Shown piece after piece: positions 1-64,000 of a stretch of DNA of 64,000 bases. This stretch comes from Psychroflexus longus (GTDB lineage: Bacteria; Bacteroidota; Bacteroidia; Flavobacteriales; Flavobacteriaceae), in the NCBI RefSeq assembly GCF_020164595.1, contig NZ_JAIQZE010000005.1, positions 124,001 to 188,000 of the forward strand. Reading direction: 5' to 3'. The position numbers and the translations under genes were made by a program. Positions within the stretch are counted from its first letter, which is position 1. Every line of letters begins with the position of its first letter. The notes under the pieces are model-generated. The model had not been told where the DNA came from and did not search any database. It saw only the letters and a list, made by a program, of their open reading frames with translations.

Positions 1-1466
1 CCCTCAAAAGCGATCTCAAAAACATGCTCGTGTTCCACGCTTCTCACAGGGCCAAAACGTTCAATCGTGTTTTTCTTGATCCACGCATCCACTTTCTTAA
101 ATTCTTTATCGGTGAGTCCAGAATAGGCTTTAGCAAAAGTGACTAACTCTGTTTTATCATCATTCCACAAGGCGAAGGTATAATCAGTAAACAGATTACT
201 TCTTCTTCCGTGTCCGCGCATGGCATATGTAAGCACAGCATCAATACTAAAGGGATCTGACTTCCATTTCCACCAATCTCCTTTTTTACGACCAACGCCA
301 TAGCTGGAATCTGCTCGCTTTATCATAAGCCCTTCAGACCTAATTTCTCTAGCTTTCTCTCTTTCCTTTGCCATTTCTTCCCAGGATGAAAATCGCATGG
401 TTTCAGACAGGTGAAAGGGTTTTACTTGTGAGGAATATTCAGCAAAAAGCTGATCTAGGATTTCCCGACGCTTTTCGAAAGGTTTAGAGCGAATGTCTTC
501 CCCATTATATTCCAGAATGTCGTAAGCCTTTAAGATCACAGGTAGCTTTTTCAGAAGCGCTTTACTCACATTTTTACGCCCTATCCTGGTTTGCAAATCC
601 TTGAAATCCCCAATATCGTCTCCGGGATAAGGTAGAATCTCTCCATCGAGAACAGTACCACTGGGCAAAACTTCAGTGAATGCTTCAAATTCTGGATACT
701 TGTCTGTTACCAATTCCTCACCACGGCTCCACACAAAAAGCTGACCTTTCCTGACGATGAGTTGTGAGCGGATACCGTCCCATTTGTGTTCTGCGATCCA
801 CTCCGCTGGATTCCCAAGTTCGGAAGCATCGTCTTCGATGGGGTAAGCTAGATAAAATGGATATGGCTTGGAAAGAAAATCAGCTTCATTTTCTTCTAGA
901 ATTAATTCAGAATAGGAAATTTTATTCGGATCCCAATTGCCCATCAGCTTGAAGGCCAAAATATCTTCATCGATTTCAGTTGCTTTGGACAGTGCGCGCG
1001 TCATCAACTTCTGACTCACACCAATTCTAAATCCTCCAGTGATCAGTTTTGTGAAAACAAAACGTTCGTAATAATTGAGCTGACTCCAATTCTCGATGAG
1101 GTATTCCTTTTTCTCTTCTTCTGATTTTGGTTTGAGTTGAAGTATTTCCTGGAGATATTGGCTTAAACTTTTTTCGGTGGTTTTGACTTTTTCCGGAACT
1201 ACTAATGCAATGGTTTCTGCAAGGTCGCCGACAATGTGATAGGATTCTTCAAAAAGCCACAAAGGAATGTCTGCCAATTCTGAAGCGTAATCTCTTATCA
1301 AAGTGCTGTTCACAGGTCTTGGAGGTCGTCTGTGAGATAAAATCGCGATGGTCCAGACTTTATCAGAGTCTGAAGCTTTCAGAAAGTATTCACTCAAGGC
1401 TTCCACCTTTCTATTGGTTTTGTTTGTACTATCTATAGTTTTTACCAATTGAGCAAAATCCTTCAT
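1..1466 (-). CDS. ATP-dependent DNA ligase (3' end missing at window edge)
   Basis: The minus-strand frame is open from an ATG at 1466 to the left edge (488 codons), so only the C-terminal tip is missing. The adenylation motif EHKWDGIR is present with Lys228 as the nucleophile that takes AMP from ATP. It is followed by a motif III-like VLDGEILPY and a motif V-like EGLMIKR. An alpha-helical N-terminal domain (about residues 1-200) precedes the catalytic domain, and an OB-fold domain would be the truncated part. This architecture fits the ATP-dependent ligases that bacteria carry in addition to NAD-dependent LigA. In many genomes they sit beside a DEXH helicase and a metallo-beta-lactamase-fold exonuclease, which here would lie beyond the edge. 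The gene ends of the protease and the ligase are 6 bases apart, so they may be co-transcribed. Confidence 0.9.
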   Translation of the reverse strand, partial: MKDFAQLVKTIDSTNKTNRKVEALSEYFLKASDSDKVWTIAILSHRRPPRPVNSTLIRDYASELADIPLWLFEESYHIVGDLAETIALVVPEKVKTTEKSLSQYLQEILQLKPKSEEEKKEYLIENWSQLNYYERFVFTKLITGGFRIGVSQKLMTRALSKATEIDEDILAFKLMGNWDPNKISYSELILEENEADFLSKPYPFYLAYPIEDDASELGNPAEWIAEHKWDGIRSQLIVRKGQLFVWSRGEELVTDKYPEFEAFTEVLPSGTVLDGEILPYPGDDIGDFKDLQTRIGRKNVSKALLKKLPVILKAYDILEYNGEDIRSKPFEKRREILDQLFAEYSSQVKPFHLSETMRFSSWEEMAKEREKAREIRSEGLMIKRADSSYGVGRKKGDWWKWKSDPFSIDAVLTYAMRGHGRRSNLFTDYTFALWNDDKTELVTFAKAYSGLTDKEFKKVDAWIKKNTIERFGPVRSVEHEHVFEIAFE

Positions 1467-1472
1467 ACACCT

Positions 1473-3074
1473 TTAGTCTGTCGTTTGGGTTTCTTCTGAT
1501 TTTGATTTTAGAAGTCTATTGATGTAGGAGTCATTTTCGTTAGAAATTTTTTCAGCGAGATCACTTCCAAACAACTGTCTCGCCATGGTAGCTTTCAGAT
1601 ACTTTTCTAACACATGACTAGTGCTCCCAAAATTGTAATTCATATTGTAATCTCCCAGATATCGGGTGTATTCATCTAAAACCTCTTCAGTAATAAGCTT
1701 TCTTTTTAAAAAGTCATTTTTAGAAAGTGAATTATAAAACTTTCTGTTTTCATCTAGTAAATCGAAAATGAATCTGTCCATAACTCCACCATTGTACATG
1801 AATTTTATGTCCTGTACAGCTTGAGATGAATCTCTAGCCACGAAAATATCTGGGATAATTCCACCACCACCATAAACAACTTTGCCTTCTGGAGTTTCAT
1901 ACCTCAATGAGTCATCTGTGGTGATACTATCTTTACTCATGAGTTCCCCATTGGAGTAGCGTTCCATGTATTTAGAATAATAGGCATCGCTATTTCCATT
2001 TTCGTAAGGTCTCTGTATGGATCGCCCTGTAGGCGTGTAATATCTTGCGACGGTTAACCTTACAGCGCTGCCATCTCCAAGATTCATTTCCCTTTGCACA
2101 AGGCCTTTACCAAACGAGCGTCGACCTACAATGGTGCCCCTGTCATTATCTTGTATAGCACCTGCAACTATTTCACTGGCCGAAGCCGACTTTTCATCGA
2201 TAAAAACAATCAGGTTTTGGTTCTCATAGTCTCCACGCCCAGTAGAAAATGTTTCTTTCAAGTCACCGTTTTTGTTTTTGGTAAATAAAAGCAATTTTCC
2301 ATCGGCGATAAATTCATCTAGAATGAGCGTTGCCTGCTTTAGAAATCCACCGCCATTACTTCTAAGGTCAAGAATGACGCTCTTCATTTCCGGAGTGGAA
2401 AACTGTTTCATTTTGGTTTTAAATTCAGAATAGGTAGATTCAGCAAAACGATTAATTTTTATATAACCTAATGTGTCATTTACCATGTATCCAGCATCAA
2501 CGCTCGTCAAAGGAACCACACCTCTGTTGATTTCAAAATCGAGCAGGTCGTTTTCACCAAGGCGTTTTACTTTTAAATTGACCTTAGAGTTTTCAGGACC
2601 TTTCAATATTTTTGTGAGGGAATCATTACTTACCTCGTTACCAAACAAAGGCACTGCATCTGCATATAATATTCTGTCGCCAGCCTCCAGGCCTGCCTTT
2701 TCTCCAGGACCTTTTTCCAAAGTTCTTATAACGGCAATGGTGTCTTTGATAGTATAAAAACTAATACCGATTCCCACAAAATCTCCACGCATGTTGTCCT
2801 GGACATAGTCATATTCCTGATTAGAAATATAAGCAGAATGTGGGTCCAGGTTTTCTAATATAGAATTGACCGTGATATCTACAATACTGTCTGTATTGAC
2901 TTCATCCACATATTCTTTGTCGATGAAATTGATAAGCCGGTTTATTTTTTGTCGCTTTGATGAAGAACTTACAAGGGAATTGTCCTGGAAATTTAATACA
3001 TCTCCAAGTAATATCCCCGCTACAAATACTACACATATAAGTATGGGTAGCATTATTTTCATTCCTCTATTCAT
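1473..3074 (-). CDS. S41 family C-terminal processing peptidase (CtpA/Prc-like)
   Basis: A 533-residue serine protease anchored by one N-terminal membrane segment (about residues 5-24) and so likely facing the periplasm. A PDZ domain spans roughly residues 95-175 and would recognise substrate C-termini. The S41 catalytic region follows: Ser298 within KSASASEI and Lys323 within SFGKGLVQ, with the 25-residue spacing seen in Prc. A Gly-rich DLRSNGGG segment near residue 236 is also typical of the family. The start ATG overlaps the stop of the upstream dCMP deaminase gene (ATGA), which indicates translational coupling and one operon. Substrates cannot be told from the sequence. Confidence 0.93.
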   Translation of the reverse strand: MNRGMKIMLPILICVVFVAGILLGDVLNFQDNSLVSSSSKRQKINRLINFIDKEYVDEVNTDSIVDITVNSILENLDPHSAYISNQEYDYVQDNMRGDFVGIGISFYTIKDTIAVIRTLEKGPGEKAGLEAGDRILYADAVPLFGNEVSNDSLTKILKGPENSKVNLKVKRLGENDLLDFEINRGVVPLTSVDAGYMVNDTLGYIKINRFAESTYSEFKTKMKQFSTPEMKSVILDLRSNGGGFLKQATLILDEFIADGKLLLFTKNKNGDLKETFSTGRGDYENQNLIVFIDEKSASASEIVAGAIQDNDRGTIVGRRSFGKGLVQREMNLGDGSAVRLTVARYYTPTGRSIQRPYENGNSDAYYSKYMERYSNGELMSKDSITTDDSLRYETPEGKVVYGGGGIIPDIFVARDSSQAVQDIKFMYNGGVMDRFIFDLLDENRKFYNSLSKNDFLKRKLITEEVLDEYTRYLGDYNMNYNFGSTSHVLEKYLKATMARQLFGSDLAEKISNENDSYINRLLKSKSEETQTTD

Positions 3075-3502
3075 TCTTCAAGATCTTGTATATGTTCGAG
3101 TTGTACTCCAGCCTTTTCCAAAAAATCCAACCCAGAATTATCTTTATAAGCTCGTTGATAGACCACCCGGATTATACCAGCTTGATGAATCAGCTTGCTG
3201 CATTCTTTGCATGGCGATAGCGTGATATACAGAGTTGAGTTTTTGGAAGATTGTGTAGAAGCTGAAACTTTTAAAATAGCGTTAGCTTCTGCGTGCAATA
3301 CATACCATTTGGTGATGTCTTCCTCATCCTCGCAAGCATTGTCAAAGCCAGTAGGCGTACCGTTAAAGCCATCAGAGATGATCATTCGGTCTTTCACTAT
3401 AATAGCCCCAACTTGCTTTCGCTTACAATGAGATAACTTTCCCCATTCTCGAGCTATTCTCAAGTAGGCTTTATCAAATTTGAGTTGCTTTTTTGTAGTC
3501 AT
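3071..3502 (-). CDS. dCMP deaminase / ComEB-like cytidine deaminase
   Basis: A 143-residue protein of the zinc-dependent cytidine/deoxycytidylate deaminase family. The zinc site is complete: His70-Ala-Glu72 (HAE, with Glu as the proton shuttle) and Pro97-Cys98-x-x-Cys101 (PCKEC). The reaction is deamination of dCMP to dUMP, which feeds dTMP synthesis. The length agrees with ComEB-type enzymes, and the protein is cytoplasmic with no signal peptide. It is the first gene of a two-gene operon with the S41 protease, and the genes overlap by four bases. A promoter with a good -7 box lies just upstream. Assignment to dCMP rather than another deaminated nucleotide is from family resemblance. Confidence 0.9.
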   Translation of the reverse strand: MTTKKQLKFDKAYLRIAREWGKLSHCKRKQVGAIIVKDRMIISDGFNGTPTGFDNACEDEEDITKWYVLHAEANAILKVSASTQSSKNSTLYITLSPCKECSKLIHQAGIIRVVYQRAYKDNSGLDFLEKAGVQLEHIQDLEE

Positions 3503-3515
3503 TTGGAAAATAATT

Positions 3516-3545
3516 ACAAATCTAAAACTTATGCTTCTTTACAAG
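3516..3545 (-). promoter_or_regulatory. Bacteroidota-type promoter for the dCMP deaminase/protease operon
   Basis: Read on the minus strand there is a TAGATTTG -7 box (3523-3516, a full match to TAnnTTTG). A CTTG -33-like box lies at 3545-3542, with 18 bases between. Transcription would begin a few bases before the ATG at 3502, giving the short leader usual in this phylum. Confidence 0.5.
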
Positions 3546-3600
3546 CGTTAAGAACCTGCTTAAATTTACTTAAACTCTAAGATATTGATTTTGAAAGTGT

Positions 3601-4185
3601 TTAGAAAATCCAATTATCAACAAGTATTGGTAGAGTTAACCCTAAAACAAGGGATGAAATAACAAGTATCCAGTCCCTCTTTGAAAATCTAAAAATACTT
3701 TGAACAACGAAACTTAAAAGCAGAACTACAAAAACTACCAGAATTTGAGCGAGTTCAATTCCTAATGCAAACTCTACCAGCATAAGGAATAAATTATCAG
3801 AGCTTTTTGCCAGCATATTGAAGTAAGTAGAAAATCCAAAACCGTGTACCAAACCAAAAAAGAAAGTCACGACATAGAGAAGGTTGAATTTGCTCTTTCC
3901 TGTAGATTTTCCAGCAGTAAAAATATTGTAGATTCCCGTAAAAATAATACTCACAGGGATCAAAAATTCAATAATACTACTATTAATCCTTAAAATATCA
4001 TAAGCTGAAAGTGCCAGAGACAAGATATGGCCAATGGTGAAAAGGGTAACCAGCCAAATGACTTTTTTGCTCTGCTTAAAAGAGTATGAGGCCACCAAAA
4101 CAGTAAGGAAAAGCACGTGATCGTATGCATTCCAGTCTAAAACATGATCGAAACCCAGTTTAAGATATAGCCAAAAATCATCCAT
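3601..4185 (-). CDS. HupE/UreJ family membrane protein
   Basis: A 194-residue integral membrane protein with about six hydrophobic segments and no cleavable signal. The N-terminus carries paired motifs GFDHVLDWNAYDHVLFL and FTIGHILSLAL. The His/Asp residues are placed as in HupE/UreJ proteins, which are linked to nickel or cobalt supply to metalloenzymes. Nothing nearby (hydrogenase, urease) indicates a specific metal enzyme, and this flavobacterial branch is poorly characterised. The gene stands alone between the deaminase operon and the tRNA gene. Confidence 0.75.
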   Translation of the reverse strand: MDDFWLYLKLGFDHVLDWNAYDHVLFLTVLVASYSFKQSKKVIWLVTLFTIGHILSLALSAYDILRINSSIIEFLIPVSIIFTGIYNIFTAGKSTGKSKFNLLYVVTFFFGLVHGFGFSTYFNMLAKSSDNLFLMLVEFALGIELAQILVVFVVLLLSFVVQSIFRFSKRDWILVISSLVLGLTLPILVDNWIF

Positions 4186-4266
4186 GATAAGTAGTTAAGT
4201 TTAGTTGGTAAAATTAAATAAAAATTGCCTCCAAAGAAGATTCCTAGGGCTTAAACCTGAAAATAG

Positions 4267-4308
4267 TTGAGGTATGATTACAGTACATCTTATTTTTGTT
4301 TATTTTTG
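4267..4308 (+). promoter_or_regulatory. Promoter of the tRNA-Ala gene
   Basis: Two consecutive TATTTTTG boxes (4291-4298 and 4301-4308) both match the TAnnTTTG -7 consensus. A TTG at 4267-4269 lies 21 bases before the first. The second box would place the transcript start right at the tRNA 5' end (4317). Which box is used cannot be told. Confidence 0.4.
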
Positions 4309-4316
4309 TCAACAAT

Positions 4317-4390
4317 GGGGGATTAGCTCAGTTGGCTAGAGCGCCACGCTGGCAGCGTGGAGGCCATCGGTTCGAATCCGATATTCTCCA
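4317..4390 (+). tRNA. tRNA-Ala (anticodon GGC)
   Basis: A complete cloverleaf can be drawn. The acceptor stem pairs 4317-4323 with 4383-4389. The D arm is at 4326-4342. The anticodon stem is CCACG/CGTGG with loop CTGGCAG, giving anticodon GGC at 4351-4353. The T arm is ATCGG/CCGAT with loop TTCGAAT. The discriminator is A at 4390 and CCA is not encoded. GGC reads GCC alanine codons. Confidence 0.96.
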
Positions 4391-4391
4391 C

Positions 4392-4420
4392 AAAAACCAC
4401 TTCGAAAGAAGTGGTTTTTT
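4392..4420. terminator. Rho-independent terminator after tRNA-Ala, likely bidirectional
   Basis: A perfect 7-bp stem CCACTTC/GAAGTGG with a GAAA loop is extended by a five-A run on the left pairing with a T run on the right. It therefore ends in U on both strands. It sits between the tRNA and the convergent end of the DoxX-like gene. Confidence 0.85.
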
Positions 4421-4438
4421 ATTTTAAGACTATAATTT

Positions 4439-5350
4439 TCAGTCTATGTACATTCCATTTAAGTAATCTTTTTCTACAGGTAATCTTTCTATTCCCATTT
4501 GTAAAGGAATGCTATCGTTCAGGGTTCCAGTGATGAATGTATAGTCTTCAATCTGAGCATCTATATATTCAAAAGGATGATTTGTTGTCGACCAAAAATT
4601 CATAAGAAGATGTTCTCCATCAATTTTATAACTCCCATGATGCAAACTATCGTTGACAGATAATTTTACTCTATCATTTTTTTCAAAAAAGAGCATGGGC
4701 GTTGAACCGAGTCTTCCTTTTTTGAAAGCTATAGTTTCGTTTTTAATTTCTGTGCTCTTAATTTCATAACTGCCAATAAGGTTGTAGTCAAACATAGATA
4801 TAACCACGAAGGAAAATATGAAATAAGTAATTGGAAAAAGGATTACATACCCAATGCGAAGTTTTTGCCAAACTCCACTTTTTGCTTTGATAACTTCACC
4901 ATTGAGTTTACCTCCTAATTCTATAAAGAACCTATATAAATCTTTACGATATTCAATGAGTAAGAGTAGGGTCAATGATAAGGTCATAGTAATGTGTCGA
5001 ACAACTTCAAACATGAGATCAAATTCAATATTTATGATAAAAATATTTAAACACACTCCTAAAGAAATCAACAAACCAATCAACCTGGTTCTTTTAAATA
5101 TGATGAGAATGCCTATGGCCAATTCTGTGAGCCCTATAAAAATATTATAAGCATACGACCTTCCAAAGAAGGACATCATAAGTTCTGGTTTAGGTAGTTC
5201 TGCTAAGGGGACAAAAGCTCTGTAGTGAGGCATTCTAAATTGCATCTGAAGCAGCTTTGGTATAGCAAGCACTATCATATCTATGGACAGCAAAATAATA
5301 GCCAGATATTTAGCGAATGTGATGACTTTTTTAAGGGTGATGTTTGTCAT
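4439..5350 (-). CDS. DoxX-like membrane protein with C-terminal soluble domain
   Basis: A 303-residue protein. The first ~150 residues hold four hydrophobic segments arranged like DoxX/MauE-type small membrane proteins, with a GLTELAIGILIIF segment near residue 75. A fifth membrane segment lies around residues 168-188. The last ~110 residues are polar and beta-rich with no motif I can name. The family has no agreed function in Bacteroidota; links to redox and membrane thiol metabolism exist for some members. It lies 13 bases after the DUF3784-like gene and probably shares its transcript. Confidence 0.55.
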   Translation of the reverse strand: MTNITLKKVITFAKYLAIILLSIDMIVLAIPKLLQMQFRMPHYRAFVPLAELPKPELMMSFFGRSYAYNIFIGLTELAIGILIIFKRTRLIGLLISLGVCLNIFIINIEFDLMFEVVRHITMTLSLTLLLLIEYRKDLYRFFIELGGKLNGEVIKAKSGVWQKLRIGYVILFPITYFIFSFVVISMFDYNLIGSYEIKSTEIKNETIAFKKGRLGSTPMLFFEKNDRVKLSVNDSLHHGSYKIDGEHLLMNFWSTTNHPFEYIDAQIEDYTFITGTLNDSIPLQMGIERLPVEKDYLNGMYID

Positions 5351-5363
5351 TTTATATAGATGG

Positions 5364-5738
5364 TTATCGATTTTTATAGGTTTTTGAATTTGATTTAATC
5401 AGCAAATAGGGTATGCCTAGAATCAAAGCTAAACCTAAAGCGTAAAATTCATAATCTGAATTACTCGTCCAATAGGCCACTACCAACCCGGTAATTACAA
5501 TAAAAGCCATTCCAAACATCACGTTTTTCATAAGCGTAGCGATGCCTTCTACATCATAAGTTTGCTTTTCTTCTTCAGTCATTGTGTTATAACCGGCAAT
5601 TAAGGAATACATTTTCTTGTATTTTATTAATATGCCAAGTGTGATAAATAGAATAGGAACTATCATCATAAGCTGAGTTTTTACTAAATAAAGTTTTGGT
5701 ACTCTAAATTTATAAACAATTCCAATAAACCACAGCAT
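5364..5738 (-). CDS. DUF3784-like small membrane protein
   Basis: The frame encodes 124 residues. A more natural start is the Met-Met pair at residues 24-25 (about 5669), because the family pattern starts with a membrane helix followed by a conserved loop. That loop is visible as AGYNTMTEEEKQTYD. Three hydrophobic segments are present (about residues 25-42, 73-90 and 97-112). The function of DUF3784 proteins is unknown. It is followed by the DoxX-like gene on the same strand. Confidence 0.6.
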   Translation of the reverse strand: MLWFIGIVYKFRVPKLYLVKTQLMMIVPILFITLGILIKYKKMYSLIAGYNTMTEEEKQTYDVEGIATLMKNVMFGMAFIVITGLVVAYWTSNSDYEFYALGLALILGIPYLLIKSNSKTYKNR

Positions 5739-5793
5739 TGCAAGTCATTTTCTCAAATTATATTCCTTTACATTTGACATTTCTTAATATATT

Positions 5794-6900
5794 ATGAATA
5801 AAGTTTTATACAGATATAAAAACTCTGCATTTAATAAGGTTTTGGTACGTCATCAAAGGTACGCTCCTATACTGTTTTTTATCGGGGGATTTATATTTGA
5901 TACATTAACGCTTGGAAGAATTGATCGCACTTACGATACGTTGGTGCTTTGTCTCCACATGTCATCTTTATCCATTATGCTTTATTTATTTAATGTAGCA
6001 GAAGATGAAAATGGGATAAGTCGATATTTAGGAAAATATGCAGCTTACATTCCTTTGGCAATACAATTTTCTTTTGGAGGGCTTTCCAGTGCTTTTGTGA
6101 TTTATTTCTTTAGAAGTGTGTCCATGTTAAAAACCATTTCCTTCTTTATTTTATTGGTTCTACTTTTATTCGCCAATGAACTATTGAAGAAGCGCATCTC
6201 AAACAAGTACCTTCTGTTTGGCGTCTATTTCTTTATAAGCTTCACTTTTTTTGCCTTTATGATTCCCATGTTGATAAAGGAGATGAACACTTTTATCTTC
6301 TTCGTTTCTGGATTGGTGAGTACGCTGTCGCTTATGATTTTTATTTACAACTCAAGTCCAAGCACTAAAGCAGAGGTCAATTTGAAAAAATTGATCGGTA
6401 TGATTCTAAGTATTTACGTAGGGTTCAATGTGTTTTATTATTTTAGCCTCATCCCGCCTGTGCCGCTTGCTATGGAAACGGGACTGGTAGCTCACCATGT
6501 CGAAAAAAGAAACGGTGATTATACGGTTACTTAAGAAAAGGATGAATGGTATGTGTTCTGGCGTCCACACCACATCAACTTTCATCGAGTAGCAGAAGAA
6601 CCTGTTTACGTCTTCACCTCAATTTTTGCCCCCACTCACCTAACAAAATCAGTTTCCCACCGCTGGCAATGGTACAATCCCAAAACTGAAAGCTGGGAAG
6701 TCACAGAGGATATAAATTTTGAGATTACTGGTGGACGAGGACGGGGTTTCCGCGGTTACACTTACAAAAGCAATCTGATGGAAGGACAGTGGAAAGTAAA
6801 GGTAATCACGGAAGAAGAATTGGTCATTGGGATTGTGGATTTTGAAGTTGTAAATGTTTCAGATTCTCATCCTTTTAAAATCATTGAAAAATCATTTTGA
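5794..6900 (+). pseudogene. DUF2914 domain membrane protein interrupted by an in-frame TAA
   Basis: One reading frame of 369 codons is broken only by a TAA at 6532-6534. Codons 1-246 give a membrane protein with about six hydrophobic segments, ending in KRNGDYTVT. In the same frame after the stop the sequence resumes as EKDEWYVFWRPHH and contains the DUF2914 hallmarks HRWQWYNPKTESWE and TGGRGRGFRGYTYKSN. DUF2914 normally sits at the C-terminus of such membrane proteins, so the two halves are one gene. A single substitution from a Tyr, Gln, Glu or Lys codon would explain the stop. The downstream half could only start at a GTG (6553). A TACATTTG -7 box lies at 5769-5776. Alternatives are sequencing error or readthrough. 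Confidence 0.8.
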
Positions 6901-6939
6901 AACTAAAGAGCACGACTAACTTCTCTATCACTTTATCAA

Positions 6940-7412
6940 TTACAAATTGAATAGCATTCCAATAGAAAGTACAAACCTGTGTAGATCTGATACAATATAT
7001 TTTCCTTCAGCAAACAATCTAAAATTGTTTTTGGTAAACAGTTGAGCTCCAAGTCCAAGATTTACCCCCAAATTCACTTCTGCGTTTCTATTAAAAGCAA
7101 TGAAACTACTTGTACTTATTCGACTTCTAAAAGCTCCGAAGTGCAAACCGCCTAACCCATAGAATTTAAGATTATTCCCTTGAGCCAGGCCCAGTTGTAA
7201 GTCAGTATATTGACTGTAGCAAAATTTCCACTTCCAAAAAAGTAGTTGATATCTGGCGAAAACGATAATGAATTGGAAAGTCCAAACACGCCTTTGAAAC
7301 CAATTCCAGTATTATCTCTATCTGAGTCGAAAGAAACTTGAGCTCCTGCCAGGTTTTGGGCTTGAGTTGAAACGGTAAAAACCATAACTATTGAAAATAT
7401 AAAATACTTCAT
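6940..7412 (-). pseudogene. Outer-membrane beta-barrel protein, frameshifted
   Basis: The first part (7412-7152) begins with a signal peptide ending in TQAQ and reads like a small barrel (GVFGLSNSLSFSPDINYFFG). It then runs out of frame into a stop after LKGIILNSMG. In another frame the same DNA gives DLQLGLAQGNNLKFYGLGG and continues as the C-terminal part (7146-6940), ending in SIGMLFNL with a hydrophobic terminal strand. The loss of one base near 7200-7205 explains the break. The intact protein would be about 155 residues. Its ATG overlaps the stop of the thioredoxin-like remnant at 7409-7412 (ATGA), so it was probably once the second gene of that operon. Confidence 0.75.
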
Positions 7413-7423
7413 GAATTAATTTT

Positions 7424-7471
7424 TAAAGCGTAAAAGAGTTTGTTTTGAGATTGGTCTTGAAAGCCAAAAAT
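7424..7471 (-). repeat. 48-nt remnant of the thioredoxin-like gene 3' end (direct repeat of 12375-12422)
   Basis: These 48 bases match 12375-12422 at 44 positions, on the same strand. Read on the minus strand they encode IFGFQDQSQNKLFYAL, against IFGSQDQSQNRLFYAL in the intact gene. The frame runs to a TGA at 7411-7409 that overlaps the barrel's ATG. The remnant lies between the haloperoxidase stop and the barrel start. It has no start of its own. Confidence 0.8.
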
Positions 7472-7481
7472 GCTAGCCTTC

Positions 7482-8822
7482 TTATTCTCTAGGCTTTAAG
7501 AACTGAATGTTTTTATCTACAAATTCACCTATTAATTCTCCTTGCTTTTTTCCTTCATAAATGGCAGATTCATAATGGATTCCTCCATAAAATCTACTAA
7601 CGACAGCCTCATCTGCAGCAGCTTGGAAAGACTTAAATGATCTGGACGGTAGACCATAAGGCAATTCAGTGGAGTCTAAAAATTCAAAATCATCGCCATA
7701 AATTGAGGTGAGAATTTCTGCAGAAGCATTAGAAACTACAGAATGCCCACTTGTATATTCTGGAAACGGAGGTGTTTGTAATATTGGTAGCCACTCGGGA
7801 TCGATATATTTATTGATAAGCGTTTCTGGTCTTACAAGATTACTCCTGTATTTTTCATCCCAACAGCTTATAAATGCATCAGCAATTGCGATAGAAGTTT
7901 TGGTTTGAGCAAAGACTGTTTTTTCAAAATCTGCTTCGGTAATTTCATTCGCAATTTTACAAATGCCAATCCAATGCGCTCCAGGTGTTATCTTTTTTTC
8001 GGCAAACATGAAGTGACCTTTATTAACGGAAACGAAGGGGTTGCAATCCCAAAAACGAGCAATAGCAATTTCCTCGCTATCATTTCCTTTTTCTCTGATT
8101 TCATTATTCACTTTATAAACAGCCATGAGTTCATTATGAAATTGACTATTCGGTTTCAATGAAAACTCTGGGTGCTTGTTAGGTTTAAATTGAGAAGCGG
8201 AGTCTAATACAAAAGGCCTTAATTTATCCCAATGCGGTTCAATTCCTTTCATGTAAGCAGGCGGAGTAGGTTGCCATACGGAAGGATCATCTGAATAAAT
8301 ATTATAATCTGACATTGTTCGCGTTTCACTATATCCATCTTTATTCATCCATTCGATGATCTGATCTGAAATTTCTAAACCATAGTCTTTCGCAATTTCA
8401 AACTCTTTTGAATTTCTTTTTTCCCAGGTCTTGTAAAGACTATCTCTGTAGGTAGTGATCATTTCTTTGGAAAAAACTAATTCTTTAGAAACGTTTAAAT
8501 GAGCAATCAAAGCTGCAAGTTTTAGATTTACCTTGTTTGTTTCAGCCGATTGAGTAAGAGTTTCTAAGCCATTTAGTTGTGAAACAAGTGATAGGTAATC
8601 TTTACTATTTTGATTGAGAGTTTCATAAGCTGCAATATTTGGGTATACATATAGCCTACTAGCTACAGGTGGTGAAAAGATATCGTGCACCATTATTTCT
8701 GTAAGCTTATCAATTGCATCGTGATAATCCTTTCTTTGAATCTCGATAGCTTTGCTCTCTTGCTTACAAGAAGTAAGACAGCAAGTTATTATCAAAAAAA
8801 GGCTCAAGAGTTTTATCCTCAT
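7482..8822 (-). CDS. Vanadium-dependent haloperoxidase-like lipoprotein (PAP2 superfamily), copy 1
   Basis: A 446-residue lipoprotein (lipobox ending at Cys19). The PAP2/haloperoxidase vanadate-binding set is complete. Lys324 and Arg331-Pro332 lie in KYRSNLVRP, matching Kx6RP. Ser358-Gly-His360 follows in YTSGHS. Ser409-Arg410 and His416 lie in SRFYGGIHY. The last Asp common in phosphatases of this fold is Ala here. Known relatives oxidise halide with peroxide or act as phosphatases; the sequence does not decide which. It lies 12 bases after the CRTAC1-like gene. Copy 2 at 37580-38923 also follows a CRTAC1-like gene and shares VHDIFSPPVASR and FPEYTSGHSVVSNA. Confidence 0.85.
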   Translation of the reverse strand: MRIKLLSLFLIITCCLTSCKQESKAIEIQRKDYHDAIDKLTEIMVHDIFSPPVASRLYVYPNIAAYETLNQNSKDYLSLVSQLNGLETLTQSAETNKVNLKLAALIAHLNVSKELVFSKEMITTYRDSLYKTWEKRNSKEFEIAKDYGLEISDQIIEWMNKDGYSETRTMSDYNIYSDDPSVWQPTPPAYMKGIEPHWDKLRPFVLDSASQFKPNKHPEFSLKPNSQFHNELMAVYKVNNEIREKGNDSEEIAIARFWDCNPFVSVNKGHFMFAEKKITPGAHWIGICKIANEITEADFEKTVFAQTKTSIAIADAFISCWDEKYRSNLVRPETLINKYIDPEWLPILQTPPFPEYTSGHSVVSNASAEILTSIYGDDFEFLDSTELPYGLPSRSFKSFQAAADEAVVSRFYGGIHYESAIYEGKKQGELIGEFVDKNIQFLKPRE

Positions 8823-8834
8823 TTTTTATATTTC

Positions 8835-11800
8835 TTATTTAAATGAATAACACTCTATATTGCTATCATTTGGCACTACAAGTAGCAATTTAGAATTCTT
8901 CATTTTTAGATTTTTAATTTCTTTTATTTGTTCGTTGAATGGTTTCATGCCTAGATCAGAAACAAATTTATAGTCGTTTATATCTTTCACCAAAAGGCCT
9001 TTTAATGCGGTATAAGCACCGTGATAAGTATTTACTCTTAAAGAGTTGCCTCCAATCAATAATCGATCTTCATTATTAAGCTCTAAAATAGAAAAGCTTG
9101 TTATAGGGGCTAATTGAAAGTCATTTGAAAATGGAATAAATTCATTATACTTCCCATTTTTATTTAATAGATAACCAGAAGCAAGGGTTTCAACTTTATA
9201 TTTTTCTGCTTCTTTTAATGAGCCACTAGTCATAACTTCTTCAATGTTTTTCCCAGCCATACTTTTATGATCTAGAAACCTCTTGCTCATCACATTCATT
9301 TGAGAAGCAAGCTCATCTTTTGTATTTAAAGGATAGTATTCACCATCACTATTGTAGGCTAAAATTACTTCATCAACTCCATTCTTGTCGAAATCTGAAT
9401 GATACATCATTAAAGGACCATCAAAATTGAGATTGAATTTTGTGTTTAATCCCCAGTTTCCAAACAAAATATCTTCATTCCCGTCGTTATTGATATCATA
9501 AAATGCTACCGTTTGCCATAAGCCGTTTAGCTTATTAGGAAGTTCCATTTCTTTTAGCTCACCTCCGTTATTTATGAAGATGTAAGGACGATCCCATTCA
9601 GTGGTGATAACCAGGTCTTTTACTCGGTCATCATTTACATCATGCCATTTTGCATCTGTGACTTTAGATTTTAGATGAAAATTTTCATCTTTGAAAAAAT
9701 GTCCAGTTCCATCATTAATTAAAATGTAAGAATCTACCATTAACCCGAAATTCCCTAACTCAGAATAATTACCAACAAATAAATCTTGATCACCATCGCC
9801 GTCATAATCGTAAGCAATTACTGTTGAAGTAATAGAAGAATCTTTAGGGATACGGCCCGACGACTTTGTAAAGCTGCCGTTATCATTTAAGTATAAACGA
9901 TCTTCTTTAAACTTGGAGCCCTTATTAGCGCCAGATGCTACATACAAGTCTAAATCTCCGTCATTATCTACGTCAATAAATATGGCTGAATTGTCTTCAA
10001 AGCTTGCATCATCATTAAATACCGGCTGATCTGAGATTTCAAAATTCATGCCGGTATTTTGAAAGAGTTGCGCAGATCTTCCTGATGCATTTCCAATAAA
10101 AACATCCTCAAAGCCATTATTATTGACATCACCTATGGCAATAGCAGGACCCAGTGTAGATACTTTGTAAGGAATGAGTTTCTCCTCGGCAAAATCATTA
10201 TAATTATCCTCTTTATGAGTAAAATTGATAAGATCTACTTTTTTGAAAATGTCACTCTTTTCTTCTCCTTTAGAATAATCATAAAATTTTCCACTTTCGT
10301 TGTAATCAACAACTAGGGTTGCATTAAATTCAGGTTTTACAATTGTCTGAATTTCATTATTAGGCCAGATGACTTTAATAGAGTCAACTTCCATAGCTTT
10401 GCCAAGTCCAAAATGTAACTTAGCTTCAATTGAGGATAAAAATCCTCTCGATTTAAATAACTGCTTGAGTTGAGTTTTGTCATTGCTATAAACCATGGCT
10501 TTTGCACCAATTCCTTCTTTATTTCCTGATGTATAATTCAGTTTTATGTTGAGGTAATTTGCATTTTTATCAGTCGTGTTTTCAAAAATAGAGGCTCTCT
10601 GGTTAAAATTATTTGTCACCAAATCCAAGTCGCCATCCAAGTCTAGGTCAACATAAATAGCACCATTGGACAGAAGGGGTTCATTTTTGATCCAGTTTCC
10701 AGTCTGATTATTGAAAGTTTCAGAATTACCTTCAAAAATCTCATTGGCTACAATACCGCTCGGCATTTTATCAATAGAATTGTAGAGCCACTTCAAGCCT
10801 TCGTTTTCATTCCTTCCTTTGAAAGCGCTTGAAACATATTTTTTAAAATCCAAACTATTTGGCCTGCGCAAAATGCCGTTTGAAATAAATAAATCCTGAT
10901 GTGTATCATTATTAAAATCTGCAAACAAAGGCGCCCAGCTCCAATCCGTATCAGCAACTTCATGAAGTAGAGCAGTCTCTATGAAATATTCTCCTTTTTG
11001 ATTAAACTGAAGCATATTTCTTGAAAACTGATCTTTGTAGCCTAATTTTTTGAGATGTGCCTGCATGTTGAACATAGCATCATCACCTTCGGTTTCCTTT
11101 AATAGTCGTTCTTCTTTTGGAAGCATGTCCAAAGTCATCAAATCCTGATAACCATTACCGTTAATATCGGCAGCATCACTTCCCATAGAAAATCTACTAA
11201 TGGTTGTAAAAGCTTTACTGAGACTTTCAGTGAATGTCCCATCTTGGTTATTGATATAGTAATAATCGTCTTCATGAAAATCGTTACATACATAGATATC
11301 ATCCCAGCCATCATTATTGAAATCCGCTATGCTAGCACTTAGGCCATAGCCATTCACGCCTCCAAAAATATTGGCAGATTCGCTTACGTCAACAAATTTA
11401 CCATTGTCGTTTCTGAGTAAAACATCACCAACATTCGGCACTCTCTCATTTCTTAATTCTGCTCTGCCATGTGACAAATTGGTGTGAACAGCATGATTCA
11501 CGATATAAGCATCCAAATCTCCATCCTTGTCGTAATCGAAAAAATAAGCTTGTGTTGAATAACCTTTAAAATCCAACCCATAGGATTTGGAGTCTTCTGT
11601 AAAAGTGCCATCACCATTATTGATGAATAGCTCATTGTGTCCAGTGAAGTCAAGTAATCCTGAAACTGCACAAACATAAATGTCAAGTAAGCCATCATTG
11701 TTGATGTCTACCATGGTTACGCCTGTATTCCAGCTTGATTTACTTTCAATTTTTGCCTTTTCGGAGACATCTTCAAATTCTAAATTCCCCTTGTTGAGAT

Positions 11801-12068
11801 ATAACTTGTTTTCTCCTGTGTTGGCCACAAAAAACAAGTCTGGTAAGCCATTGCCATTTACATCACCAGCAGCGACTCCGCCTCCGTTGTAATAATAAAT
11901 ATAGTTGATAATACTGTGCTCAGCATCTTCAGCAACCATATTACTGAAGTCGACATGGCTTCTCTCTAGCGGAACTTCTTGAAATAAAAAGTCATCATTG
12001 GATGTATTTGTACAACTCCAAAAAGCGATAATGGAGAATAATAATATTGAGTTAATTCTTGTCTTAAT
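8835..12068 (-). CDS. CRTAC1-like lipoprotein with FG-GAP/VCBS repeats and ASPIC/UnbV domain; start codon apparently ATT
   Basis: The protein is about 1077 residues if read from 12068. The first ATG in frame (11939) lies inside the conserved N-terminal segment shared with the paralogues at 31001 and 34308. Upstream of it the frame stays open for 43 more codons and encodes a lipoprotein signal ending in AFWSC, starting with ATT and bounded by TGA. The body carries many D-x-N-x-D-G loops (for example DINNDGLLD) of beta-propeller FG-GAP repeats, probably calcium binding. An ASPIC/UnbV segment includes SRGFLSSIEAKLHFGLG, and a second set of repeats follows. It is closest to the copy at 34308 (shared IFGGVNGYGL, FHEDDYYY). 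It is likely surface exposed with unknown role, and in an operon with the haloperoxidase. The gene may be impaired if ATT is not used. Confidence 0.75.
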   Translation of the reverse strand: MKTRINSILLFSIIAFWSCTNTSNDDFLFQEVPLERSHVDFSNMVAEDAEHSIINYIYYYNGGGVAAGDVNGNGLPDLFFVANTGENKLYLNKGNLEFEDVSEKAKIESKSSWNTGVTMVDINNDGLLDIYVCAVSGLLDFTGHNELFINNGDGTFTEDSKSYGLDFKGYSTQAYFFDYDKDGDLDAYIVNHAVHTNLSHGRAELRNERVPNVGDVLLRNDNGKFVDVSESANIFGGVNGYGLSASIADFNNDGWDDIYVCNDFHEDDYYYINNQDGTFTESLSKAFTTISRFSMGSDAADINGNGYQDLMTLDMLPKEERLLKETEGDDAMFNMQAHLKKLGYKDQFSRNMLQFNQKGEYFIETALLHEVADTDWSWAPLFADFNNDTHQDLFISNGILRRPNSLDFKKYVSSAFKGRNENEGLKWLYNSIDKMPSGIVANEIFEGNSETFNNQTGNWIKNEPLLSNGAIYVDLDLDGDLDLVTNNFNQRASIFENTTDKNANYLNIKLNYTSGNKEGIGAKAMVYSNDKTQLKQLFKSRGFLSSIEAKLHFGLGKAMEVDSIKVIWPNNEIQTIVKPEFNATLVVDYNESGKFYDYSKGEEKSDIFKKVDLINFTHKEDNYNDFAEEKLIPYKVSTLGPAIAIGDVNNNGFEDVFIGNASGRSAQLFQNTGMNFEISDQPVFNDDASFEDNSAIFIDVDNDGDLDLYVASGANKGSKFKEDRLYLNDNGSFTKSSGRIPKDSSITSTVIAYDYDGDGDQDLFVGNYSELGNFGLMVDSYILINDGTGHFFKDENFHLKSKVTDAKWHDVNDDRVKDLVITTEWDRPYIFINNGGELKEMELPNKLNGLWQTVAFYDINNDGNEDILFGNWGLNTKFNLNFDGPLMMYHSDFDKNGVDEVILAYNSDGEYYPLNTKDELASQMNVMSKRFLDHKSMAGKNIEEVMTSGSLKEAEKYKVETLASGYLLNKNGKYNEFIPFSNDFQLAPITSFSILELNNEDRLLIGGNSLRVNTYHGAYTALKGLLVKDINDYKFVSDLGMKPFNEQIKEIKNLKMKNSKLLLVVPNDSNIECYSFK

Positions 12069-12087
12069 GATATTTCAATTTTTAAGA

Positions 12088-12118
12088 CAAAATTATGAAT
12101 AAATATCTTTAAAGCAAG
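12088..12118 (-). promoter_or_regulatory. Promoter of the CRTAC1-like/haloperoxidase operon
   Basis: On the minus strand TAATTTTG (12095-12088) matches TAnnTTTG. CTTG (12118-12115) lies 19 bases earlier. The transcript would begin about 12 bases before the ATT at 12068. That supports translation from the upstream position rather than from the ATG at 11939. The rest of the AT-rich gap up to 12356 holds nothing I can name. Confidence 0.45.
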
Positions 12119-12356
12119 TGGCTGGGACTAATTTTATGTTAATCAATTCTATAGAAATTAAAATCTCTTGTCTGATTATAAATTTAAAAATGAAACTAAA
12201 AGTTTGATTTTTCATATTTTATAATTGTTAATTACTTCTATTTAAATGATATGATGCCGAAGTTTTAGAGTTTTATGATAAGAAAAATACAGTTGAGTGG
12301 TTTTTAAAGTTTTGGAATGCAATATTTTGAACCTATGTTTAAAACTAAAATATATC

Positions 12357-12779
12357 CTAATTTTTTAAAGATTCTAAAGCGTAAAAGAGTCTGTTTTGAG
12401 ATTGATCCTGAGAGCCAAAAATACTTCTGTAGAGATCTAGGTTTTGATCCAAAACAATCCAATGGGGAGTGCCCTCACATTTAAAATGATTGTAAGCTTC
12501 TGCATCAGGATCTATATAAATATCGAAAGGAGAAGTTTTAGTAGTGAAAATATCAAGAATTTCGTTTTCAGTAAAAGTTTGATTACCAAAATTGGTGTGT
12601 ATGACAATTAAATTTAGTTCAGGGAAATCCCTGGTCAACTCATACGCAAACGGAATAGCCCTCCCTGTACAGCCCAAACAATAAGTATTATAAAAAAGGA
12701 GGAGATTCACTTTTTTCTTTTTCATTAAATTTTTTAAAGTCAGGTTTTCGCCTTTTAGGCTTTTCAGCAGTATGTCCAT
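12357..12779 (-). CDS. Thioredoxin-like (TlpA/AhpC-type) protein with CLGC active site
   Basis: A 140-residue thioredoxin-fold protein. The active-site motif is Cys34-Leu-Gly-Cys37 after the beta strand VNLLLFYNTY. The cis-proline is in GTPHW. There is no signal peptide or membrane segment, so as written it is cytoplasmic, although TlpA relatives are usually exported; a missed upstream start is possible. Its 3' end (12375-12422) is duplicated at 7424-7471. A TAAATTTG box (12828-12821, minus strand) could be its -7 element. The oxidoreductase partner is unknown. Confidence 0.7.
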   Translation of the reverse strand: MDILLKSLKGENLTLKNLMKKKKVNLLLFYNTYCLGCTGRAIPFAYELTRDFPELNLIVIHTNFGNQTFTENEILDIFTTKTSPFDIYIDPDAEAYNHFKCEGTPHWIVLDQNLDLYRSIFGSQDQSQNRLFYALESLKN

Positions 12780-12895
12780 ATTTGTTTTAAGATCTATTTT
12801 CAGTAAGCTTTAAATCATATCAAATTTACGAATTGACTAAATTATTTAATAACTTTAAGGCCGACCATATTTAATTCAATATAAACTCAATTATA

Positions 12896-15800
12896 ATGAA
12901 CATCAAAAAAGTTTTAGTTGCCAATAGAGGAGAAATCGCTATCAGGATTTTCCGGGCTTGTACAGAAATAGGTATAAGGACTGTTGGTGTTTACACTTAC
13001 GAAGACCGATATTCTTTACACAGATATAAAGCAGACGAATCTTACCAGGTAGGAGACGATAAAGAACCTTTAAAACCTTATTTGGACATCGATGAAATCA
13101 TCCGTGTAGCCAAAGAAAACGGTGTGGATGCCATCCATCCTGGGTATGGTTTTCTTTCTGAAAATGCAAAATTCGCTCAAGCGTGTGAGGACAATGATAT
13201 TGTTTTTGTAGGTCCTAAAGTCGATGTTTTAAAATCACTGGGAGATAAAGTGACTGCGAAAAAAGTCGCTATTGCCAATGATGTTCCCATTATAGAAAGT
13301 AATAAAGAGGACCTGACCTCTTTGGAGATTGCAACAAAAGAAGCAGAGAGAATTGGTTTTCCACTGATGCTAAAAGCAGCTTCAGGTGGAGGTGGTCGTG
13401 GAATGCGAGTGCTTAGAAGCATGGACGAGTTGGAGAATGCTTACAGTGAATCCAGGCGGGAAGCCAAAAATGCCTTTGGTGATGAAACTGTTTTTCTTGA
13501 AAAATTCATAGAAAACCCCAAGCATATTGAAATCCAAATTGTCGCCGACAATCATGGAAATATTCTTCATCTTTTTGAAAGGGATTGCTCGGTGCAACGC
13601 CGCTATCAAAAAGTAATTGAATTTGCACCGTCTAAAGATTTGGATGAAACGGTAAAAAACAATCTTTATAAGTATGCTGTCAAAATATGTAAGGCAGTAA
13701 ACTACAATAACATAGGTACTGTAGAATTTCTTGTGGACGATGATGGCAGTATTTATTTTATTGAAGTAAACCCTCGAGTGCAGGTAGAGCACACCGTGAC
13801 TGAAGTTGTGACGGGGATAGATCTGATAAAAACCCAACTTTACATTGCGGATAATTTTAAGCTATCAGATGAAGAAATAAAACTTCCTAACCAGGAATCG
13901 GTTTCAGTAAATGGATATGCTGTACAATGTAGAATTACTACTGAAGATCCTAAAAATGACTTTAAACCCGATTACGGAATCATAACAACTTACAGAAGCG
14001 CATCAGGATTTGGAATTCGCCTCGATGCGGGTAGTGTTTACCAGGGAGTGAAGATTTCTCCGTTTTTTGATTCCATGCTTGTGAAGGTGTCTGCCAGCAG
14101 CAGAACTTTGGATGATGCTTGTAAGAAAATGCGTCGTGCTTTGGCAGAATTTAGAGTGCGTGGCGTGAAAACCAACATGGCCTTTCTAGATAATATTCTA
14201 AAGGATGCGACCTTCCGTGAAGGCCGGGTTACTGTAAATTATATTAAGAATACACCTGAGCTTTTCGATATCAAAGAACCAAGAAACCGTGCGACAAAAA
14301 TGGTTAACTTCCTTGGGGATGTGACCGTAAACGGAAATCCAGATGTAAAAAATACTATCAAGAATCCAAACTTTTTAAAGCCTGAAGTTCCTAAAGTTTC
14401 ATCTCAAACGCCTTATCAAAAAGGAACGAAAGACCTGCTGACAGAATTGGGACCAGAAGAATTTTCGAAGTGGTTGACGAATGAGAAGAAAATTCATTTT
14501 ACCGATACGACGATGCGTGATGGGCACCAGAGTCTTCTAGCTACAAGAATGAGGACGTATGATATGCAGAAAGTCGCAGAAAATTTTGCGAAATCTCATC
14601 CAGAAGTTTTTAGTATGGAAGTTTGGGGAGGAGCGACTTTCGACGTTTGTATGCGATTTCTGAAAGAAAACCCATGGGAACGACTCAAGCTGTTGAGGAA
14701 AGCCATGCCTAATATTTTATTGCAAATGCTGCTTCGAGGTTCCAATGGAGTTGGGTACACCGCTTACCCAGATAATTTGATCGAACGTTTTGTGACTGAA
14801 TCCTGGAACAGCGGTATTGATATATTCAGAATTTTTGATTCTCAAAACTGGATGAAATCTATTGCACCCTGTATAGAATATGTAAGAAAGAATACCAGTG
14901 GTTTGGCTGAGGCTTCAATGTGCTATACTGGCGATATCATGGATCCCAATCGCACCAAATACACTTTAAAGTACTACCTTCAGTTAGCCAAAGATCTTGA
15001 AAACGCAGGAGCGCATATCATTGCTATTAAAGACATGGCAGGTCTTTTGAAACCCAATGCAGCTACAGAACTGGTTTCAGCCTTGAAATCTGAAGTGAAA
15101 CTACCTATTCATTTACACACACACGATACCTCTTCTATGCAGGCTTCGACTTACTTAAATGCTATTGAAGCTGGAGTAGATGTGGTAGATGTTGCCCTCG
15201 GGGGATTATCGGGATTGACCTCTCAACCCAACTTCAATTCCCTGGTAGAAGTATTAAAATACCATCCAAGGGAAAACAAGCTTAATAATGAAAGATTAAA
15301 CGAATACTCTATCTATTGGGAGCAGGTGAGAACATACTATTACCCATTTGAATCTGGATTGAAATCTGGAACGGGGGAAGTGTATACTCATGAAATACCT
15401 GGCGGACAGTATTCCAACCTGAAACCACAGGCGGAGTCTTTGGGTCTTGCCGATAGATTTCATGAAATCACAGACATGTATGCCAAAGTGAATCAACTTT
15501 TTGGAGATATCATAAAGGTAACGCCAAGTTCTAAAGTGGTTGGCGATATGGCCCAATATCTGGTAAGTAATAATCTAACGATAGAAGATGTTTTGGAAGA
15601 TGGAGAAAACTTATCTTTTCCACAGTCTGTTGTAAGCTTCTTCAAAGGCGATCTGGGTCAGCCAGTTGGAGGTTTTCCAGAGAAGATTCAAAAGATCATT
15701 TTAAAAGGAGAAAAACCTTATACAGATAGACCAAACGCTCACTTGGAGCCGGTTGATTTTGAAAAGGAATTCAAGGAATTTCAAACAATGTTTTCTGATG

Positions 15801-16348
15801 ATATGGATAGAGAATTGGAATTCACAGATTTCTTGTCTTACAAACTTTATCCCAAGGTATTTACAGAGGCCTATAACCATCACCTTAAATATGGAAGTGT
15901 TTTTAACATTCCAACTAAGAATTTTTTCTACGGAATGGATCCTGGAGAGGAAATTGTTGTAGAACTTGATAGAGGAAAGACATTGCTCATTACACTAGTG
16001 TCTGTAGGAAGAACAGATGATAGTGGTATGGCTACAGTTTTCTTTAAGGTAAATGGTCAAACGCGAAATATACAGGTGAGAAATGAAAGTGTAAAAGTGG
16101 ATAAAGTTTCTCATGTAAAAGCAGACAAATCTGAAGATAAGCAAATAGGAGCTCCACTACAAGGTTCTCTTACAGATATTTTGGTCAAAAAAGGCGATAA
16201 GGTGAAGAAAAATCAACCTTTATTTATCATTGAAGCTATGAAAATGGAAACTACCGTTACTGCTAATGTAGAAGGTGAAGTAAGTGAAGTTGTATTAAAA
16301 CCAGGAATCATGGTTTATGCTGATGATTTAGTGGTTAAACTGAAATAA
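12896..16348 (+). CDS. pyc: Pyruvate carboxylase (single-chain, biotin-dependent)
   Basis: A 1150-residue enzyme that makes oxaloacetate from pyruvate, bicarbonate and ATP (anaplerosis). Domains in order: biotin carboxylase (about 1-460), with the ATP-grasp glycine loop in SGGGGRGMRV and the EVNPRVQVEHTVTE segment; a carboxyltransferase TIM barrel (about 535-810), with TTMRDGHQSLLATR and HLHTHDT; the conserved PYC linker domain; and a C-terminal biotinyl domain, with EAMKMET and Lys1116 as the biotin site. The length and order match the single-polypeptide form. The gene is monocistronic, with a hairpin terminator right after it. The convergent neighbour was probably once the porin gene whose 3' remnant follows. 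Confidence 0.96.
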   Translation: MNIKKVLVANRGEIAIRIFRACTEIGIRTVGVYTYEDRYSLHRYKADESYQVGDDKEPLKPYLDIDEIIRVAKENGVDAIHPGYGFLSENAKFAQACEDNDIVFVGPKVDVLKSLGDKVTAKKVAIANDVPIIESNKEDLTSLEIATKEAERIGFPLMLKAASGGGGRGMRVLRSMDELENAYSESRREAKNAFGDETVFLEKFIENPKHIEIQIVADNHGNILHLFERDCSVQRRYQKVIEFAPSKDLDETVKNNLYKYAVKICKAVNYNNIGTVEFLVDDDGSIYFIEVNPRVQVEHTVTEVVTGIDLIKTQLYIADNFKLSDEEIKLPNQESVSVNGYAVQCRITTEDPKNDFKPDYGIITTYRSASGFGIRLDAGSVYQGVKISPFFDSMLVKVSASSRTLDDACKKMRRALAEFRVRGVKTNMAFLDNILKDATFREGRVTVNYIKNTPELFDIKEPRNRATKMVNFLGDVTVNGNPDVKNTIKNPNFLKPEVPKVSSQTPYQKGTKDLLTELGPEEFSKWLTNEKKIHFTDTTMRDGHQSLLATRMRTYDMQKVAENFAKSHPEVFSMEVWGGATFDVCMRFLKENPWERLKLLRKAMPNILLQMLLRGSNGVGYTAYPDNLIERFVTESWNSGIDIFRIFDSQNWMKSIAPCIEYVRKNTSGLAEASMCYTGDIMDPNRTKYTLKYYLQLAKDLENAGAHIIAIKDMAGLLKPNAATELVSALKSEVKLPIHLHTHDTSSMQASTYLNAIEAGVDVVDVALGGLSGLTSQPNFNSLVEVLKYHPRENKLNNERLNEYSIYWEQVRTYYYPFESGLKSGTGEVYTHEIPGGQYSNLKPQAESLGLADRFHEITDMYAKVNQLFGDIIKVTPSSKVVGDMAQYLVSNNLTIEDVLEDGENLSFPQSVVSFFKGDLGQPVGGFPEKIQKIILKGEKPYTDRPNAHLEPVDFEKEFKEFQTMFSDDMDRELEFTDFLSYKLYPKVFTEAYNHHLKYGSVFNIPTKNFFYGMDPGEEIVVELDRGKTLLITLVSVGRTDDSGMATVFFKVNGQTRNIQVRNESVKVDKVSHVKADKSEDKQIGAPLQGSLTDILVKKGDKVKKNQPLFIIEAMKMETTVTANVEGEVSEVVLKPGIMVYADDLVVKLK

Positions 16349-16368
16349 TCCTTAAAGCAATAGACACA

Positions 16369-16397
16369 AAAAGCCCTTTTATTTAAAAGGGTTTTTT
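16369..16397 (+). terminator. Rho-independent terminator of pyc
   Basis: The stem CCCTTTT/AAAAGGG (16374-16380 and 16385-16391) has an ATTT loop. A run of six T follows on the right and an A-rich run lies on the left. It starts 20 bases after the pyc stop. Confidence 0.85.
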
Positions 16398-16401
16398 GCT
16401 T

Positions 16402-16525
16402 TTAAAAAAGCTTTACAGCAACTTGAAGTGCTCCGTATTCCTGAAGGTTATTCCACATAGCCGTGGCAGAAACAGGAAGTGTATACCTGTAAAAAAGCTT
16501 TACTGTTTTAGGGTATAGTAGCGAA
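16402..16525 (-). pseudogene. 3'-end fragment of the porin gene found intact at 41784-42575
   Basis: About 124 bases on the minus strand match the last part of the porin gene. They encode KTVKLFYRYTLPVSATAMWN then NLQEYGALQVAVKLF and a stop, against KLFDRHTLPVSATAMWN and GALEVAVNLF in the intact gene. By eye about 81% of bases agree over 16401-16515, and about 92% over 16451-16515. One inserted base near 16516 breaks the frame. There is no 5' part. It lies directly after the pyc terminator and before the sugar island. Confidence 0.8.
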
Positions 16526-16597
16526 ATCATAGAGATATTTTTTTAATCATCAGATAATATCAAAAATCTGCTTTAAAATGTTTCAATTCGAGTAGCT

Positions 16598-17200
16598 TTA
16601 GCTCAAAGACCATGATCTACCGCCAGTCATTTCGTTTAAATCCCCGCAATAATAAGCCCCTGGTATAGGATCATAAGCTAGAACTTCCTCTCCTATTTTT
16701 TCAGTAGTCAAGTACGCTTTAATAGATAGCGACTTTAATGTATTCAAAAGTTCAGAAGTAGTCAAGCCTTCAAAATCTGGGTTTTCCAAGCGCTCTTGAT
16801 CTTTTTCGCCTTTTAATTTGAGGTATTGGTCCAAAAACTTTTCTATGTGTTTTTCATGTATTTGATTCACTTGCAGGTCAGCGTACACTTTAAGTTGCTC
16901 TTGCATGGTAGCAAAAGCACTTTTGAAATGCTTTTGATCGTCAGGGTTGTAGATTTTATCAACATAACTATCTATAAACTGGGGCACATTCAACTCTATA
17001 GCTGATGGGAGTTGTTCTGTTTTGGGTAAATAGACGTCTACTAATTTATTGAGCAGCTTACTTTCTTGAGAAGATAATATCTTTGGTAACCATTGTTTTT
17101 CAGAAGCTGTACAGCTATTTAGTAGACTCAAAACTGTAGGCGTAGCTACCACAAATCCTGTAGCGTAAGCAATCTGCCTAAGAGCGGTTCTTCGTTTCAT
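16598..17200 (-). CDS. Gluconate 2-dehydrogenase subunit 3-like protein (small subunit of a GMC dehydrogenase)
   Basis: A 200-residue protein starting MKRRTALRQIA followed by a hydrophobic stretch to about residue 27. This is a twin-arginine-type export signal, and an LLNSC at residues 26-30 could act as a lipobox. The rest is helical and matches the gluconate 2-dehydrogenase subunit 3 family (LLNKLVDVYLPKTEQLPSA). Such subunits accompany GMC catalytic subunits and are needed to export and mature them. The GMC gene lies 10 bases upstream on the same strand. No cytochrome subunit is present, so the electron acceptor is unknown. Confidence 0.85.
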   Translation of the reverse strand: MKRRTALRQIAYATGFVVATPTVLSLLNSCTASEKQWLPKILSSQESKLLNKLVDVYLPKTEQLPSAIELNVPQFIDSYVDKIYNPDDQKHFKSAFATMQEQLKVYADLQVNQIHEKHIEKFLDQYLKLKGEKDQERLENPDFEGLTTSELLNTLKSLSIKAYLTTEKIGEEVLAYDPIPGAYYCGDLNEMTGGRSWSLS

Positions 17201-17210
17201 AGCTTAATTC

Positions 17211-18935
17211 TTAAATCAGTTTTTTATCGAGTTGTTTTGCTGCATTATGAGCTGCTCTTGCTGTAAAAGCCATATAAGTTAAGGAAGGGTTTTGGCAGCC
17301 AGAAGAAGCCATGAAAGCTCCATCTGTTACATAAACGTTTTTACAAGCATGTACTTGATTATGTTTATTTAAAACAGATGTTTTTGGGTCTTTTCCCATT
17401 CTGGCACCACCCATCTCATGAATTCCTAAGCCCATAGCTCTTCTGTCTTTTATGTCGTAGCCCTTTACATTTTTAAACCCAGCAGCTTTAAGCATCTTCA
17501 TGGCCTGTAGTTTCATGTCCTTCCTCATAGCTAGTTCGTTTTCTCCAAAGTCGGCGTCAAAGGTAATCGTAGGTAAGCCCCATTCGTCTGTTTTCTCATA
17601 GTTTAAATACATACGGTTATTGCTATTAGGCAGGGTTTCACCAAATGCCAATAAATTTATGTTCCACTGTCCAGGGGATAAAATAGCTTCTTTTAATTTT
17701 GGGCCATACTTTAATTCTGCAACCATTTCAGAAATGCTTGATCGAGTAGCGCCACCTTGGTAACCATAACCTCTTACAAAGTCTTTAGTATTTGTATTTC
17801 CACCTAAATTTCTAAATCTTGGTATGTATAAACCGTTGGCACGTCTACCTTTGTAGTACTTATCTTCAAAACCTTCTGCAATCGCAGTAGCCCCAACCCA
17901 AAAGTGGTGATCCATCAATTGACGGCCCACTTGGTCATAGTCATTACCAAGACCATTAGGAAAACGCTTGGATTTGGATTGAAGTAAAATCGAGTTTGAA
18001 GCCATGGCAGAAGCACATAGGAAGATGACCTTTGCTTTGTACTCAATCTTTTCTTTAGTTTCCGCATCTATAATTCTAACCCCTGTGGCTTTTTCTAAAG
18101 CTTCATCATAAATAATTTCGTACACAATTGAATGTGGTCTTAGCGTCATAAGACCTGTAGCACTAGCCGTTGGAAGTGTAGATGAATTGCTGCTGAAATA
18201 AGCTCCATAAGGACAACCACGCATACATCTATCTCTGTATTGGCATTCTACACGACCCAAACCCGGCTTAGTCCCTTCAGTAATATGAGCTGTTCTTCCT
18301 ATCGTGAGTAAGCGACCATCATCAAATTGTTCTTGCAGTTTTAATTTCAAATGCTCTTCAACACAATTGAGATTCATCGGTTTGAGTAGTTTTTGATCTG
18401 GCAGTTGAGGTAAACCCAGATTCTCTCCACTCACTCCAATAAACTCTTCTACTTTATCGTACCAAGGTGCAATATCTTTATACCGTACAGGCCAGTCTAC
18501 ACCTATACCTTCTTTATAGTTGGCCTCGAAGTCGATATCGCTCAACCTATAGCTTTGGCGTCCCCACATTAGAGACCTCCCCCCTACATGGTATCCACGT
18601 ATCCAATCGAAACGTCTCTTTTCGTTATAAGGATGCTTGATGTCATCTACAAAAAAATGTTGGTGCGGTTCTTTGGTAGTATAACCAGTGCGGTGCTGTT
18701 TAAATTTTCTCGTTTTGGTGTGTTGAGTTGCCTCTATTCCGTTTGGGAAATCCCAATCGTCCATATGAGCTGTAGGGTAATCCACTACATGTTTAACATC
18801 TCGACCTCTTTCAAGAACCAACGTTCTTAAGCCTTTTTCGCAAAGCTCTTTAGCAGCCCATCCACCAGAAATTCCAGTTCCAACAACTATAGCATCGTAA
18901 CTTTCAGTTGAAACATCGTTTTTTTCGTTAAGCAT
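17211..18935 (-). CDS. GMC family FAD-dependent oxidoreductase (sugar/glycoside dehydrogenase type)
   Basis: A 574-residue flavoprotein. The FAD dinucleotide motif VVGTGISGGWAAKE lies near residue 17. Three cysteines, Cys231, Cys237 and Cys241, have the spacing of the [3Fe-4S] ligands of FAD-dependent glucose dehydrogenases. The C-terminal catalytic region holds GIHEMGG (His506) and CQNPSLTYMAF (Asn549). It has no export signal of its own, consistent with being carried out by the twin-arginine small subunit encoded next. Relatives oxidise the C1 or C3 hydroxyl of sugars. With the isomerase-like and Gfo/Idh/MocA genes alongside, a glycoside 3-dehydrogenase role is plausible but inferred. Confidence 0.88.
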   Translation of the reverse strand: MLNEKNDVSTESYDAIVVGTGISGGWAAKELCEKGLRTLVLERGRDVKHVVDYPTAHMDDWDFPNGIEATQHTKTRKFKQHRTGYTTKEPHQHFFVDDIKHPYNEKRRFDWIRGYHVGGRSLMWGRQSYRLSDIDFEANYKEGIGVDWPVRYKDIAPWYDKVEEFIGVSGENLGLPQLPDQKLLKPMNLNCVEEHLKLKLQEQFDDGRLLTIGRTAHITEGTKPGLGRVECQYRDRCMRGCPYGAYFSSNSSTLPTASATGLMTLRPHSIVYEIIYDEALEKATGVRIIDAETKEKIEYKAKVIFLCASAMASNSILLQSKSKRFPNGLGNDYDQVGRQLMDHHFWVGATAIAEGFEDKYYKGRRANGLYIPRFRNLGGNTNTKDFVRGYGYQGGATRSSISEMVAELKYGPKLKEAILSPGQWNINLLAFGETLPNSNNRMYLNYEKTDEWGLPTITFDADFGENELAMRKDMKLQAMKMLKAAGFKNVKGYDIKDRRAMGLGIHEMGGARMGKDPKTSVLNKHNQVHACKNVYVTDGAFMASSGCQNPSLTYMAFTARAAHNAAKQLDKKLI

Positions 18936-19150
18936 ATACCATCGTGTAAAAAATCTTATGTGATATAAATTTTTTAAAAATTTGAAATAAAATTACGCTT
19001 TTCAATTAAATACACTACTCAAAATACTGCATTTCTTGACTTCCTTCTAATTAATTAGATATTAGTGTAAGTTTATAAATATAATTTGCGATTTTTGGAA
19101 TTATTCAATTACTCAGATTTAAATAATTAACTATTTTTAAATAAATAATA

Positions 19151-20128
19151 ATGAAAAAATTACTTAAACCCTTATTCATTTTACAATTGATTCTCTTCAT
19201 TAGTTTAATATCATGCAAAGAATCCAAGCAAAATGCTGAAAACGATACAGAACCAACTCAGGGTGTTATTGAAAGCGACCCCTTTTTTAAATTATCTTTA
19301 GCACAGTGGTCATTGCATAGAACCTTTAATGATAAAGGGGAGGATCCCTTCAGGTTTGCTCAAATTTCTAAAGATATGGGGTTTGAAGGTTTGGAATATG
19401 TTAACCACATATATGCTCAACAAATTGAAGATTTAGGCTTTGATAACGTCATAGACTCTTTAAAAACTTTAAGTGAGAAGCATGATATGCAAAATGTACT
19501 CATCATGGTGGACGGTGAAGGCGATCTTGCTAGCCCAGACGAAGCAGAACGGGACCTCGCAGTAGAAAATCATAAAAAATGGATAAATGCAGCACAAAAG
19601 TTAGGCTGTCATTCCATACGTGTAAATACTTTCGGCTCCAATGAGCCAAATGAGTGGTTGCCTTCTGTTGTGGATGGATTACGTAAGCTTTCTGAATATG
19701 CTGCTACCAAAAACATCAATGTGCTTTGTGAAAATCATGGTTGGTTATCTTCTGATGCTCCTTTACTGTTGGAAGCTATAGATATGGTAGATATGGAAAA
19801 CTGTGGCACGCTGCCAGATTTTGGCAACTGGTGTGTGAAACGAAAGGAAGGCTCTACTTGGGGAGAATGTATTGAAGAGTATCCAGACAAATACCAAGGC
19901 ATGGAATTAATGTTGACAAAAGCTAAAGCTGTAAGTGCCAAAGCTTATGATTTTGATGAAGATGGTAATGAAACGACATTAGATTTTCCTCGAATTATGA
20001 AATTGGTAAAAGAATCTGGTTATACAAGCTTTATAGGAGTTGAATATGAAGGTGATAGGTTATCTGAAAAAGAAGGAATAGAGGCGATTAAAAACTTGCT
20101 TTTGAAATCTGCAGAAGAATTAAAATAG
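19151..20128 (+). CDS. Sugar phosphate isomerase/epimerase-like TIM-barrel lipoprotein
   Basis: A 325-residue protein with a lipoprotein signal (lipobox ISLISC, Cys22). It is therefore membrane-anchored outside the cytoplasm, unusual for the xylose-isomerase-like TIM barrel that follows. Family features include LSLAQWSLHR at the first strand, NVLCENHG and a Glu-containing FIGVEYEGDRL near the C-terminus, where acidic and His residues would bind a metal. Members act on sugars, keto-sugars and inositols. In 3-keto-glycoside pathways relatives isomerise or cleave keto-sugars. It is divergent from the GMC operon and 60 bases before the Gfo/Idh/MocA gene. Confidence 0.82.
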   Translation: MKKLLKPLFILQLILFISLISCKESKQNAENDTEPTQGVIESDPFFKLSLAQWSLHRTFNDKGEDPFRFAQISKDMGFEGLEYVNHIYAQQIEDLGFDNVIDSLKTLSEKHDMQNVLIMVDGEGDLASPDEAERDLAVENHKKWINAAQKLGCHSIRVNTFGSNEPNEWLPSVVDGLRKLSEYAATKNINVLCENHGWLSSDAPLLLEAIDMVDMENCGTLPDFGNWCVKRKEGSTWGECIEEYPDKYQGMELMLTKAKAVSAKAYDFDEDGNETTLDFPRIMKLVKESGYTSFIGVEYEGDRLSEKEGIEAIKNLLLKSAEELK

Positions 20129-20188
20129 AAAAATCTTTAGTTTGTAATTATCTAAATAAAGCTATCAACTGAAAATTATTTCAAATCC

Positions 20189-21328
20189 ATGTCCAATAAA
20201 ATAAAATTTGGTATTCTTGGAGGTGGTGAAAACTCTTTAATAGGAGGTCTTCATCGCATCGCTTCCAGTATGTTTGATCAATACAAGCTAGTAGGTGGGG
20301 TATTTAGCTCAAATCATGAAGATAGTATTCGTTTTGCAAAATCAATAGGTTTGTCTAGCCAGCGTGTCTATGAGAACATAGAAGACCTGATTATAAGTGA
20401 GCTTAAACTTCCTGAAAATGAGCGGATGCAGGTAGTTTCAGTCTTAACTCCCAATTTTTTACATTTTCATATGGCTAAATTGCTTATAGATAGTGGTTTT
20501 AGTGTGATTTGCGAAAAGCCTATGACTACTACCTATGAGGAGGCTAAAATCTTAAACCGTAGCCTTCAAAAAACCAAAAGTATATTTGCTGTTACATACA
20601 CCTACACTGGGTACCCCATGGTAAGGCAAATGCGTGAAATGGTAATAAGTGGAGCGTTAGGTAAAATACAAAAAGTAGATGCTCAATATTATCAGGGATG
20701 GATCAATCCAGTTATTCATGATTCAGAACAACGTTCATCCGTTTGGCGACTGGACCCCAATCAATCTGGTATCAGTTGTTGTGTAGCAGACATTGGTACT
20801 CACGCCTTAAATATGCTGGAATACGTTTCTGGTCACCAAGTTAAATCAGTCTTGTCTGATTTAAATTTTGTTTATAATGATAATAAGATGGATGTTGATG
20901 CTACAATTTTACTGCGGCTTAATGAGGGCGTGAAGGGGGTCGTTTGTACAAGCCAAATTGCTACAGGAGAAGAAAATAGCTTCATTGTTAAAATCTATGG
21001 TGATAAAGCTGGCCTGAAATGGGAACAGGAAAATCCTAATTACCTTTATTTTATGGAAGAAGGTAAGCCTCTACAGGTTTTAAAGCCAGGCCATGACTAT
21101 AACAGCAAACTTTCTTTAAGCAGTACCAAGTTACCACCAGGTCACCCCGAAGGAATTTTTGACGCTATGGGTAATATCTATAATGGTGTTGCCAAAGCTA
21201 TTTTTAAAGAAGATTATAATGCATCAGAATTTCCAAGTATGACTGATGGTTTAAGAGGAATGAGTTTTATAGAAAAAGCCGTACAGTCACATCATAAAGG
21301 GAACATTTGGGTGGACTTAGACGAGTGA
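20189..21328 (+). CDS. Gfo/Idh/MocA family oxidoreductase
   Basis: A 379-residue NAD(P)-dependent enzyme. The Rossmann motif is KFGILGGGENSLIGG at the N-terminus. The family's EKP motif is in VICEKPMTTTYEEA near residue 112, with its catalytic-type Lys. A C-terminal alpha/beta domain follows, with CVADIGTHALNMLEYV holding the conserved Asp and His. It is cytoplasmic. The family oxidises or reduces sugars and inositols, including keto-sugar reduction. It is co-directional with the lipoprotein isomerase gene and probably in the same operon. Its exact substrate is unknown. Confidence 0.9.
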   Translation: MSNKIKFGILGGGENSLIGGLHRIASSMFDQYKLVGGVFSSNHEDSIRFAKSIGLSSQRVYENIEDLIISELKLPENERMQVVSVLTPNFLHFHMAKLLIDSGFSVICEKPMTTTYEEAKILNRSLQKTKSIFAVTYTYTGYPMVRQMREMVISGALGKIQKVDAQYYQGWINPVIHDSEQRSSVWRLDPNQSGISCCVADIGTHALNMLEYVSGHQVKSVLSDLNFVYNDNKMDVDATILLRLNEGVKGVVCTSQIATGEENSFIVKIYGDKAGLKWEQENPNYLYFMEEGKPLQVLKPGHDYNSKLSLSSTKLPPGHPEGIFDAMGNIYNGVAKAIFKEDYNASEFPSMTDGLRGMSFIEKAVQSHHKGNIWVDLDE

Positions 21329-21571
21329 TTGTTTATTAGCCTTAATTATAACTTAAATGTCAATTTAGAATAAAGCCTGACTTTTATCTCAATTTTTTTA
21401 ATTTCAATATTGATAAAGCAAAAAGGCAGCTTAGTTCAAGGTTGGGTTATTAGCTTTCTTAATTTAGAAATTTAAGTATTCATGAATAATATCTCTTTAT
21501 TTTGCTAATAATTATATTAAATAATGTTTATTTGAGAAATAAAACCATTTTTTAGCTTTATTACTAAGATT

Positions 21572-23224
21572 ATGATTGATCTTTTGTCTTTTATAGGCTT
21601 TACTGCTCTTGTTGCAGTTATTGCCTATTTAGCCACAAGAAAAACAGATGAAAGCACAGCAGATGGCTTTTATCTGGGTGGGCGAAGCCTTACTGCAATT
21701 ACAATTGCAGGCTCTCTTTTACTCACTAATTTATCTACAGAACAAATTGTTGGCTTAAACGGTCAAGCTTTTACTGAAGGTATTTTGGTTATGGCTTGGG
21801 AAACCTTGGCGGCCATAGCGATGGTGATCACAGCTCTTTTTTTGCTGCCTAAGTACCTTAAAAAAGAACTTACTACCATAACTGAATTTATAGAAAATAG
21901 GTTTGACCAAACCACAAAAACACTCATAACCATTTTATTCCTGTCTGGCTATGTAGTTGTTCTGCTCCCTAGTATTTTGTATTCTGGTTCTTTAGCATTA
22001 AGTACCATTTTTGGTATCCCGGAAATGCTTGGAATTACTAAAAACGTCGCGCTCTGGCTTACCATATGGAGTATCGGTATTATAGGTATGATTTATGCCA
22101 TTTTTGGAGGTCTTAAGGCTGTTGCCGTTTCCGACTTAATCAACGCCATAGGTTTATTTATCGGTGGGCTTATGATTCCTTTCTTTGGATTGTATATGAT
22201 CGGAGACAGTGATGTATTGGAAGGAATCAAGATTATATACTCTTCCTATCCAGAAAAATTTGATGCTCAAGGAGATATAAACAGCAGCATTCCTTTTGGT
22301 ACAATTTTTACAGGGATGATGTTGGTTCAACTTTTTTACTGGGGAACCAATCAAGCAATTGTTCAGCGTGTGTTTGCCGCCAAAAATTTAAAGGAAGGCC
22401 AAAAGGGATTATTATTAGCTGCTTTTGTAAAAATTCTAGGACCCTTAATTGTAGTGCTTCCAGGCATTATAGCTTTTCATTTTTTTCAAGGTAATTTAGC
22501 TTCGCCGGATGAGGCTTATCCTGCTTTGGTTCAAAAAGTCCTCCCGGCAAGCCTTGTAGGTTTTTTTGCTGCTGTTCTTTTTGGAGCTATCTTAAGCTCA
22601 TTCAATTCTGCCTTAAACTCAGCTGCAACACTTTTCGGTTTCGACTTGTACAGGCAATATATCAAGAAAGAAGCTACAGAAAAGCAGACCGTGAAGGCTG
22701 GAAAACTATTTGGTGTGTTTTTGGCCATATTGGGTATGAGCATAGCTCCGTTTATACAATACGCCCCCGATGGTTTGTTTAGTTGGTTACAAGAAGCTAA
22801 TGGTTGTTATACAATTCCCATATTGTCTATTGTGGTGATTGGGTTCTCAACCAAAAAAGTACCCGCCATAGCTGCAAAAGTAGGCTTGATTTCTGGAGTA
22901 GTATTATATAGCATTAGCCAGTTTGTAATGAAACCTATTTTAACTGAGAATGCACTTGAACAAGCTAAACTAAATGGTATAAGTTCTGGAGCAGAACTCT
23001 CGGTTATAGCGGCAGAAGCTTATCCACATTTTCTACATGTGATGGCCATTTTGTTTGTCATAAATATGTTACTTATGCTTATTATAGGTAAACTTTATCC
23101 AAATAGGGAGGCTTATATAGTGAGAGAGAGTGGTGCGGTGGATATCCAAAAATGGAAGTATGCTTCAGTTGTTGGAATAGCTATTGTTGTCCTAGTTGTG
23201 TCTACTTATATCATCTTTAATTGA
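21572..23224 (+). CDS. Sodium:solute symporter (SSS/SLC5 family), probable sugar transporter
   Basis: A 550-residue inner-membrane protein with about 14 hydrophobic segments. It shows the SSS family pattern from the start (ATRKTDESTADGFYLGGRSL), the sodium-site region SLLLTNLSTEQIVGLNGQAF and GAILSSFNSALNSAATLFGFD in the mid-protein. It resembles the SglT-like flavobacterial branch that moves glucose or galactose with Na+. It is separated from the Gfo/Idh/MocA gene by 243 AT-rich bases, so it may have its own promoter. It converges on the LacI gene. It would import sugars released outside by the trehalase or dehydrogenase. Confidence 0.9.
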   Translation: MIDLLSFIGFTALVAVIAYLATRKTDESTADGFYLGGRSLTAITIAGSLLLTNLSTEQIVGLNGQAFTEGILVMAWETLAAIAMVITALFLLPKYLKKELTTITEFIENRFDQTTKTLITILFLSGYVVVLLPSILYSGSLALSTIFGIPEMLGITKNVALWLTIWSIGIIGMIYAIFGGLKAVAVSDLINAIGLFIGGLMIPFFGLYMIGDSDVLEGIKIIYSSYPEKFDAQGDINSSIPFGTIFTGMMLVQLFYWGTNQAIVQRVFAAKNLKEGQKGLLLAAFVKILGPLIVVLPGIIAFHFFQGNLASPDEAYPALVQKVLPASLVGFFAAVLFGAILSSFNSALNSAATLFGFDLYRQYIKKEATEKQTVKAGKLFGVFLAILGMSIAPFIQYAPDGLFSWLQEANGCYTIPILSIVVIGFSTKKVPAIAAKVGLISGVVLYSISQFVMKPILTENALEQAKLNGISSGAELSVIAAEAYPHFLHVMAILFVINMLLMLIIGKLYPNREAYIVRESGAVDIQKWKYASVVGIAIVVLVVSTYIIFN

Positions 23225-23262
23225 AAGTGTTTTTTTCCAATTAAAGCTAAATGTGTGAAGAA

Positions 23263-24306
23263 TTAGCAAGTCGTGTTTCTTATTATTAATTTAGTAGGAA
23301 GAATCAATTCGTCAATCTTTTCTGAAGGCAAATAGGCTCCCTTGATGATTTTGGAAAGTAAAAGTTCCGCAGCTTTTTCACCCATTTTAAAACTAGGCTG
23401 AGAAACACTTGTAAGTTCAGTATTGAATAGGCGGCTGTAATGTAAGTTACCAAAACCAACAACTTGGATATCTTCTGGAACTCTCTTACCCAACTTTGAC
23501 AAAGCTTTTATACATAATAGAGCATAACTATCTGTTGAACAGAAAAACGCATTAGGGAATTGATTTAGTTTTGATAGAAAGTTGTAGATTTCATGATATT
23601 CGTGCACTTGGTGCATAGATTTGCAGTTGAACACGAACTCTTCTTTCAAACTGAAGTCCGAGCTTAGAAGCGAATCTTTATAGCCTTCGTAGCGTTTATT
23701 AAAAATACTTTTTAGGATAGTACCTCCTATAAACCCTACGGTCTGGACAGATTTTTTTTGAGCAAGGAATTGCACTGCTTCATAAGCAGCACTATAATCA
23801 TCAATGCGAACATGCATAGCCCCTTCTATTTTTTCATTCATATTATCAAATACTACTAAAGGAGTGCCTCTGTTGGCCATGCTTTGCAAGTGAGTTTGAG
23901 ATTTAGTTTGATGAGTTAAACTTATAATCAACCCATCTACTATTCCCTTTTCAAAAACCATTATATTTTCTTTTTCAAATCTAGAAGAGTTCCTTGAAGA
24001 ACTGATTAGTATACGGTAATTATGCTTTCTGGCATAGTGATCTATTCCTCTGCAGACTTCAATAAAGAAAGCTTCATCGTATCTAGGTATGATAACCCCA
24101 ATTACACCTGTTTTTCCAGAAATCAAGCTTTTTGCAATTTGATTTGGGATGTAACCAAGTTCATCCGCTTTTTCACGAACCTTCTTTCTTGTAGCTTCTT
24201 TAACGCGTGAACTGTTAGAAAGACTTCTTGAAACAGTAGAAATAGAAACACGTAGTGCTTTTGCAATGTCTTCTAATTTTATAATGGTCGGTTTTTCTTT
24301 ATTCAA
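23263..24306 (-). CDS. LacI family transcriptional regulator
   Basis: A 347-residue repressor. The N-terminal LacI helix-turn-helix is clear (LEDIAKALRVSISTVSRSLS), followed by the hinge helix NQIAKSLISGKT and a periplasmic-binding-protein-like sensor domain with GVIIPRYDEAFF and the VVGFGN region near residue 285. It is transcribed divergently from the alpha-glucosidase. A perfect 18-bp palindrome lies between them, so the protein probably represses both its own gene and the glucosidase-susC-susD operon until a sugar ligand binds. The ligand is not visible in sequence. Confidence 0.93.
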   Translation of the reverse strand: MNKEKPTIIKLEDIAKALRVSISTVSRSLSNSSRVKEATRKKVREKADELGYIPNQIAKSLISGKTGVIGVIIPRYDEAFFIEVCRGIDHYARKHNYRILISSSRNSSRFEKENIMVFEKGIVDGLIISLTHQTKSQTHLQSMANRGTPLVVFDNMNEKIEGAMHVRIDDYSAAYEAVQFLAQKKSVQTVGFIGGTILKSIFNKRYEGYKDSLLSSDFSLKEEFVFNCKSMHQVHEYHEIYNFLSKLNQFPNAFFCSTDSYALLCIKALSKLGKRVPEDIQVVGFGNLHYSRLFNTELTSVSQPSFKMGEKAAELLLSKIIKGAYLPSEKIDELILPTKLIIRNTTC

Positions 24307-24329
24307 AATATTATGAGGTTATTATTGAT

Positions 24330-24361
24330 CAAGTATAATGTTAATAATATATTAATACAAA
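24330..24361 (-). promoter_or_regulatory. Promoter of the LacI regulator gene
   Basis: Minus-strand TTTG (24361-24358) lies inside the operator palindrome and is followed after 20 bases by TATACTTG (24337-24330), one mismatch from TAnnTTTG. The leader to the ATG at 24306 would be about 15-20 bases. Confidence 0.5.
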
Positions 24362-24371
24362 CGTTTGTATT
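24354..24371. promoter_or_regulatory. LacI-type operator, perfect 18-bp palindrome
   Basis: AATACAAAC/GTTTGTATT is an exact inverted repeat with a central CG step, as in LacI-family operators. It lies between the divergent LacI and alpha-glucosidase genes and supplies the TTTG -33 element for each. Binding would block both promoters. Confidence 0.8.
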
Positions 24372-24394
24372 GTTATTTTAACAAAAAACATTTG
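24364..24394 (+). promoter_or_regulatory. Promoter of the alpha-glucosidase-susC-susD operon
   Basis: TTTG (24364-24367), the right half of the operator, is followed after 19 bases by AACATTTG (24387-24394), one mismatch from TAnnTTTG. The leader to the chosen start at 24464 would be about 60 bases. Confidence 0.5.
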
Positions 24395-24463
24395 ATTAAA
24401 CTTGTTAAAATAAAAATAAATATAATTAATTTGAAGAACTCAATCGTTTTAGCTGACTCGTTT

Positions 24464-26140
24464 ATGGTTTTAGAATGGTATAAAAAAAACACAATTTATC
24501 AAATTTATCCTAGGAGCTTCAAGGATACTTCAGGAAATGGTATTGGAGATTTACGGGGAATTATTGAAAAGCTTGATTATTTGAAATCATTGCATATTGA
24601 AATAATTTGGATAAGTCCGATTTTTGAATCTCCAAATAAAGATAATGGCTACGATGTGAGCGACTACTGCGCTATCATGCCAGAGTTTGGCAATATGGAT
24701 GATTTTGACGAATTATTAGATATAGCTCACAGTAAAGGTTTGAAAATTGTATTGGATTTGGTGCCCAACCATACATCCAATGAACATAAATGGTTTAAAA
24801 ATGCAAAAACATCTGTAGATAATAAGTATAGAGATTATTACATCTGGAAAAAACCCAAAGCAGATGGCGGGCCGCCCAATAACTGGCCTTCCTTTTTTGG
24901 AGGTCCAGCATGGACTTTAGATGAGTCCTCAGGTGAATATTATTTACACCTTTTTACAAAATACCAACCCGATTTAAATTGGGAAAATCCAAAAGTGAGA
25001 GAGGAAATATACAAGGCAATGCGGTTTTGGCTTGACAAAGGAGTGGATGGTTTTAGAATGGACGTTGTCACCTTATTATCCAAAGACTTAAGCTTTAAAG
25101 ATGTTGACCTTAATATTGGATTTAGAAAAATTATTGAAGATCATTATGCCAACGGCCCTAAAATTCATGATTATCTAAAAGAAATGAATGATCAGGTTAT
25201 GCAACATTATGATGCTTTTTCTATGGGAGAAGGTGTAGGCATAACTCCAGAAAATGCACACCTATATGTTGGTGCAGATAGAAAAGAGCTAGATATGATT
25301 TATCACTTTGATATATTGGAAAATAATATCCTGGATGGTAAGTATGAAGAGGTCACAAGTTTTGACTTATTACAGCTTAAGCAGGTATTCAGGAATTGGC
25401 AAACCGTATTTGAAAATAAAGGGTGGATAGCCAATGCATTAGGGAATCACGATTTTGCTCGCTTGGTTTCGCGTTTTGGAAACGATAAAAACTATAGAAC
25501 TGAATCTGCAAAGATGCTAGTTACTATGATGGCTACACAAAACGGGACACTCAATATTTATCAAGGTGACGAAATAGGCATGACCAACATTCATTTGGAC
25601 GATATTGACAAAGTAAATGACATACAGGCCTTAAATTTTTATGTTGAAAATCTTGAAACCAAAAAATTTACTTCTGAAGTTGCATTACAAATGATAAATA
25701 ATGAAGGTAGAGACAATGCAAGAACTCCAATGCAGTGGGACAATTCAGAGTTTGCAGGCTTTTCAATCATCAAGCCTTGGCTTCAGCTAAACCCTAATTT
25801 TACTGATTTAAATGTTCTAAATCAATCACAGGATCGGAACTCTATATTAAATTATTACAAAAAATTATTTTCTGTTAAAAAAGACTATGACATTTTTAGT
25901 TATGGTAGCTACGAAGAATTTGAAAAACAAAATAAGTACATCTATATGTATGAAAAAATGCTAAATGATCAAAAAATGCTTGTCATACTAAGTTTTTCAA
26001 ATCTCGAAATCGTTATAGATTATAAAATAAAAAAACTTAAAACTTATAAATTACTCCTAAATAATTATAACTTTGTTAACATTGATAACTATAAAATAAC
26101 ATTAAAACCATTTCAAAGCTTGGTCTATATGTCAAATTAA
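24464..26140 (+). CDS. GH13 alpha-glucosidase (oligo-1,6-glucosidase / alpha-glucosidase type)
   Basis: The frame opens at 24365, but that start lies inside the LacI operator. The family N-terminus begins at MVLEWYKKNTIYQIYPRSF, so I use the ATG at 24464 (558 residues). GH13 conserved regions are all present: LVPNHTS; GFRMDVV with nucleophile Asp200; FSMGEG with acid/base Glu256; and LGNHDFAR with Asp330. NGYDVSDY and the domain layout match enzymes that hydrolyse terminal alpha-glucosidic links in maltose, isomaltose, sucrose or trehalose-like sugars. No signal peptide is present, so it is cytoplasmic. It is the first gene of an operon with susC (23-base gap) and susD. Confidence 0.9.
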   Translation: MVLEWYKKNTIYQIYPRSFKDTSGNGIGDLRGIIEKLDYLKSLHIEIIWISPIFESPNKDNGYDVSDYCAIMPEFGNMDDFDELLDIAHSKGLKIVLDLVPNHTSNEHKWFKNAKTSVDNKYRDYYIWKKPKADGGPPNNWPSFFGGPAWTLDESSGEYYLHLFTKYQPDLNWENPKVREEIYKAMRFWLDKGVDGFRMDVVTLLSKDLSFKDVDLNIGFRKIIEDHYANGPKIHDYLKEMNDQVMQHYDAFSMGEGVGITPENAHLYVGADRKELDMIYHFDILENNILDGKYEEVTSFDLLQLKQVFRNWQTVFENKGWIANALGNHDFARLVSRFGNDKNYRTESAKMLVTMMATQNGTLNIYQGDEIGMTNIHLDDIDKVNDIQALNFYVENLETKKFTSEVALQMINNEGRDNARTPMQWDNSEFAGFSIIKPWLQLNPNFTDLNVLNQSQDRNSILNYYKKLFSVKKDYDIFSYGSYEEFEKQNKYIYMYEKMLNDQKMLVILSFSNLEIVIDYKIKKLKTYKLLLNNYNFVNIDNYKITLKPFQSLVYMSN

Positions 26141-26163
26141 ATGTTTAATCTAAAATTAATATA

Positions 26164-29100
26164 ATGAAAAAAATGCTTGTTAAGTATGTTTTGTTCGGTA
26201 TTGTAATGCTGTTTAGCTCAACAATATTTGCACAAATCACCGTGTCTGGTGTAGTCTCTGAACAAATGGGACCAATACCTGGTGTAAACATTGTAGAAAA
26301 AGGAACTAACAATGGAACTGTAACCGGATTTGATGGTGATTATACCATTACAGTGTCTGAAGGAGCGACACTAGTATTTAGGTATGTTGGATTTCAATCT
26401 AGAGAGGTAGCTGTAAATGGACAGAGCACAATCAATGTAACATTAATTGAGGATACAGCTAGACTGGATGAAGTAGTCGTCATCGGTTATGGTACGACTA
26501 GTGTAAAAGATGCCACGGGTGCAGTATCCTCTGTGAGTTCAAAAGATTTTAATGGTGGTGTGATTTCATCCCCAGAACAGTTAATACAAGGTAAAACTGC
26601 TGGTGTACAAATTGCTTTATCAAGTGGTGAGCCTGGAGCAGGTGCAAATATCAGGATTAGAGGTGCCAATTCCATCAGATCCAACAGTAACCCTTTATTT
26701 GTTGTCGATGGGATTCCGTTGTCTGATGAAAGTACAGTTCCATCTGCAGGTGGTATTGTAGACGGGGCAGATTCATCTAGAAACCCGCTAAGTTTTATAA
26801 ATCCTAACGATATTGAAAGCATATCTGTTTTAAAAGATGCATCAGCTACAGCTATCTATGGTTCTAGAGGTGCTAATGGGGTTGTTATTGTAACTACAAA
26901 AACAGGTAAAGGAAACGAAGGAGGAACCTTTCAATTTTCTTCAGACTTGAGTATTTCAAGTCCTCAAAACGATTTTGATTTGTTCAATGCACAGCAATAC
27001 AAGGATAACTTCTTAAGTGTAACTGGAGGTGCGATACCAGGATTTGATGATACTGGAGCCGATACCAACTGGCAAGATGTTATTACCAGAACAGTTGTTT
27101 CAACCAATAACAATTTAACCTATTCTAGGAGCTATAATAATGGTAACTTAAGAGCAAGTTTTTCTCATGCCGATCAACAAGGTATTCTAGAAAACTCAAG
27201 TCAAGAGCGTATTGTGGGTAGAATTAATCTCACACATCGTTTCTTAGACGATAAATTAAGATTAAAAGTTCAATCCTCTATCTCGAGGTTAAATGATGAA
27301 GCTCCACTTATAAGTGGACAAGCTGGAGCCAGTGGTAACTTGATAGGTGCTGCTTATTCTGCTCCTCCTACTTGGCCAAATGACCCAGATTTTTTTGTCG
27401 CTGGTAATAGACTTAACCCAGCTAACATGCTAGCAAATTACGAATCCAATACCCAAACTAACAGAGTTCTTTTAAATGGGTCTTTGGAGTATGACCTTAC
27501 TGATAATCTGGTTGCAAAAGTGAATCTTGGATACGATAAGTCTGATGCAGAAGCCAACTCTGTTGTTCTTCCTACTTATGAAAATAATGGTAGGCTTACT
27601 GGAAATGGTCAAGCTGCTTTTAATAATTTAGAAGCAAGTAGTAAACTTTTGGAAGCTACTTTAAACTATAAAAAAGACTTTGGAGATTCAAATATCGACG
27701 TCATTGCTGGTTATTCTTTCCAAGACTTCAGACGACAAGGTTTCAACTCTCAAGGTTGGGGATTTGGTGCAAATCCAAACCTTAGTCAAAGCATCAACAA
27801 CATTCAGTCTAACATTGATGGAAGTTTTCAACAGTTTGGATACAGTTCTCAAGGTAGTTTTGTGAACAGACTTTTCCCTCTCAGTGAGTCCGACGAATTA
27901 GGAACTACAGACGATGCGTTTGAATCCATATGGCTAGATACATTTGATAATACAGATGAGCTACAATCCTTTTTCACAAGAGTAAATTACTCTCTAAATG
28001 ATAAATACTTATTTACTGCTACAGTAAGAGCAGATGGTTCTTCTCGTTTTGGTGGAAACAATAAATACGGTGTATTTCCATCAGGTGCTTTTGCATGGAA
28101 ACTTTCTGAAGAAGATTTTACAGGAGATGCATTTTCAACCTTAAAACTAAGGACTAGTGTTGGTATTACAGGTAATCAAGATGGTTTAGGTTATGCCAAC
28201 TATTTAAAAAGACAACGATTTAGAGGCCCAGGTATAGAAGACTCTGGAAACATTAATAGACCAGGATTGGCTACAGTAGCTGTGCAAAACGAAGATTTAA
28301 GATGGGAGTCTACTTTAGATGTTAACGTCGGGTTGGATTTTGGATTTGACTTAGATAGAATAAGAGGTTCTGTAGACCTTTACCGAAAAGAAACTAGCGA
28401 CTTGTTATTTAGACAAGCAGCTGCGGCTCCAGCATTCGATCCTTTTGTGTTCAGAAATCTACAAGATGGAAAAGTGATTAACCAAGGGGTTGAATTCAAT
28501 ATTGGTTATGATTTTATCAATACGGTTAAGTCTAACTTTTCTGTAGATTTCAACATTGCTTATAACGACAACACTGTGGAAGGATTAAGAGGAACTGTAG
28601 CAGATTTTGGAGCCATAAGAGGACCTGGTTTGACCAATGCCTTTGCACAAAGATTAGGAGAAGGTAGACCCTTATTTTCTTATTACATGGCAGAATATTC
28701 TGAAGATGAAAATGGCGTGCCTAACTTTTCTCCAGACGATAAGGATTTTGTAGGCAAATCTGCACTACCAACCATTACCTCGGGTTTGTCTTTTAATTAT
28801 TCTTATGGGAATTTTGACGCCTCAGCTTTCTTTACAGGACAATTTGGTTTTTATGTTTATAACAATACTGCAAATGCTTTCTTAAATAGAGAAACTTTTC
28901 AAACTTCTAGAAATGTTACCCCAGATGCTTTGGATAGAGTTTCACAAGAAGTTTCTACTCAATATCTTGAAAAAGGTGATTTTGTGAGATTGCAAAATTT
29001 AACTTTAGGATATAATGTGCCTTTGTCAGTAGATAAAAGTTTCTTAAAATCATTAAGAGTTTCTCTTAACGGACAAAATTTATTATTATTAACAGGATAT

Positions 29101-29229
29101 AGTGGTATAGATCCCGAAGTTTCTTCAAATACAGGAGATTTAGGTAGTGGTATTCCAAGTTCAGGTATAGATTATACCGCTTTCCCAAGACCAAGAACGA
29201 TTACGATAGGATTAAATGCAACATTTTAA
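26164..29229 (+). CDS. SusC/RagA family TonB-linked outer-membrane transporter
   Basis: A 1021-residue protein. The signal peptide ends at about Ala23 (TIFAQ). An N-terminal carboxypeptidase-regulatory-like domain follows (about 27-97), with ISVSG-type opening ITVSGVVSEQ. The TonB-box-like region and plug come next (DEVVVIGYGTTSVKDATGAV, and NPNDIESISVLKDASATAIY with GSRGANGVV). A 22-strand barrel ends in the aromatic terminus LNATF. It takes up a glycan-derived oligosaccharide in complex with the SusD-like lipoprotein encoded 12 bases downstream. Its length and domains are typical, with nothing missing. Confidence 0.95.
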   Translation: MKKMLVKYVLFGIVMLFSSTIFAQITVSGVVSEQMGPIPGVNIVEKGTNNGTVTGFDGDYTITVSEGATLVFRYVGFQSREVAVNGQSTINVTLIEDTARLDEVVVIGYGTTSVKDATGAVSSVSSKDFNGGVISSPEQLIQGKTAGVQIALSSGEPGAGANIRIRGANSIRSNSNPLFVVDGIPLSDESTVPSAGGIVDGADSSRNPLSFINPNDIESISVLKDASATAIYGSRGANGVVIVTTKTGKGNEGGTFQFSSDLSISSPQNDFDLFNAQQYKDNFLSVTGGAIPGFDDTGADTNWQDVITRTVVSTNNNLTYSRSYNNGNLRASFSHADQQGILENSSQERIVGRINLTHRFLDDKLRLKVQSSISRLNDEAPLISGQAGASGNLIGAAYSAPPTWPNDPDFFVAGNRLNPANMLANYESNTQTNRVLLNGSLEYDLTDNLVAKVNLGYDKSDAEANSVVLPTYENNGRLTGNGQAAFNNLEASSKLLEATLNYKKDFGDSNIDVIAGYSFQDFRRQGFNSQGWGFGANPNLSQSINNIQSNIDGSFQQFGYSSQGSFVNRLFPLSESDELGTTDDAFESIWLDTFDNTDELQSFFTRVNYSLNDKYLFTATVRADGSSRFGGNNKYGVFPSGAFAWKLSEEDFTGDAFSTLKLRTSVGITGNQDGLGYANYLKRQRFRGPGIEDSGNINRPGLATVAVQNEDLRWESTLDVNVGLDFGFDLDRIRGSVDLYRKETSDLLFRQAAAAPAFDPFVFRNLQDGKVINQGVEFNIGYDFINTVKSNFSVDFNIAYNDNTVEGLRGTVADFGAIRGPGLTNAFAQRLGEGRPLFSYYMAEYSEDENGVPNFSPDDKDFVGKSALPTITSGLSFNYSYGNFDASAFFTGQFGFYVYNNTANAFLNRETFQTSRNVTPDALDRVSQEVSTQYLEKGDFVRLQNLTLGYNVPLSVDKSFLKSLRVSLNGQNLLLLTGYSGIDPEVSSNTGDLGSGIPSSGIDYTAFPRPRTITIGLNATF

Positions 29230-29241
29230 AAATAAAATATT

Positions 29242-30876
29242 ATGAATTTTAAACACAAAATTAGATTATCAGCATACTTAGCTATGATGTGTGCCGTTCT
29301 ATTTTCATGTACAGACCTGGAAATAGAAGAAACAGATTCTATCTTGACGTCAAACTTTGAAGGTTTGTCGAGTGAAGAAGCTGCTAGTTCCTTAAATGAT
29401 GCATACAATAGTTTAATAGGTGCAGTTGGAACCCAAGAAAATTTATATTCATTGACGGAGGTGACTGGAGATGCCTTGCTTATCCCTACTAGGGGATCGG
29501 ACTGGGGAGATAATGGTCTATGGAGACAACTACATCAGCATTCTTGGACAGCAGATCATCAATTTGTTACCAACACATGGAACCAGTGGAATCAACTGCA
29601 AATTACTGCAAGTGAAATTATAGATCCTCGTTCTAGCTCAGACCCACAAGTAAAGGCTGAAGCCCACTTTTTAAGAGCGCTATCTATGTATGTTATTCTA
29701 GACAACTATGGGCAGGTTCCTTTTAGAGACACAGAAGCTTTGCCTACTTTAGATCCTGAAGTATTTACAGGAGCTGAAGCAGTAGATTTGATAGAAAGTG
29801 ACCTAGATATTGCTATTTCAGAAATGGACGATTCTCCTGCTGGAAGTGATAATGATCGCGCTTCTAAAACAGCTGCTAGATACCTGAAAGCCAAGCTTAT
29901 GCTTAATAAACATGTCTTTACTAAATCTCCTGTAGATAATCAGGATATGAATGAAGTTGTAAGTCTAGTAGATCAAATTTCTGCTAGTGGATACAGCTTA
30001 GAAGAAGGATATTTTGATATCTTCAAATCTGATACAGACTCTGAAACTATTTGGTATATACCGACAGAAGTAGGACCTCGTATTTTCAACACTCTTCACT
30101 ATAATTCTACAGAACTTGGCGGCGGTGGATGGAACGGTTTCTCCACTCTTGCAGAATATTATGATCTGTTTGAAGGTGACCCAGAACAAAACCGTTTAGA
30201 TGAAAATGGTGACCCGATAGATGGACAAGAAGAAAGAAGAGGTGGTGTTCCTCCAATGGGTATTCCTATTGCTGAAGCTGATGATCCATTATTAAATGGT
30301 GATGATAACGAAGATGGTTTTGTAGACGGATCTAATGTTGGTAGTGGATTTTTAATTGGCCAGCAATACGCTCCAAATGGTGAACCGCTAGAAGATAGAG
30401 GTGGTGCTCCGCTTTCATTCACTAAAAACTTTTTTAATTCTGCCACAGGACAACCTAGTTTAGTTGATAATAATGAGGTGACTGGGATACGGGTTATCAA
30501 ATACAATCCTAGATTTGGAGGTTTCAAAAACCATCATATTTTCTTCAGATATTCTGATGCCTACCTTATGAAGGCTGAAGCCCTTTTAAGGTCCGGTGAA
30601 TCTGGTCAAGCTTTAAGTATGGTAAATGACCTTAGACTGTTGAGAAAAGCTCAACCTTTACCTGGTCTTACTGAACAAGATTTATTGGATGAAAGAGGAA
30701 GAGAATTGTTTACTGAATTCTGGAGGCGTAATGATTTAATTCGTTTTGGTCAATATACTAGAGACTGGCCCTTTAAAGATCCAAACGCTGTCAATAATCC
30801 AGACCGAGAACTATTTCCAATTCCAGCAACTCAAGTTATTTTAAACCCTAATTTGGTTCAAAATCCAGGATACTAG
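29242..30876 (+). CDS. SusD/RagB family nutrient-binding outer-membrane lipoprotein
   Basis: A 544-residue lipoprotein (lipobox VLFSC, Cys23). The N-terminal SusD-like region has TPR-type helices (AEAHFLRALSMYVILDNYG). The C-terminal RagB/SusD domain includes FFRYSDAYLMKAEALLRSG, RGRELFTEFWRRNDLIRFG and the closing PIPATQVILNPNLVQNPGY, all standard for the family. It forms the lid over SusC and binds the sugar at the cell surface. A terminator follows its stop, separating this operon from the CRTAC1-like genes. Confidence 0.95.
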   Translation: MNFKHKIRLSAYLAMMCAVLFSCTDLEIEETDSILTSNFEGLSSEEAASSLNDAYNSLIGAVGTQENLYSLTEVTGDALLIPTRGSDWGDNGLWRQLHQHSWTADHQFVTNTWNQWNQLQITASEIIDPRSSSDPQVKAEAHFLRALSMYVILDNYGQVPFRDTEALPTLDPEVFTGAEAVDLIESDLDIAISEMDDSPAGSDNDRASKTAARYLKAKLMLNKHVFTKSPVDNQDMNEVVSLVDQISASGYSLEEGYFDIFKSDTDSETIWYIPTEVGPRIFNTLHYNSTELGGGGWNGFSTLAEYYDLFEGDPEQNRLDENGDPIDGQEERRGGVPPMGIPIAEADDPLLNGDDNEDGFVDGSNVGSGFLIGQQYAPNGEPLEDRGGAPLSFTKNFFNSATGQPSLVDNNEVTGIRVIKYNPRFGGFKNHHIFFRYSDAYLMKAEALLRSGESGQALSMVNDLRLLRKAQPLPGLTEQDLLDERGRELFTEFWRRNDLIRFGQYTRDWPFKDPNAVNNPDRELFPIPATQVILNPNLVQNPGY

Positions 30877-30907
30877 GAAACAAGATTCGAAACAAATTTA
30901 TTATAAG

Positions 30908-30945
30908 AAAAAGGGGGCATGTTAATTCCCTCTTTTTTCTTTTTT
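30908..30945 (+). terminator. Rho-independent terminator after susD
   Basis: The left arm AAAAAGGGGG (30908-30917) pairs with CCCTCTTTTT (30928-30937) through ten pairs, including one G-U, around a 10-base loop. A T-rich tail follows. It lies 31 bases past the susD stop. Confidence 0.75.
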
Positions 30946-31000
30946 AATAACATTAGAAAGTTATATTAGTAATTGTCAACAAAATCTACATTAACTTCAA

Positions 31001-34000
31001 ATGGTTCAAAGAGCTTTAATTATCTTTCTTATTCACTTAGTGTTGTATTCATGCGCTAAGGATGAAGAACACAAATCTGCATATAAAAATGCTAAGCCTA
31101 CTCTGTTTTCATTGCTAGATGCAGACAGTACAGGGGTAGATTTTACCAACAGGATTACAAACCAGAAAGACTTCAATATTTTTAAGTATAGAAACTTCTA
31201 TAATGGAGGCGGAGTTGCTATTGGAGATATTAATAATGACGGCTTACCAGACATTTATCTTACTGCTAATATGGGGCCAAACAAACTTTACCTCAATAAG
31301 GGCGATATGAAGTTTGAAGATGTTTCTACTTCTGCAGGAGTAGAGGGCGATAAGCCTTGGTCTACTGGGGTGACTATGGTAGATATCAACAATGATGGCT
31401 TGCTGGATATTTATGTGAGTAATGCTGGAAACATGGAAGGAAATAACCATGATAACGACTTGTATATCAATAATGGCGATGGAACCTTTACAGAAAAGGC
31501 AGAAGAATACAACCTTGCAAAAACAGGATTTTCTACCCATGCTACTTTCTTTGATTATGATAATGACGGCGATCTGGATGTATATATCCTTAACAACAGT
31601 AACATTCCTGTAAGCAGTTTAGGTTATGCACACCAAAGAGATGTACGTGCACAAGATTGGGAAAATGTTCCTCATATCTTTAGAGGCGTAGGGGATATGT
31701 TATTAAGAAATGATGATGGAAAATTTGTTGACGTAAGTGAGGAAGCTGGAATCTACGGTAGTTTAATAGGTTTTGGTCTAGGGGTAATGATTACTGATAT
31801 TAATAATGATACTTATCCAGATATTTATGTGTCCAACGATTTTTATGAGCGTGACTATTTATATATCAACAATGGAGATGGTACGTTTACCGAAGATATT
31901 AATAACCAAATGACTCATCTTTCTTTGTCTGCTATGGGAATAGATATTGCAGATATCAATAATGACGGACATCTAGATATGTACGTTACGGACATGCTTC
32001 CAGATGGAGACCAGCGTATTAAATCTGTTATGGAGTTTGAAGGATATAACGTGTTTAAACTCAAGCAAAGCAAAGACTTTCATCAACAGTATATACAAAA
32101 CACCTTACAGCTAAATAATGGTAATAATACATTTTCAGAAATAGCAAATTTCAGCGGCGTTTCCAAAACAGATTGGAGCTGGGCAGGTTTGCTTTTTGAT
32201 ATGGATAATGACGGATACAAAGATATCTACGTTACCAATGGTATTAATCATGACTTGACAGACCTTGATTTTGTAGACTTTTTTGCAAACGATATCATCC
32301 AAAAAATGGCACTTACCGGAAAGAAACAAGCCATAGATTCTATCATTAACAAGATGCCTCAACGACCACAGTCTAATTATGCGTATCACAATAGTAAAGA
32401 CCTAACTTTTGAAGATAGCACCAAAGAATGGGGCTTATATAAACCTAGCTTTTCTAACGGGACAGCTTATGCAGATTTAGATAATGATGGTGATCTTGAC
32501 TTGGTGGTAAACAACGTAAATATGCCTTCATTTATTTACAGAAATAATTCAGAAACTCAAACTAATAACAACCACATCAGAATTAAGCTTGAAGGAGGAC
32601 CAAAAAATAAATTTGCTATTGGAGCAAAAGTGAAACTTTTTATAGATGGCATGGTGCTGACTCAAGACCAAATGCCATCTCGAGGATTCCAATCTTCTAT
32701 GGATTATGTTATGGCTATAGGCGTTGGAGAAGTAGATGTCATCGATTCTTTACAAGTGATTTGGCCTAATAACAAAACACAACTTTTTACAGATATAGAA
32801 ACCAATCAACTTCTAGACCTAAAGCAAGCTGAAGCTGGTGATATATACCAACCCGAAAAACAATTCAATACCAATACCTTACTAAAGGAAGTACCAAATA
32901 ATTTTGTAGCTCACCAAGAAAACACTTACTCAGATTTTGATTTTGAAGGTCTTATCCAAAAAAAATTATCTCAAGAAGGTCCGGCCATTGCTGTTGGAGA
33001 TGTTAATAATAATGGACAAGACGATATTTTTATTGGTGGTGGAAAAAATCAAGAAGGTCAACTTTACATCAACATAGGTAATGGCAATTGGGAGGTATAC
33101 AACACAGGTCAGTTTGAAAATACAGCTCATCTAGAAGATACAGCAGCAGCATTTTTTGATGCCAACGGAGATGGTAACCTGGACTTAATTGTAGGCAATA
33201 GTGGTAACGAAGTCAACCGTAAAGAAAAGTATGCTGTAAGGCTATATCTCAACGATGGAAAAGGCAATTTTTCTTTATCAGAAAAGAAAATTCCTTACAC
33301 CAACAATAATATCTCTGTAATAGCTCCTTACGATTTTGATGAAGATGGAGATGTAGATGTGTTCATTGGCTCAAGAAGTGTAGTGGGTACTTACGGTATA
33401 AACCCTGAACATTTATTTTTAGAAAATACAGGAGATGGAGACTTTAAAGATGCAACCGAACGCTACGCCTACGACCTCAAAGACGCAGGAATGATAACCC
33501 ATGCCGTTTGGGAAGATATAGATGGCGATTCTAAGAAAGACTTGATAACCGTTTCCGATTGGGGAACGCCAAATATATATCGAAACTCTGGTAGAGACCT
33601 TACCAAATTAGAATCCAATCTAGATAACTATCATGGTTGGTGGGAGACTGTAACTGTTGCAGATATCAACAACAATGGAAAAATGGATTTGATTTTAGGA
33701 AATCAAGGCAAGAATACGTTGTACAAAGCAAATCAAGAAGAGCCTATGAAAATGTGGGTAAACGATTTTGATAATAACGGCACAATAGAGCAAATCTTTA
33801 CAAGACATATCAATGGAAAAGACTTCCCATTACACATGAAAAAAGAGTTAACGGGTCAAATTGTATCCTTAAAAAAGAAAAATATTAAAGCTTCTGAATA
33901 TGCTAAAAAAACTATTCAAGAGCTATTTAGTGAAGATATTATAGAGACCACCTTACTCAAACAAGCCAACACCTCAGAAACTTTAATTGCTTTAAATAAT

Positions 34001-34345
34001 GGTGATGGAGACTTTACCATTAAAAAATTACCAAACAGAGTTCAATTTTCTTCTATGAATAGCATCCTGTGTTTAGATTTGAATGGAGATGGCTATAAAG
34101 ACCTCGTAATGGGTGGAAATAATCATGAATTCAAGCCACAATTTTCTAGACTAGATGCCAGTTATGGAGAAGTTCTTTTGAATGATGAAAACACTAATTT
34201 TGAGTGGCAAGAGCATTCAACATCAGGGTTTTTTGTAAGAAACGAAGTGAAACATATTAAGCTCGCCAATAGCAAAGACGGCAAGACGTATATAATTGTT
34301 GTAAGAAATGACGATACTCCCAAAATTTTTGAAGTTAAAAACTAA
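31001..34345 (+). CDS. CRTAC1-like lipoprotein with FG-GAP/VCBS repeats and ASPIC/UnbV domain (copy A)
   Basis: A 1114-residue lipoprotein (lipobox VLYSC, Cys18). Repeated Asp-rich loops such as GDINNDGLPDIYL, FDYDNDGDLDVY and DLDNDGDLDLVVN mark two sets of FG-GAP/VCBS beta-propeller blades, each loop a probable calcium site. An ASPIC/UnbV module lies between them (about residues 540-600: SRGFQSSMDYVMAIGVGE, SLQVIWPNNKTQ). The protein is likely on the cell surface. Human CRTAC1 shares this architecture, but bacterial roles are unknown. It is the first gene of a probable five-gene operon ending with the trehalase. It is more distant from the two other copies than they are from each other. Confidence 0.9.
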   Translation: MVQRALIIFLIHLVLYSCAKDEEHKSAYKNAKPTLFSLLDADSTGVDFTNRITNQKDFNIFKYRNFYNGGGVAIGDINNDGLPDIYLTANMGPNKLYLNKGDMKFEDVSTSAGVEGDKPWSTGVTMVDINNDGLLDIYVSNAGNMEGNNHDNDLYINNGDGTFTEKAEEYNLAKTGFSTHATFFDYDNDGDLDVYILNNSNIPVSSLGYAHQRDVRAQDWENVPHIFRGVGDMLLRNDDGKFVDVSEEAGIYGSLIGFGLGVMITDINNDTYPDIYVSNDFYERDYLYINNGDGTFTEDINNQMTHLSLSAMGIDIADINNDGHLDMYVTDMLPDGDQRIKSVMEFEGYNVFKLKQSKDFHQQYIQNTLQLNNGNNTFSEIANFSGVSKTDWSWAGLLFDMDNDGYKDIYVTNGINHDLTDLDFVDFFANDIIQKMALTGKKQAIDSIINKMPQRPQSNYAYHNSKDLTFEDSTKEWGLYKPSFSNGTAYADLDNDGDLDLVVNNVNMPSFIYRNNSETQTNNNHIRIKLEGGPKNKFAIGAKVKLFIDGMVLTQDQMPSRGFQSSMDYVMAIGVGEVDVIDSLQVIWPNNKTQLFTDIETNQLLDLKQAEAGDIYQPEKQFNTNTLLKEVPNNFVAHQENTYSDFDFEGLIQKKLSQEGPAIAVGDVNNNGQDDIFIGGGKNQEGQLYINIGNGNWEVYNTGQFENTAHLEDTAAAFFDANGDGNLDLIVGNSGNEVNRKEKYAVRLYLNDGKGNFSLSEKKIPYTNNNISVIAPYDFDEDGDVDVFIGSRSVVGTYGINPEHLFLENTGDGDFKDATERYAYDLKDAGMITHAVWEDIDGDSKKDLITVSDWGTPNIYRNSGRDLTKLESNLDNYHGWWETVTVADINNNGKMDLILGNQGKNTLYKANQEEPMKMWVNDFDNNGTIEQIFTRHINGKDFPLHMKKELTGQIVSLKKKNIKASEYAKKTIQELFSEDIIETTLLKQANTSETLIALNNGDGDFTIKKLPNRVQFSSMNSILCLDLNGDGYKDLVMGGNNHEFKPQFSRLDASYGEVLLNDENTNFEWQEHSTSGFFVRNEVKHIKLANSKDGKTYIIVVRNDDTPKIFEVKN

Positions 34346-37300
34346 TATACTATTCATACTAGTCGGTTTGTTCATTTTCTCTGCTTGCAAAGAAGAAGAT
34401 GAAGCAGTATTTAAGCTTATTACATCTGAGCAGACAGGCGTTTCTTTTTCAAATCAAATTACAGAAACTGAAGACGCTAATATTCTAGACTATATGTATT
34501 TCTACAATGGTGGTGGGGTTGCAGTTGGAGATATCAATAATGATGGTTTGCCAGATATATTCCTTTCAGGAAATCAAGTAAAAAATAAGCTTTACCTCAA
34601 CAAAGGCAATCTTGAGTTTGAGGATATAACTGAACAAGCAAAAGTAGAAGGAAATAGCACCTGGAATACAGGTGCTGTTATGGCAGACGTGAATGGTGAC
34701 GGACTCCTAGATATCTATGTGTGTGCGGTTGTGGGTATAAATGGTTTTAGAGGTCATAACGAATTGTATATCAACAATGGCGATGGCAGCTTTACAGAGT
34801 CTGCAAAAGAGTATGGTCTGGACTTAGACACGTTTAGCTCCTCTGCGGTTTTTTTTGACTACGACCTCGACGGAGACCTCGATATGTATTTGCTCAATCA
34901 TGCTTTGCACACATCAGAGTCTTTTGGAAATGTGAATGTGCGTAACGAACGAAATTACCAAACCGGTGATAAACTATTTAGAAACGATAATGGAAAATTT
35001 GTAGATGTTAGCGAAGAAGCTGGCATATTTGGAGGCGTGAATGGCTATGGCCTTGGAATATCGGTATCCGACTTCAACAATGATGGCTACCCAGATATTT
35101 ATGTGGGGAATGATTTTCATGAAGACGATTATTATTATGTGAACAATTGTGATGGCACATTTACTAATCGACTAACCGAACATTTTGGGCATACTTCTCG
35201 ATTTACCATGGGTATAGACGCTGCAGATATAAACCAAGATGGCCTTGTGGATCTTTTGACTTTGGATATGTTGCCAGAAGATGAAAATGTCCTTAAATCA
35301 TCTGTAGATCATGAAGATTATCAAATAGAAAAAATAAGAGTCGATAATTACGGTTACTACTATCAGTATGCTAGAAATATGCTTCAGATTAATCAAGAAG
35401 ATGGAAACTTCAAAGAGGTAGGACTTTTAAGTGGTGTAGCTGCTACAGACTGGAGCTGGAGTGCCTTAATTGCAGATTACAATCAAGATGGAAAGCAGGA
35501 TATTTACATTACTAACGGGATTTTGAGACGTCCCAATGATTTAGATTACATCAACTTTGTGTCTAGTGATCAAATTCAAAAGAAAATTAATAAAACCAAC
35601 TTGGTAGACCAAAAGGCATTGTCCAAAATGCCCAATGGCTTGGTGCCCAACGCCATTTTTGAAGGACAGGGTAATTTAATGTTCAAAAACACGTCTAAAA
35701 CTTGGGTTAAAGATGTAAAACCAACCGCCTCTACAGCAATGGCAATGGTAGATTTAGATAACGATGGCGATTTGGATTTGGTAATCAACAACATCAATGA
35801 CGAGGTGAGCATCCTTGAAAACCAAACCAACGCTAAAGCCAATTACCTTAAAATAGAGTTGAGCTCCAAAACAGCCAATTCTCATGCGCTTGGGGCTAAA
35901 GTGTATGCTTACCATAACAATGCGTTTCAGTATAAAGAACACTATACCGCTAGAGGTTTTCAATCATCATCGGAGCCTATCATTCATTTTGGATTTGGTC
36001 AAGTAGAGGCAGTAGATTCCCTCAAGATTGTATGGCCTAACAATACCCAGCAAAGTCTTCAAAATGTAAAAACCAACCAAACTCTGTCTATTGAACCAAA
36101 CCTGGAAAAACCTGTAAAGATTTCAGCTAAAAAAGTTGAAAAACTATTTAGAAAAGTAGAGGGCAATCTTGGTATCAATTTCACCCATGAAGAGGACAAT
36201 TATGTAGATTTTCTTAGACAAAAACTCATTCCTTACAGGGTATCCAATAAAGGTCCTGCTGTAGCAGTGGGAGACTTAGACAATGATGGGAAGGAGGATG
36301 TCTTCTTTGGAGGGGCAAAGTTTAAGCCTTCTCAAGTTTATCTTCAAAAAGATAGCATTTTCCAACTTCAAGATTTCCCTGGTATTTCAAAAGATTCAAT
36401 CAAAGAAGAAGTGACTGCAATTATTCGAGATTTCAATACCAATGGAAAAAATGACTTGTTTGTGGGTGTTGCTGGAGGAGATTTTTACGGCAAGTCTAAA
36501 GCTTTACAAGATAGCTATTACTCTCAAATAGTTGATGGTTTTGAAGCTAAAGATATGCCAGAGTATTTTCAAAATGCTTCAGTCGTAACACCATTTGATT
36601 ATGATAATGATGGCGATCTAGATATTTTTGTAGGTAATTATACCATTACAAATGATTTTGGAAAAGCACCTCACTCTCACCTTCTCGTTAATGATGGCGG
36701 GGAGTTTTCAATTTTGGAACCAAACCCATTTGAAGACTTAGGAATGATAACCGATGCAGTTTGGCAAGATTTTGACAACGATGGTAAGTCAGATTTAATC
36801 GTGGTAGGCGAATGGATGTCGCCAAAATTCTTTAAAAACACGGGTGAAAATTTTAAAGAGGTAGATATTGCTAATAATTTAAAAGGGCTTTGGCAGTCTA
36901 TACAGCCTTTTGATATTGATAATGATGGTGATATGGATTATTTATTAGGAAATTGGGGAACAAATACCAAATTTAAAGCCTCCCAAAAGTATCCTTTAAA
37001 AATGTACTACTCAGATTTTGATAAAAATGGAAGTACAGAAACTATAGTTTGTATTGAAAAAGGCGGAGACTATTATCCATTACTTGGTCTGGACCAGCTG
37101 TCTAGTCAGTTGTTGTTTTTAAAGAAAAAGTTTCCAACCTACGATTCTTTTGCTGGCGAGCCCATCACAAGTATTTTGGAAAGAGATATGTTGAGGTCTG
37201 CTGAAGTTATGGAAGTGAACGAATTGAAATCAGGTTACCTGAAAAACAACAATGGTAAATTTGAATTTGTTCCCTTTGGCAATGAAATGCAAGTAGCACC

Positions 37301-37574
37301 AATAACAAAATTTCTAAAGCATAGTTTTAACAACACCTCCAAAGAACAAGTGTTGGCAGGTGGGAACTTTTTTGGACTTTCTCCATTACATGGTAGGTTA
37401 GATGCGTTTTCTGGAGCCATGATAACCGATGAAAACACCATTAGCTTAGGTCCGGACTTAGGAATTGATTTTAGCAAAAAAGACATTAGAGGTTTGGATA
37501 TAATTCATTTCAATGCTGAAACTTATTTATTGGTAACGATAAATAACGATGAAGTAGAAGTTTATAAATTTTAA
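34308..37574 (+). CDS. CRTAC1-like lipoprotein with FG-GAP/VCBS repeats and ASPIC/UnbV domain (copy B)
   Basis: A 1088-residue lipoprotein (lipobox FIFSAC, Cys27) with the same two sets of propeller repeats and central ASPIC/UnbV module (ARGFQSSSEPIIHFGFG, SLKIVWPNNTQQ). The ATG at 34308 lies 38 bases inside the preceding gene. A TTG at 34329 would shorten the overlap, but the coding frame clearly starts before the upstream stop, suggesting coupled translation. It is the closest relative of the copy at 8835-12068; both carry IFGGVNGYGL, FHEDDYYY and TNGILRRPN-type stretches, and both are followed at once by a haloperoxidase gene (5 bases here). Confidence 0.9.
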   Translation: MTILPKFLKLKTNILFILVGLFIFSACKEEDEAVFKLITSEQTGVSFSNQITETEDANILDYMYFYNGGGVAVGDINNDGLPDIFLSGNQVKNKLYLNKGNLEFEDITEQAKVEGNSTWNTGAVMADVNGDGLLDIYVCAVVGINGFRGHNELYINNGDGSFTESAKEYGLDLDTFSSSAVFFDYDLDGDLDMYLLNHALHTSESFGNVNVRNERNYQTGDKLFRNDNGKFVDVSEEAGIFGGVNGYGLGISVSDFNNDGYPDIYVGNDFHEDDYYYVNNCDGTFTNRLTEHFGHTSRFTMGIDAADINQDGLVDLLTLDMLPEDENVLKSSVDHEDYQIEKIRVDNYGYYYQYARNMLQINQEDGNFKEVGLLSGVAATDWSWSALIADYNQDGKQDIYITNGILRRPNDLDYINFVSSDQIQKKINKTNLVDQKALSKMPNGLVPNAIFEGQGNLMFKNTSKTWVKDVKPTASTAMAMVDLDNDGDLDLVINNINDEVSILENQTNAKANYLKIELSSKTANSHALGAKVYAYHNNAFQYKEHYTARGFQSSSEPIIHFGFGQVEAVDSLKIVWPNNTQQSLQNVKTNQTLSIEPNLEKPVKISAKKVEKLFRKVEGNLGINFTHEEDNYVDFLRQKLIPYRVSNKGPAVAVGDLDNDGKEDVFFGGAKFKPSQVYLQKDSIFQLQDFPGISKDSIKEEVTAIIRDFNTNGKNDLFVGVAGGDFYGKSKALQDSYYSQIVDGFEAKDMPEYFQNASVVTPFDYDNDGDLDIFVGNYTITNDFGKAPHSHLLVNDGGEFSILEPNPFEDLGMITDAVWQDFDNDGKSDLIVVGEWMSPKFFKNTGENFKEVDIANNLKGLWQSIQPFDIDNDGDMDYLLGNWGTNTKFKASQKYPLKMYYSDFDKNGSTETIVCIEKGGDYYPLLGLDQLSSQLLFLKKKFPTYDSFAGEPITSILERDMLRSAEVMEVNELKSGYLKNNNGKFEFVPFGNEMQVAPITKFLKHSFNNTSKEQVLAGGNFFGLSPLHGRLDAFSGAMITDENTISLGPDLGIDFSKKDIRGLDIIHFNAETYLLVTINNDEVEVYKF

Positions 37575-37579
37575 AAGAG

Positions 37580-38923
37580 ATGATGAAAAATTTTAGTCAA
37601 CTATTCAAATTGATTTGCCTTACTGCTATCATTTCAACAGTAGCATGTAAGGAACAGCAACCTATAGAGATTACTGCAGACCATTTTCATCATTCTGTAG
37701 ATAAAGTCGTGGACGCTATGGTGCACGATATTTTTTCTCCTCCAGTAGCAAGTCGCGTATTTGCCTATCCCAATATTGCAGCTTATGAGATAATGGCTCA
37801 AAAGGATAGCGATTTTCTCTCTTTAGATGGCCAACTGAATGGTTTTTCAAAAATCCCTGCACCAAAAGCTCCTGAAGACATTAACTATGAGCTTGCAGCC
37901 TTGATTGCCCATTTAGACTTGAATAGAAAATTGGTTTTTACAGAAGAAATCATTACCAGTTACCGAGATAGCCTTTACACCCTCTGGGAGAAACAAAACG
38001 CAAAAGAATTTGAAAACTCCAAAGCCTATGCCTTGGAGGTGTCTAATCATATTGAAGCATGGATGGATGAAGATAACTACAAACAAACACGTACCATGTC
38101 TAAGTATTCTGTCAATAGTAAAGACCTCTCAAAATGGCAACCTACACCGCCAGCTTATATGGATGGAATAGAACCGCATTGGGACAAAATACGCCCATTT
38201 GTTTTAGATACTCCAAGTCAATTTAAACCTGTTGCTCCCCCAGATTTTTCGATGGAAGAAAACAGCGATTTTTATAAAGAATTAAAAGAGGTTTATGATA
38301 TAAGTAATGAGGTAACAGAAAAAGGAGACGATTCAGAAGAAATCCAAATAGCTCAGTTCTGGGACTGTAACCCCTACGTATCCATAACTCGTGGTCACTT
38401 GATGTTTGCTACCAAAAAAATTACGCCAGGTGCGCATTGGATTGGCATTGCAAAAATAGCAAGTAAAAAAAGCAATTTCGATTTTGCTAAAAGCGTTTAT
38501 GTTTATACAAAAACTTCCATTACTATCTTTGATGCTTTTATAAGCTGCTGGGATGAAAAATACCGTAGTAATTTAGTAAGACCCGAAACTTTAATCAATA
38601 TGTATTTCAATGATAATTGGAAACCCATATTGCAAACTCCGCCTTTTCCGGAATACACCAGCGGCCATTCGGTAGTTTCTAATGCTGCTGCGGAATGCTT
38701 AACCGCAATTTTTGGAGAAGACTTTGCTTATGATGACGATACCGAAATTAAATATGGGCTCCCTGTACGAAGCTATACCTCGTTTAAGGAGGCAGCAGCA
38801 GAAGCTACCATCAGTAGACTATATGGTGGTATTCACTACCGTTCTGCAATTGAAGTAGGTAAAACGCAAGGAGAAAATGTAGGTAAATTTGTTATTGAAA
38901 ATCTAGAAATGACCCATGAATAA
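37580..38923 (+). CDS. Vanadium-dependent haloperoxidase-like lipoprotein (PAP2 superfamily), copy 2
   Basis: A 447-residue lipoprotein (lipobox STVAC, Cys23). Vanadate-site residues: Lys327 and Arg334-Pro335 in KYRSNLVRP; Ser361-Gly-His363 in YTSGHS; Ser412-Arg413 and His419 in SRLYGGIHY. It is a clear paralogue of copy 1 at 7482-8822, with long shared stretches and no internal gaps of note. It sits inside a sugar utilisation operon between a CRTAC1-like gene and a GyrI-like gene. That is a puzzling place for a halide-oxidising enzyme, so a phosphatase-like or peroxidase role on another substrate is possible. Confidence 0.86.
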   Translation: MMKNFSQLFKLICLTAIISTVACKEQQPIEITADHFHHSVDKVVDAMVHDIFSPPVASRVFAYPNIAAYEIMAQKDSDFLSLDGQLNGFSKIPAPKAPEDINYELAALIAHLDLNRKLVFTEEIITSYRDSLYTLWEKQNAKEFENSKAYALEVSNHIEAWMDEDNYKQTRTMSKYSVNSKDLSKWQPTPPAYMDGIEPHWDKIRPFVLDTPSQFKPVAPPDFSMEENSDFYKELKEVYDISNEVTEKGDDSEEIQIAQFWDCNPYVSITRGHLMFATKKITPGAHWIGIAKIASKKSNFDFAKSVYVYTKTSITIFDAFISCWDEKYRSNLVRPETLINMYFNDNWKPILQTPPFPEYTSGHSVVSNAAAECLTAIFGEDFAYDDDTEIKYGLPVRSYTSFKEAAAEATISRLYGGIHYRSAIEVGKTQGENVGKFVIENLEMTHE

Positions 38924-39821
38924 GAAAATTAGATATACGCTTGCGGGGGTCTTCATAATACTTTTAGCTAGCCTTGCTTGGGTAGCTTTTAAACCCTATC
39001 ATTATGCTATTCAATTTCAATCTAAAACACTCCCTGGCGTCATCAACCAAACTATAAAAGTATGGTCCATCAATTTAAAAGGTTCTGATGTAGAAGAAAG
39101 TCCTTCGGTCAACTTAATTAAGCAACGTATAAAAACAAAAAACACCACTTATTTTTATAATTGGGAATTAACTCAAAAAAGTGATTCTTTAACCAAAGTG
39201 AGAGTAGAGGTTATCGATAGTACGCAAAATAATCTGTTAGCTAGATTATCAAATGTTTTTCAAAAGGAAAAAATAAAGAAAACTTCCGTAGAAAATGTCA
39301 AAGCTTTACTTGAAATATTAAATGAACATTTAGAAGACCATGAGGTGGTTATTGATGAACAGACTGCCTCCCCGTCGGTGTTTTGTGCTTACGTACCATT
39401 AAAAGGTATACAACCTCAAAAAGCCAAGGGCATGATGCTACATTATAACCTCATATCAGATTTTATTTTAAAGCATGGTATTGAAACAAATGGAAATCCC
39501 ATGGTAGAAGTATATAATTGGGAAATGGAAAAGGACAGCATTCATTATAACTTTTGCTTTCCTATTATTATGAAAGATTCACTACCCGAAGATCCTCTCA
39601 TAAAATACAAACAAATCGATAGCAAAAACGCATTAAAAGCTACCTATTATGGTAACTATATGTCCTCAGACCGTGCATGGTATGCCTTACAGAGTTATGC
39701 TGAAAATAATTCAATAGACTTGGAAAATACCCCCATAGAAGTATTTCACAACAACCCTATGCAAGGCGGCGATGATACAAAGTGGAAAACTGAGGTTTAC
39801 TTACCTATAAAAGATAAATAA
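38916..39821 (+). CDS. Membrane-anchored two-domain protein with C-terminal GyrI/effector-binding-like domain
   Basis: A 301-residue protein whose ATG overlaps the haloperoxidase stop by 8 bases. One N-terminal hydrophobic segment (residues 7-26) anchors it, leaving the rest outside the cytoplasm. Residues ~30-140 resemble a helix-grip (SRPBCC-type) fold, with YAIQFQSKTLPGVINQTIKV. Residues ~145-300 look like a GyrI/SOUL small-molecule-binding domain, with LKATYYGNYMSSDRAWYALQ and VEVYNWEME. The pair is known as an uncharacterised layout in Bacteroidota. It has no DNA-binding domain, so it is not a regulator by itself. Its presence between haloperoxidase and trehalase suggests ligand binding in the same pathway. 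Confidence 0.65.
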   Translation: MNKKIRYTLAGVFIILLASLAWVAFKPYHYAIQFQSKTLPGVINQTIKVWSINLKGSDVEESPSVNLIKQRIKTKNTTYFYNWELTQKSDSLTKVRVEVIDSTQNNLLARLSNVFQKEKIKKTSVENVKALLEILNEHLEDHEVVIDEQTASPSVFCAYVPLKGIQPQKAKGMMLHYNLISDFILKHGIETNGNPMVEVYNWEMEKDSIHYNFCFPIIMKDSLPEDPLIKYKQIDSKNALKATYYGNYMSSDRAWYALQSYAENNSIDLENTPIEVFHNNPMQGGDDTKWKTEVYLPIKDK

Positions 39822-39823
39822 TA

Positions 39824-41758
39824 ATGAAAAACAACCACATTATTTACCTAGTTCTAATTGTAGTATTTGCAATTGGATGTCAAAATAATAAAGAAACAGC
39901 AGATTTTTATGCGGTAGATGTAAATCAAACTTTACAGAGACTAGAAGCAGAACAAGACACGGATAAGGACAAAAAAATAACTGAAGATGATACGGCCCAA
40001 AAATCTTTTGTGCTGAAAGCAAAAGATGGAAGTGAGGTTACTATTGAAGGTACCTACCATTTATCAAATTTATTGCAAGAATTGGCTGCTGCGAAAAATG
40101 AAGGTAAAACTGATGTGGAAATTTCTTTAAAAAGCATAAAAGAACAACCTGCCGACCGAATTTCTCGACTTATAAAAACCAAGTATTGGGATAACCTTAC
40201 CCGCCGAGTTGATCAATCTGGGCTAGAAACCATCTTAACCGATACCAAAGCTTCAGATGGTTTAATAAGAAGACTGTATGTGCCATCTACAGATTCTGTA
40301 GGTGTAAGCTATTTTAAATCAATTGAAAGTGATTTCAAAAACTTTGAAGTCGTTGTTTTACCTGAAAATATTTCACCTGAATATGTGAAATCCATCAACG
40401 ATAAACCTGGTATTTTAAGTTTACAAATAACAAATGGCGAGGGTACTCCATTTGTAGTGCCTGGCGGAAGGTTCAATGAAATGTACGGATGGGATTCATA
40501 TTTTGAAGGAGTAGGACTCAATGTAGACGGAAGACAAGATTTATCCATCGCTATGATTGAAAATTTCGCTTACCAAATACAGCATTATGGGAAGATATTG
40601 AATGCCAATAGAAGCTACTACCTAACGCGAAGTCAACCTCCATTTATGACTTCATTTATAAGAGAAACATTTGAAAGTGAAGAAGGGCTAAATGAAGAAT
40701 GGCTAACCCAAATGCTTAATGCAGCCTTAGATGAATACTTCAATGTGTGGATGAAGCAAGAAAAAAAACTAACTGCAACGGGCTTGAATAGGTATTTTGC
40801 TGAAGGAATTGGCATTCCGCCAGAAACCGAAGAAGGACATTTTGATACGTATTTAGAAACGGTAGCCTCACAATACCAAATGCCTTTAGATGAATTTATA
40901 GAAGGGTATCAAACGGGCGCTATTGAAGATGAAGCCGTAGATGAATACTTTTTACACGACAGAAGCTTGCGCGAAAGTGGCCACGACACTACCTGGCGAC
41001 TCGATGGCAGGTGTGCAGACTTAAATTCTGTTGCCCTCAATGCCTTGCTTTATAAATATGAAACAGATTTTGCATACCTTATCAAAACCTATTTTGACGA
41101 TTCATTTTTGTTTGAAGACCAAAATCTTGACGAAAACTACTGGATGCAAATCGCTGATGAACGTAAATTGCTCGTCAATCAATTTTTATGGAATGAAGAA
41201 GAAGGCTCGTATTATGATTATAATTTTAAAACGCAAAAACCACTGATTTACGATTCTGCAACCAATTTTTATCCATTGTGGTCCAATTTAGCTTCTCCTG
41301 AACAAGCTGATAAAATGAAAGATAAATTGCTTCAATCCTTGAAAGCAGAAGGTGGTATTTTATCGTCTTCAAAAGCTTCGGTAGAACAATTTGCTTCAAG
41401 CGAGGTATCAAGACAATGGGATTATCCCAATGGTTGGGCACCTCACCAAATGCTGATTTGGAAAGGATTACTCAATTATGGTTATAACACTGAAGCAGAA
41501 GAACTAGCTTACAGATGGATGTGGATGATTACCAAAAATGCTGTAGATTACAATGGAACCATACCAGAGAAGTACGATGTAGTGAACCGAACACACAAAG
41601 TATATGCGGAGTATGGCAACGTAGGAACCGAGTTTGATTACATCACTCCGGAAGGTTTTGGTTGGATGAACGCTTCTTATCAATACGGCTTAACATTGTT
41701 ATCTGATGAACTGCGAGAAAATTTAAACGCCTTAGTTGATCCCGATAAATTATTTTAG
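39824..41758 (+). CDS. Alpha,alpha-trehalase lipoprotein (GH37)
   Basis: A 644-residue enzyme hydrolysing trehalose to two glucose molecules. Trehalase signature 1 is GGRFNEMYGWDSYF (about residue 214) and signature 2 is QWDYPNGWAP (about 531). The catalytic pair is Asp388 in ESGHD and Glu582 in PEKYD. The lipobox FAIGC (Cys19) anchors it in the envelope. Residues 45-56 (DTDKDKKITEDD) form an EF-hand-like calcium loop, followed by an extra N-terminal ~90-residue region before the catalytic domain. It is the last gene of the operon, 2 bases after the GyrI-like gene. This is the best clue to the island's substrate. Confidence 0.94.
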   Translation: MKNNHIIYLVLIVVFAIGCQNNKETADFYAVDVNQTLQRLEAEQDTDKDKKITEDDTAQKSFVLKAKDGSEVTIEGTYHLSNLLQELAAAKNEGKTDVEISLKSIKEQPADRISRLIKTKYWDNLTRRVDQSGLETILTDTKASDGLIRRLYVPSTDSVGVSYFKSIESDFKNFEVVVLPENISPEYVKSINDKPGILSLQITNGEGTPFVVPGGRFNEMYGWDSYFEGVGLNVDGRQDLSIAMIENFAYQIQHYGKILNANRSYYLTRSQPPFMTSFIRETFESEEGLNEEWLTQMLNAALDEYFNVWMKQEKKLTATGLNRYFAEGIGIPPETEEGHFDTYLETVASQYQMPLDEFIEGYQTGAIEDEAVDEYFLHDRSLRESGHDTTWRLDGRCADLNSVALNALLYKYETDFAYLIKTYFDDSFLFEDQNLDENYWMQIADERKLLVNQFLWNEEEGSYYDYNFKTQKPLIYDSATNFYPLWSNLASPEQADKMKDKLLQSLKAEGGILSSSKASVEQFASSEVSRQWDYPNGWAPHQMLIWKGLLNYGYNTEAEELAYRWMWMITKNAVDYNGTIPEKYDVVNRTHKVYAEYGNVGTEFDYITPEGFGWMNASYQYGLTLLSDELRENLNALVDPDKLF

Positions 41759-41792
41759 GAAACCAATTAAAATAAAAATCTTCCTAAAATAA
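41750..41792. terminator. Inverted repeat between convergent trehalase and porin genes
   Basis: TTATTTTAGGAA (41750-41761) is repeated inverted at 41781-41792, with 19 AT-rich bases between. Both genes end inside an arm, each with TTT-TAG. It could stop transcription from both sides, but there is no GC-rich stem. Confidence 0.4.
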
Positions 41793-42575
41793 ATTTACTG
41801 CCACCTCTAGGGCGCCATACTCTTGCAGATTATTCCACATAGCAGTGGCAGAAACAGGAAGTGTATGCCTGTCAAAAAGCTTAACTGTTTTAGAGTAAGT
41901 AGCGCCATAATTATTAAAACCAGGTCTATCTCCATAAAAATGAGTCTCACTTTCGAAAGAAAAGGCAGCTCCAACATAGACTCCGAGATTCCAGTCTCCT
42001 CCACTCGCAACAATATAAGAAGCTTCTACATAATTGGTAAAGGCATTCCTCAAATCTCCTCTGGAGGTGATGTAAGTATCCCTACCTTGAACGATGGTAC
42101 TCCAACCCAGTTGTAGCGGGATAGCATCGACTCTGTAGGTTGCGGAAACATCAATAAAATGCGAGGTTTCTCTCCTGTCGTAATTGAAGATTTCAGCCTC
42201 TGGGAAATCTGTATAGTTGTTGATGTCCCAAATGGCGAAACTCCAGTTTTTATAATCGTATGTTATATAATAGTCAAACTCTGTATAATTGCCGGCAAAA
42301 CCAACGCCACCCCAAAGCCCAGCTTTAAAATTTCCATCGCTGGTCACGTAATATACATTTGCTGCGGTCATTGCTTCGTCGGTGACCCGGTATCCACGCC
42401 ATAGGTGCATATTTTTCATCGTAAGGTTGAATTCAAAAGGGCGGTAAGATTTTTCAGTTTCTAAACTGTCTTTTGGTAATTGATCTGGTATTGGTTGATA
42501 ATCTCCTTGTCCAAACATAAAATTCGAGGCGCATAGGAATAGAATCAGACTCGAAATCCTGATTTTATTAAACAT
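41784..42575 (-). CDS. Outer-membrane beta-barrel porin-like protein of the glycerol locus
   Basis: A 263-residue protein with a signal peptide ending near NFMFGQ. It has alternating strand-like segments (FNLTMKNMHLWRGYRVTDEA, FDYYITYDYKNWSFAIWDIN) and a C-terminal strand ending in Phe, as in outer-membrane barrels of the TorF/putative porin type. It is 11 bases downstream of glpF and so in the glp operon, where it may admit glycerol or glycerol phosphate esters; this role is inferred from position. Its last ~120 bases are duplicated at 16402-16525. Confidence 0.75.
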   Translation of the reverse strand: MFNKIRISSLILFLCASNFMFGQGDYQPIPDQLPKDSLETEKSYRPFEFNLTMKNMHLWRGYRVTDEAMTAANVYYVTSDGNFKAGLWGGVGFAGNYTEFDYYITYDYKNWSFAIWDINNYTDFPEAEIFNYDRRETSHFIDVSATYRVDAIPLQLGWSTIVQGRDTYITSRGDLRNAFTNYVEASYIVASGGDWNLGVYVGAAFSFESETHFYGDRPGFNNYGATYSKTVKLFDRHTLPVSATAMWNNLQEYGALEVAVNLF

Positions 42576-42586
42576 AAAGATAAATT

Positions 42587-43318
42587 TTAGCTAAGTATTA
42601 AATGGAGATAGGTGGCAAGGCTTGCACCTATTAATGGCCCGAGGATTGGAATCCAGCTGTACGACCAATTACTGTGTGTTTTCCCTTTGATGGGTAAAAG
42701 AAAGTGCATAATACGCGGGCCTAAGTCCCGCGCAGGATTAATGGCGTATCCAGTAAGTCCGCCCAAGGACAAGCCAATGCTCCAAACCACAAAGGCAATT
42801 GGGATGGCACCAACGGCACCAAGGCCTACAGGAACACCTTCTTCACCTTGTATTTCTGCCCCTGTGATAAAAAATACCGCCATGATAAGCACAAATGTGC
42901 CTACGATTTCGCTCATAAGATTCCTAAAAGTATTCGGAATGGCAGGGTCTGTGCAAAAAATAGCCCGTTTCCCTTCAGGATTGTCTGTCGCATCGAAGTG
43001 GTCTTTGAACAACACGTAAACCGTTCCAGAACCAATCATGGCACCAATGACCTGAGCAACTATATACATTGGTACGTCCTGCCAGGCAAAACTTCCTTCT
43101 ATAGCTAAAGCTAAAGTGACTGCGGGATTGATATGTGCTCCGCTGTAAGGTGCAGCGACAAACACTCCAATAAATACTCCCATCGCCCAGCCCGTAGTGA
43201 TGACCATCCAGCCAGCACCACTGCTTTTGGTGTCCTTCAAAACGCTGCTTGCCACCACTCCTCCTCCAAGAAGAATGAGCAAGGCAGTCCCTAAAATTTC
43301 TGCTACAAATGGACTCAT
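42587..43318 (-). CDS. glpF: Glycerol uptake facilitator (MIP/aquaglyceroporin)
   Basis: A 243-residue channel with six membrane segments and both half-helix motifs: HINPAVT (Asn64-Pro-Ala) and INPARD (Asn194-Pro-Ala-Arg197, with Asp198 as in glycerol-conducting members). It passes glycerol across the inner membrane. It lies two bases after glpK on the same strand, within a glpD-glpK-glpF-porin order. Confidence 0.94.
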   Translation of the reverse strand: MSPFVAEILGTALLILLGGGVVASSVLKDTKSSGAGWMVITTGWAMGVFIGVFVAAPYSGAHINPAVTLALAIEGSFAWQDVPMYIVAQVIGAMIGSGTVYVLFKDHFDATDNPEGKRAIFCTDPAIPNTFRNLMSEIVGTFVLIMAVFFITGAEIQGEEGVPVGLGAVGAIPIAFVVWSIGLSLGGLTGYAINPARDLGPRIMHFLLPIKGKTHSNWSYSWIPILGPLIGASLATYLHLILS

Positions 43319-43320
43319 AG

Positions 43321-44823
43321 TTATTGGTTTTTGGATTTACTCCAGTACTGTAAAGCATCAATAGCCCGGTACCATCCTTCAATACCTTCTTTTATACTAT
43401 CCTGATCTTCGGTAGGATGAAATTTGACATCTTCTTCCCAAATGTCTTGAATCTCTTCAATATCTTTCCAAAAGCCAACGGCTAAACCTGCCAAATAAGC
43501 TGCGCCAAGTGCAGTCGTCTCAATCGTTTTCGGTCTTACAGTTGTTGTATTTAGAACGTCCGATTGAAACTGCATCAACATATCGTTAACACTAGCGCCA
43601 CCATCCACTCGAAGTTCTTCGATATCGATTTCGGAATCGGTCTGCATAGCTTTCAAAATATCCATAGTTTGGTAGGCAATGGCATCTAAAGATGCTCTTG
43701 CAATATGCGCATCGGTTGTGCCTCGGGTAATTCCAAATATGCTACCTCTTGCGTTTTGATCCCAGTAGGGTGCTCCAAGTCCGGCAAAAGCAGGGATAAA
43801 ATAGACCCCTTCTGAAGATTCTACAGAATTGGCCACATATTCAACATCGCTAGATCGCCTTATCAGTCCAATACCATCTCTTAGCCATTGTACCACGGCT
43901 CCGCCTATAAAGATGCTGCCTTCCAAAGCGTAATTGGTTTTACCATTGATGCGCCAGGCTACAGTTGTTAAAAGTTTATTGTTGGAAATTATGGGCTTTT
44001 CGCCAATGTTCATCAACATAAAGCATCCCGTGCCATACGTGCTTTTTACCATTCCTTTTTTAGTACACATTTGACCAAACAAAGCCGCCATCTGGTCCCC
44101 GCCAATTCCTGCAATAGGCACTTTGGAGGCAAATATGGTGGTTTTGGTATGCCCGTAAACCTCGCTCGAATCTTTTACTTCTGGCAACATGCTTTTCGGT
44201 ATGCCAAATAATTCAAGCAAGTCTTCATCCCATTCTAAAGTATGGATGTTGAAGAGCATGGTTCGTGAAGCATTGGAGACGTCGGTGACATGAAGCTCAC
44301 CTTTAGTGAAATTCCAAATCAGCCAGGAGTCGATGGTTCCTAATACAAGGTCTCCCGCTTCAGCTTTTTCTCTCGCGCCTTCTACATTGTCCAAAATCCA
44401 TTTGACTTTGGTGCCCGAAAAATAAGAATCGATGACAAGTCCTGTTTTCTCCTGAATCATTTTTTCTTTTCCTTCGGCTTTCAATTGATCACAGTAATCT
44501 GAGGTTCTTTTATCCTGCCATACGATAGCATTGTAAACAGGTTGACCAGTATGTCTATCCCAAACTACAACGGTTTCTCTTTGGTTGGTGATACCAATGG
44601 CGGCAATATTTTTACCGTTAAGCCCTTTTTTGGTCGTGGCTTCAGCGGCTACACCTGCTTGCTTAGACCAGATCTCGGCAGGATCGTGTTCTACCCAGCC
44701 TGGTTTTGGATAATGCTGTGCAAATTCTTGCTGAGCAATGGAGTGTATTTCTCCTTTCTGATTGAATAAAATAGCTCTTGAACTTGTTGTGCCTTGATCT
44801 AAGGCCAAAATGTACTTTTCCAT
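43321..44823 (-). CDS. glpK: Glycerol kinase
   Basis: A 500-residue FGGY-family kinase that converts glycerol and ATP to glycerol 3-phosphate. It opens with [14 protein letters not shown] (ATPase phosphate loop) and has [30 protein letters not shown] and the FGGY signature region with [19 protein letters not shown]. Its length matches the family. It is transcribed between glpD and glpF, 52 bases after glpD, and traps glycerol entering through GlpF. Confidence 0.96.
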
Positions 44824-44875
44824 TGGCTTAAAATTTTAAATTATTGATTGAGGTTGGCTGAGAATTTTCTGATAT

Positions 44876-46453
44876 TTATATGATATAACCTTTTGCTAAA
44901 GTTGTATAATCTTGAATTTGTTTATCAATCCACTTCTGGTCTTTGTTTAATTCTTTAGCTAAAATTTCGGCAACTTTAGGAGCCATTTCGATAGACCGCA
45001 TTGCATCTAGAAAGAGCACCCGAACTCGTCTTGCCAAAACATCTTCTACAGTCCTTGCCATTTCATGACGTGCTGCCCAAAGAACCTCGACCTTGAGGTA
45101 GTCTAAATCTGGGTGTATTTTTTTGCCTAAACTTGGATCTTCCTCTATTAATTTTTGAAGGTATTGTTGATCGCTGCCATAGACATAAAGATGGTTGTCT
45201 CTTTCTTCAGTTTTCATGGCACCATGTATGGAAAGATGTTCTGTCACACATTCTTTTTTGGGGAGCTTATTCAGTTTTATAACTTTATTTAAGGTGTCCT
45301 CTGCCATTTTTCGGTAAGTCGTCCACTTACCACCTGTGATGGAGATCAACCCGCTATCTGACACTAATATTTTATGGCCTCGGGAAATTTCTTTGGTTTT
45401 TCCAGTTTCATCTTCAGGAGCGGCTAGAGGTCTTAAGCCGGCATAAATACTTTTGATGTCATCTCGGGTTGCTTTTTTCTCTATGAAGCGATTAAAAGTT
45501 TCTAAAATGAAATCCACTTCCTTTTCGGTCGCATTCGGTTCAGCGGTATGGTTGTCTACCATAACATCGGTAGTCCCTACAATAACTTTATCGTGCCATG
45601 GCACTGCAAAGAGCACTCTGCCGTCATCTGTTTTTGGGATCATGATAGCATCTTCACTTGGAAGAAATTCTTTATCAAAAACCAAATGAACCCCTTGACT
45701 TGGCTGAATTCTTTTCTTGGCGCCAGGCTTGTCCATCTGTAGAATATCATCTGCAAATACCCCAGTTGCATTGATAACTGCTTTACTTTTAAAAGTGAAT
45801 TGCTTACCCGTTTCCTGGTCGGTAGCTATAACTCCAGAAACTTTGTCTTCAGCATCTTTTGTCAGATTTTTGACTTTAAAGTAATTCAGTAAAGTACCTC
45901 CTTTCTCGATGGCGGTTTGTGCAATGTTTACTGCAAGTCTAGAATCGTCAAATTGTCCATCCTGATAACTGACACTACCTCTTAGCTTATCTTTTTTGAT
46001 TGTTGGTAGCTTACGAATGGTTTCGTTTTTGCTGACGTGATTTGAACTTCCTAAACTTAATTTGCCAGCAAGAAAATCATAAGCTTTCAAACCTAATGTA
46101 TAATAGGGACCTTCCCACCAGGTATAGTTTGGAATTAAAAACGTCTGATTTTTGACCAGATGCGGCGCATTTTGTTCTAATAAGCCGCGCTCTTTTAAAG
46201 CTTCCCTTACCAGTGATATATTAGCTTGAGCGAGATACCTTACGCCTCCGTGCACAAGCTTAGTACTTCGGCTTGAAGTTCCTTTGGCATAATCCAATTG
46301 TTCAAGTAGAAGAGTTTTATAACCTCTGGTAGCACTGTCAACGGCAATACCAAGACCAGTGGAGCCTCCGCCAATGACGATGGTGTCCCATTCTTCAACT
46401 TGCTCTGCTTTAATTATAAGATGATCTCTATTAAATAATTGTTCTGAATTCAT
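44876..46453 (-). CDS. glpD: Glycerol-3-phosphate dehydrogenase (FAD-dependent)
   Basis: A 525-residue flavoenzyme oxidising glycerol 3-phosphate to dihydroxyacetone phosphate at the membrane, passing electrons to quinone. The N-terminal FAD motif is VIGGGSTGLGIAVDSATRG. It is followed by GTSSRSTKLVHGGVRYL, typical of GlpD. SITGGKWTTYRKMAEDT lies in the catalytic domain, with a C-terminal helical domain after it. It is the first gene of the glp operon, divergent from the DeoR-type regulator; the shared region carries repeated AAAACGAA sites. Confidence 0.95.
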   Translation of the reverse strand: MNSEQLFNRDHLIIKAEQVEEWDTIVIGGGSTGLGIAVDSATRGYKTLLLEQLDYAKGTSSRSTKLVHGGVRYLAQANISLVREALKERGLLEQNAPHLVKNQTFLIPNYTWWEGPYYTLGLKAYDFLAGKLSLGSSNHVSKNETIRKLPTIKKDKLRGSVSYQDGQFDDSRLAVNIAQTAIEKGGTLLNYFKVKNLTKDAEDKVSGVIATDQETGKQFTFKSKAVINATGVFADDILQMDKPGAKKRIQPSQGVHLVFDKEFLPSEDAIMIPKTDDGRVLFAVPWHDKVIVGTTDVMVDNHTAEPNATEKEVDFILETFNRFIEKKATRDDIKSIYAGLRPLAAPEDETGKTKEISRGHKILVSDSGLISITGGKWTTYRKMAEDTLNKVIKLNKLPKKECVTEHLSIHGAMKTEERDNHLYVYGSDQQYLQKLIEEDPSLGKKIHPDLDYLKVEVLWAARHEMARTVEDVLARRVRVLFLDAMRSIEMAPKVAEILAKELNKDQKWIDKQIQDYTTLAKGYII

Positions 46454-46497
46454 TACGTTTAATTTCGAATATAATTTAAATGTATTAAAATATTATT

Positions 46498-46541
46498 AAA
46501 ACGAAGATAAAAGATTAAAATAATAATAAAACGAAAGTTTT
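46498..46541. promoter_or_regulatory. Candidate operator repeats for the GlpR-type regulator
   Basis: AAAACGAA occurs at 46498-46505 and again at 46528-46535, 30 bases apart (about three helical turns). The second copy is part of the imperfect palindrome AAAAC-GAAA-GTTTT (46528-46541). Both lie between glpD and the divergent DeoR-family gene. The binding role is inferred. Confidence 0.4.
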
Positions 46542-46596
46542 GTCAACTAGTATTGATTGTTATTAAACCACGGTTAGTACTTTGTTACTTATACGT

Positions 46597-46604
46597 TATA
46601 TTTG
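46597..46604 (+). promoter_or_regulatory. -7 box of the DeoR-type regulator gene
   Basis: TATATTTG matches TAnnTTTG and would start transcription about 10-12 bases before the GTG at 46623. I see no well-spaced -33 TTG. Confidence 0.35.
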
Positions 46605-46622
46605 TAATAAAATCAAAGGAGA

Positions 46623-47375
46623 GTGAAACGCCATCAAGCCATTTTAGAACTGTTAGAAAAAGAAAGCTACGTCAGTGTTGCACACTTATGCGATTTGTTT
46701 GAAGTTTCCGCGGTAACTATAAGAAAGGATTTGAAACTTCTTGAAGATAAAGGTTTGCTATTTCGAACACATGGTGGGGCTACAATTCAAAATCCGTATA
46801 TCAACGATAGACACGTTAGCGAAAAGGAAAAGCTAAATGTGAAAGAAAAAGAAGCAATTGCTGAAGCAGCAATCCAATTGATAAAACCCAACGATTCTAT
46901 CATGATTGCTTCTGGAACGACGATGCAAATGCTTGCTAAAGCTATCCAAATAGAAGATCATCTTAACATCACAACTTCGTCTTTGAATGTTGCTCTGGAA
47001 TTAACGAAATCACCATATTATGATATTTTACAACTTGGAGGAAGCGTAAGGCATAGCTCATCCTCGGTAACTGGGCATTTTTCACAATCATTGTTGAAGA
47101 ATATTACATGTAATCTACTGTTTCTGGGTGTAGACGGCATCGATGTCGATCACGGATGTACAACTACAAGCCTTGAAGAAGCTATGCTGAATAAAAAAAT
47201 GATAGAGTCAGCTCAAAAAATTATTGTTTTGGCAGACTCGTCTAAGTTTAATCGAAAAGGATTTGGTAAAATTTGTGCCATTTCAGACATCCACCATATC
47301 ATTACTGATTCTGGAATCAGCAATACGGTTGCTAAAGAAATTAAAAGTATTGGAATACAATTGACGGTGGTTTAA
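46623..47375 (+). CDS. DeoR/GlpR family transcriptional regulator
   Basis: A 250-residue regulator. The N-terminal DeoR-type helix-turn-helix is visible (SVAHLCDLFEVSAVTIRKDL, then GLLFRTHGGAT). The C-terminal sugar-phosphate-sensing domain has the DeoRC features IASGTTMQMLAKAI and LFLGVDGIDVDHGCTT and closes with ADSSKFNRKG. Position next to glpD, glpK and glpF suggests it senses glycerol 3-phosphate. The start is GTG; AAAGGAG lies only one base before it, closer than a useful Shine-Dalgarno. It converges on and overlaps the Lrp gene by 4 bases. Confidence 0.88.
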   Translation: MKRHQAILELLEKESYVSVAHLCDLFEVSAVTIRKDLKLLEDKGLLFRTHGGATIQNPYINDRHVSEKEKLNVKEKEAIAEAAIQLIKPNDSIMIASGTTMQMLAKAIQIEDHLNITTSSLNVALELTKSPYYDILQLGGSVRHSSSSVTGHFSQSLLKNITCNLLFLGVDGIDVDHGCTTTSLEEAMLNKKMIESAQKIIVLADSSKFNRKGFGKICAISDIHHIITDSGISNTVAKEIKSIGIQLTVV

Positions 47376-47818
47376 AACTTAAATAAAGTTGCCTGATTCA
47401 TTTCTTTTCCCACTCTGGAAAGAATCAGATGCGTTGTTGGCTCTCCAAAATTCACCAGCTTATCTATAAACTGCTGCAAGTGAAGCTGATCTTTCAAAGC
47501 CACACGAATAAATAAATTATGTTGTCCTGTGATCCTATAAGCTTCTTTGACTTCCGAATAGGTTTCAATTTCCGCCAGGGCAGGTTTTAGTTTGCCACTG
47601 AACATCTTCAGCATGATAAAGACTTCCAGGCTATTTCCCAGCAAACTCTGGTTTAATCTGATAGAATAACCTTTAATGACTCCTGTATCTTCCAGTTTCT
47701 TGACTCGTTCTCTTACAGAGGATGGGGAGAGAAAAACTTGTTTGCCGATTTCAGCATAAGATTGACGTGAATTCAGTTTTAGAATATCGATAATTTTGTG
47801 ATCAATAGCATCTACCAT
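47372..47818 (-). CDS. Lrp/AsnC family transcriptional regulator
   Basis: A 148-residue protein. The N-terminal winged helix-turn-helix is DHKIIDILKLNSRQSYAEIG with SPSSVRERVKKLEDTGVIKG. It is followed by the RAM/ligand-binding domain (VKEAYRITGQHNLFIRVALK). It probably responds to an amino acid. It is divergent from the TauE-like permease gene (124 bases apart), which may be its target. Its 3' end overlaps the end of the DeoR-type gene by four bases. Confidence 0.92.
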   Translation of the reverse strand: MVDAIDHKIIDILKLNSRQSYAEIGKQVFLSPSSVRERVKKLEDTGVIKGYSIRLNQSLLGNSLEVFIMLKMFSGKLKPALAEIETYSEVKEAYRITGQHNLFIRVALKDQLHLQQFIDKLVNFGEPTTHLILSRVGKEMNQATLFKF

Positions 47819-47941
47819 TAAAAAGAGGGTTTTATGATTAAATATACTCTTTATTATTGAAAATATGACAATAAGCCATTAATTCAATTTCAGAGAAAAG
47901 GTCCTGAAACTTAAATTCGCATTCGTTTTAAAAGAGAAGGA

Positions 47942-48658
47942 GTGGAATTATACGTTTTAAGCATTTTGGCTATTGCTATTTTTTGTGGCTTTTTTGTTCA
48001 ATCTTTAGTTGGTTTTGCTGGATCTTTGGTGGCTCTACCAATTCTTCTTTTTGCCGTCAAATTGCCGGATGCCATCGCTTATGTCTCAATTTTTTATTTA
48101 TTTTCTAGCAGCTATATGGTTTATAAAGAATGGCGAAACATAGATAAAAACACGATTGTAAGACTTACAGTGGCCTCCTTGATAGGAGTCGTTTTAGGAA
48201 TTGTAGTGCTGACCTATTCTAAGCCTGTTATTTTACAAACCGGACTTGGTGTTTTTATACTATTGTACGTAGGGTATGTCTTGCTAGGCAAGAAGGAATT
48301 GGCCTTAGGTAAAAAAGCTAACTGGACTTTTGGAGTGATGGGTGGATTTTTTTCAGGAGTGTTTTCTACTGGAGGTCCTTTGTACGTCATTAGCGTCAAG
48401 AATACCGTGAAAGAAGCTAAAACCTTTAGAGCTACCATGATTGGCGTGCTGGCTCTAATCACCCTCATTAGGATTCCTGCTTTAAGCATCAGCGGTGCTC
48501 TTAACTTTCAGCATGTACAAATGTGCTTAATTGTTCTGCCTGTTTTCTTTTTAGCTCAATTCTTAGGCATCAAATTTTTCCCTAAAATCAATGAAGTTCA
48601 GTTCAAAAGAATTTTATTGGTAATTCTATCCCTTTCGGGGCTGGCATTGATTTTTTAA
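47942..48658 (+). CDS. TauE/SafE family membrane permease
   Basis: A 238-residue inner-membrane protein with about eight hydrophobic segments. It has the two family repeats: VQSLVGFAGSLVALPIL near the start and GGFFSGVFSTGGPLYVISV in the second half. TauE/SafE proteins export sulfite or sulfonate-type organic anions; the substrate here is unknown. The start is GTG with AGAAGGAG running into it. The divergent Lrp/AsnC gene may control it. Confidence 0.85.
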   Translation: MELYVLSILAIAIFCGFFVQSLVGFAGSLVALPILLFAVKLPDAIAYVSIFYLFSSSYMVYKEWRNIDKNTIVRLTVASLIGVVLGIVVLTYSKPVILQTGLGVFILLYVGYVLLGKKELALGKKANWTFGVMGGFFSGVFSTGGPLYVISVKNTVKEAKTFRATMIGVLALITLIRIPALSISGALNFQHVQMCLIVLPVFFLAQFLGIKFFPKINEVQFKRILLVILSLSGLALIF

Positions 48659-48673
48659 AAGGTTTCAAGGTAT

Positions 48674-48706
48674 AGACCTCAAAGGTTTCAAAAACTTGTG
48701 AAGTCT
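48674..48706. repeat. Decayed copy of an intergenic palindromic repeat (16-1-16)
   Basis: AGACCTCAAAGGTTTC, one base, then AAAACTTGTGAAGTCT. This has the layout of the perfect element at 53650-53682, with one change in the left arm and several in the right. It lies 15 bases after the TauE-like gene. The rest of the gap to glnS holds only its -7 box. Confidence 0.6.
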
Positions 48707-48908
48707 TATAAAATGAATTTTATTTCATTAATTACCTCAAAATCTTTTCGCAAGACCTTTAGTTGAAACTAAATACCGAGACGGGGATTTAAGTGATAAT
48801 CTAGTTGAAAATTAACTTGTTCTATTCGTATAATCTATCGAAATCCAAAATCAGAAGAAACCTTAAAAATCTTATTCCCGCTACTCTTTATAGAGTGGTG
48901 AATTTGAG

Positions 48909-48916
48909 TAAATTTG
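48909..48916 (+). promoter_or_regulatory. -7 box of glnS
   Basis: TAAATTTG fully matches TAnnTTTG and lies 17 bases before the ATG of glnS. No clear -33 TTG is seen at 17-23 bases upstream. Confidence 0.4.
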
Positions 48917-48933
48917 CAACTTAAATTTGAATT

Positions 48934-50607
48934 ATGTCTGAAGATAAAAAATCTCTGAATTTCATTGAGCAAATCATTGAAGAGGACTTGAAGACCGATT
49001 ATAATGTGAGCAATCTTAAGTTTCGTTTTCCTCCAGAACCTAATGGGTTTTTGCACATTGGACATGCGTCTTCTATTTGCTTGAATTTCGGTTTGGGATT
49101 AAAATATAACGCACCTGTCAATTTGAGGTTTGACGATACCAATCCGTTGAAAGAGGAAACGGTTTATGTGGATTCCATCAAGTCTGATGTGCAATGGTTG
49201 GGCTTTGAGTGGGCGAAGGAGTGTTATGCTTCAGATTATTTTCAGCAACTTTATGATTGGGCGGTGGAATTGATTAAAGCTGGCGATGCTTACGTTGATA
49301 GCCAATCGTCTGAAGAAATTGCGTCACAAAAAGGAACACCGACACAGCCTGGATCGGCGAGTCCATACAGAAATCGTTCTGTTGAAGAAAATCTAGAGCT
49401 TTTTGAAGCCATGAAAAATGGAGAAACAGGCGAGAAAGCGCATGTGCTTAGAGCAAAAATTGATATGGCTTCGCCAAACATGATTATGCGGGATCCCGTA
49501 ATGTACCGTTGTTTGCACAAAGTGCATCACCGTACAGGGAATGACTGGATGATTTATCCAATGTACGACTGGGCGCATGGCGAATCAGACTTTATTGAAT
49601 CGGTGTCGCATTCGTTCTGTACGCTGGAATTTTTGCCACACCGCGAGCTTTACAACTGGTTTGTGGAGCGTGTGAGTAAAGAAGGGGAATTGGTGCCAAA
49701 GCAACGTGAGTTTGCCAGACGTAATTTGAGCCATACCGTCGTAAGTAAACGAAAATTAGCTCAGCTGGTGGAGCAAAATATCGTCAAATCCTGGGATGAT
49801 CCTAGAATGCCAACGATTTCCGGATTGAGAAGACGTGGATATACGCCAGAATCCATTCGGACTTTCGCCGAAAGCATTGGTATTGGTAAACGTGAAAATA
49901 TGATAGATGTCGCTCACCTGGAATTTTGTGTGAGAGATGACCTTAATAAAAAAGCTCCCCGGGTAATGGGGGTTATGGATCCTTTAAAGATTGTCATTAC
50001 CAATTATCCTGAAGGAAAAGAAGAGTGGCTCACGGCAGAAAATAATCCTGAAGATGAATCGGCAGGAGAACACGAAGTGCCATTTTCCAGAGAACTGTAT
50101 ATCGAGCAAGAAGACTTTAGAGAGGAAGCCAATCGGAAGTTTTTCCGATTAAAATTAGGCAAAGAAGTCCGATTGAAAAATGCGTACATCATCAAAGCTG
50201 AAGATGTCGTAAAAGATGAAAATGGAAAGGTTTTGGAAGTGCATTGCACTTACGATACTGAAAGTAAAAGTGGAAGTGGTACTGAAGCTTCTAAACGTAA
50301 AGTGAAAGGAACTCTGCATTGGGTTTCTATTCCTCATGCTGTTGAAGCCGAAGTGAGATTGTACGACAGATTGTTTACTGTTGAAGATCCAACAGCCGAT
50401 AAAGAAAAAGACTTTTTAGACTTCGTCAATCCTGAATCTTTGGAAGTCAGTAAAGCTTATGTAGAACCTTATTTAAAATCAGCTAAGGCTGAAGATAAAT
50501 TCCAGTTCCAACGCATTGGGTATTTCTGTGTGGACAGAGATTCTACATCAGAGAAGCTGGTGTTTAATAGAACGGTAACGCTGAGGGATAACTGGAAAAA
50601 TAAGTAG
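48934..50607 (+). CDS. glnS: Glutaminyl-tRNA synthetase
   Basis: A 557-residue class I aminoacyl-tRNA synthetase charging tRNA-Gln. The first signature is PPEPNGFLHIGHASS (HIGH at 41-44). The KMSKS equivalent is VVSKRKL near residue 270. RFDDTNP and PTISGLRRRGYTPESIR are typical GlnRS segments, and a C-terminal anticodon-binding beta-barrel domain follows (PLKIVITNYP onward). GlnRS rather than GluRS is favoured by these segments and by length. It stands alone. Confidence 0.96.
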   Translation: MSEDKKSLNFIEQIIEEDLKTDYNVSNLKFRFPPEPNGFLHIGHASSICLNFGLGLKYNAPVNLRFDDTNPLKEETVYVDSIKSDVQWLGFEWAKECYASDYFQQLYDWAVELIKAGDAYVDSQSSEEIASQKGTPTQPGSASPYRNRSVEENLELFEAMKNGETGEKAHVLRAKIDMASPNMIMRDPVMYRCLHKVHHRTGNDWMIYPMYDWAHGESDFIESVSHSFCTLEFLPHRELYNWFVERVSKEGELVPKQREFARRNLSHTVVSKRKLAQLVEQNIVKSWDDPRMPTISGLRRRGYTPESIRTFAESIGIGKRENMIDVAHLEFCVRDDLNKKAPRVMGVMDPLKIVITNYPEGKEEWLTAENNPEDESAGEHEVPFSRELYIEQEDFREEANRKFFRLKLGKEVRLKNAYIIKAEDVVKDENGKVLEVHCTYDTESKSGSGTEASKRKVKGTLHWVSIPHAVEAEVRLYDRLFTVEDPTADKEKDFLDFVNPESLEVSKAYVEPYLKSAKAEDKFQFQRIGYFCVDRDSTSEKLVFNRTVTLRDNWKNK

Positions 50608-50673
50608 AAAAGAACTTATAAAGTCTCTAATTTTGTCCTTTAGGGCGAAGTAAAAAACACTTTAAGCTTAAAA

Positions 50674-50700
50674 AACCACTCGACTGCGCTCGAGGTGACA
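50674..50700. repeat. CTCGA-CTGCG-type intergenic palindromic element
   Basis: The short element contains CTCGA-CTGCGC-TCGAG, an interrupted palindrome, ending in GGTGACA. I recognise similar short elements from intergenic DNA of other flavobacteria, but I see one copy here. It lies between glnS and the lipoprotein remnant. Confidence 0.45.
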
Positions 50701-50759
50701 GTTTTGATAGGCTGGTGAATTGAAAGTCACCTTAAATTTCGGTTCACCGGTTTAAGGCT

Positions 50760-51160
50760 TCAATTAGTGAAATTGATTTGAAACGTATAGGTCTTACTCT
50801 CAAAAACCTCATTACCATTTTTATCGGTAGGGGCAAGGATTTCAACGTAATCTTCGCCGACGTAGCCCTCTTTGGGTTGGTATGTATAGATAATTTCTCC
50901 AGTATCTGGATTTCTGTCTAGTTCACTTATTTTGAAATTTTGAGCTTGTATTTTAAAACTGGCGCTTTGGTCTTCACGAAGTTCTCCTAAACTTGTCTCG
51001 ACTATATTATTACCAAACCCGGAGTTTGAATTACCTACGTTAATTTCATAAAAAGTAGCCGGTTCTCCGGTATCTGGATAATCAATATCATCGTCCAGGA
51101 ATAGATCCACACAAGATATCAAGCTAAAACTTACAATTAAAAGAAGGATGATTTTTTCAT
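50760..51160 (-). pseudogene. Small lipoprotein, frameshifted in a poly-A run at its start
   Basis: From the ATG at 51160 the DNA reads ATG AAA AAA TCA and soon hits TAA. With one more A in the run of six, it would read MKKIILLLIVSFSLISCVD, a perfect lipoprotein signal. It then continues in the frame that stays open to 50760. That body (about 120 residues; PDTGEPATFYEINVGN, PKEGYVGEDYVEILAPTDKN) looks like an Ig-like cadherin-type beta domain. No function is known. Otherwise translation would have to start at a TTG (51122) inside the signal peptide. Decay and base-calling error in the homopolymer are both possible. Confidence 0.7.
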
Positions 51161-51233
51161 AAGATAGGATTTAATTGTTGGAAACACCTTTCATTTTTGC
51201 ATCCGACGAGCGGAGCGAGAGGAATGCATAATG

Positions 51234-51262
51234 CCAGAACTGCCTTTTTAAGGCAGTTCTGG
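51234..51262. terminator. Perfect 13-bp hairpin after the pirin gene
   Basis: CCAGAACTGCCTT pairs with AAGGCAGTTCTGG around a TTT loop. It is 11 bases past the pirin stop on the minus strand. There is no U-run after the stem in that direction, so it may be a stabiliser or a factor-dependent terminator. Confidence 0.5.
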
Positions 51263-51272
51263 GTGAGGCCTT

Positions 51273-52286
51273 TTATTTCTCCACCAAACTCCCGTCGGCA
51301 AATAAGGCAAAACGGCCTTTATCACCATGAGTGAATTCAGCTTTTGGCCAGGGCCAGCCGCCAAAATGCGTGCGCTGGTATTCACCGATGATCCCATTCA
51401 TTTCTTCGCGGGTATTGGCTACAAATGGCCCTTGTTGAACCACAGGTTCGTTGATGGGTTTTCCTTGAAGTAAAAGTAATTCAGTTTTTTTATTGCTGTT
51501 GACTAATTTCAATTCTTGTGAGGCGTCCAGGTCTAACGAATGTCCTTCAGGAATTTCAAAGCCTTCTGTTTTTAGCTCCTCACCTTCATAGAAAAACAAC
51601 ACCCGATTGCTCTCGGCATCGCCAGCAGGAAGGGTGAATTCAGCACCAGCTTCCAAGGTGATTCTCCACACCTGGATGTCGTTTTTATCTTCTGCTGCCA
51701 GAGAATCTGGAGTGGGTTCTAAGGCTTTTTCAGACTTATAACTTCCAGCGATAACTTTCACGTTAATAGCTTTTCCGTTCTCATCCTGTTCTTCAACTAT
51801 CGGAATATCCTCATGCCAAAGCATTTTGTAATGCGGCTCTACTTTTTTGGAACGCTTGGGTAAATTCAACCAAATTTGAAACAATAGCAACGGATTTTCT
51901 TTGTCCTGATGCACCAATGGAAACATCTCCGAATGCAACACGCCTTTGCCAGCGGTCATCCACTGCGCATCGCCTTGTCCGAAGCGGCCTTTGGCGCCCA
52001 TAGAGTCAGAATGATCAGCATAGCCTTTTTCTACTAAGGTTATGGTTTCAAAACCAGCATGTGGGTGGTAAGGAAAGCCGGGCACTTCCTGTCCGTGATA
52101 CATTCTCCAGCCGTCTTTTTTTTGAAAATCGTTCCCGAGAAATCGACCTTTCAAAGCCTCTTTGGAGGGGCCTAAGTTAGCTTCACCTTTAGGAAACTGG
52201 TCCTGATGAAAGGCGCAAAACATAAACGGGTCTTTGGTTTCCCAGTGAAATCCGAGTTCTTTTATTTTTAAAATGGGATTACTCAT
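51273..52286 (-). CDS. Pirin family protein
   Basis: A 337-residue bicupin. The N-terminal cupin contains the pirin metal-site segment FPYHPHAGFETITLVEKG with two His, followed by GDAQWMTAGKGVLHSEMF with another His and Glu. The C-terminal cupin contains LFFYEGEE. It ends with the family's FVANTREEMNGIIGEYQ region. Some pirins have quercetin dioxygenase or redox-sensing activity; the role here is open. It is cytoplasmic and lies 11 bases after yraN on the same strand. Confidence 0.93.
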   Translation of the reverse strand: MSNPILKIKELGFHWETKDPFMFCAFHQDQFPKGEANLGPSKEALKGRFLGNDFQKKDGWRMYHGQEVPGFPYHPHAGFETITLVEKGYADHSDSMGAKGRFGQGDAQWMTAGKGVLHSEMFPLVHQDKENPLLLFQIWLNLPKRSKKVEPHYKMLWHEDIPIVEEQDENGKAINVKVIAGSYKSEKALEPTPDSLAAEDKNDIQVWRITLEAGAEFTLPAGDAESNRVLFFYEGEELKTEGFEIPEGHSLDLDASQELKLVNSNKKTELLLLQGKPINEPVVQQGPFVANTREEMNGIIGEYQRTHFGGWPWPKAEFTHGDKGRFALFADGSLVEK

Positions 52287-52297
52287 TGTATCAAATT

Positions 52298-52660
52298 TTA
52301 TTCAAAGTAATAAAAAGCATCCTCAAGATGCTCTATACGTTTCCCTAAATTATTTTTAATAATGGCCACAATATCAAATCTTACTTCCAGGTCCAAATCC
52401 TTTTCATTCACATAATAATCGACCGCTTTTACAAGGCGTTTGATTTGCGCTGGTTTTACAAAATCCTGAGGGTCGCCAAAATCTGGAGTACTTCTCGTTT
52501 TCACTTCCACTACGACCAAATAGTCTCCAGATTTAGCGATGATGTCGACTTCCGCTTTCTCGTAAACATAATTGGTTTCCAGGATGTCGTAACCCTTATT
52601 CCTAAGGAAATTGATGGCGTCTTTTTCGCCGCTTTTACCCAATTCATTATGCTGTGCCAT
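52298..52660 (-). CDS. YraN family (UPF0102) endonuclease-like protein
   Basis: A 120-residue protein with the Holliday-junction-resolvase-like fold of UPF0102: GKSGEKDAINFLRNKGY at the start, then AEVDIIAKSGDYLVVVEVKT. The Asp and the Glu-x-Lys form the restriction-endonuclease-like active site (D-EVK). It lies two bases after the LD-carboxypeptidase gene and is part of a three-gene minus-strand operon with pirin. Cellular role is not established. Confidence 0.93.
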   Translation of the reverse strand: MAQHNELGKSGEKDAINFLRNKGYDILETNYVYEKAEVDIIAKSGDYLVVVEVKTRSTPDFGDPQDFVKPAQIKRLVKAVDYYVNEKDLDLEVRFDIVAIIKNNLGKRIEHLEDAFYYFE

Positions 52661-52662
52661 TC

Positions 52663-53559
52663 TTAATAAGAAAGTTGTATCCTTTCCGAAGTTACGTTAA
52701 GCTGAGCTTTTTTTCCAAAGATAAGAGGCAAATTGGTGTGAACATGGCCAGTTGGAAAATTGAAACATACAGGATAATCGTAGTCTGAAACGGCATCAGC
52801 AATTATTTCTTCAGCTGTTTTTCCGAATGGAACTTCATTATCGTTCATATCACTCATACCACCAACGATGAACCCGCTAATTTGACTGAGAAGTCCGGAG
52901 CGTTTTAAGTTTTGCATCATCCTGTCGATATGGTATAGGTATTCGTCAAGGTCTTCCAGAAAGAGAATTTTCCCTTCAAAACTCGGCATGCTCTGGCTTC
53001 CTATTGCTGAATATAATACAGATAAGTTCCCACCGAGGAGTTCCGCCTCAACTTCTCCGTTCACTTGGTTAGGATGCCTGGAGGCGTATTCAATCTGAAG
53101 TTTATTTCCAAATAAAACATGTTTAAGTTCCTCTGAAGTTGACGCCGACCGGGTTTCGATGCCCGAAGCCATTTGCGCATGAAGGCTGGCAATACCCATG
53201 CTTTGCAAGTGTAAATGAATTGCCGTTACATCCGAATACCCAATGATCCATTTGGGATGAGTTTTCAAAATTGAAAAATCCACCAAATCCAAAATGCGTA
53301 TCGAACCATAACCCCCTTTAGCACACCAGATGGCTTTGATGTTTGGATCCTCAATCCGGTGTTGTAAATCAGCAGCGCGCTCCTCATCCGTTCCGGCAAA
53401 TTGATTGTGCTGCAGTCCAATACTCGATCCTAAAATCGGTTGTAACTTCCAGGACTTCAAAAGTTGTATAGCAGCTTGTAAGTCGACTTCAGAAATAAAT
53501 CTCGCTGTAGCGATGATGGCGACTTTGTCGCCAGGTTTTAGTGTAGGAGGGAGAATCAT
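52663..53559 (-). CDS. Muramoyltetrapeptide LD-carboxypeptidase (S66 family)
   Basis: A 298-residue serine peptidase that removes D-Ala from murein tetrapeptides during cell-wall recycling. Family markers include PGDKVAIIATARF at the start, AIWCAKGGYGSIRILD, the nucleophile Ser in WIIGYSDVTAIHLH, the Glu in ILFLEDLDEYLYHIDRM, and the His in NFPTGHVHTNLPL. There is no signal peptide, so it is cytoplasmic. It heads the operon with yraN and the pirin gene. Confidence 0.93.
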   Translation of the reverse strand: MILPPTLKPGDKVAIIATARFISEVDLQAAIQLLKSWKLQPILGSSIGLQHNQFAGTDEERAADLQHRIEDPNIKAIWCAKGGYGSIRILDLVDFSILKTHPKWIIGYSDVTAIHLHLQSMGIASLHAQMASGIETRSASTSEELKHVLFGNKLQIEYASRHPNQVNGEVEAELLGGNLSVLYSAIGSQSMPSFEGKILFLEDLDEYLYHIDRMMQNLKRSGLLSQISGFIVGGMSDMNDNEVPFGKTAEEIIADAVSDYDYPVCFNFPTGHVHTNLPLIFGKKAQLNVTSERIQLSY

Positions 53560-53649
53560 GTTTTTATTTGTGTGACTAAAATACTTAAAAGCTACAAATT
53601 GATATTACATCTTGGCAAAAAACCTTACTCATCTTGAACACAAATTACA

Positions 53650-53682
53650 AGACCTCACAGGTTTCTGAAACCTGTGAGGTCT
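53650..53682. repeat. Perfect intergenic palindromic repeat (16-1-16)
   Basis: AGACCTCACAGGTTTC and its exact reverse complement flank a single T. A degraded copy lies at 48674-48706. I recognise this kind of element as common in intergenic DNA of Flavobacteriia. It sits between two minus-strand genes, about 90 bases before the start of the LD-carboxypeptidase gene. Confidence 0.75.
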
Positions 53683-53740
53683 AAGCCTATTATTAATATT
53701 TGAAATTCAATAGTTTATAATTTTTCAAACTGCTCACTCC

Positions 53741-54357
53741 CTATAAATCAAACCCTATTCTCAAGTGGATGTCGGCAGTAAAATTACCTTTTGTACCTGA
53801 TGCAAATATACCGCCTTGATTATTTAAAGCTGTTCCATTGATGTAACGCACATACCCAAAACCAATTCCAGCTTCATAATTAAAATGCTTACCTAGACTT
53901 CTGCGAATTCCCCATTTTGGTATGAAACTAATTTGATCAATACTTCTTAATCTGTCGTTACTTGTAAATGATACATCATCAAAATTACCCAGGATATAAA
54001 AGGATAAGAAGTTTCCACTATTGCGATCAATCGACTTTCCTTTATTAAATCTCTTCTCTAGATTATAATACCATCTTGGTTCTAAGCTTAAATGTAATAT
54101 GCCATAAATATCATCATTTGGACCAGCAAATTCAAAGCGTCCAACGCCTTCAATTCTAAAGTCAAACCCCACCTGACTCCGCAAGGCAAACTGGTTAGAC
54201 AATCGACTTTCATTATATACCCAAGCGCCCAAAAATCCGGTTTGGAAGCCATAAATGGATTTTTCGACGCTTATTTGGGAAGCTTCACGTTGGTCTTGTG
54301 CTGAAACTTTAAAGATTAAGAATAGTAGGAGAACAGGGTTAAAATTACTTTCATCAT
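53741..54357 (-). pseudogene. Outer-membrane beta-barrel protein, frameshifted in its signal peptide
   Basis: The open frame encodes a barrel (FGYVRYINGTALNNQGG, ending ADIHLRIGFDL). Read upstream it continues through VEKSIYGFQTGFLGAWV and DQREAS into a signal peptide LLLFLIFKVSAQ, but without a start. The ATG-ATG at 54357-54352 begins MMKVILTL in a neighbouring frame and stops at TAA after SYYS. One base missing near 54330 reconciles both. The intact protein would be about 205 residues. The only start in the open frame is a TTG at 54232, inside the barrel. It could be decay or a sequencing error. Confidence 0.7.
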
Positions 54358-54364
54358 AGTGATC

Positions 54365-54904
54365 TTAATTTGCTATAAGCTCTAATTCCCCACTATAGTT
54401 GACTTCAATTTCATTATCCTCTTCATCTATGGCAGTCATTTCAAAGACATATATTTCATCGTTTTCAACCACTTGAAGTCTGGCAACTTCAATTTCAATA
54501 ATTTGACCTGAAGAGTTTTGAGCATTACCAGATATCGTAAAAGCTTCAGTAATGGCATTAACTCCAGGATTTTCTTCTCCCGTAAAAAGATATTCGCCAA
54601 CTTCTGGTTTTTGGTCACTATCGATGTTGATTTGAAATGCGATCCCATTGAACGTCTCATTTTCTGGCCTAGGCAGGCCGTTTGAAAATGTAATTTCAGT
54701 ATCATATAAAATAACCCCAAATGTAAAGAGACCATCTTGAGTCTCGCTGGTTTGGTAAAGTCCTGTTTTGAGTTCGAATTCTTGGTTATTTATCCTTAAA
54801 ATATTTTGGCTTGTTTCAGGTAAGGGTTGTTCATCATCGTTACTGCAGGAGATAAATAGGATTGACATAAATGCAAATAGTAAGATTTTAGGGATAAATT
54901 TCAT
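54365..54904 (-). CDS. Hypothetical lipoprotein
   Basis: A 179-residue protein with a clear lipoprotein signal (lipobox LFISC, Cys20, followed by SNDDEQ, a charged stretch often seen on surface lipoproteins of this phylum). The rest is beta-rich and acidic (NQEFELKTGLYQTSETQ). I recognise no domain. It lies 7 bases upstream of the broken barrel gene on the same strand, so the two were probably co-transcribed. Confidence 0.75.
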   Translation of the reverse strand: MKFIPKILLFAFMSILFISCSNDDEQPLPETSQNILRINNQEFELKTGLYQTSETQDGLFTFGVILYDTEITFSNGLPRPENETFNGIAFQINIDSDQKPEVGEYLFTGEENPGVNAITEAFTISGNAQNSSGQIIEIEVARLQVVENDEIYVFEMTAIDEEDNEIEVNYSGELELIAN

Positions 54905-54980
54905 ACAAATTGATTTTTATTTTCGCTAAAAGTAAGCAAAACAACTAAAAATTGCTTGTTTAGATAATGAATATCCTGTG

Positions 54981-55010
54981 TTTGGTATAAACCAGCGTTT
55001 ATTACATTTG
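54981..55010 (+). promoter_or_regulatory. Promoter of metG
   Basis: TTTG (54981-54984) and TACATTTG (55003-55010) are separated by 18 bases. Both match the Bacteroidota consensus fully. The leader to the ATG at 55030 would be about 12 bases. Confidence 0.65.
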
Positions 55011-55029
55011 TGCTCAAGAATTTTAGACT

Positions 55030-57099
55030 ATGAAAAATCCAAAACGCTATACTATTACCGCAGCATTACCTTATACTAACGGCCCTATTCACATAGGCCA
55101 TTTGGCGGGAGTTTACGTGCCAGCAGATATTTATGTGCGATACTTAAAATTGAAAGGAGAAGATGTCGCTTTTGTTTGCGGAAGTGATGAACACGGCGTC
55201 CCCATAACTATTAAGGCTAAGAAAGAAGGCATTAGCCCTCAAGATGTGGTCGATAAATACAATGCCATCATCAAACAGTCATTCGAGGATTTTGGAATCC
55301 AATTTGATAATTACTCCAGAACCTCGGCCAAGATTCACCATGATACGGCGACAGAGTTTTTTCAAAACATGTACGATAAGGATAAGTTCATAGAAGAAAC
55401 TACAGAACAATTATATGATGCAAAAGCAGACCAGTTTTTAGCAGATCGGTTTGTGACTGGAACTTGTCCAAAATGTGGTAATGAAGAAGCCTACGGCGAC
55501 CAGTGTGAAAAGTGCGGCTCATCATTAAATGCGACTGATTTGATCAATCCTAAGTCGGCAATTACAGGAGATGTTCCCACCTTGAAATCTACAAAACACT
55601 GGTTTTTACCCTTAGATCAATATGACGGATTTCTGAAAGAATGGATTCTAAAAGAACATAAAAGTGATTGGAAATCCAATGTTTACGGGCAGTGTAAGTC
55701 CTGGATCGATGAAGGATTGAGAGCGAGAGCGGTAACTCGAGATTTGGATTGGGGAATACCTGTTCCTGTAGAAGGGGGTGATGGTAAAGTGCTCTACGTT
55801 TGGTTTGACGCCCCTATTGGTTATATTTCTTCAACCAAAGAATGGGCAGAACGTGAAGGCAAAGACTGGGAGCCATACTGGAAAGATAAAGACACCAAAC
55901 TGGTCCATTTTATCGGTAAGGATAATATTGTGTTTCATTGTATCATTTTCCCGGTCATGCTAAAAGCAGAAGGAAGTTACATTCTGCCAGATAATGTTCC
56001 CGCTAACGAGTTTTTGAATCTGGAAGGTAGAAAACTCTCCACTTCCAAAAACTGGGCGGTATGGTTACACGAGTATTTAGAAGATTTTCCTGGAAAAGAA
56101 GATGTGTTACGTTATGTTTTAACAGCCAATGCACCGGAGACCAAAGACAATGATTTTACCTGGAAAGATTTCCAAACCCGAAACAATTCAGAATTGGTTG
56201 GGATCTATGGCAACTTCATCAATAGAGTGGTGGTGCTTACCAATAAGTACTACGAAGGTATGGTGCCGAAAGCTTCAAAATTTACCGAAACAGATTTGAA
56301 AGTCCTCAGCGACATTAAAACCTTTCCACAAAGCATTTCAGACTCCATAGAAAAATACCGCTTTCGTGAAGCTCAGGGCGTGATGATGAATTTAGCGCGA
56401 TTGGGCAACAAATATTTAGCCGATGCAGAACCCTGGAAACTTCAGAAGACAGATCCGGAACGCACTGCCACCATCATGTATGTGGCCTTGCAGGTCGCTG
56501 GAGCTTTAGCAGTCATCAGTGAACCTTTTGTACCGTTTACAGCACTGAAGCTTAAGAATATGTTGAATTTTGAATCCTTTATGCATCCTGTTTTATGGAA
56601 TGATATTTCAAAGTTAGATGAATTACTCCCCGCAGGACATCATATCAATTTAGCTGAATTTCTATTCAGTAAAATTGAAGATGACGAGATTCAAAAGCAA
56701 ATCGATAAACTTGAAGCTTCAAAAGTATCAAATTCAGAAGAAGAATCGAAACTAGAACCTCAAAAAGAAGAAGCGACTTTTGAAGATTTTTCTAAGTTGG
56801 ACTTGAGAGTAGGAACCATCATTTCAGCAGAAAAAAAGGCTAAAACTAAAAAGTTGATGGTGCTTAAAGTTGATACAGGACTAGATGAAAGAACCATCGT
56901 TTCTGGCATTGCAGAGCACTACAAGCCCGAGGAATTAGTCGGTAAAAAAGTTAGTGTTGTGGTTAACCTTAAACCTATAAAGCTAAAGGGAACATTGAGT
57001 GAAGGGATGATCTTGATGACTGAAGATGAGTCAGGTAAGTTGACTTTTTTAAATCCTGAAGCTAAAAGCTCAGTAAAAAATGGTACAACAATCAATTAA
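55030..57099 (+). CDS. metG: Methionyl-tRNA synthetase
   Basis: A 689-residue class I synthetase charging tRNA-Met. HIGH is at 21-24 in [11 protein letters not shown]. The zinc-binding knuckles are Cys146/Cys149 and Cys159/Cys162 ([17 protein letters not shown]). The KMSKS loop is KLSTS at 335-339. A C-terminal EMAP/Trbp111-type tRNA-binding domain (from about residue 585: [16 protein letters not shown]) adds to the catalytic body, as in the long MetG form. It is followed after 36 bases by the MscS-type gene. Confidence 0.97.
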
Positions 57100-57135
57100 A
57101 TTTTATATTTGTTAAATTAACTTAAATTTATAATA

Positions 57136-57981
57136 ATGGAAGATATTTCAATAAACGGTATTGGCGAACTCGTCAGTGTTTTTTTAGATAAGTTGATTTC
57201 TTATCTACCTAGCGTAATTGCAGCTTTATTAATACTTATACTCGGTCTTTGGGTCATTAAGTTGATTGTTGGTCGTATTAGGAAAGTCATGGAAAAACGA
57301 GAAGTAGATCCTGGCGTGCGCGGATTTGCCTTAAGTATTCTGGGAGTAGTGCTTAAAATCCTTCTCTTTATCGTAATTATCACAAAACTCGGCGTAGAAA
57401 CGACTTCATTTGCAGCTATTTTAGCAGCAGCAGGTTTGGCTATTGGTCTTGCTTTGCAAGGATCGCTTTCTAATTTTGCTGGAGGTGTTTTAATCATAAT
57501 CCTTAAGCCTTTTCGAGTTGGGGATTTTATCGATGCACAAGGAGAGTCTGGTACCGTCACAGAAATAACGATATTTTATACGTTTTTAACTACACCAAAT
57601 AATCAGCGTATTGTGATACCAAATGGACAATTGAGCAACAATAAAGTTACCAATTATTCTTACGAACCTACTAGGAGGAATGTAATGACTGTAGGTATTT
57701 CATATGATAGTGATATCAAAACTGCTAGAAAAGTACTTTTGGATATTCTAAAAGCTGATGAGCGAGTATTAAAAGATCCAGTACCTGTAGTTTTTGTGGG
57801 GGGTCTCGGGGATAATTCTGTAGATTTATCAGTTAGGTTTTGGGCAAAAAGAGAAGATTACTGGGGATTGCATTTTGAGACGATGGAAAAACTTAAAATT
57901 GAACTTGAAGATGCAGGGGTATCCTTCCCTTTCCCACAGAGAGATGTCCACTTAATCGATATGAGTAAGGAAAAACAATAG
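57136..57981 (+). CDS. Small-conductance mechanosensitive channel (MscS family)
   Basis: A 281-residue inner-membrane protein. Three N-terminal membrane segments are seen. The third is the glycine/alanine-rich pore helix AAILAAAGLAIGLALQGSLS, followed by the MscS beta-domain (FRVGDFIDAQGESGTVTEI, RIVIPNGQLSNN). It opens under membrane tension to release solutes. The length is that of the minimal MscS type. It is downstream of metG and convergent with tsaB (1 base between stops). Confidence 0.94.
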   Translation: MEDISINGIGELVSVFLDKLISYLPSVIAALLILILGLWVIKLIVGRIRKVMEKREVDPGVRGFALSILGVVLKILLFIVIITKLGVETTSFAAILAAAGLAIGLALQGSLSNFAGGVLIIILKPFRVGDFIDAQGESGTVTEITIFYTFLTTPNNQRIVIPNGQLSNNKVTNYSYEPTRRNVMTVGISYDSDIKTARKVLLDILKADERVLKDPVPVVFVGGLGDNSVDLSVRFWAKREDYWGLHFETMEKLKIELEDAGVSFPFPQRDVHLIDMSKEKQ

Positions 57982-57982
57982 A

Positions 57983-58642
57983 TTAGTTACCCACAAAATC
58001 TTTGAGGTAAAAAGGTTCAAAGTAAGCCACATCTTCAAAGTCATTGGATTCAAACTTCCGTTTAGCTATAAAGAATTGTTCTTTAGCCGACGGAAGTTTT
58101 TCTTTATAGAATATAGCATTGGGATGATTACAAATGTCTTCAAACTTCTCTACACCAGTTCCAATAAAATGGACTTTCCCTTGATTAAGTTCTGTTTTAA
58201 AAGAATTTTGATCCAGGATTTCAGCCTTGATTTCCCTTTTGGAATTGTAGTTTGCATCAAATACTTCAGAATAGACTTCCATTCTTCTGGCATCCAACAT
58301 TGGAATGATTAATCCCTCTTTCATATTTACTTGTCTAGCTAAACAAAGTAAGGTAGAAACCGAAATCAAAGGAATATCTAATGCATAGGCTAATCCTTTG
58401 GCAGCAGAAACACCAATTCTAAGTCCTGTATAAGATCCTGGTCCTTTACTGATGGAAATAGCGTCAAGATCATTAGGGATTAAACTTTCTTGCTTTAAAA
58501 GTTCATTAATAAAGCTGTGTAGCTGCTCAGAATGTGAAAAACTTTTGCTGTTCACTTCTTTATAGGCTAAAATAGAACCTCCACGACCAATGCTTACAGA
58601 GCAGTTGGTTGTGGAGGTTTCTATACATAAAATCATACTCAA
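57983..58642 (-). CDS. tsaB: tRNA threonylcarbamoyladenosine biosynthesis protein TsaB
   Basis: A 219-residue ASKHA-fold protein. It starts ILCIETSTTNCSVSIGRGG and has KGPGSYTGLRIGVSAAKGLAYALDIPL, the TsaB hallmark. TsaB partners TsaD and TsaE in making t6A at position 37 of ANN-decoding tRNAs. The short length and lack of the TsaD metal His pair separate it from TsaD. It is the last gene after the TolC-like gene (9-base gap), an arrangement that may reflect a shared transcript. Confidence 0.93.
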   Translation of the reverse strand: MSMILCIETSTTNCSVSIGRGGSILAYKEVNSKSFSHSEQLHSFINELLKQESLIPNDLDAISISKGPGSYTGLRIGVSAAKGLAYALDIPLISVSTLLCLARQVNMKEGLIIPMLDARRMEVYSEVFDANYNSKREIKAEILDQNSFKTELNQGKVHFIGTGVEKFEDICNHPNAIFYKEKLPSAKEQFFIAKRKFESNDFEDVAYFEPFYLKDFVGN

Positions 58643-58651
58643 ATGGCTTTG

Positions 58652-60103
58652 TTAATACTCAACTACTCTTATTCCGAAATACAATTCTAAAACTTTTAAG
58701 TTGAATATGTAGTCGTATTTAGCATTGATTAATCGGTTTTGTGCATTGGTGAGTCTAAATTTGGATTGACTCAATTCAAAAGCATTAGAAACACCAACAT
58801 CAAAACGTTGCTGAGCGTATTCAAAAGCTAATTGCTGAGATTCTACTGCTTTCTGAGCTGCTTCATAAGCCTTTGCTGCACCCTGAGCGTCTACATAAGC
58901 TTGATATACGTTGGCTTCCAGATCTAGTTCAGTTTGGTCGAGTTGAAATTCAGCTCTTTTAGCCGCTACTTCTCTTCTTTTTATCTGATTACGAGTTGCG
59001 AAACCATTGAAGACAGGGATATTGAGCTGCAGCCCATATGAGTAACCGTCATTTCTTGATAACTGACTAAAAAAGCTACTTGGTCCAGCATTTTCTATCA
59101 AAATATTTGGTGCAACTACAGCTTGGCCTGTGGCTTCGACAACACCAATTTCTCTGGTGGGTTGATCAGGATCTATTCCTCCACCTACAGTTCTACCTCG
59201 GTCAGATTCCCTTGTATTATAGTTTATGAATCCATTTAAAGTTGGATACAATTGACTTCTTGCAATTTCGATGTCTTTTTCAGCCAGTTCCAAATCTTGT
59301 TCTGCTACTTTCAATTCGTAACGCTCTTGTTTTGCTTTCTCAATAATTTCTTCTGGAGAATTTGACAAAATATCAGTCAGAGGAATATCGTATTCTTCAT
59401 CAGCGATGTCAAAATTCTGATAGTCTTCTATCAGTAGTGTCTGTGCTAAGCTGATTTTAGAAATTCTAAGGTTATTTTTTGCTACAATGATTTGTTGTTC
59501 TTCATCTGCATCGGTAGCTTCAATTTCTAAAAGGTCGCCTTGTGGTGCTGTTCCGGCCTCCACAGTTTTGCGGGTCAGTTCAATTTGATCTTTAGTGACC
59601 TTATTCTGCTCCGTAAGAACTTCAAGTTGTTGTTTATTCACAAGGATTTGTAAATAAGCATTGGCCACAAATAATGCAATATCATCTTTCATTAACTGAA
59701 GTGAATATTGGGCTGCTAGTTGCTCCAATTTAGCCCTTTGGAACGTCCTAAGGTTTCTTAACCCATCAAATAAAGTTATTCCAGCTGTGGCTCCAGCAGA
59801 CAAGTTTCTCACAACTTGTTGTTCTAAAATTCCAGTAGTAATGTTTTGAGTCAAACCAGAGTTCCAGGAATTACTGATATTTCCATTAATACTTGGAAGG
59901 TAGTTTCCTATAGCCTCGCTCTTACTGATGTCAGCATTCTCTTGATCTAATCTGGATTGTTTTATAGAAATGTTATTATCCATGGCGTAGCTCACACAAG
60001 CCTCCAGTGTCCACTTTGTAGGAACATCGTTTTCTTGTGCGACTAACGCGACACTGAAAACTAAGACCGCTATAACTGTAAAAATTAATTTCATAAATCT
60101 CAT
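58652..60103 (-). CDS. TolC family outer-membrane efflux protein
   Basis: A 483-residue protein with a signal peptide ending near VALVAQ and two repeated helical-hairpin domains of the outer-membrane efflux family (SYAMDNNISIKQSRLDQENA, VANAYLQILVNKQQLEVLTE; second repeat VYQAYVDAQGAAKAYEAAQ, FDVGVSNAFELSQSKFRLTN). It forms the exit duct across the outer membrane. Its operon position after a periplasmic adaptor and two MacB-type permeases makes it the duct of that pump. It starts three bases after the adaptor gene. Confidence 0.94.
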   Translation of the reverse strand: MRFMKLIFTVIAVLVFSVALVAQENDVPTKWTLEACVSYAMDNNISIKQSRLDQENADISKSEAIGNYLPSINGNISNSWNSGLTQNITTGILEQQVVRNLSAGATAGITLFDGLRNLRTFQRAKLEQLAAQYSLQLMKDDIALFVANAYLQILVNKQQLEVLTEQNKVTKDQIELTRKTVEAGTAPQGDLLEIEATDADEEQQIIVAKNNLRISKISLAQTLLIEDYQNFDIADEEYDIPLTDILSNSPEEIIEKAKQERYELKVAEQDLELAEKDIEIARSQLYPTLNGFINYNTRESDRGRTVGGGIDPDQPTREIGVVEATGQAVVAPNILIENAGPSSFFSQLSRNDGYSYGLQLNIPVFNGFATRNQIKRREVAAKRAEFQLDQTELDLEANVYQAYVDAQGAAKAYEAAQKAVESQQLAFEYAQQRFDVGVSNAFELSQSKFRLTNAQNRLINAKYDYIFNLKVLELYFGIRVVEY

Positions 60104-60106
60104 AAA

Positions 60107-61231
60107 TTATCGTCTTCTTCGGTTTCCAGCAATAGGTTCTTCAACCCTATTCCATACTTTGATTTTATCTCCTTTACTCACACCCGACTTTACTTCTACG
60201 TTTATACCGTCGCTTAGGCCAAGTTCGACCATTCGTTTCTCAAACTTCTGTTCACCGACTTCTATTTCAACAAAAGGATCTTGAGTTTCTTTTTCAAATT
60301 GCACTAGAGATTCACTTATTGCCAGAACATCCTTAGATCGCTCTAGAATAATGGAAGCGTTGGCGCTCAAACCTGCTCTTATGAAAATACTATCGTTGCG
60401 AACCAGGCTCCCTTCAATATCAAATTGAACAGCACCGTTTTCTTCTGTTCCTTTTGGAGATATGTAGTCTAATCTAGCGTCGAAGGTCTTGTCCTCTATT
60501 GCACCAACAGTGATTTCTAACGGAAGACCTTCCTTTATTTTTCCAACTTCAGACTCATCAACTTTTCCTTTGAAGATCATATCGTCGGTTTTTGCAATTG
60601 TTGCAATAGTTGTTCCTTCATTGAAATTATTGGCCTCAATGACCTGATTTCCTACTTCAATAGGAACGTCTAGTATCATTCCAGATATTCTTGCTTTTAT
60701 TTCTGTCGTTGCAGCATTTCCAGCATCTTGAGTGGTTCCTGTTTCGATAATCTCCAGATTCTCTTCTGCGGCTTTCACCGTCTGTAAAGCATTATCATAA
60801 GCATTTTTGGCTAAGTCAAATTCATTTTCAGAAATAACCCCCTTTTCGAAAAGTTCCTTCTGACGTTCAAAGATTTTCTTTTCGTTAGTTAAATTTATTC
60901 TTGACTGTCTTACTTGGTTTTTTGCAGAGTTTAAGTTGGTGATATTAGGCACAACTTTCAGCTGGGCAATCATATCCCCAATCTCTACAGTCTCTCCAGC
61001 TTTAACAAATAACTTATCGACTACTCCAGAGATGTTTGGTTTTACGTCCACTTCTTCTCTAGGGATAAGTGTACCCGTTGCCATTGTTTTCTTTACAATA
61101 GTTTCGGTAGTAGGTTCTTCAGTTTTAAAAACTTCCGGACTTTCTTGGTTTTTTTGGTAGAGGTAAAATAAGGATCCCCCAAATAAGACTACGATAACGA
61201 GTAGAATAATGATGGTGATAGCTTTTTTCAT
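60107..61231 (-). CDS. Periplasmic adaptor (HlyD/MacA family)
   Basis: A 374-residue membrane-fusion protein. One N-terminal membrane segment is followed by a split lipoyl domain (EEVDVKPNISGVVDKLFVKA and KARISGMILDVPIEVGNQV). A coiled-coil hairpin sits between them (about residues 105-165: RINLTNEKKIFERQKELFEK). A beta-barrel domain and a membrane-proximal domain complete it. It connects the MacB-like permeases to the TolC-like duct. It lies 30 bases after the second permease gene. Substrate unknown. Confidence 0.93.
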   Translation of the reverse strand: MKKAITIIILLVIVVLFGGSLFYLYQKNQESPEVFKTEEPTTETIVKKTMATGTLIPREEVDVKPNISGVVDKLFVKAGETVEIGDMIAQLKVVPNITNLNSAKNQVRQSRINLTNEKKIFERQKELFEKGVISENEFDLAKNAYDNALQTVKAAEENLEIIETGTTQDAGNAATTEIKARISGMILDVPIEVGNQVIEANNFNEGTTIATIAKTDDMIFKGKVDESEVGKIKEGLPLEITVGAIEDKTFDARLDYISPKGTEENGAVQFDIEGSLVRNDSIFIRAGLSANASIILERSKDVLAISESLVQFEKETQDPFVEIEVGEQKFEKRMVELGLSDGINVEVKSGVSKGDKIKVWNRVEEPIAGNRRRR

Positions 61232-61261
61232 ATTTAAATTTCTATTAGGTAAAGGTTGTTT

Positions 61262-62521
61262 TTATTCAGTTCTTAAGGCGTCTACTGGTTTTACGCGTAT
61301 CGCGTTTTGAGCTGGAATAAATCCTGCAAAAAGGCCAGAAATAATTAATATTAATAAGGCTATGATTACGGTAACAAGATCAACGCTTGGGTTGACAAAT
61401 GGCATGTCCGAATCTTTTGGTAAAAAGACATTGACTACGGCTAAAACACCGGTAGCAAAGGTAATACCTGTCATGCCAGCGATAATTGTAAGAAAAACAG
61501 ATTCAAACAGGACTTGTCCTCGTATTTGCCAGGGTGTTGCTCCAAGCGCACGTCGAACTCCTATCTCATTGGTTCTTTCTTTTACCACAATCAGCATAAT
61601 ATTACTGATGCCTATTACTCCTGATAACAGAATAAGAATTCCGACAAAGTAGGCTACAGCATTTAAGGCTATGAAAAGTCCGGAAATTTTTGAAAATTGC
61701 TCAAAAAGATCAAAATTTCCAATAGCTCTGTCATCGTCTGGTGCTATGTTGTGATTTTTTTTAATGATATCAAAAACTTGTGTTTTCAGTTCTGTAATTG
61801 AATTATCATCATCTGCGGTAATTGCCATCCAGCCAACTTTTTGACCCATATTGAAGGCTTGAGAATAGGCAGTAAAAGGGACATAGATTTGTTTTTGTTC
61901 TTCTTCAGCATTACCACCACCAAAACCTTTCTTTTTATAAATCCCAATGACCATGAAGTTGACGCCTTGCACCTTTATATAAGTGCCAATCGGATCTTCG
62001 TCATAATCATAAAGCCCTTTAATAACGCCTTCTCCAATAACCGCAACTTTTCTTTTCTCTTCAATGTCATTTTGATTCAAGAATCTCCCTCTTAAAACTT
62101 TCATGGGTTCCTGAAATTGAATATCAGGATAGTCTCCGTAAACATTGAATGCACCACTTTTCAATCCTCTTACCACATTATTTGCTCCTCCAAATCCTCC
62201 AAGCTGGTTTCTTGGAGAAACGTATTTCAAGCCTTTGACCTCTCTTTCTATTTCAGCAACATCTTTAAGTTCAAAATTATATCGTCTCCCTTTTGGTAAT
62301 CCGTTATAAGATTTGGATACAGTTTGAGACCACATAAACATAGAGTTCGAGGAGATTCCATCAAACAATTGTTTGACTCCATTCTCAAAACCATTTCCGG
62401 CCGCTAGAAGTATTACTAATATAAAGATGCCCCAGAATACTCCAAAAGCTGTCAATATGGTTCTAAATAAATTAGAAGTCATCGACTCTATTACTTCATT
62501 CCATTTGTCTCTATTGAACAT
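61262..62521 (-). CDS. MacB-type ABC transporter permease (second of pair)
   Basis: A 419-residue permease. One membrane segment near residues 18-40 is followed by a large periplasmic MacB-PCD-type domain (about 50-280) and three C-terminal segments forming the FtsX domain (IGISNIMLIVVKERTNEIGVR, then ATPWQIRGQVLFESVF). In MacB systems this converts ATPase motion to periplasmic pumping. It starts one base after the first permease gene, of which it is a diverged tandem paralogue; together they may form a heterodimer. Confidence 0.93.
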   Translation of the reverse strand: MFNRDKWNEVIESMTSNLFRTILTAFGVFWGIFILVILLAAGNGFENGVKQLFDGISSNSMFMWSQTVSKSYNGLPKGRRYNFELKDVAEIEREVKGLKYVSPRNQLGGFGGANNVVRGLKSGAFNVYGDYPDIQFQEPMKVLRGRFLNQNDIEEKRKVAVIGEGVIKGLYDYDEDPIGTYIKVQGVNFMVIGIYKKKGFGGGNAEEEQKQIYVPFTAYSQAFNMGQKVGWMAITADDDNSITELKTQVFDIIKKNHNIAPDDDRAIGNFDLFEQFSKISGLFIALNAVAYFVGILILLSGVIGISNIMLIVVKERTNEIGVRRALGATPWQIRGQVLFESVFLTIIAGMTGITFATGVLAVVNVFLPKDSDMPFVNPSVDLVTVIIALLILIISGLFAGFIPAQNAIRVKPVDALRTE

Positions 62522-62522
62522 A

Positions 62523-63767
62523 TTATTCGTCTCTTAAGGCATCTATTGGCTTAATTCTAGCTCCTTTCCAGGCAGGAAAGAAACCAGCAATTGCACCAGC
62601 GGCAATTAATAATATTAAAGTTGAAACAGCTATACTGAAATTCACACTTGGATTTTTAATAAAATCCAATTCTATAAGGGGGCCAACGACTTCTAGAAGT
62701 ACCAGACCGAAAATCAATCCAAAAAGACCCGAAATAGTAGTTACAAATACAGACTCGTGTAAAATCATACCTACAATTGAAAGTGGTTCTGCTCCCAAAG
62801 CCTTTCTTATTCCTATTTCCTTTGTGCGTTCTTTTACGATAATGAGCATAATGTTACTCACCCCTATAATTCCAGCTAGTAAAGTAGCAATACCTACTGC
62901 CCAAAAGAAGGCTCTCATGGCACTTAATAAGAGGTAAATCTCTTTAGTATTTTCAATGTTATTGCTAATGAAAAGTGCGCTTTCATCCTTTGGATCGATC
63001 AGAAGTTTTGCTTTCAGAATTTGCTCAAGTTTTGCTGCAAATGCATTAGATTGCTTAAGCGCTTTATCGTAATTTTCTTCTTTAGGTAGGGTGAACCCCA
63101 TGTTGGAGATGTCAGTTCCAGCACCAAAAACAATCTGAGCAGTCGTAATAGGAATATAAACTCGGGTTTCTTCTCTGTCACCCCCGGGATCTGTAAAAAC
63201 TCCTATAACTTTAAAATTAAGTCCTGAGATTTTAATCGTTTTTCCGATTGGAGATGTGTCTTTAAACAGATCTTTTTTAGCGCGATTGCCAATCACAGCA
63301 TACTTTTCTTTAGAAGTAATATCATTTCTATTGATAAACCTTCCTTCTATAATGTCTGCGCTTTCGAGAAATTGATAATCGGGCTGGACGCCTTCTAAAC
63401 GATAATTTCCAGATTCATTTTTGTAAGAAACCAAACCTGCAAAAATTCGGTACATAGGTGACTCAAATTCTATTGGTTGTCTTGAATTTTTAACAACTAA
63501 ATCATAGTCATCATTTTTTAACTGAATTCTCCTGCCTTCATTGAACCCTTTATAATCTATACTTGTTCTCCCCGATGAAATATTTATAATATTTTCCGCG
63601 TCGTTTTGAAACTGACTTTCAATTCCATTCTGAAAGCCAACACTCACGCCTAGTAGAATGACAAGAATAAATATCCCTGAAGCTACAGAAACTCCAGTAA
63701 GGAAGGTCCTTAATTTATTTTTGGAAATGGTTTCAAAAACCTCTTGCCAGCGTTCTAAACTAAACAT
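62523..63767 (-). CDS. MacB-type ABC transporter permease (first of pair)
   Basis: A 414-residue protein with the same layout as the next gene: one N-terminal membrane segment, a periplasmic domain, and an FtsX domain with GVSNIMLIIVKERTKEIGIR and ALGAEPLSIVGMILHESVF. Its start overlaps the end of the ATPase gene by 8 bases (ATGTTTAG), which shows tight coupling. Sequence differences between the two permeases are spread along the whole length, pointing to an old duplication. Confidence 0.93.
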   Translation of the reverse strand: MFSLERWQEVFETISKNKLRTFLTGVSVASGIFILVILLGVSVGFQNGIESQFQNDAENIINISSGRTSIDYKGFNEGRRIQLKNDDYDLVVKNSRQPIEFESPMYRIFAGLVSYKNESGNYRLEGVQPDYQFLESADIIEGRFINRNDITSKEKYAVIGNRAKKDLFKDTSPIGKTIKISGLNFKVIGVFTDPGGDREETRVYIPITTAQIVFGAGTDISNMGFTLPKEENYDKALKQSNAFAAKLEQILKAKLLIDPKDESALFISNNIENTKEIYLLLSAMRAFFWAVGIATLLAGIIGVSNIMLIIVKERTKEIGIRKALGAEPLSIVGMILHESVFVTTISGLFGLIFGLVLLEVVGPLIELDFIKNPSVNFSIAVSTLILLIAAGAIAGFFPAWKGARIKPIDALRDE

Positions 63768-64000
63768 TCTGTATCGCTCTTACTTGATTTATTTTTTTAT
63801 CGTCTATAATGACCCCATCTTTTAAGTTAACGATGCGTTTAGTCATTTGAGCGATATCTTCTTCGTGAGTGACTATAAGAATGGTTCGCCCTTCATCATT
63901 AATTTTTTGGATCAAATCCATGATTTCATAAGAAGTGGTAGAGTCCAATGCACCTGTAAGCTCATCGGCAAGAAGTACTTTTGGATCACTAGCCAAAGCT
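63760..64000 (-). CDS. ABC transporter ATP-binding protein (5' part beyond window)
   Basis: Only the C-terminal ~80 residues are in the window. The frame stays open to the right edge, with no true start inside. Walker B and the D-loop read VLLADELTGALDS, where the usual Pro after the catalytic Glu is Leu. The switch His is in ILIVTHEEDIAQM. It closes with RIVNLKDGVIIDD, typical of the MacB/LolD-type ATPases. It would power the two permeases encoded next. Confidence 0.92.
   Translation of the reverse strand, partial: ALASDPKVLLADELTGALDSTTSYEIMDLIQKINDEGRTILIVTHEEDIAQMTKRIVNLKDGVIIDDKKINQVRAIQNV

Follow-up and report, generated by a model that had tools for sequence, protein, structure and literature searches.

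A conserved gene block places CRTAC1-like propellers and a predicted vanadium iodoperoxidase beside SusCD sugar-uptake genes in Psychroflexus longus

This locus raises the question of why a vanadium haloperoxidase should directly follow a large propeller lipoprotein in a sugar operon, and why this should happen twice in the window, by which we mean the whole 64,000-nt stretch of P. longus DNA that was analysed (contig NZ_JAIQZE010000005.1, positions 124,001 to 188,000). An initial annotation had described two propeller-haloperoxidase pairs with the same gene order and nearly abutting genes, and this was borne out. In pair 1, on the + strand, PropB (1088 aa) is followed after 5 bp by the enzyme (447 aa), and in pair 2, on the − strand, Prop2 (8835–11939 when counted from its first ATG) is followed after 12 bp by VIPO2 (446 aa). 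The two enzymes are 61% identical and PropB and Prop2 47%, which rules against recent duplication in the genome, and by this measure the pairs are diverged paralogues. The pairing is real, but the pair is not the whole unit, since the earlier reading had missed an additional propeller before it (PropA, 38% identical to PropB, overlapping it by 38 nt) and a GyrI-like gene after it (overlapping the enzyme gene by 8 nt). A GH37 trehalase starts 2 nt past the end of the GyrI-like gene, and the full operon order is GH13-SusC-SusD-PropA-PropB-enzyme-GyrI-trehalase. The features are as follows.

23263–24306, −, LacI-family regulator, divergent from the operon (Pfam LacI and Peripla_BP; NCBIfam matches under cut-offs)
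24365–26140, +, GH13 of alpha-glucosidase / oligo-1,6-glucosidase type, TTG start (Pfam Alpha-amylase; closest solved structure oligo-1,6-glucosidase 1uok, E 6e-179)
26164–29229, +, SusC-like TonB-dependent outer-membrane transporter (Pfam Plug, CarbopepD_reg_2)
29242–30876, +, SusD-like lipoprotein (Pfam SusD_RagB, SusD-like_3)
31001–34345, +, PropA, CRTAC1-like propeller lipoprotein with ASPIC/UnbV domain (Pfam; identity to PropB)
34308–37574, +, PropB, CRTAC1-like propeller lipoprotein (Pfam; AlphaFold2 model; fold match to murine CRTAC1 9etn)
37580–38923, +, vanadium haloperoxidase, iodoperoxidase (zgVIPO1) group, lipoprotein-like signal (4cit/4usz match; pocket conserved)
38916–39821, +, GyrI-like protein with N-terminal hydrophobic helix and predicted small-molecule-binding fold (Pfam GyrI-like; model; Foldseek)
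39824–41758, +, GH37 trehalase with lipoprotein-like signal (Pfam Trehalase, E 3e-137)
8835–12068, −, Prop2, CRTAC1-like propeller of the second pair (Pfam; identity to PropB)
7482–8822, −, VIPO2, second vanadium haloperoxidase (identity to the first enzyme; pocket intact)
16598–18935, −, Gluconate_2-dh3 small subunit (16598–17200) and GMC sugar dehydrogenase (17211–18935), which the sister species and a few other loci also have close to the module

Searches of the 2.95 Mb genome, at E ≤ 1e-5 for propellers and E ≤ 1e-3 for enzymes, returned the three propellers and two enzymes of these loci and no further copy of either.

The enzyme at 37580 matched 4cit/4usz, a vanadium enzyme of Zobellia galactanivorans, over residues 8–445 of 447 (E 2e-204). 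That protein, zgVIPO1, was published as an iodoperoxidase, according to its title in the reference lists of citing papers (PMC9296495, PMC5064120). The system had been called uncharacterised, a description that does not fit the enzyme family, as a close relative has been crystallised. The full vanadate pocket that had been proposed was confirmed, with K327, R334, S361-G362-H363, R413 and H419 present in both copies; across 93 sampled relatives (≥42% identity) the catalytic K, R, H, R and H were invariant, and the pocket S and G were each kept in 91. Judged by homology and pocket, the enzyme is a vanadium-dependent haloperoxidase of the zgVIPO1 group, predicted to oxidise iodide, and it resembles zgVIPO1 in near full-length homology, pocket residues and a lipoprotein-like N-terminus. 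The likeness may extend to gene context: the best matches of the 4cit chain among the fetched loci came from Z. uliginosa (98.4%), Z. russellii (86%) and Z. barbeyronii (85%), and these very close relatives all occupy a PropA-PropB-[enzyme]-GyrI block. The passages of open-licence literature available to us make no mention of the gene context of zgVIPO1 itself, which the 2014 enzyme paper, lying outside that literature, may describe. Among the best 25 matches to the 4cit chain, 8 (76–80% identical) adjoined a sugar-type symporter and had no adjacent propeller, so that the same enzyme type also exists without one. No enzyme-propeller gene fusion was present among the matches listed, whose open frames reached at most 554 aa.

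All three window propellers gave strong FG-GAP_3, FG-GAP and UnbV_ASPIC matches (the last with E from 1e-18 to 5e-22), in agreement with the earlier description of PropB and Prop2 as ASPIC/UnbV propellers. They carry 13 (PropB), 12 (PropA) and 11 (Prop2) DxDxDG-like loops, which by analogy with the family are predicted to bind calcium. In a fold comparison that covered PropB, the AlphaFold2 model (mean pLDDT 89.4, pTM 0.90) found its best match in murine CRTAC1 9etn (Foldseek E 6e-28; TM 0.70 on the target and 0.37 on the longer query). The propellers thus resemble the CRTAC1 / ASPIC-UnbV family in their repeats, their ASPIC/UnbV module and this fold match, but differ from CRTAC1 in that PropB is a bacterial lipoprotein about twice as long (1088 aa versus a 551-residue chain) and in that the window propellers occur in tandem copies beside SusCD and a peroxidase.

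The lipoprotein signals said to match between the pairs are present, but in Prop2 the signal precedes the first ATG and can be read in frame only if translation begins at a rare codon such as the ATT at 12068, the boundary given in the initial annotation. We identified the lipoboxes of PropA (LYSC), Prop2 (FWSC) and VIPO2 (LTSC) by eye, the pattern having missed or misplaced them. Surface export of lipoproteins is signalled by K followed by D/E after the Cys; here the sequence from the Cys reads CKEEDE in PropB and CAKDEE in PropA. Among sequences with a recognised lipobox, only 9 of 96 propellers and 11 of 75 enzymes fit this pattern, and a further 42 propellers and 45 enzymes had no recognised lipobox, perhaps partly through miscalled start codons. 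With so few sequences fitting, we rejected the export signal as proof of surface exposure.

A survey of other genomes, which had been proposed as a check on the pairing, did not give the refuting outcome, a lack of conserved adjacency: inside the family the two genes are neighbours far more often than chance would allow, and outside it they are so in roughly half of the sampled loci. A propeller lay directly upstream of the enzyme in 50 of 60 loci (an even draw of the family), in 25 of 49 further loci (almost all from outside the family), and was adjacent in 2 of 11 still more divergent loci; conversely, the enzyme lay directly downstream of 34 of 35 PropB-type propellers. Two or three tandem propellers occurred in 44 of the 60 family loci, the PropA clade consisting mainly of propellers two genes ahead of the enzyme, and the GyrI-like gene came next after the enzyme in 33. 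The block is also carried by three named Arenibacter loci (L052, L071, L103), and the sister species (L252) keeps SusC-SusD-PropA-PropB-enzyme-GyrI-GH37. Where no propeller was directly upstream (10 of 60 family and 24 of 49 further loci, in one of which the gene caller had missed the enzyme), one lay directly downstream in only 1 of the 10 and 2 of the 24. We rejected a specific co-evolution of PropB and the enzyme: the correlation of 0.71, against 0.30 for PropA (31 loci), lost its distinction when two loci with outlying PropA were dropped (29 loci), after which divergence was correlated at 0.67–0.79 for all pairs of the four genes, which shows co-inheritance and not specific contact.

The trehalose-type character proposed for the locus was supported by the GH37 trehalase in the operon and, within the family, by the sister species and by the presence of the enzyme in 19 of 20 GH37 genomes (hypergeometric p 1.7e-7, kinship ignored); in 12 of the 20, counted from coordinates, no more than about 20 kb separates the trehalase gene from that of the enzyme. 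SusC and SusD (26164–30876) share the operon with the propellers and the enzyme, as in the sister species; in the family loci SusC or SusD was seen in only 8 of 60, the fetched stretch often being filled by propellers. That flavobacteria often place the enzyme gene directly after propeller genes, sometimes in sugar-uptake clusters, points to a role for the enzyme on the cell surface, at the site of sugar uptake. GMC / Gluconate_2-dh3 genes adjoin GH37 in the sister species and lie near the enzyme in L089, L095, L121 and L156. The GMC enzyme was considered as a source of peroxide: it is most closely related to fructose and glucose dehydrogenases and matches pyranose 2-oxidase far more weakly, and with this greater likeness to dehydrogenases than to oxidases it would be at most a candidate source. 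The GMC, GFO and TIM-barrel genes are suspected, but not established, to form a 3-keto-glycoside pathway. A sodium/iodide symporter was considered and rejected, as both SSF proteins compared score far higher against solved sodium/glucose cotransporters than against the solved sodium/iodide symporter (786.6 versus 89.1 bits for L038; 218.1 versus 78.6 for the window protein). Glycerol genes (MIP-GlpK-GlpD) adjoin the trehalase in the window, and GlpD/GlpK lie near it in L062, L088 and L149.

The explanation that we tentatively favour, while holding it short of probable, is a surface iodide-oxidation unit tied to the SusCD sugar-uptake machine. The gene order, its conservation, the enzyme family and the intact pocket were observed directly, and a model shows the propeller fold; physical assembly, location at the surface and the purpose of the unit we infer. 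The operon would encode, and presumably co-transcribe, a SusC-SusD uptake machine, two propeller lipoproteins and a vanadium iodoperoxidase lipoprotein, and would also supply a GyrI-like protein that is anchored in the membrane and binds small molecules, as well as the alpha-glucoside hydrolases GH13 and GH37. With the lipoproteins facing outward, the propellers would attach to SusCD and either hold the enzyme or sit beside it, and the enzyme would use H2O2, supplied by an alga or by sugar oxidation in the cell itself, to convert iodide to HOI/I2. Such oxidation would consume peroxide and at the same time produce an oxidant locally during feeding, and the GyrI-like protein may bind hydrophobic or iodinated by-products. 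A stricter version, in which the propellers are dedicated scaffolds that seat the iodoperoxidase on SusCD, combining sugar capture and peroxide-driven iodine chemistry in one surface machine, seems to us unlikely.

The link could quite conceivably be functional and not physical, the propellers serving SusCD uptake and the enzyme being co-transcribed as a peroxide/halogen defence on algae, with no complex formed. Of 20 control loci selected for the absence of an adjacent enzyme, 10 had propellers that followed SusC with no enzyme beside them, and two Prop2-like propellers (L233, L234) have no enzyme after them; since propellers are thus also found where the enzyme is missing, frequently after SusC, presenting or positioning the enzyme or its substrate, the role suggested in the initial annotation, would not be their only one. 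An SSF symporter lies directly upstream of the enzyme in 3 of the 10 family loci and 8 of 12 named loci that lack an upstream propeller, and the part of PMC9296495 available to us reports that in Zobellia vIPO3 was up on Ascophyllum versus alginate and a haloacid dehalogenase up versus maltose. The tie between the PropB clade and the enzyme, at 34 of 35, is however tighter than a general shared regulon requires.

We consider it improbable that the enzyme selectively halogenates a small hydrophobic molecule and has in the GyrI-like protein a partner for binding or protection. The GyrI-like model (pLDDT 93.4) resembles drug-binding domains, its Foldseek matches being CTR107, CtaZ (solved with closthioamide), EcmrR and BmrR; its gene's frequent place next to the enzyme (33/60) fits this proposal, and bacterial vanadium enzymes possibly modifying quorum signals are discussed in the accessible part of PMC8407465. 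Against this, the identified neighbours gave no sign of a biosynthetic gene cluster, though many neighbours were unclassified, and a lipoprotein in a sugar operon better suits diffuse oxidation.

Less probable still is a PAP2-fold surface phosphatase that releases sugars or glycerol from their phosphate esters ahead of uptake, a role with which the fold and the nearby glycerol genes would agree. The PAP2 acid phosphatase consensus is SRX5HX3D, and both window copies have Ala423 in place of its Asp; among 93 near relatives, 92 lack this Asp (85 have Ala) and one has it, though 7 of 13 distant relatives retain it. The PAP2 profile placed the 37580 copy over the curated cut-off (34.5 versus 27.2 bits) and the 7482 copy under it (19.6). 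A further point against the phosphatase is that the closest solved relative bears, in the title cited above, the name of iodoperoxidase. Chance adjacency or recent duplication within the genome, which two copies in one window might have suggested, is refuted by the survey, given copies only 47–61% identical, adjacency in 50 of 60 loci and a same-genus genome (G199) whose one enzyme match at E ≤ 1e-20 lies in a full operon.

To our knowledge, no physiological role has been settled for bacterial iodoperoxidases, and in bacteria no function of CRTAC1-like propellers is established. The titles and abstract openings among the open-licence matches listed contain no description of a propeller-haloperoxidase module. 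SusCD complexes that carry docked lipoproteins are called utilisomes (PMC7618045, seen in part), and the surface unit proposed here would resemble the Bacteroides thetaiotaomicron levan and dextran utilisomes in combining SusC-SusD with further surface lipoproteins from one locus. The utilisome accessories, however, comprise a glycan-binding protein together with a glycoside hydrolase, the levan one with a propeller domain of its own; the words peroxidase and CRTAC are absent from the main text of that paper as available to us.

A second comparison is with Arenibacter C-21, for which uptake of iodine by a glucose oxidase and a haloperoxidase has been proposed. Its iodine uptake requires glucose, O2 and Ca2+, a peroxide-generating system can replace glucose, and its genome holds at least five homologues of 4USZ (PMC5064120). 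Both organisms are flavobacteria with such homologues, while the dependence on sugar, Ca2+ and peroxide is that of C-21; its genome announcement ties no gene to uptake, and the block was seen in the three other Arenibacter loci. The scaffold machine, if true, would explain why iodine accumulation in C-21 needs sugar, oxygen and Ca2+. The conserved module joins an iodoperoxidase and CRTAC1-like propellers to sugar uptake in marine flavobacteria and names the partners, and it may serve as a genetic handle on sugar-dependent iodine accumulation.

The haloperoxidase gene proved to be the sixth of eight genes in an operon of the window (G000:C39:124001-188000, from a genome of 2.95 Mb in 43 contigs), with a second propeller-enzyme pair on the opposite strand:

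starts 24365, + strand: GH13, operon gene 1
starts 26164, + strand: SusC, operon gene 2
starts 29242, + strand: SusD, operon gene 3
starts 31001, + strand: PropA, CRTAC1-like propeller lipoprotein, operon gene 4
starts 34308, + strand: PropB, likewise, operon gene 5
starts 37580, + strand: the enzyme, operon gene 6
starts 38916, + strand: GyrI-like gene, operon gene 7
39824-41758, + strand: GH37 trehalase, operon gene 8, the last
12068-7482, - strand: Prop2 (propeller) and VIPO2 (enzyme), the second pair

From the gaps between the genes from GH13 to GH37 (in order, 23, 12, 124, -38, 5, -8 and 2 nt), we infer a single transcript; a LacI-type regulator is divergent from the operon. The glycerol genes MIP, GlpK and GlpD (41784-46453, - strand) converge on the trehalase, and GlpD/GlpK also lie behind GH37 in loci L062, L088 and L149. 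A search of the whole 2.95-Mb genome returned two such enzymes (E ≤ 1e-3), each preceded by a propeller, and three propellers of this type (E ≤ 1e-5); every one of them lies inside the window. Identity is 61% between the enzymes and 47% between the propellers of the two pairs, which makes the pairs old paralogues. No ATG, GTG or TTG start takes in the lipoprotein signal of Prop2 (12068-11939, - strand), which is in frame only with an uncommon start codon, for example ATT, two codons past a stop.

Among all PDB chains, the top match of the enzyme was the vanadium-dependent haloperoxidase 4cit/4usz (E 2e-204, residues 8-445), and its pocket is conserved, with K327, R334, H363, R413 and H419 invariant in 93/93 relatives of at least 42% identity. 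The Asp of the PAP2-type consensus, four residues past the His, was missing in 92 of these 93 (85 had Ala there) and kept in 7 of 13 relatives less than 36% identical. By the title of its paper, 4cit/4usz is the vanadium iodoperoxidase of Zobellia galactanivorans; passages of PMC13198595 have 4CIT represent its own vHPO group and count it as an iodoperoxidase, with the caution that halide type may not follow from group membership. Judged by its sequence, the enzyme belongs to a known kind, and from family knowledge it is likely to oxidize iodide with vanadate and peroxide.

The gene module is real, conserved and made of known parts. In an even draw of Flavobacteriaceae the enzyme was present in 63 of 149 genomes (E ≤ 1e-10), and in 60 fetched loci (enzyme at least 42% identical) a propeller stood directly upstream on the same strand in 50 and a GyrI-like gene directly downstream in 33; tandem propellers numbered none in 10 loci, one in 6, two in 15 and three in 29. 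Among named loci, a sample biased as the best 80 of 589 relatives, the counts were 68/80 and 60/80, respectively. The phylum draw held the enzyme in 77 of 395 genomes (E ≤ 1e-20), and 25 of 49 hand-picked loci at this threshold (one a family leftover, one with an enzyme missed by the gene caller) had a propeller directly upstream; among the remaining 24 it lay directly downstream in 2 and elsewhere in the stretch in 7 more. It was directly upstream in only 2 of 11 more divergent loci, one of them without a called enzyme. Taken from the propeller side, the enzyme lay directly downstream of 34 of 35 PropB-type propellers in the family draw (at least 50% identity, at most five candidates scored per genome, the window's own counted), the lone exception being in G047, a genome without an enzyme match. 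Chance cannot yield such adjacency, since propellers are rare (no genome listed at a first look had more than 27 candidates).

Named records with the closest enzymes were mostly labelled Flavobacteriaceae or its genera; a few labels went no further than Bacteroidetes or Bacteroidia, and Cytophagaceae and Rokubacteria stood on one record each. Locus L092, titled Candidatus Rokubacteria, holds the full flavobacterial block and is probably mislabelled or a mixed bin. In one non-family locus, the propeller-enzyme pair comes after two genes (L183:3558-5476), one for an AhpC/TSA-type thioredoxin and one that weakly matches Cu2_monoox_C.

The PropB model (mean pLDDT 89.4) shows a predicted propeller fold, with murine CRTAC1 as best solved match. 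The GyrI-like model (pLDDT 93.4) carries an N-terminal helix and in part resembles the binding domains of CTR107, CtaZ, EcmrR and BmrR. We placed 141 propellers, the window's 3 and 138 that all came from enzyme loci, in a FastTree tree, where the PropA clade had 53 members, 46 at position -2, and the PropB and Prop2 clade 38, 36 at position -1. The remaining 38 propellers at position -1 fell once in the PropA clade and 37 times elsewhere; therefore, several propeller types can precede the enzyme. Divergence of the four genes correlated alike in every pairing (0.67-0.79) across the 29 loci that were left once two with an outlying PropA had been set aside, which shows joint inheritance, not contact. 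Since SusC lay upstream in the same direction, with SusD or a SusD-sized gene between, in 10 of 20 propellers picked for having no enzyme beside them, the propellers seem to be general partners of SusCD, with an enzyme association in some of their branches. Propellers of L233 (genome G070) and L234 (G068) are 58-61% identical to Prop2 and have no iodoperoxidase behind them.

Compared with the fetched loci, whose named members do not include Z. galactanivorans, the 4cit chain (CHARACTERISED enzyme) was 98.4% identical to a Z. uliginosa match, 86% to one of Z. russellii and 85% to one of Z. barbeyronii, each within PropA-PropB-[enzyme]-GyrI. Seventeen of its best 25 matches sat behind PropB; the other 8 (76-80% identical) had a sugar-type symporter beside them and no adjacent propeller. 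Because such propeller-less relatives exist, our confidence in the full reading is slightly lower. Where an enzyme locus had no upstream propeller, an SSF symporter stood directly upstream in 3/10 family and 8/12 named cases, and sodium/glucose cotransporters were the best solved matches of the two SSF proteins compared. Loci with an SSF symporter directly beside an iodoperoxidase lacking an upstream propeller were L038, L067, L070, L077, L054, L063, L078 and L093; in L131, a similar locus, a metallophosphoesterase-like gene comes next.

Of the 149 family genomes, 20 had a GH37 trehalase (E ≤ 1e-80), and 19 of these also held the enzyme (p 1.7e-7, relatedness ignored); from coordinates, the two genes were no more than about 20 kb apart in 12 of the 20. 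Within the fetched stretches, GH37 (at least 40%) was seen in 10/60 family versus 0/49 phylum loci, so the tie to trehalase is a feature of the family. In the sister species (L252) the order is SusC-SusD-PropA-PropB-enzyme-GyrI-GH37, then Gluconate_2-dh3 and GMC on the opposite strand, and in L142 GyrI is followed by GH97, a GH100-like gene, two MFS transporters and GH37. The genes maeB-ruvA-sprA lie behind the enzyme in 5/60 family loci (L161, L166-L169) and behind GH37 in L253-L257 (two genes intervening in L257), as if an ancestral cluster had been split and one site now held either gene; this common site adds to the sugar link. Given the glycerol genes beside the trehalase, glucosylglycerol-like substrates may be worth considering.

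The lipoproteins of the module would lie at the cell surface, where the propellers may dock on SusCD; the purpose of the module, too, we infer. For mechanism, what helps most from outside is Arenibacter C-21, whose iodine uptake depends on glucose, oxygen and Ca2+, in which a peroxide-generating or iodide-oxidizing system substitutes for glucose, and which has at least five homologues of 4USZ (PMC5064120). Three further named Arenibacter loci (L052, L071, L103) have the block. We speculate that Ca2+ works by way of the propellers. We found no description of the gene module in open-licence literature; the kind of enzyme is known, and what is new is its setting, the module.
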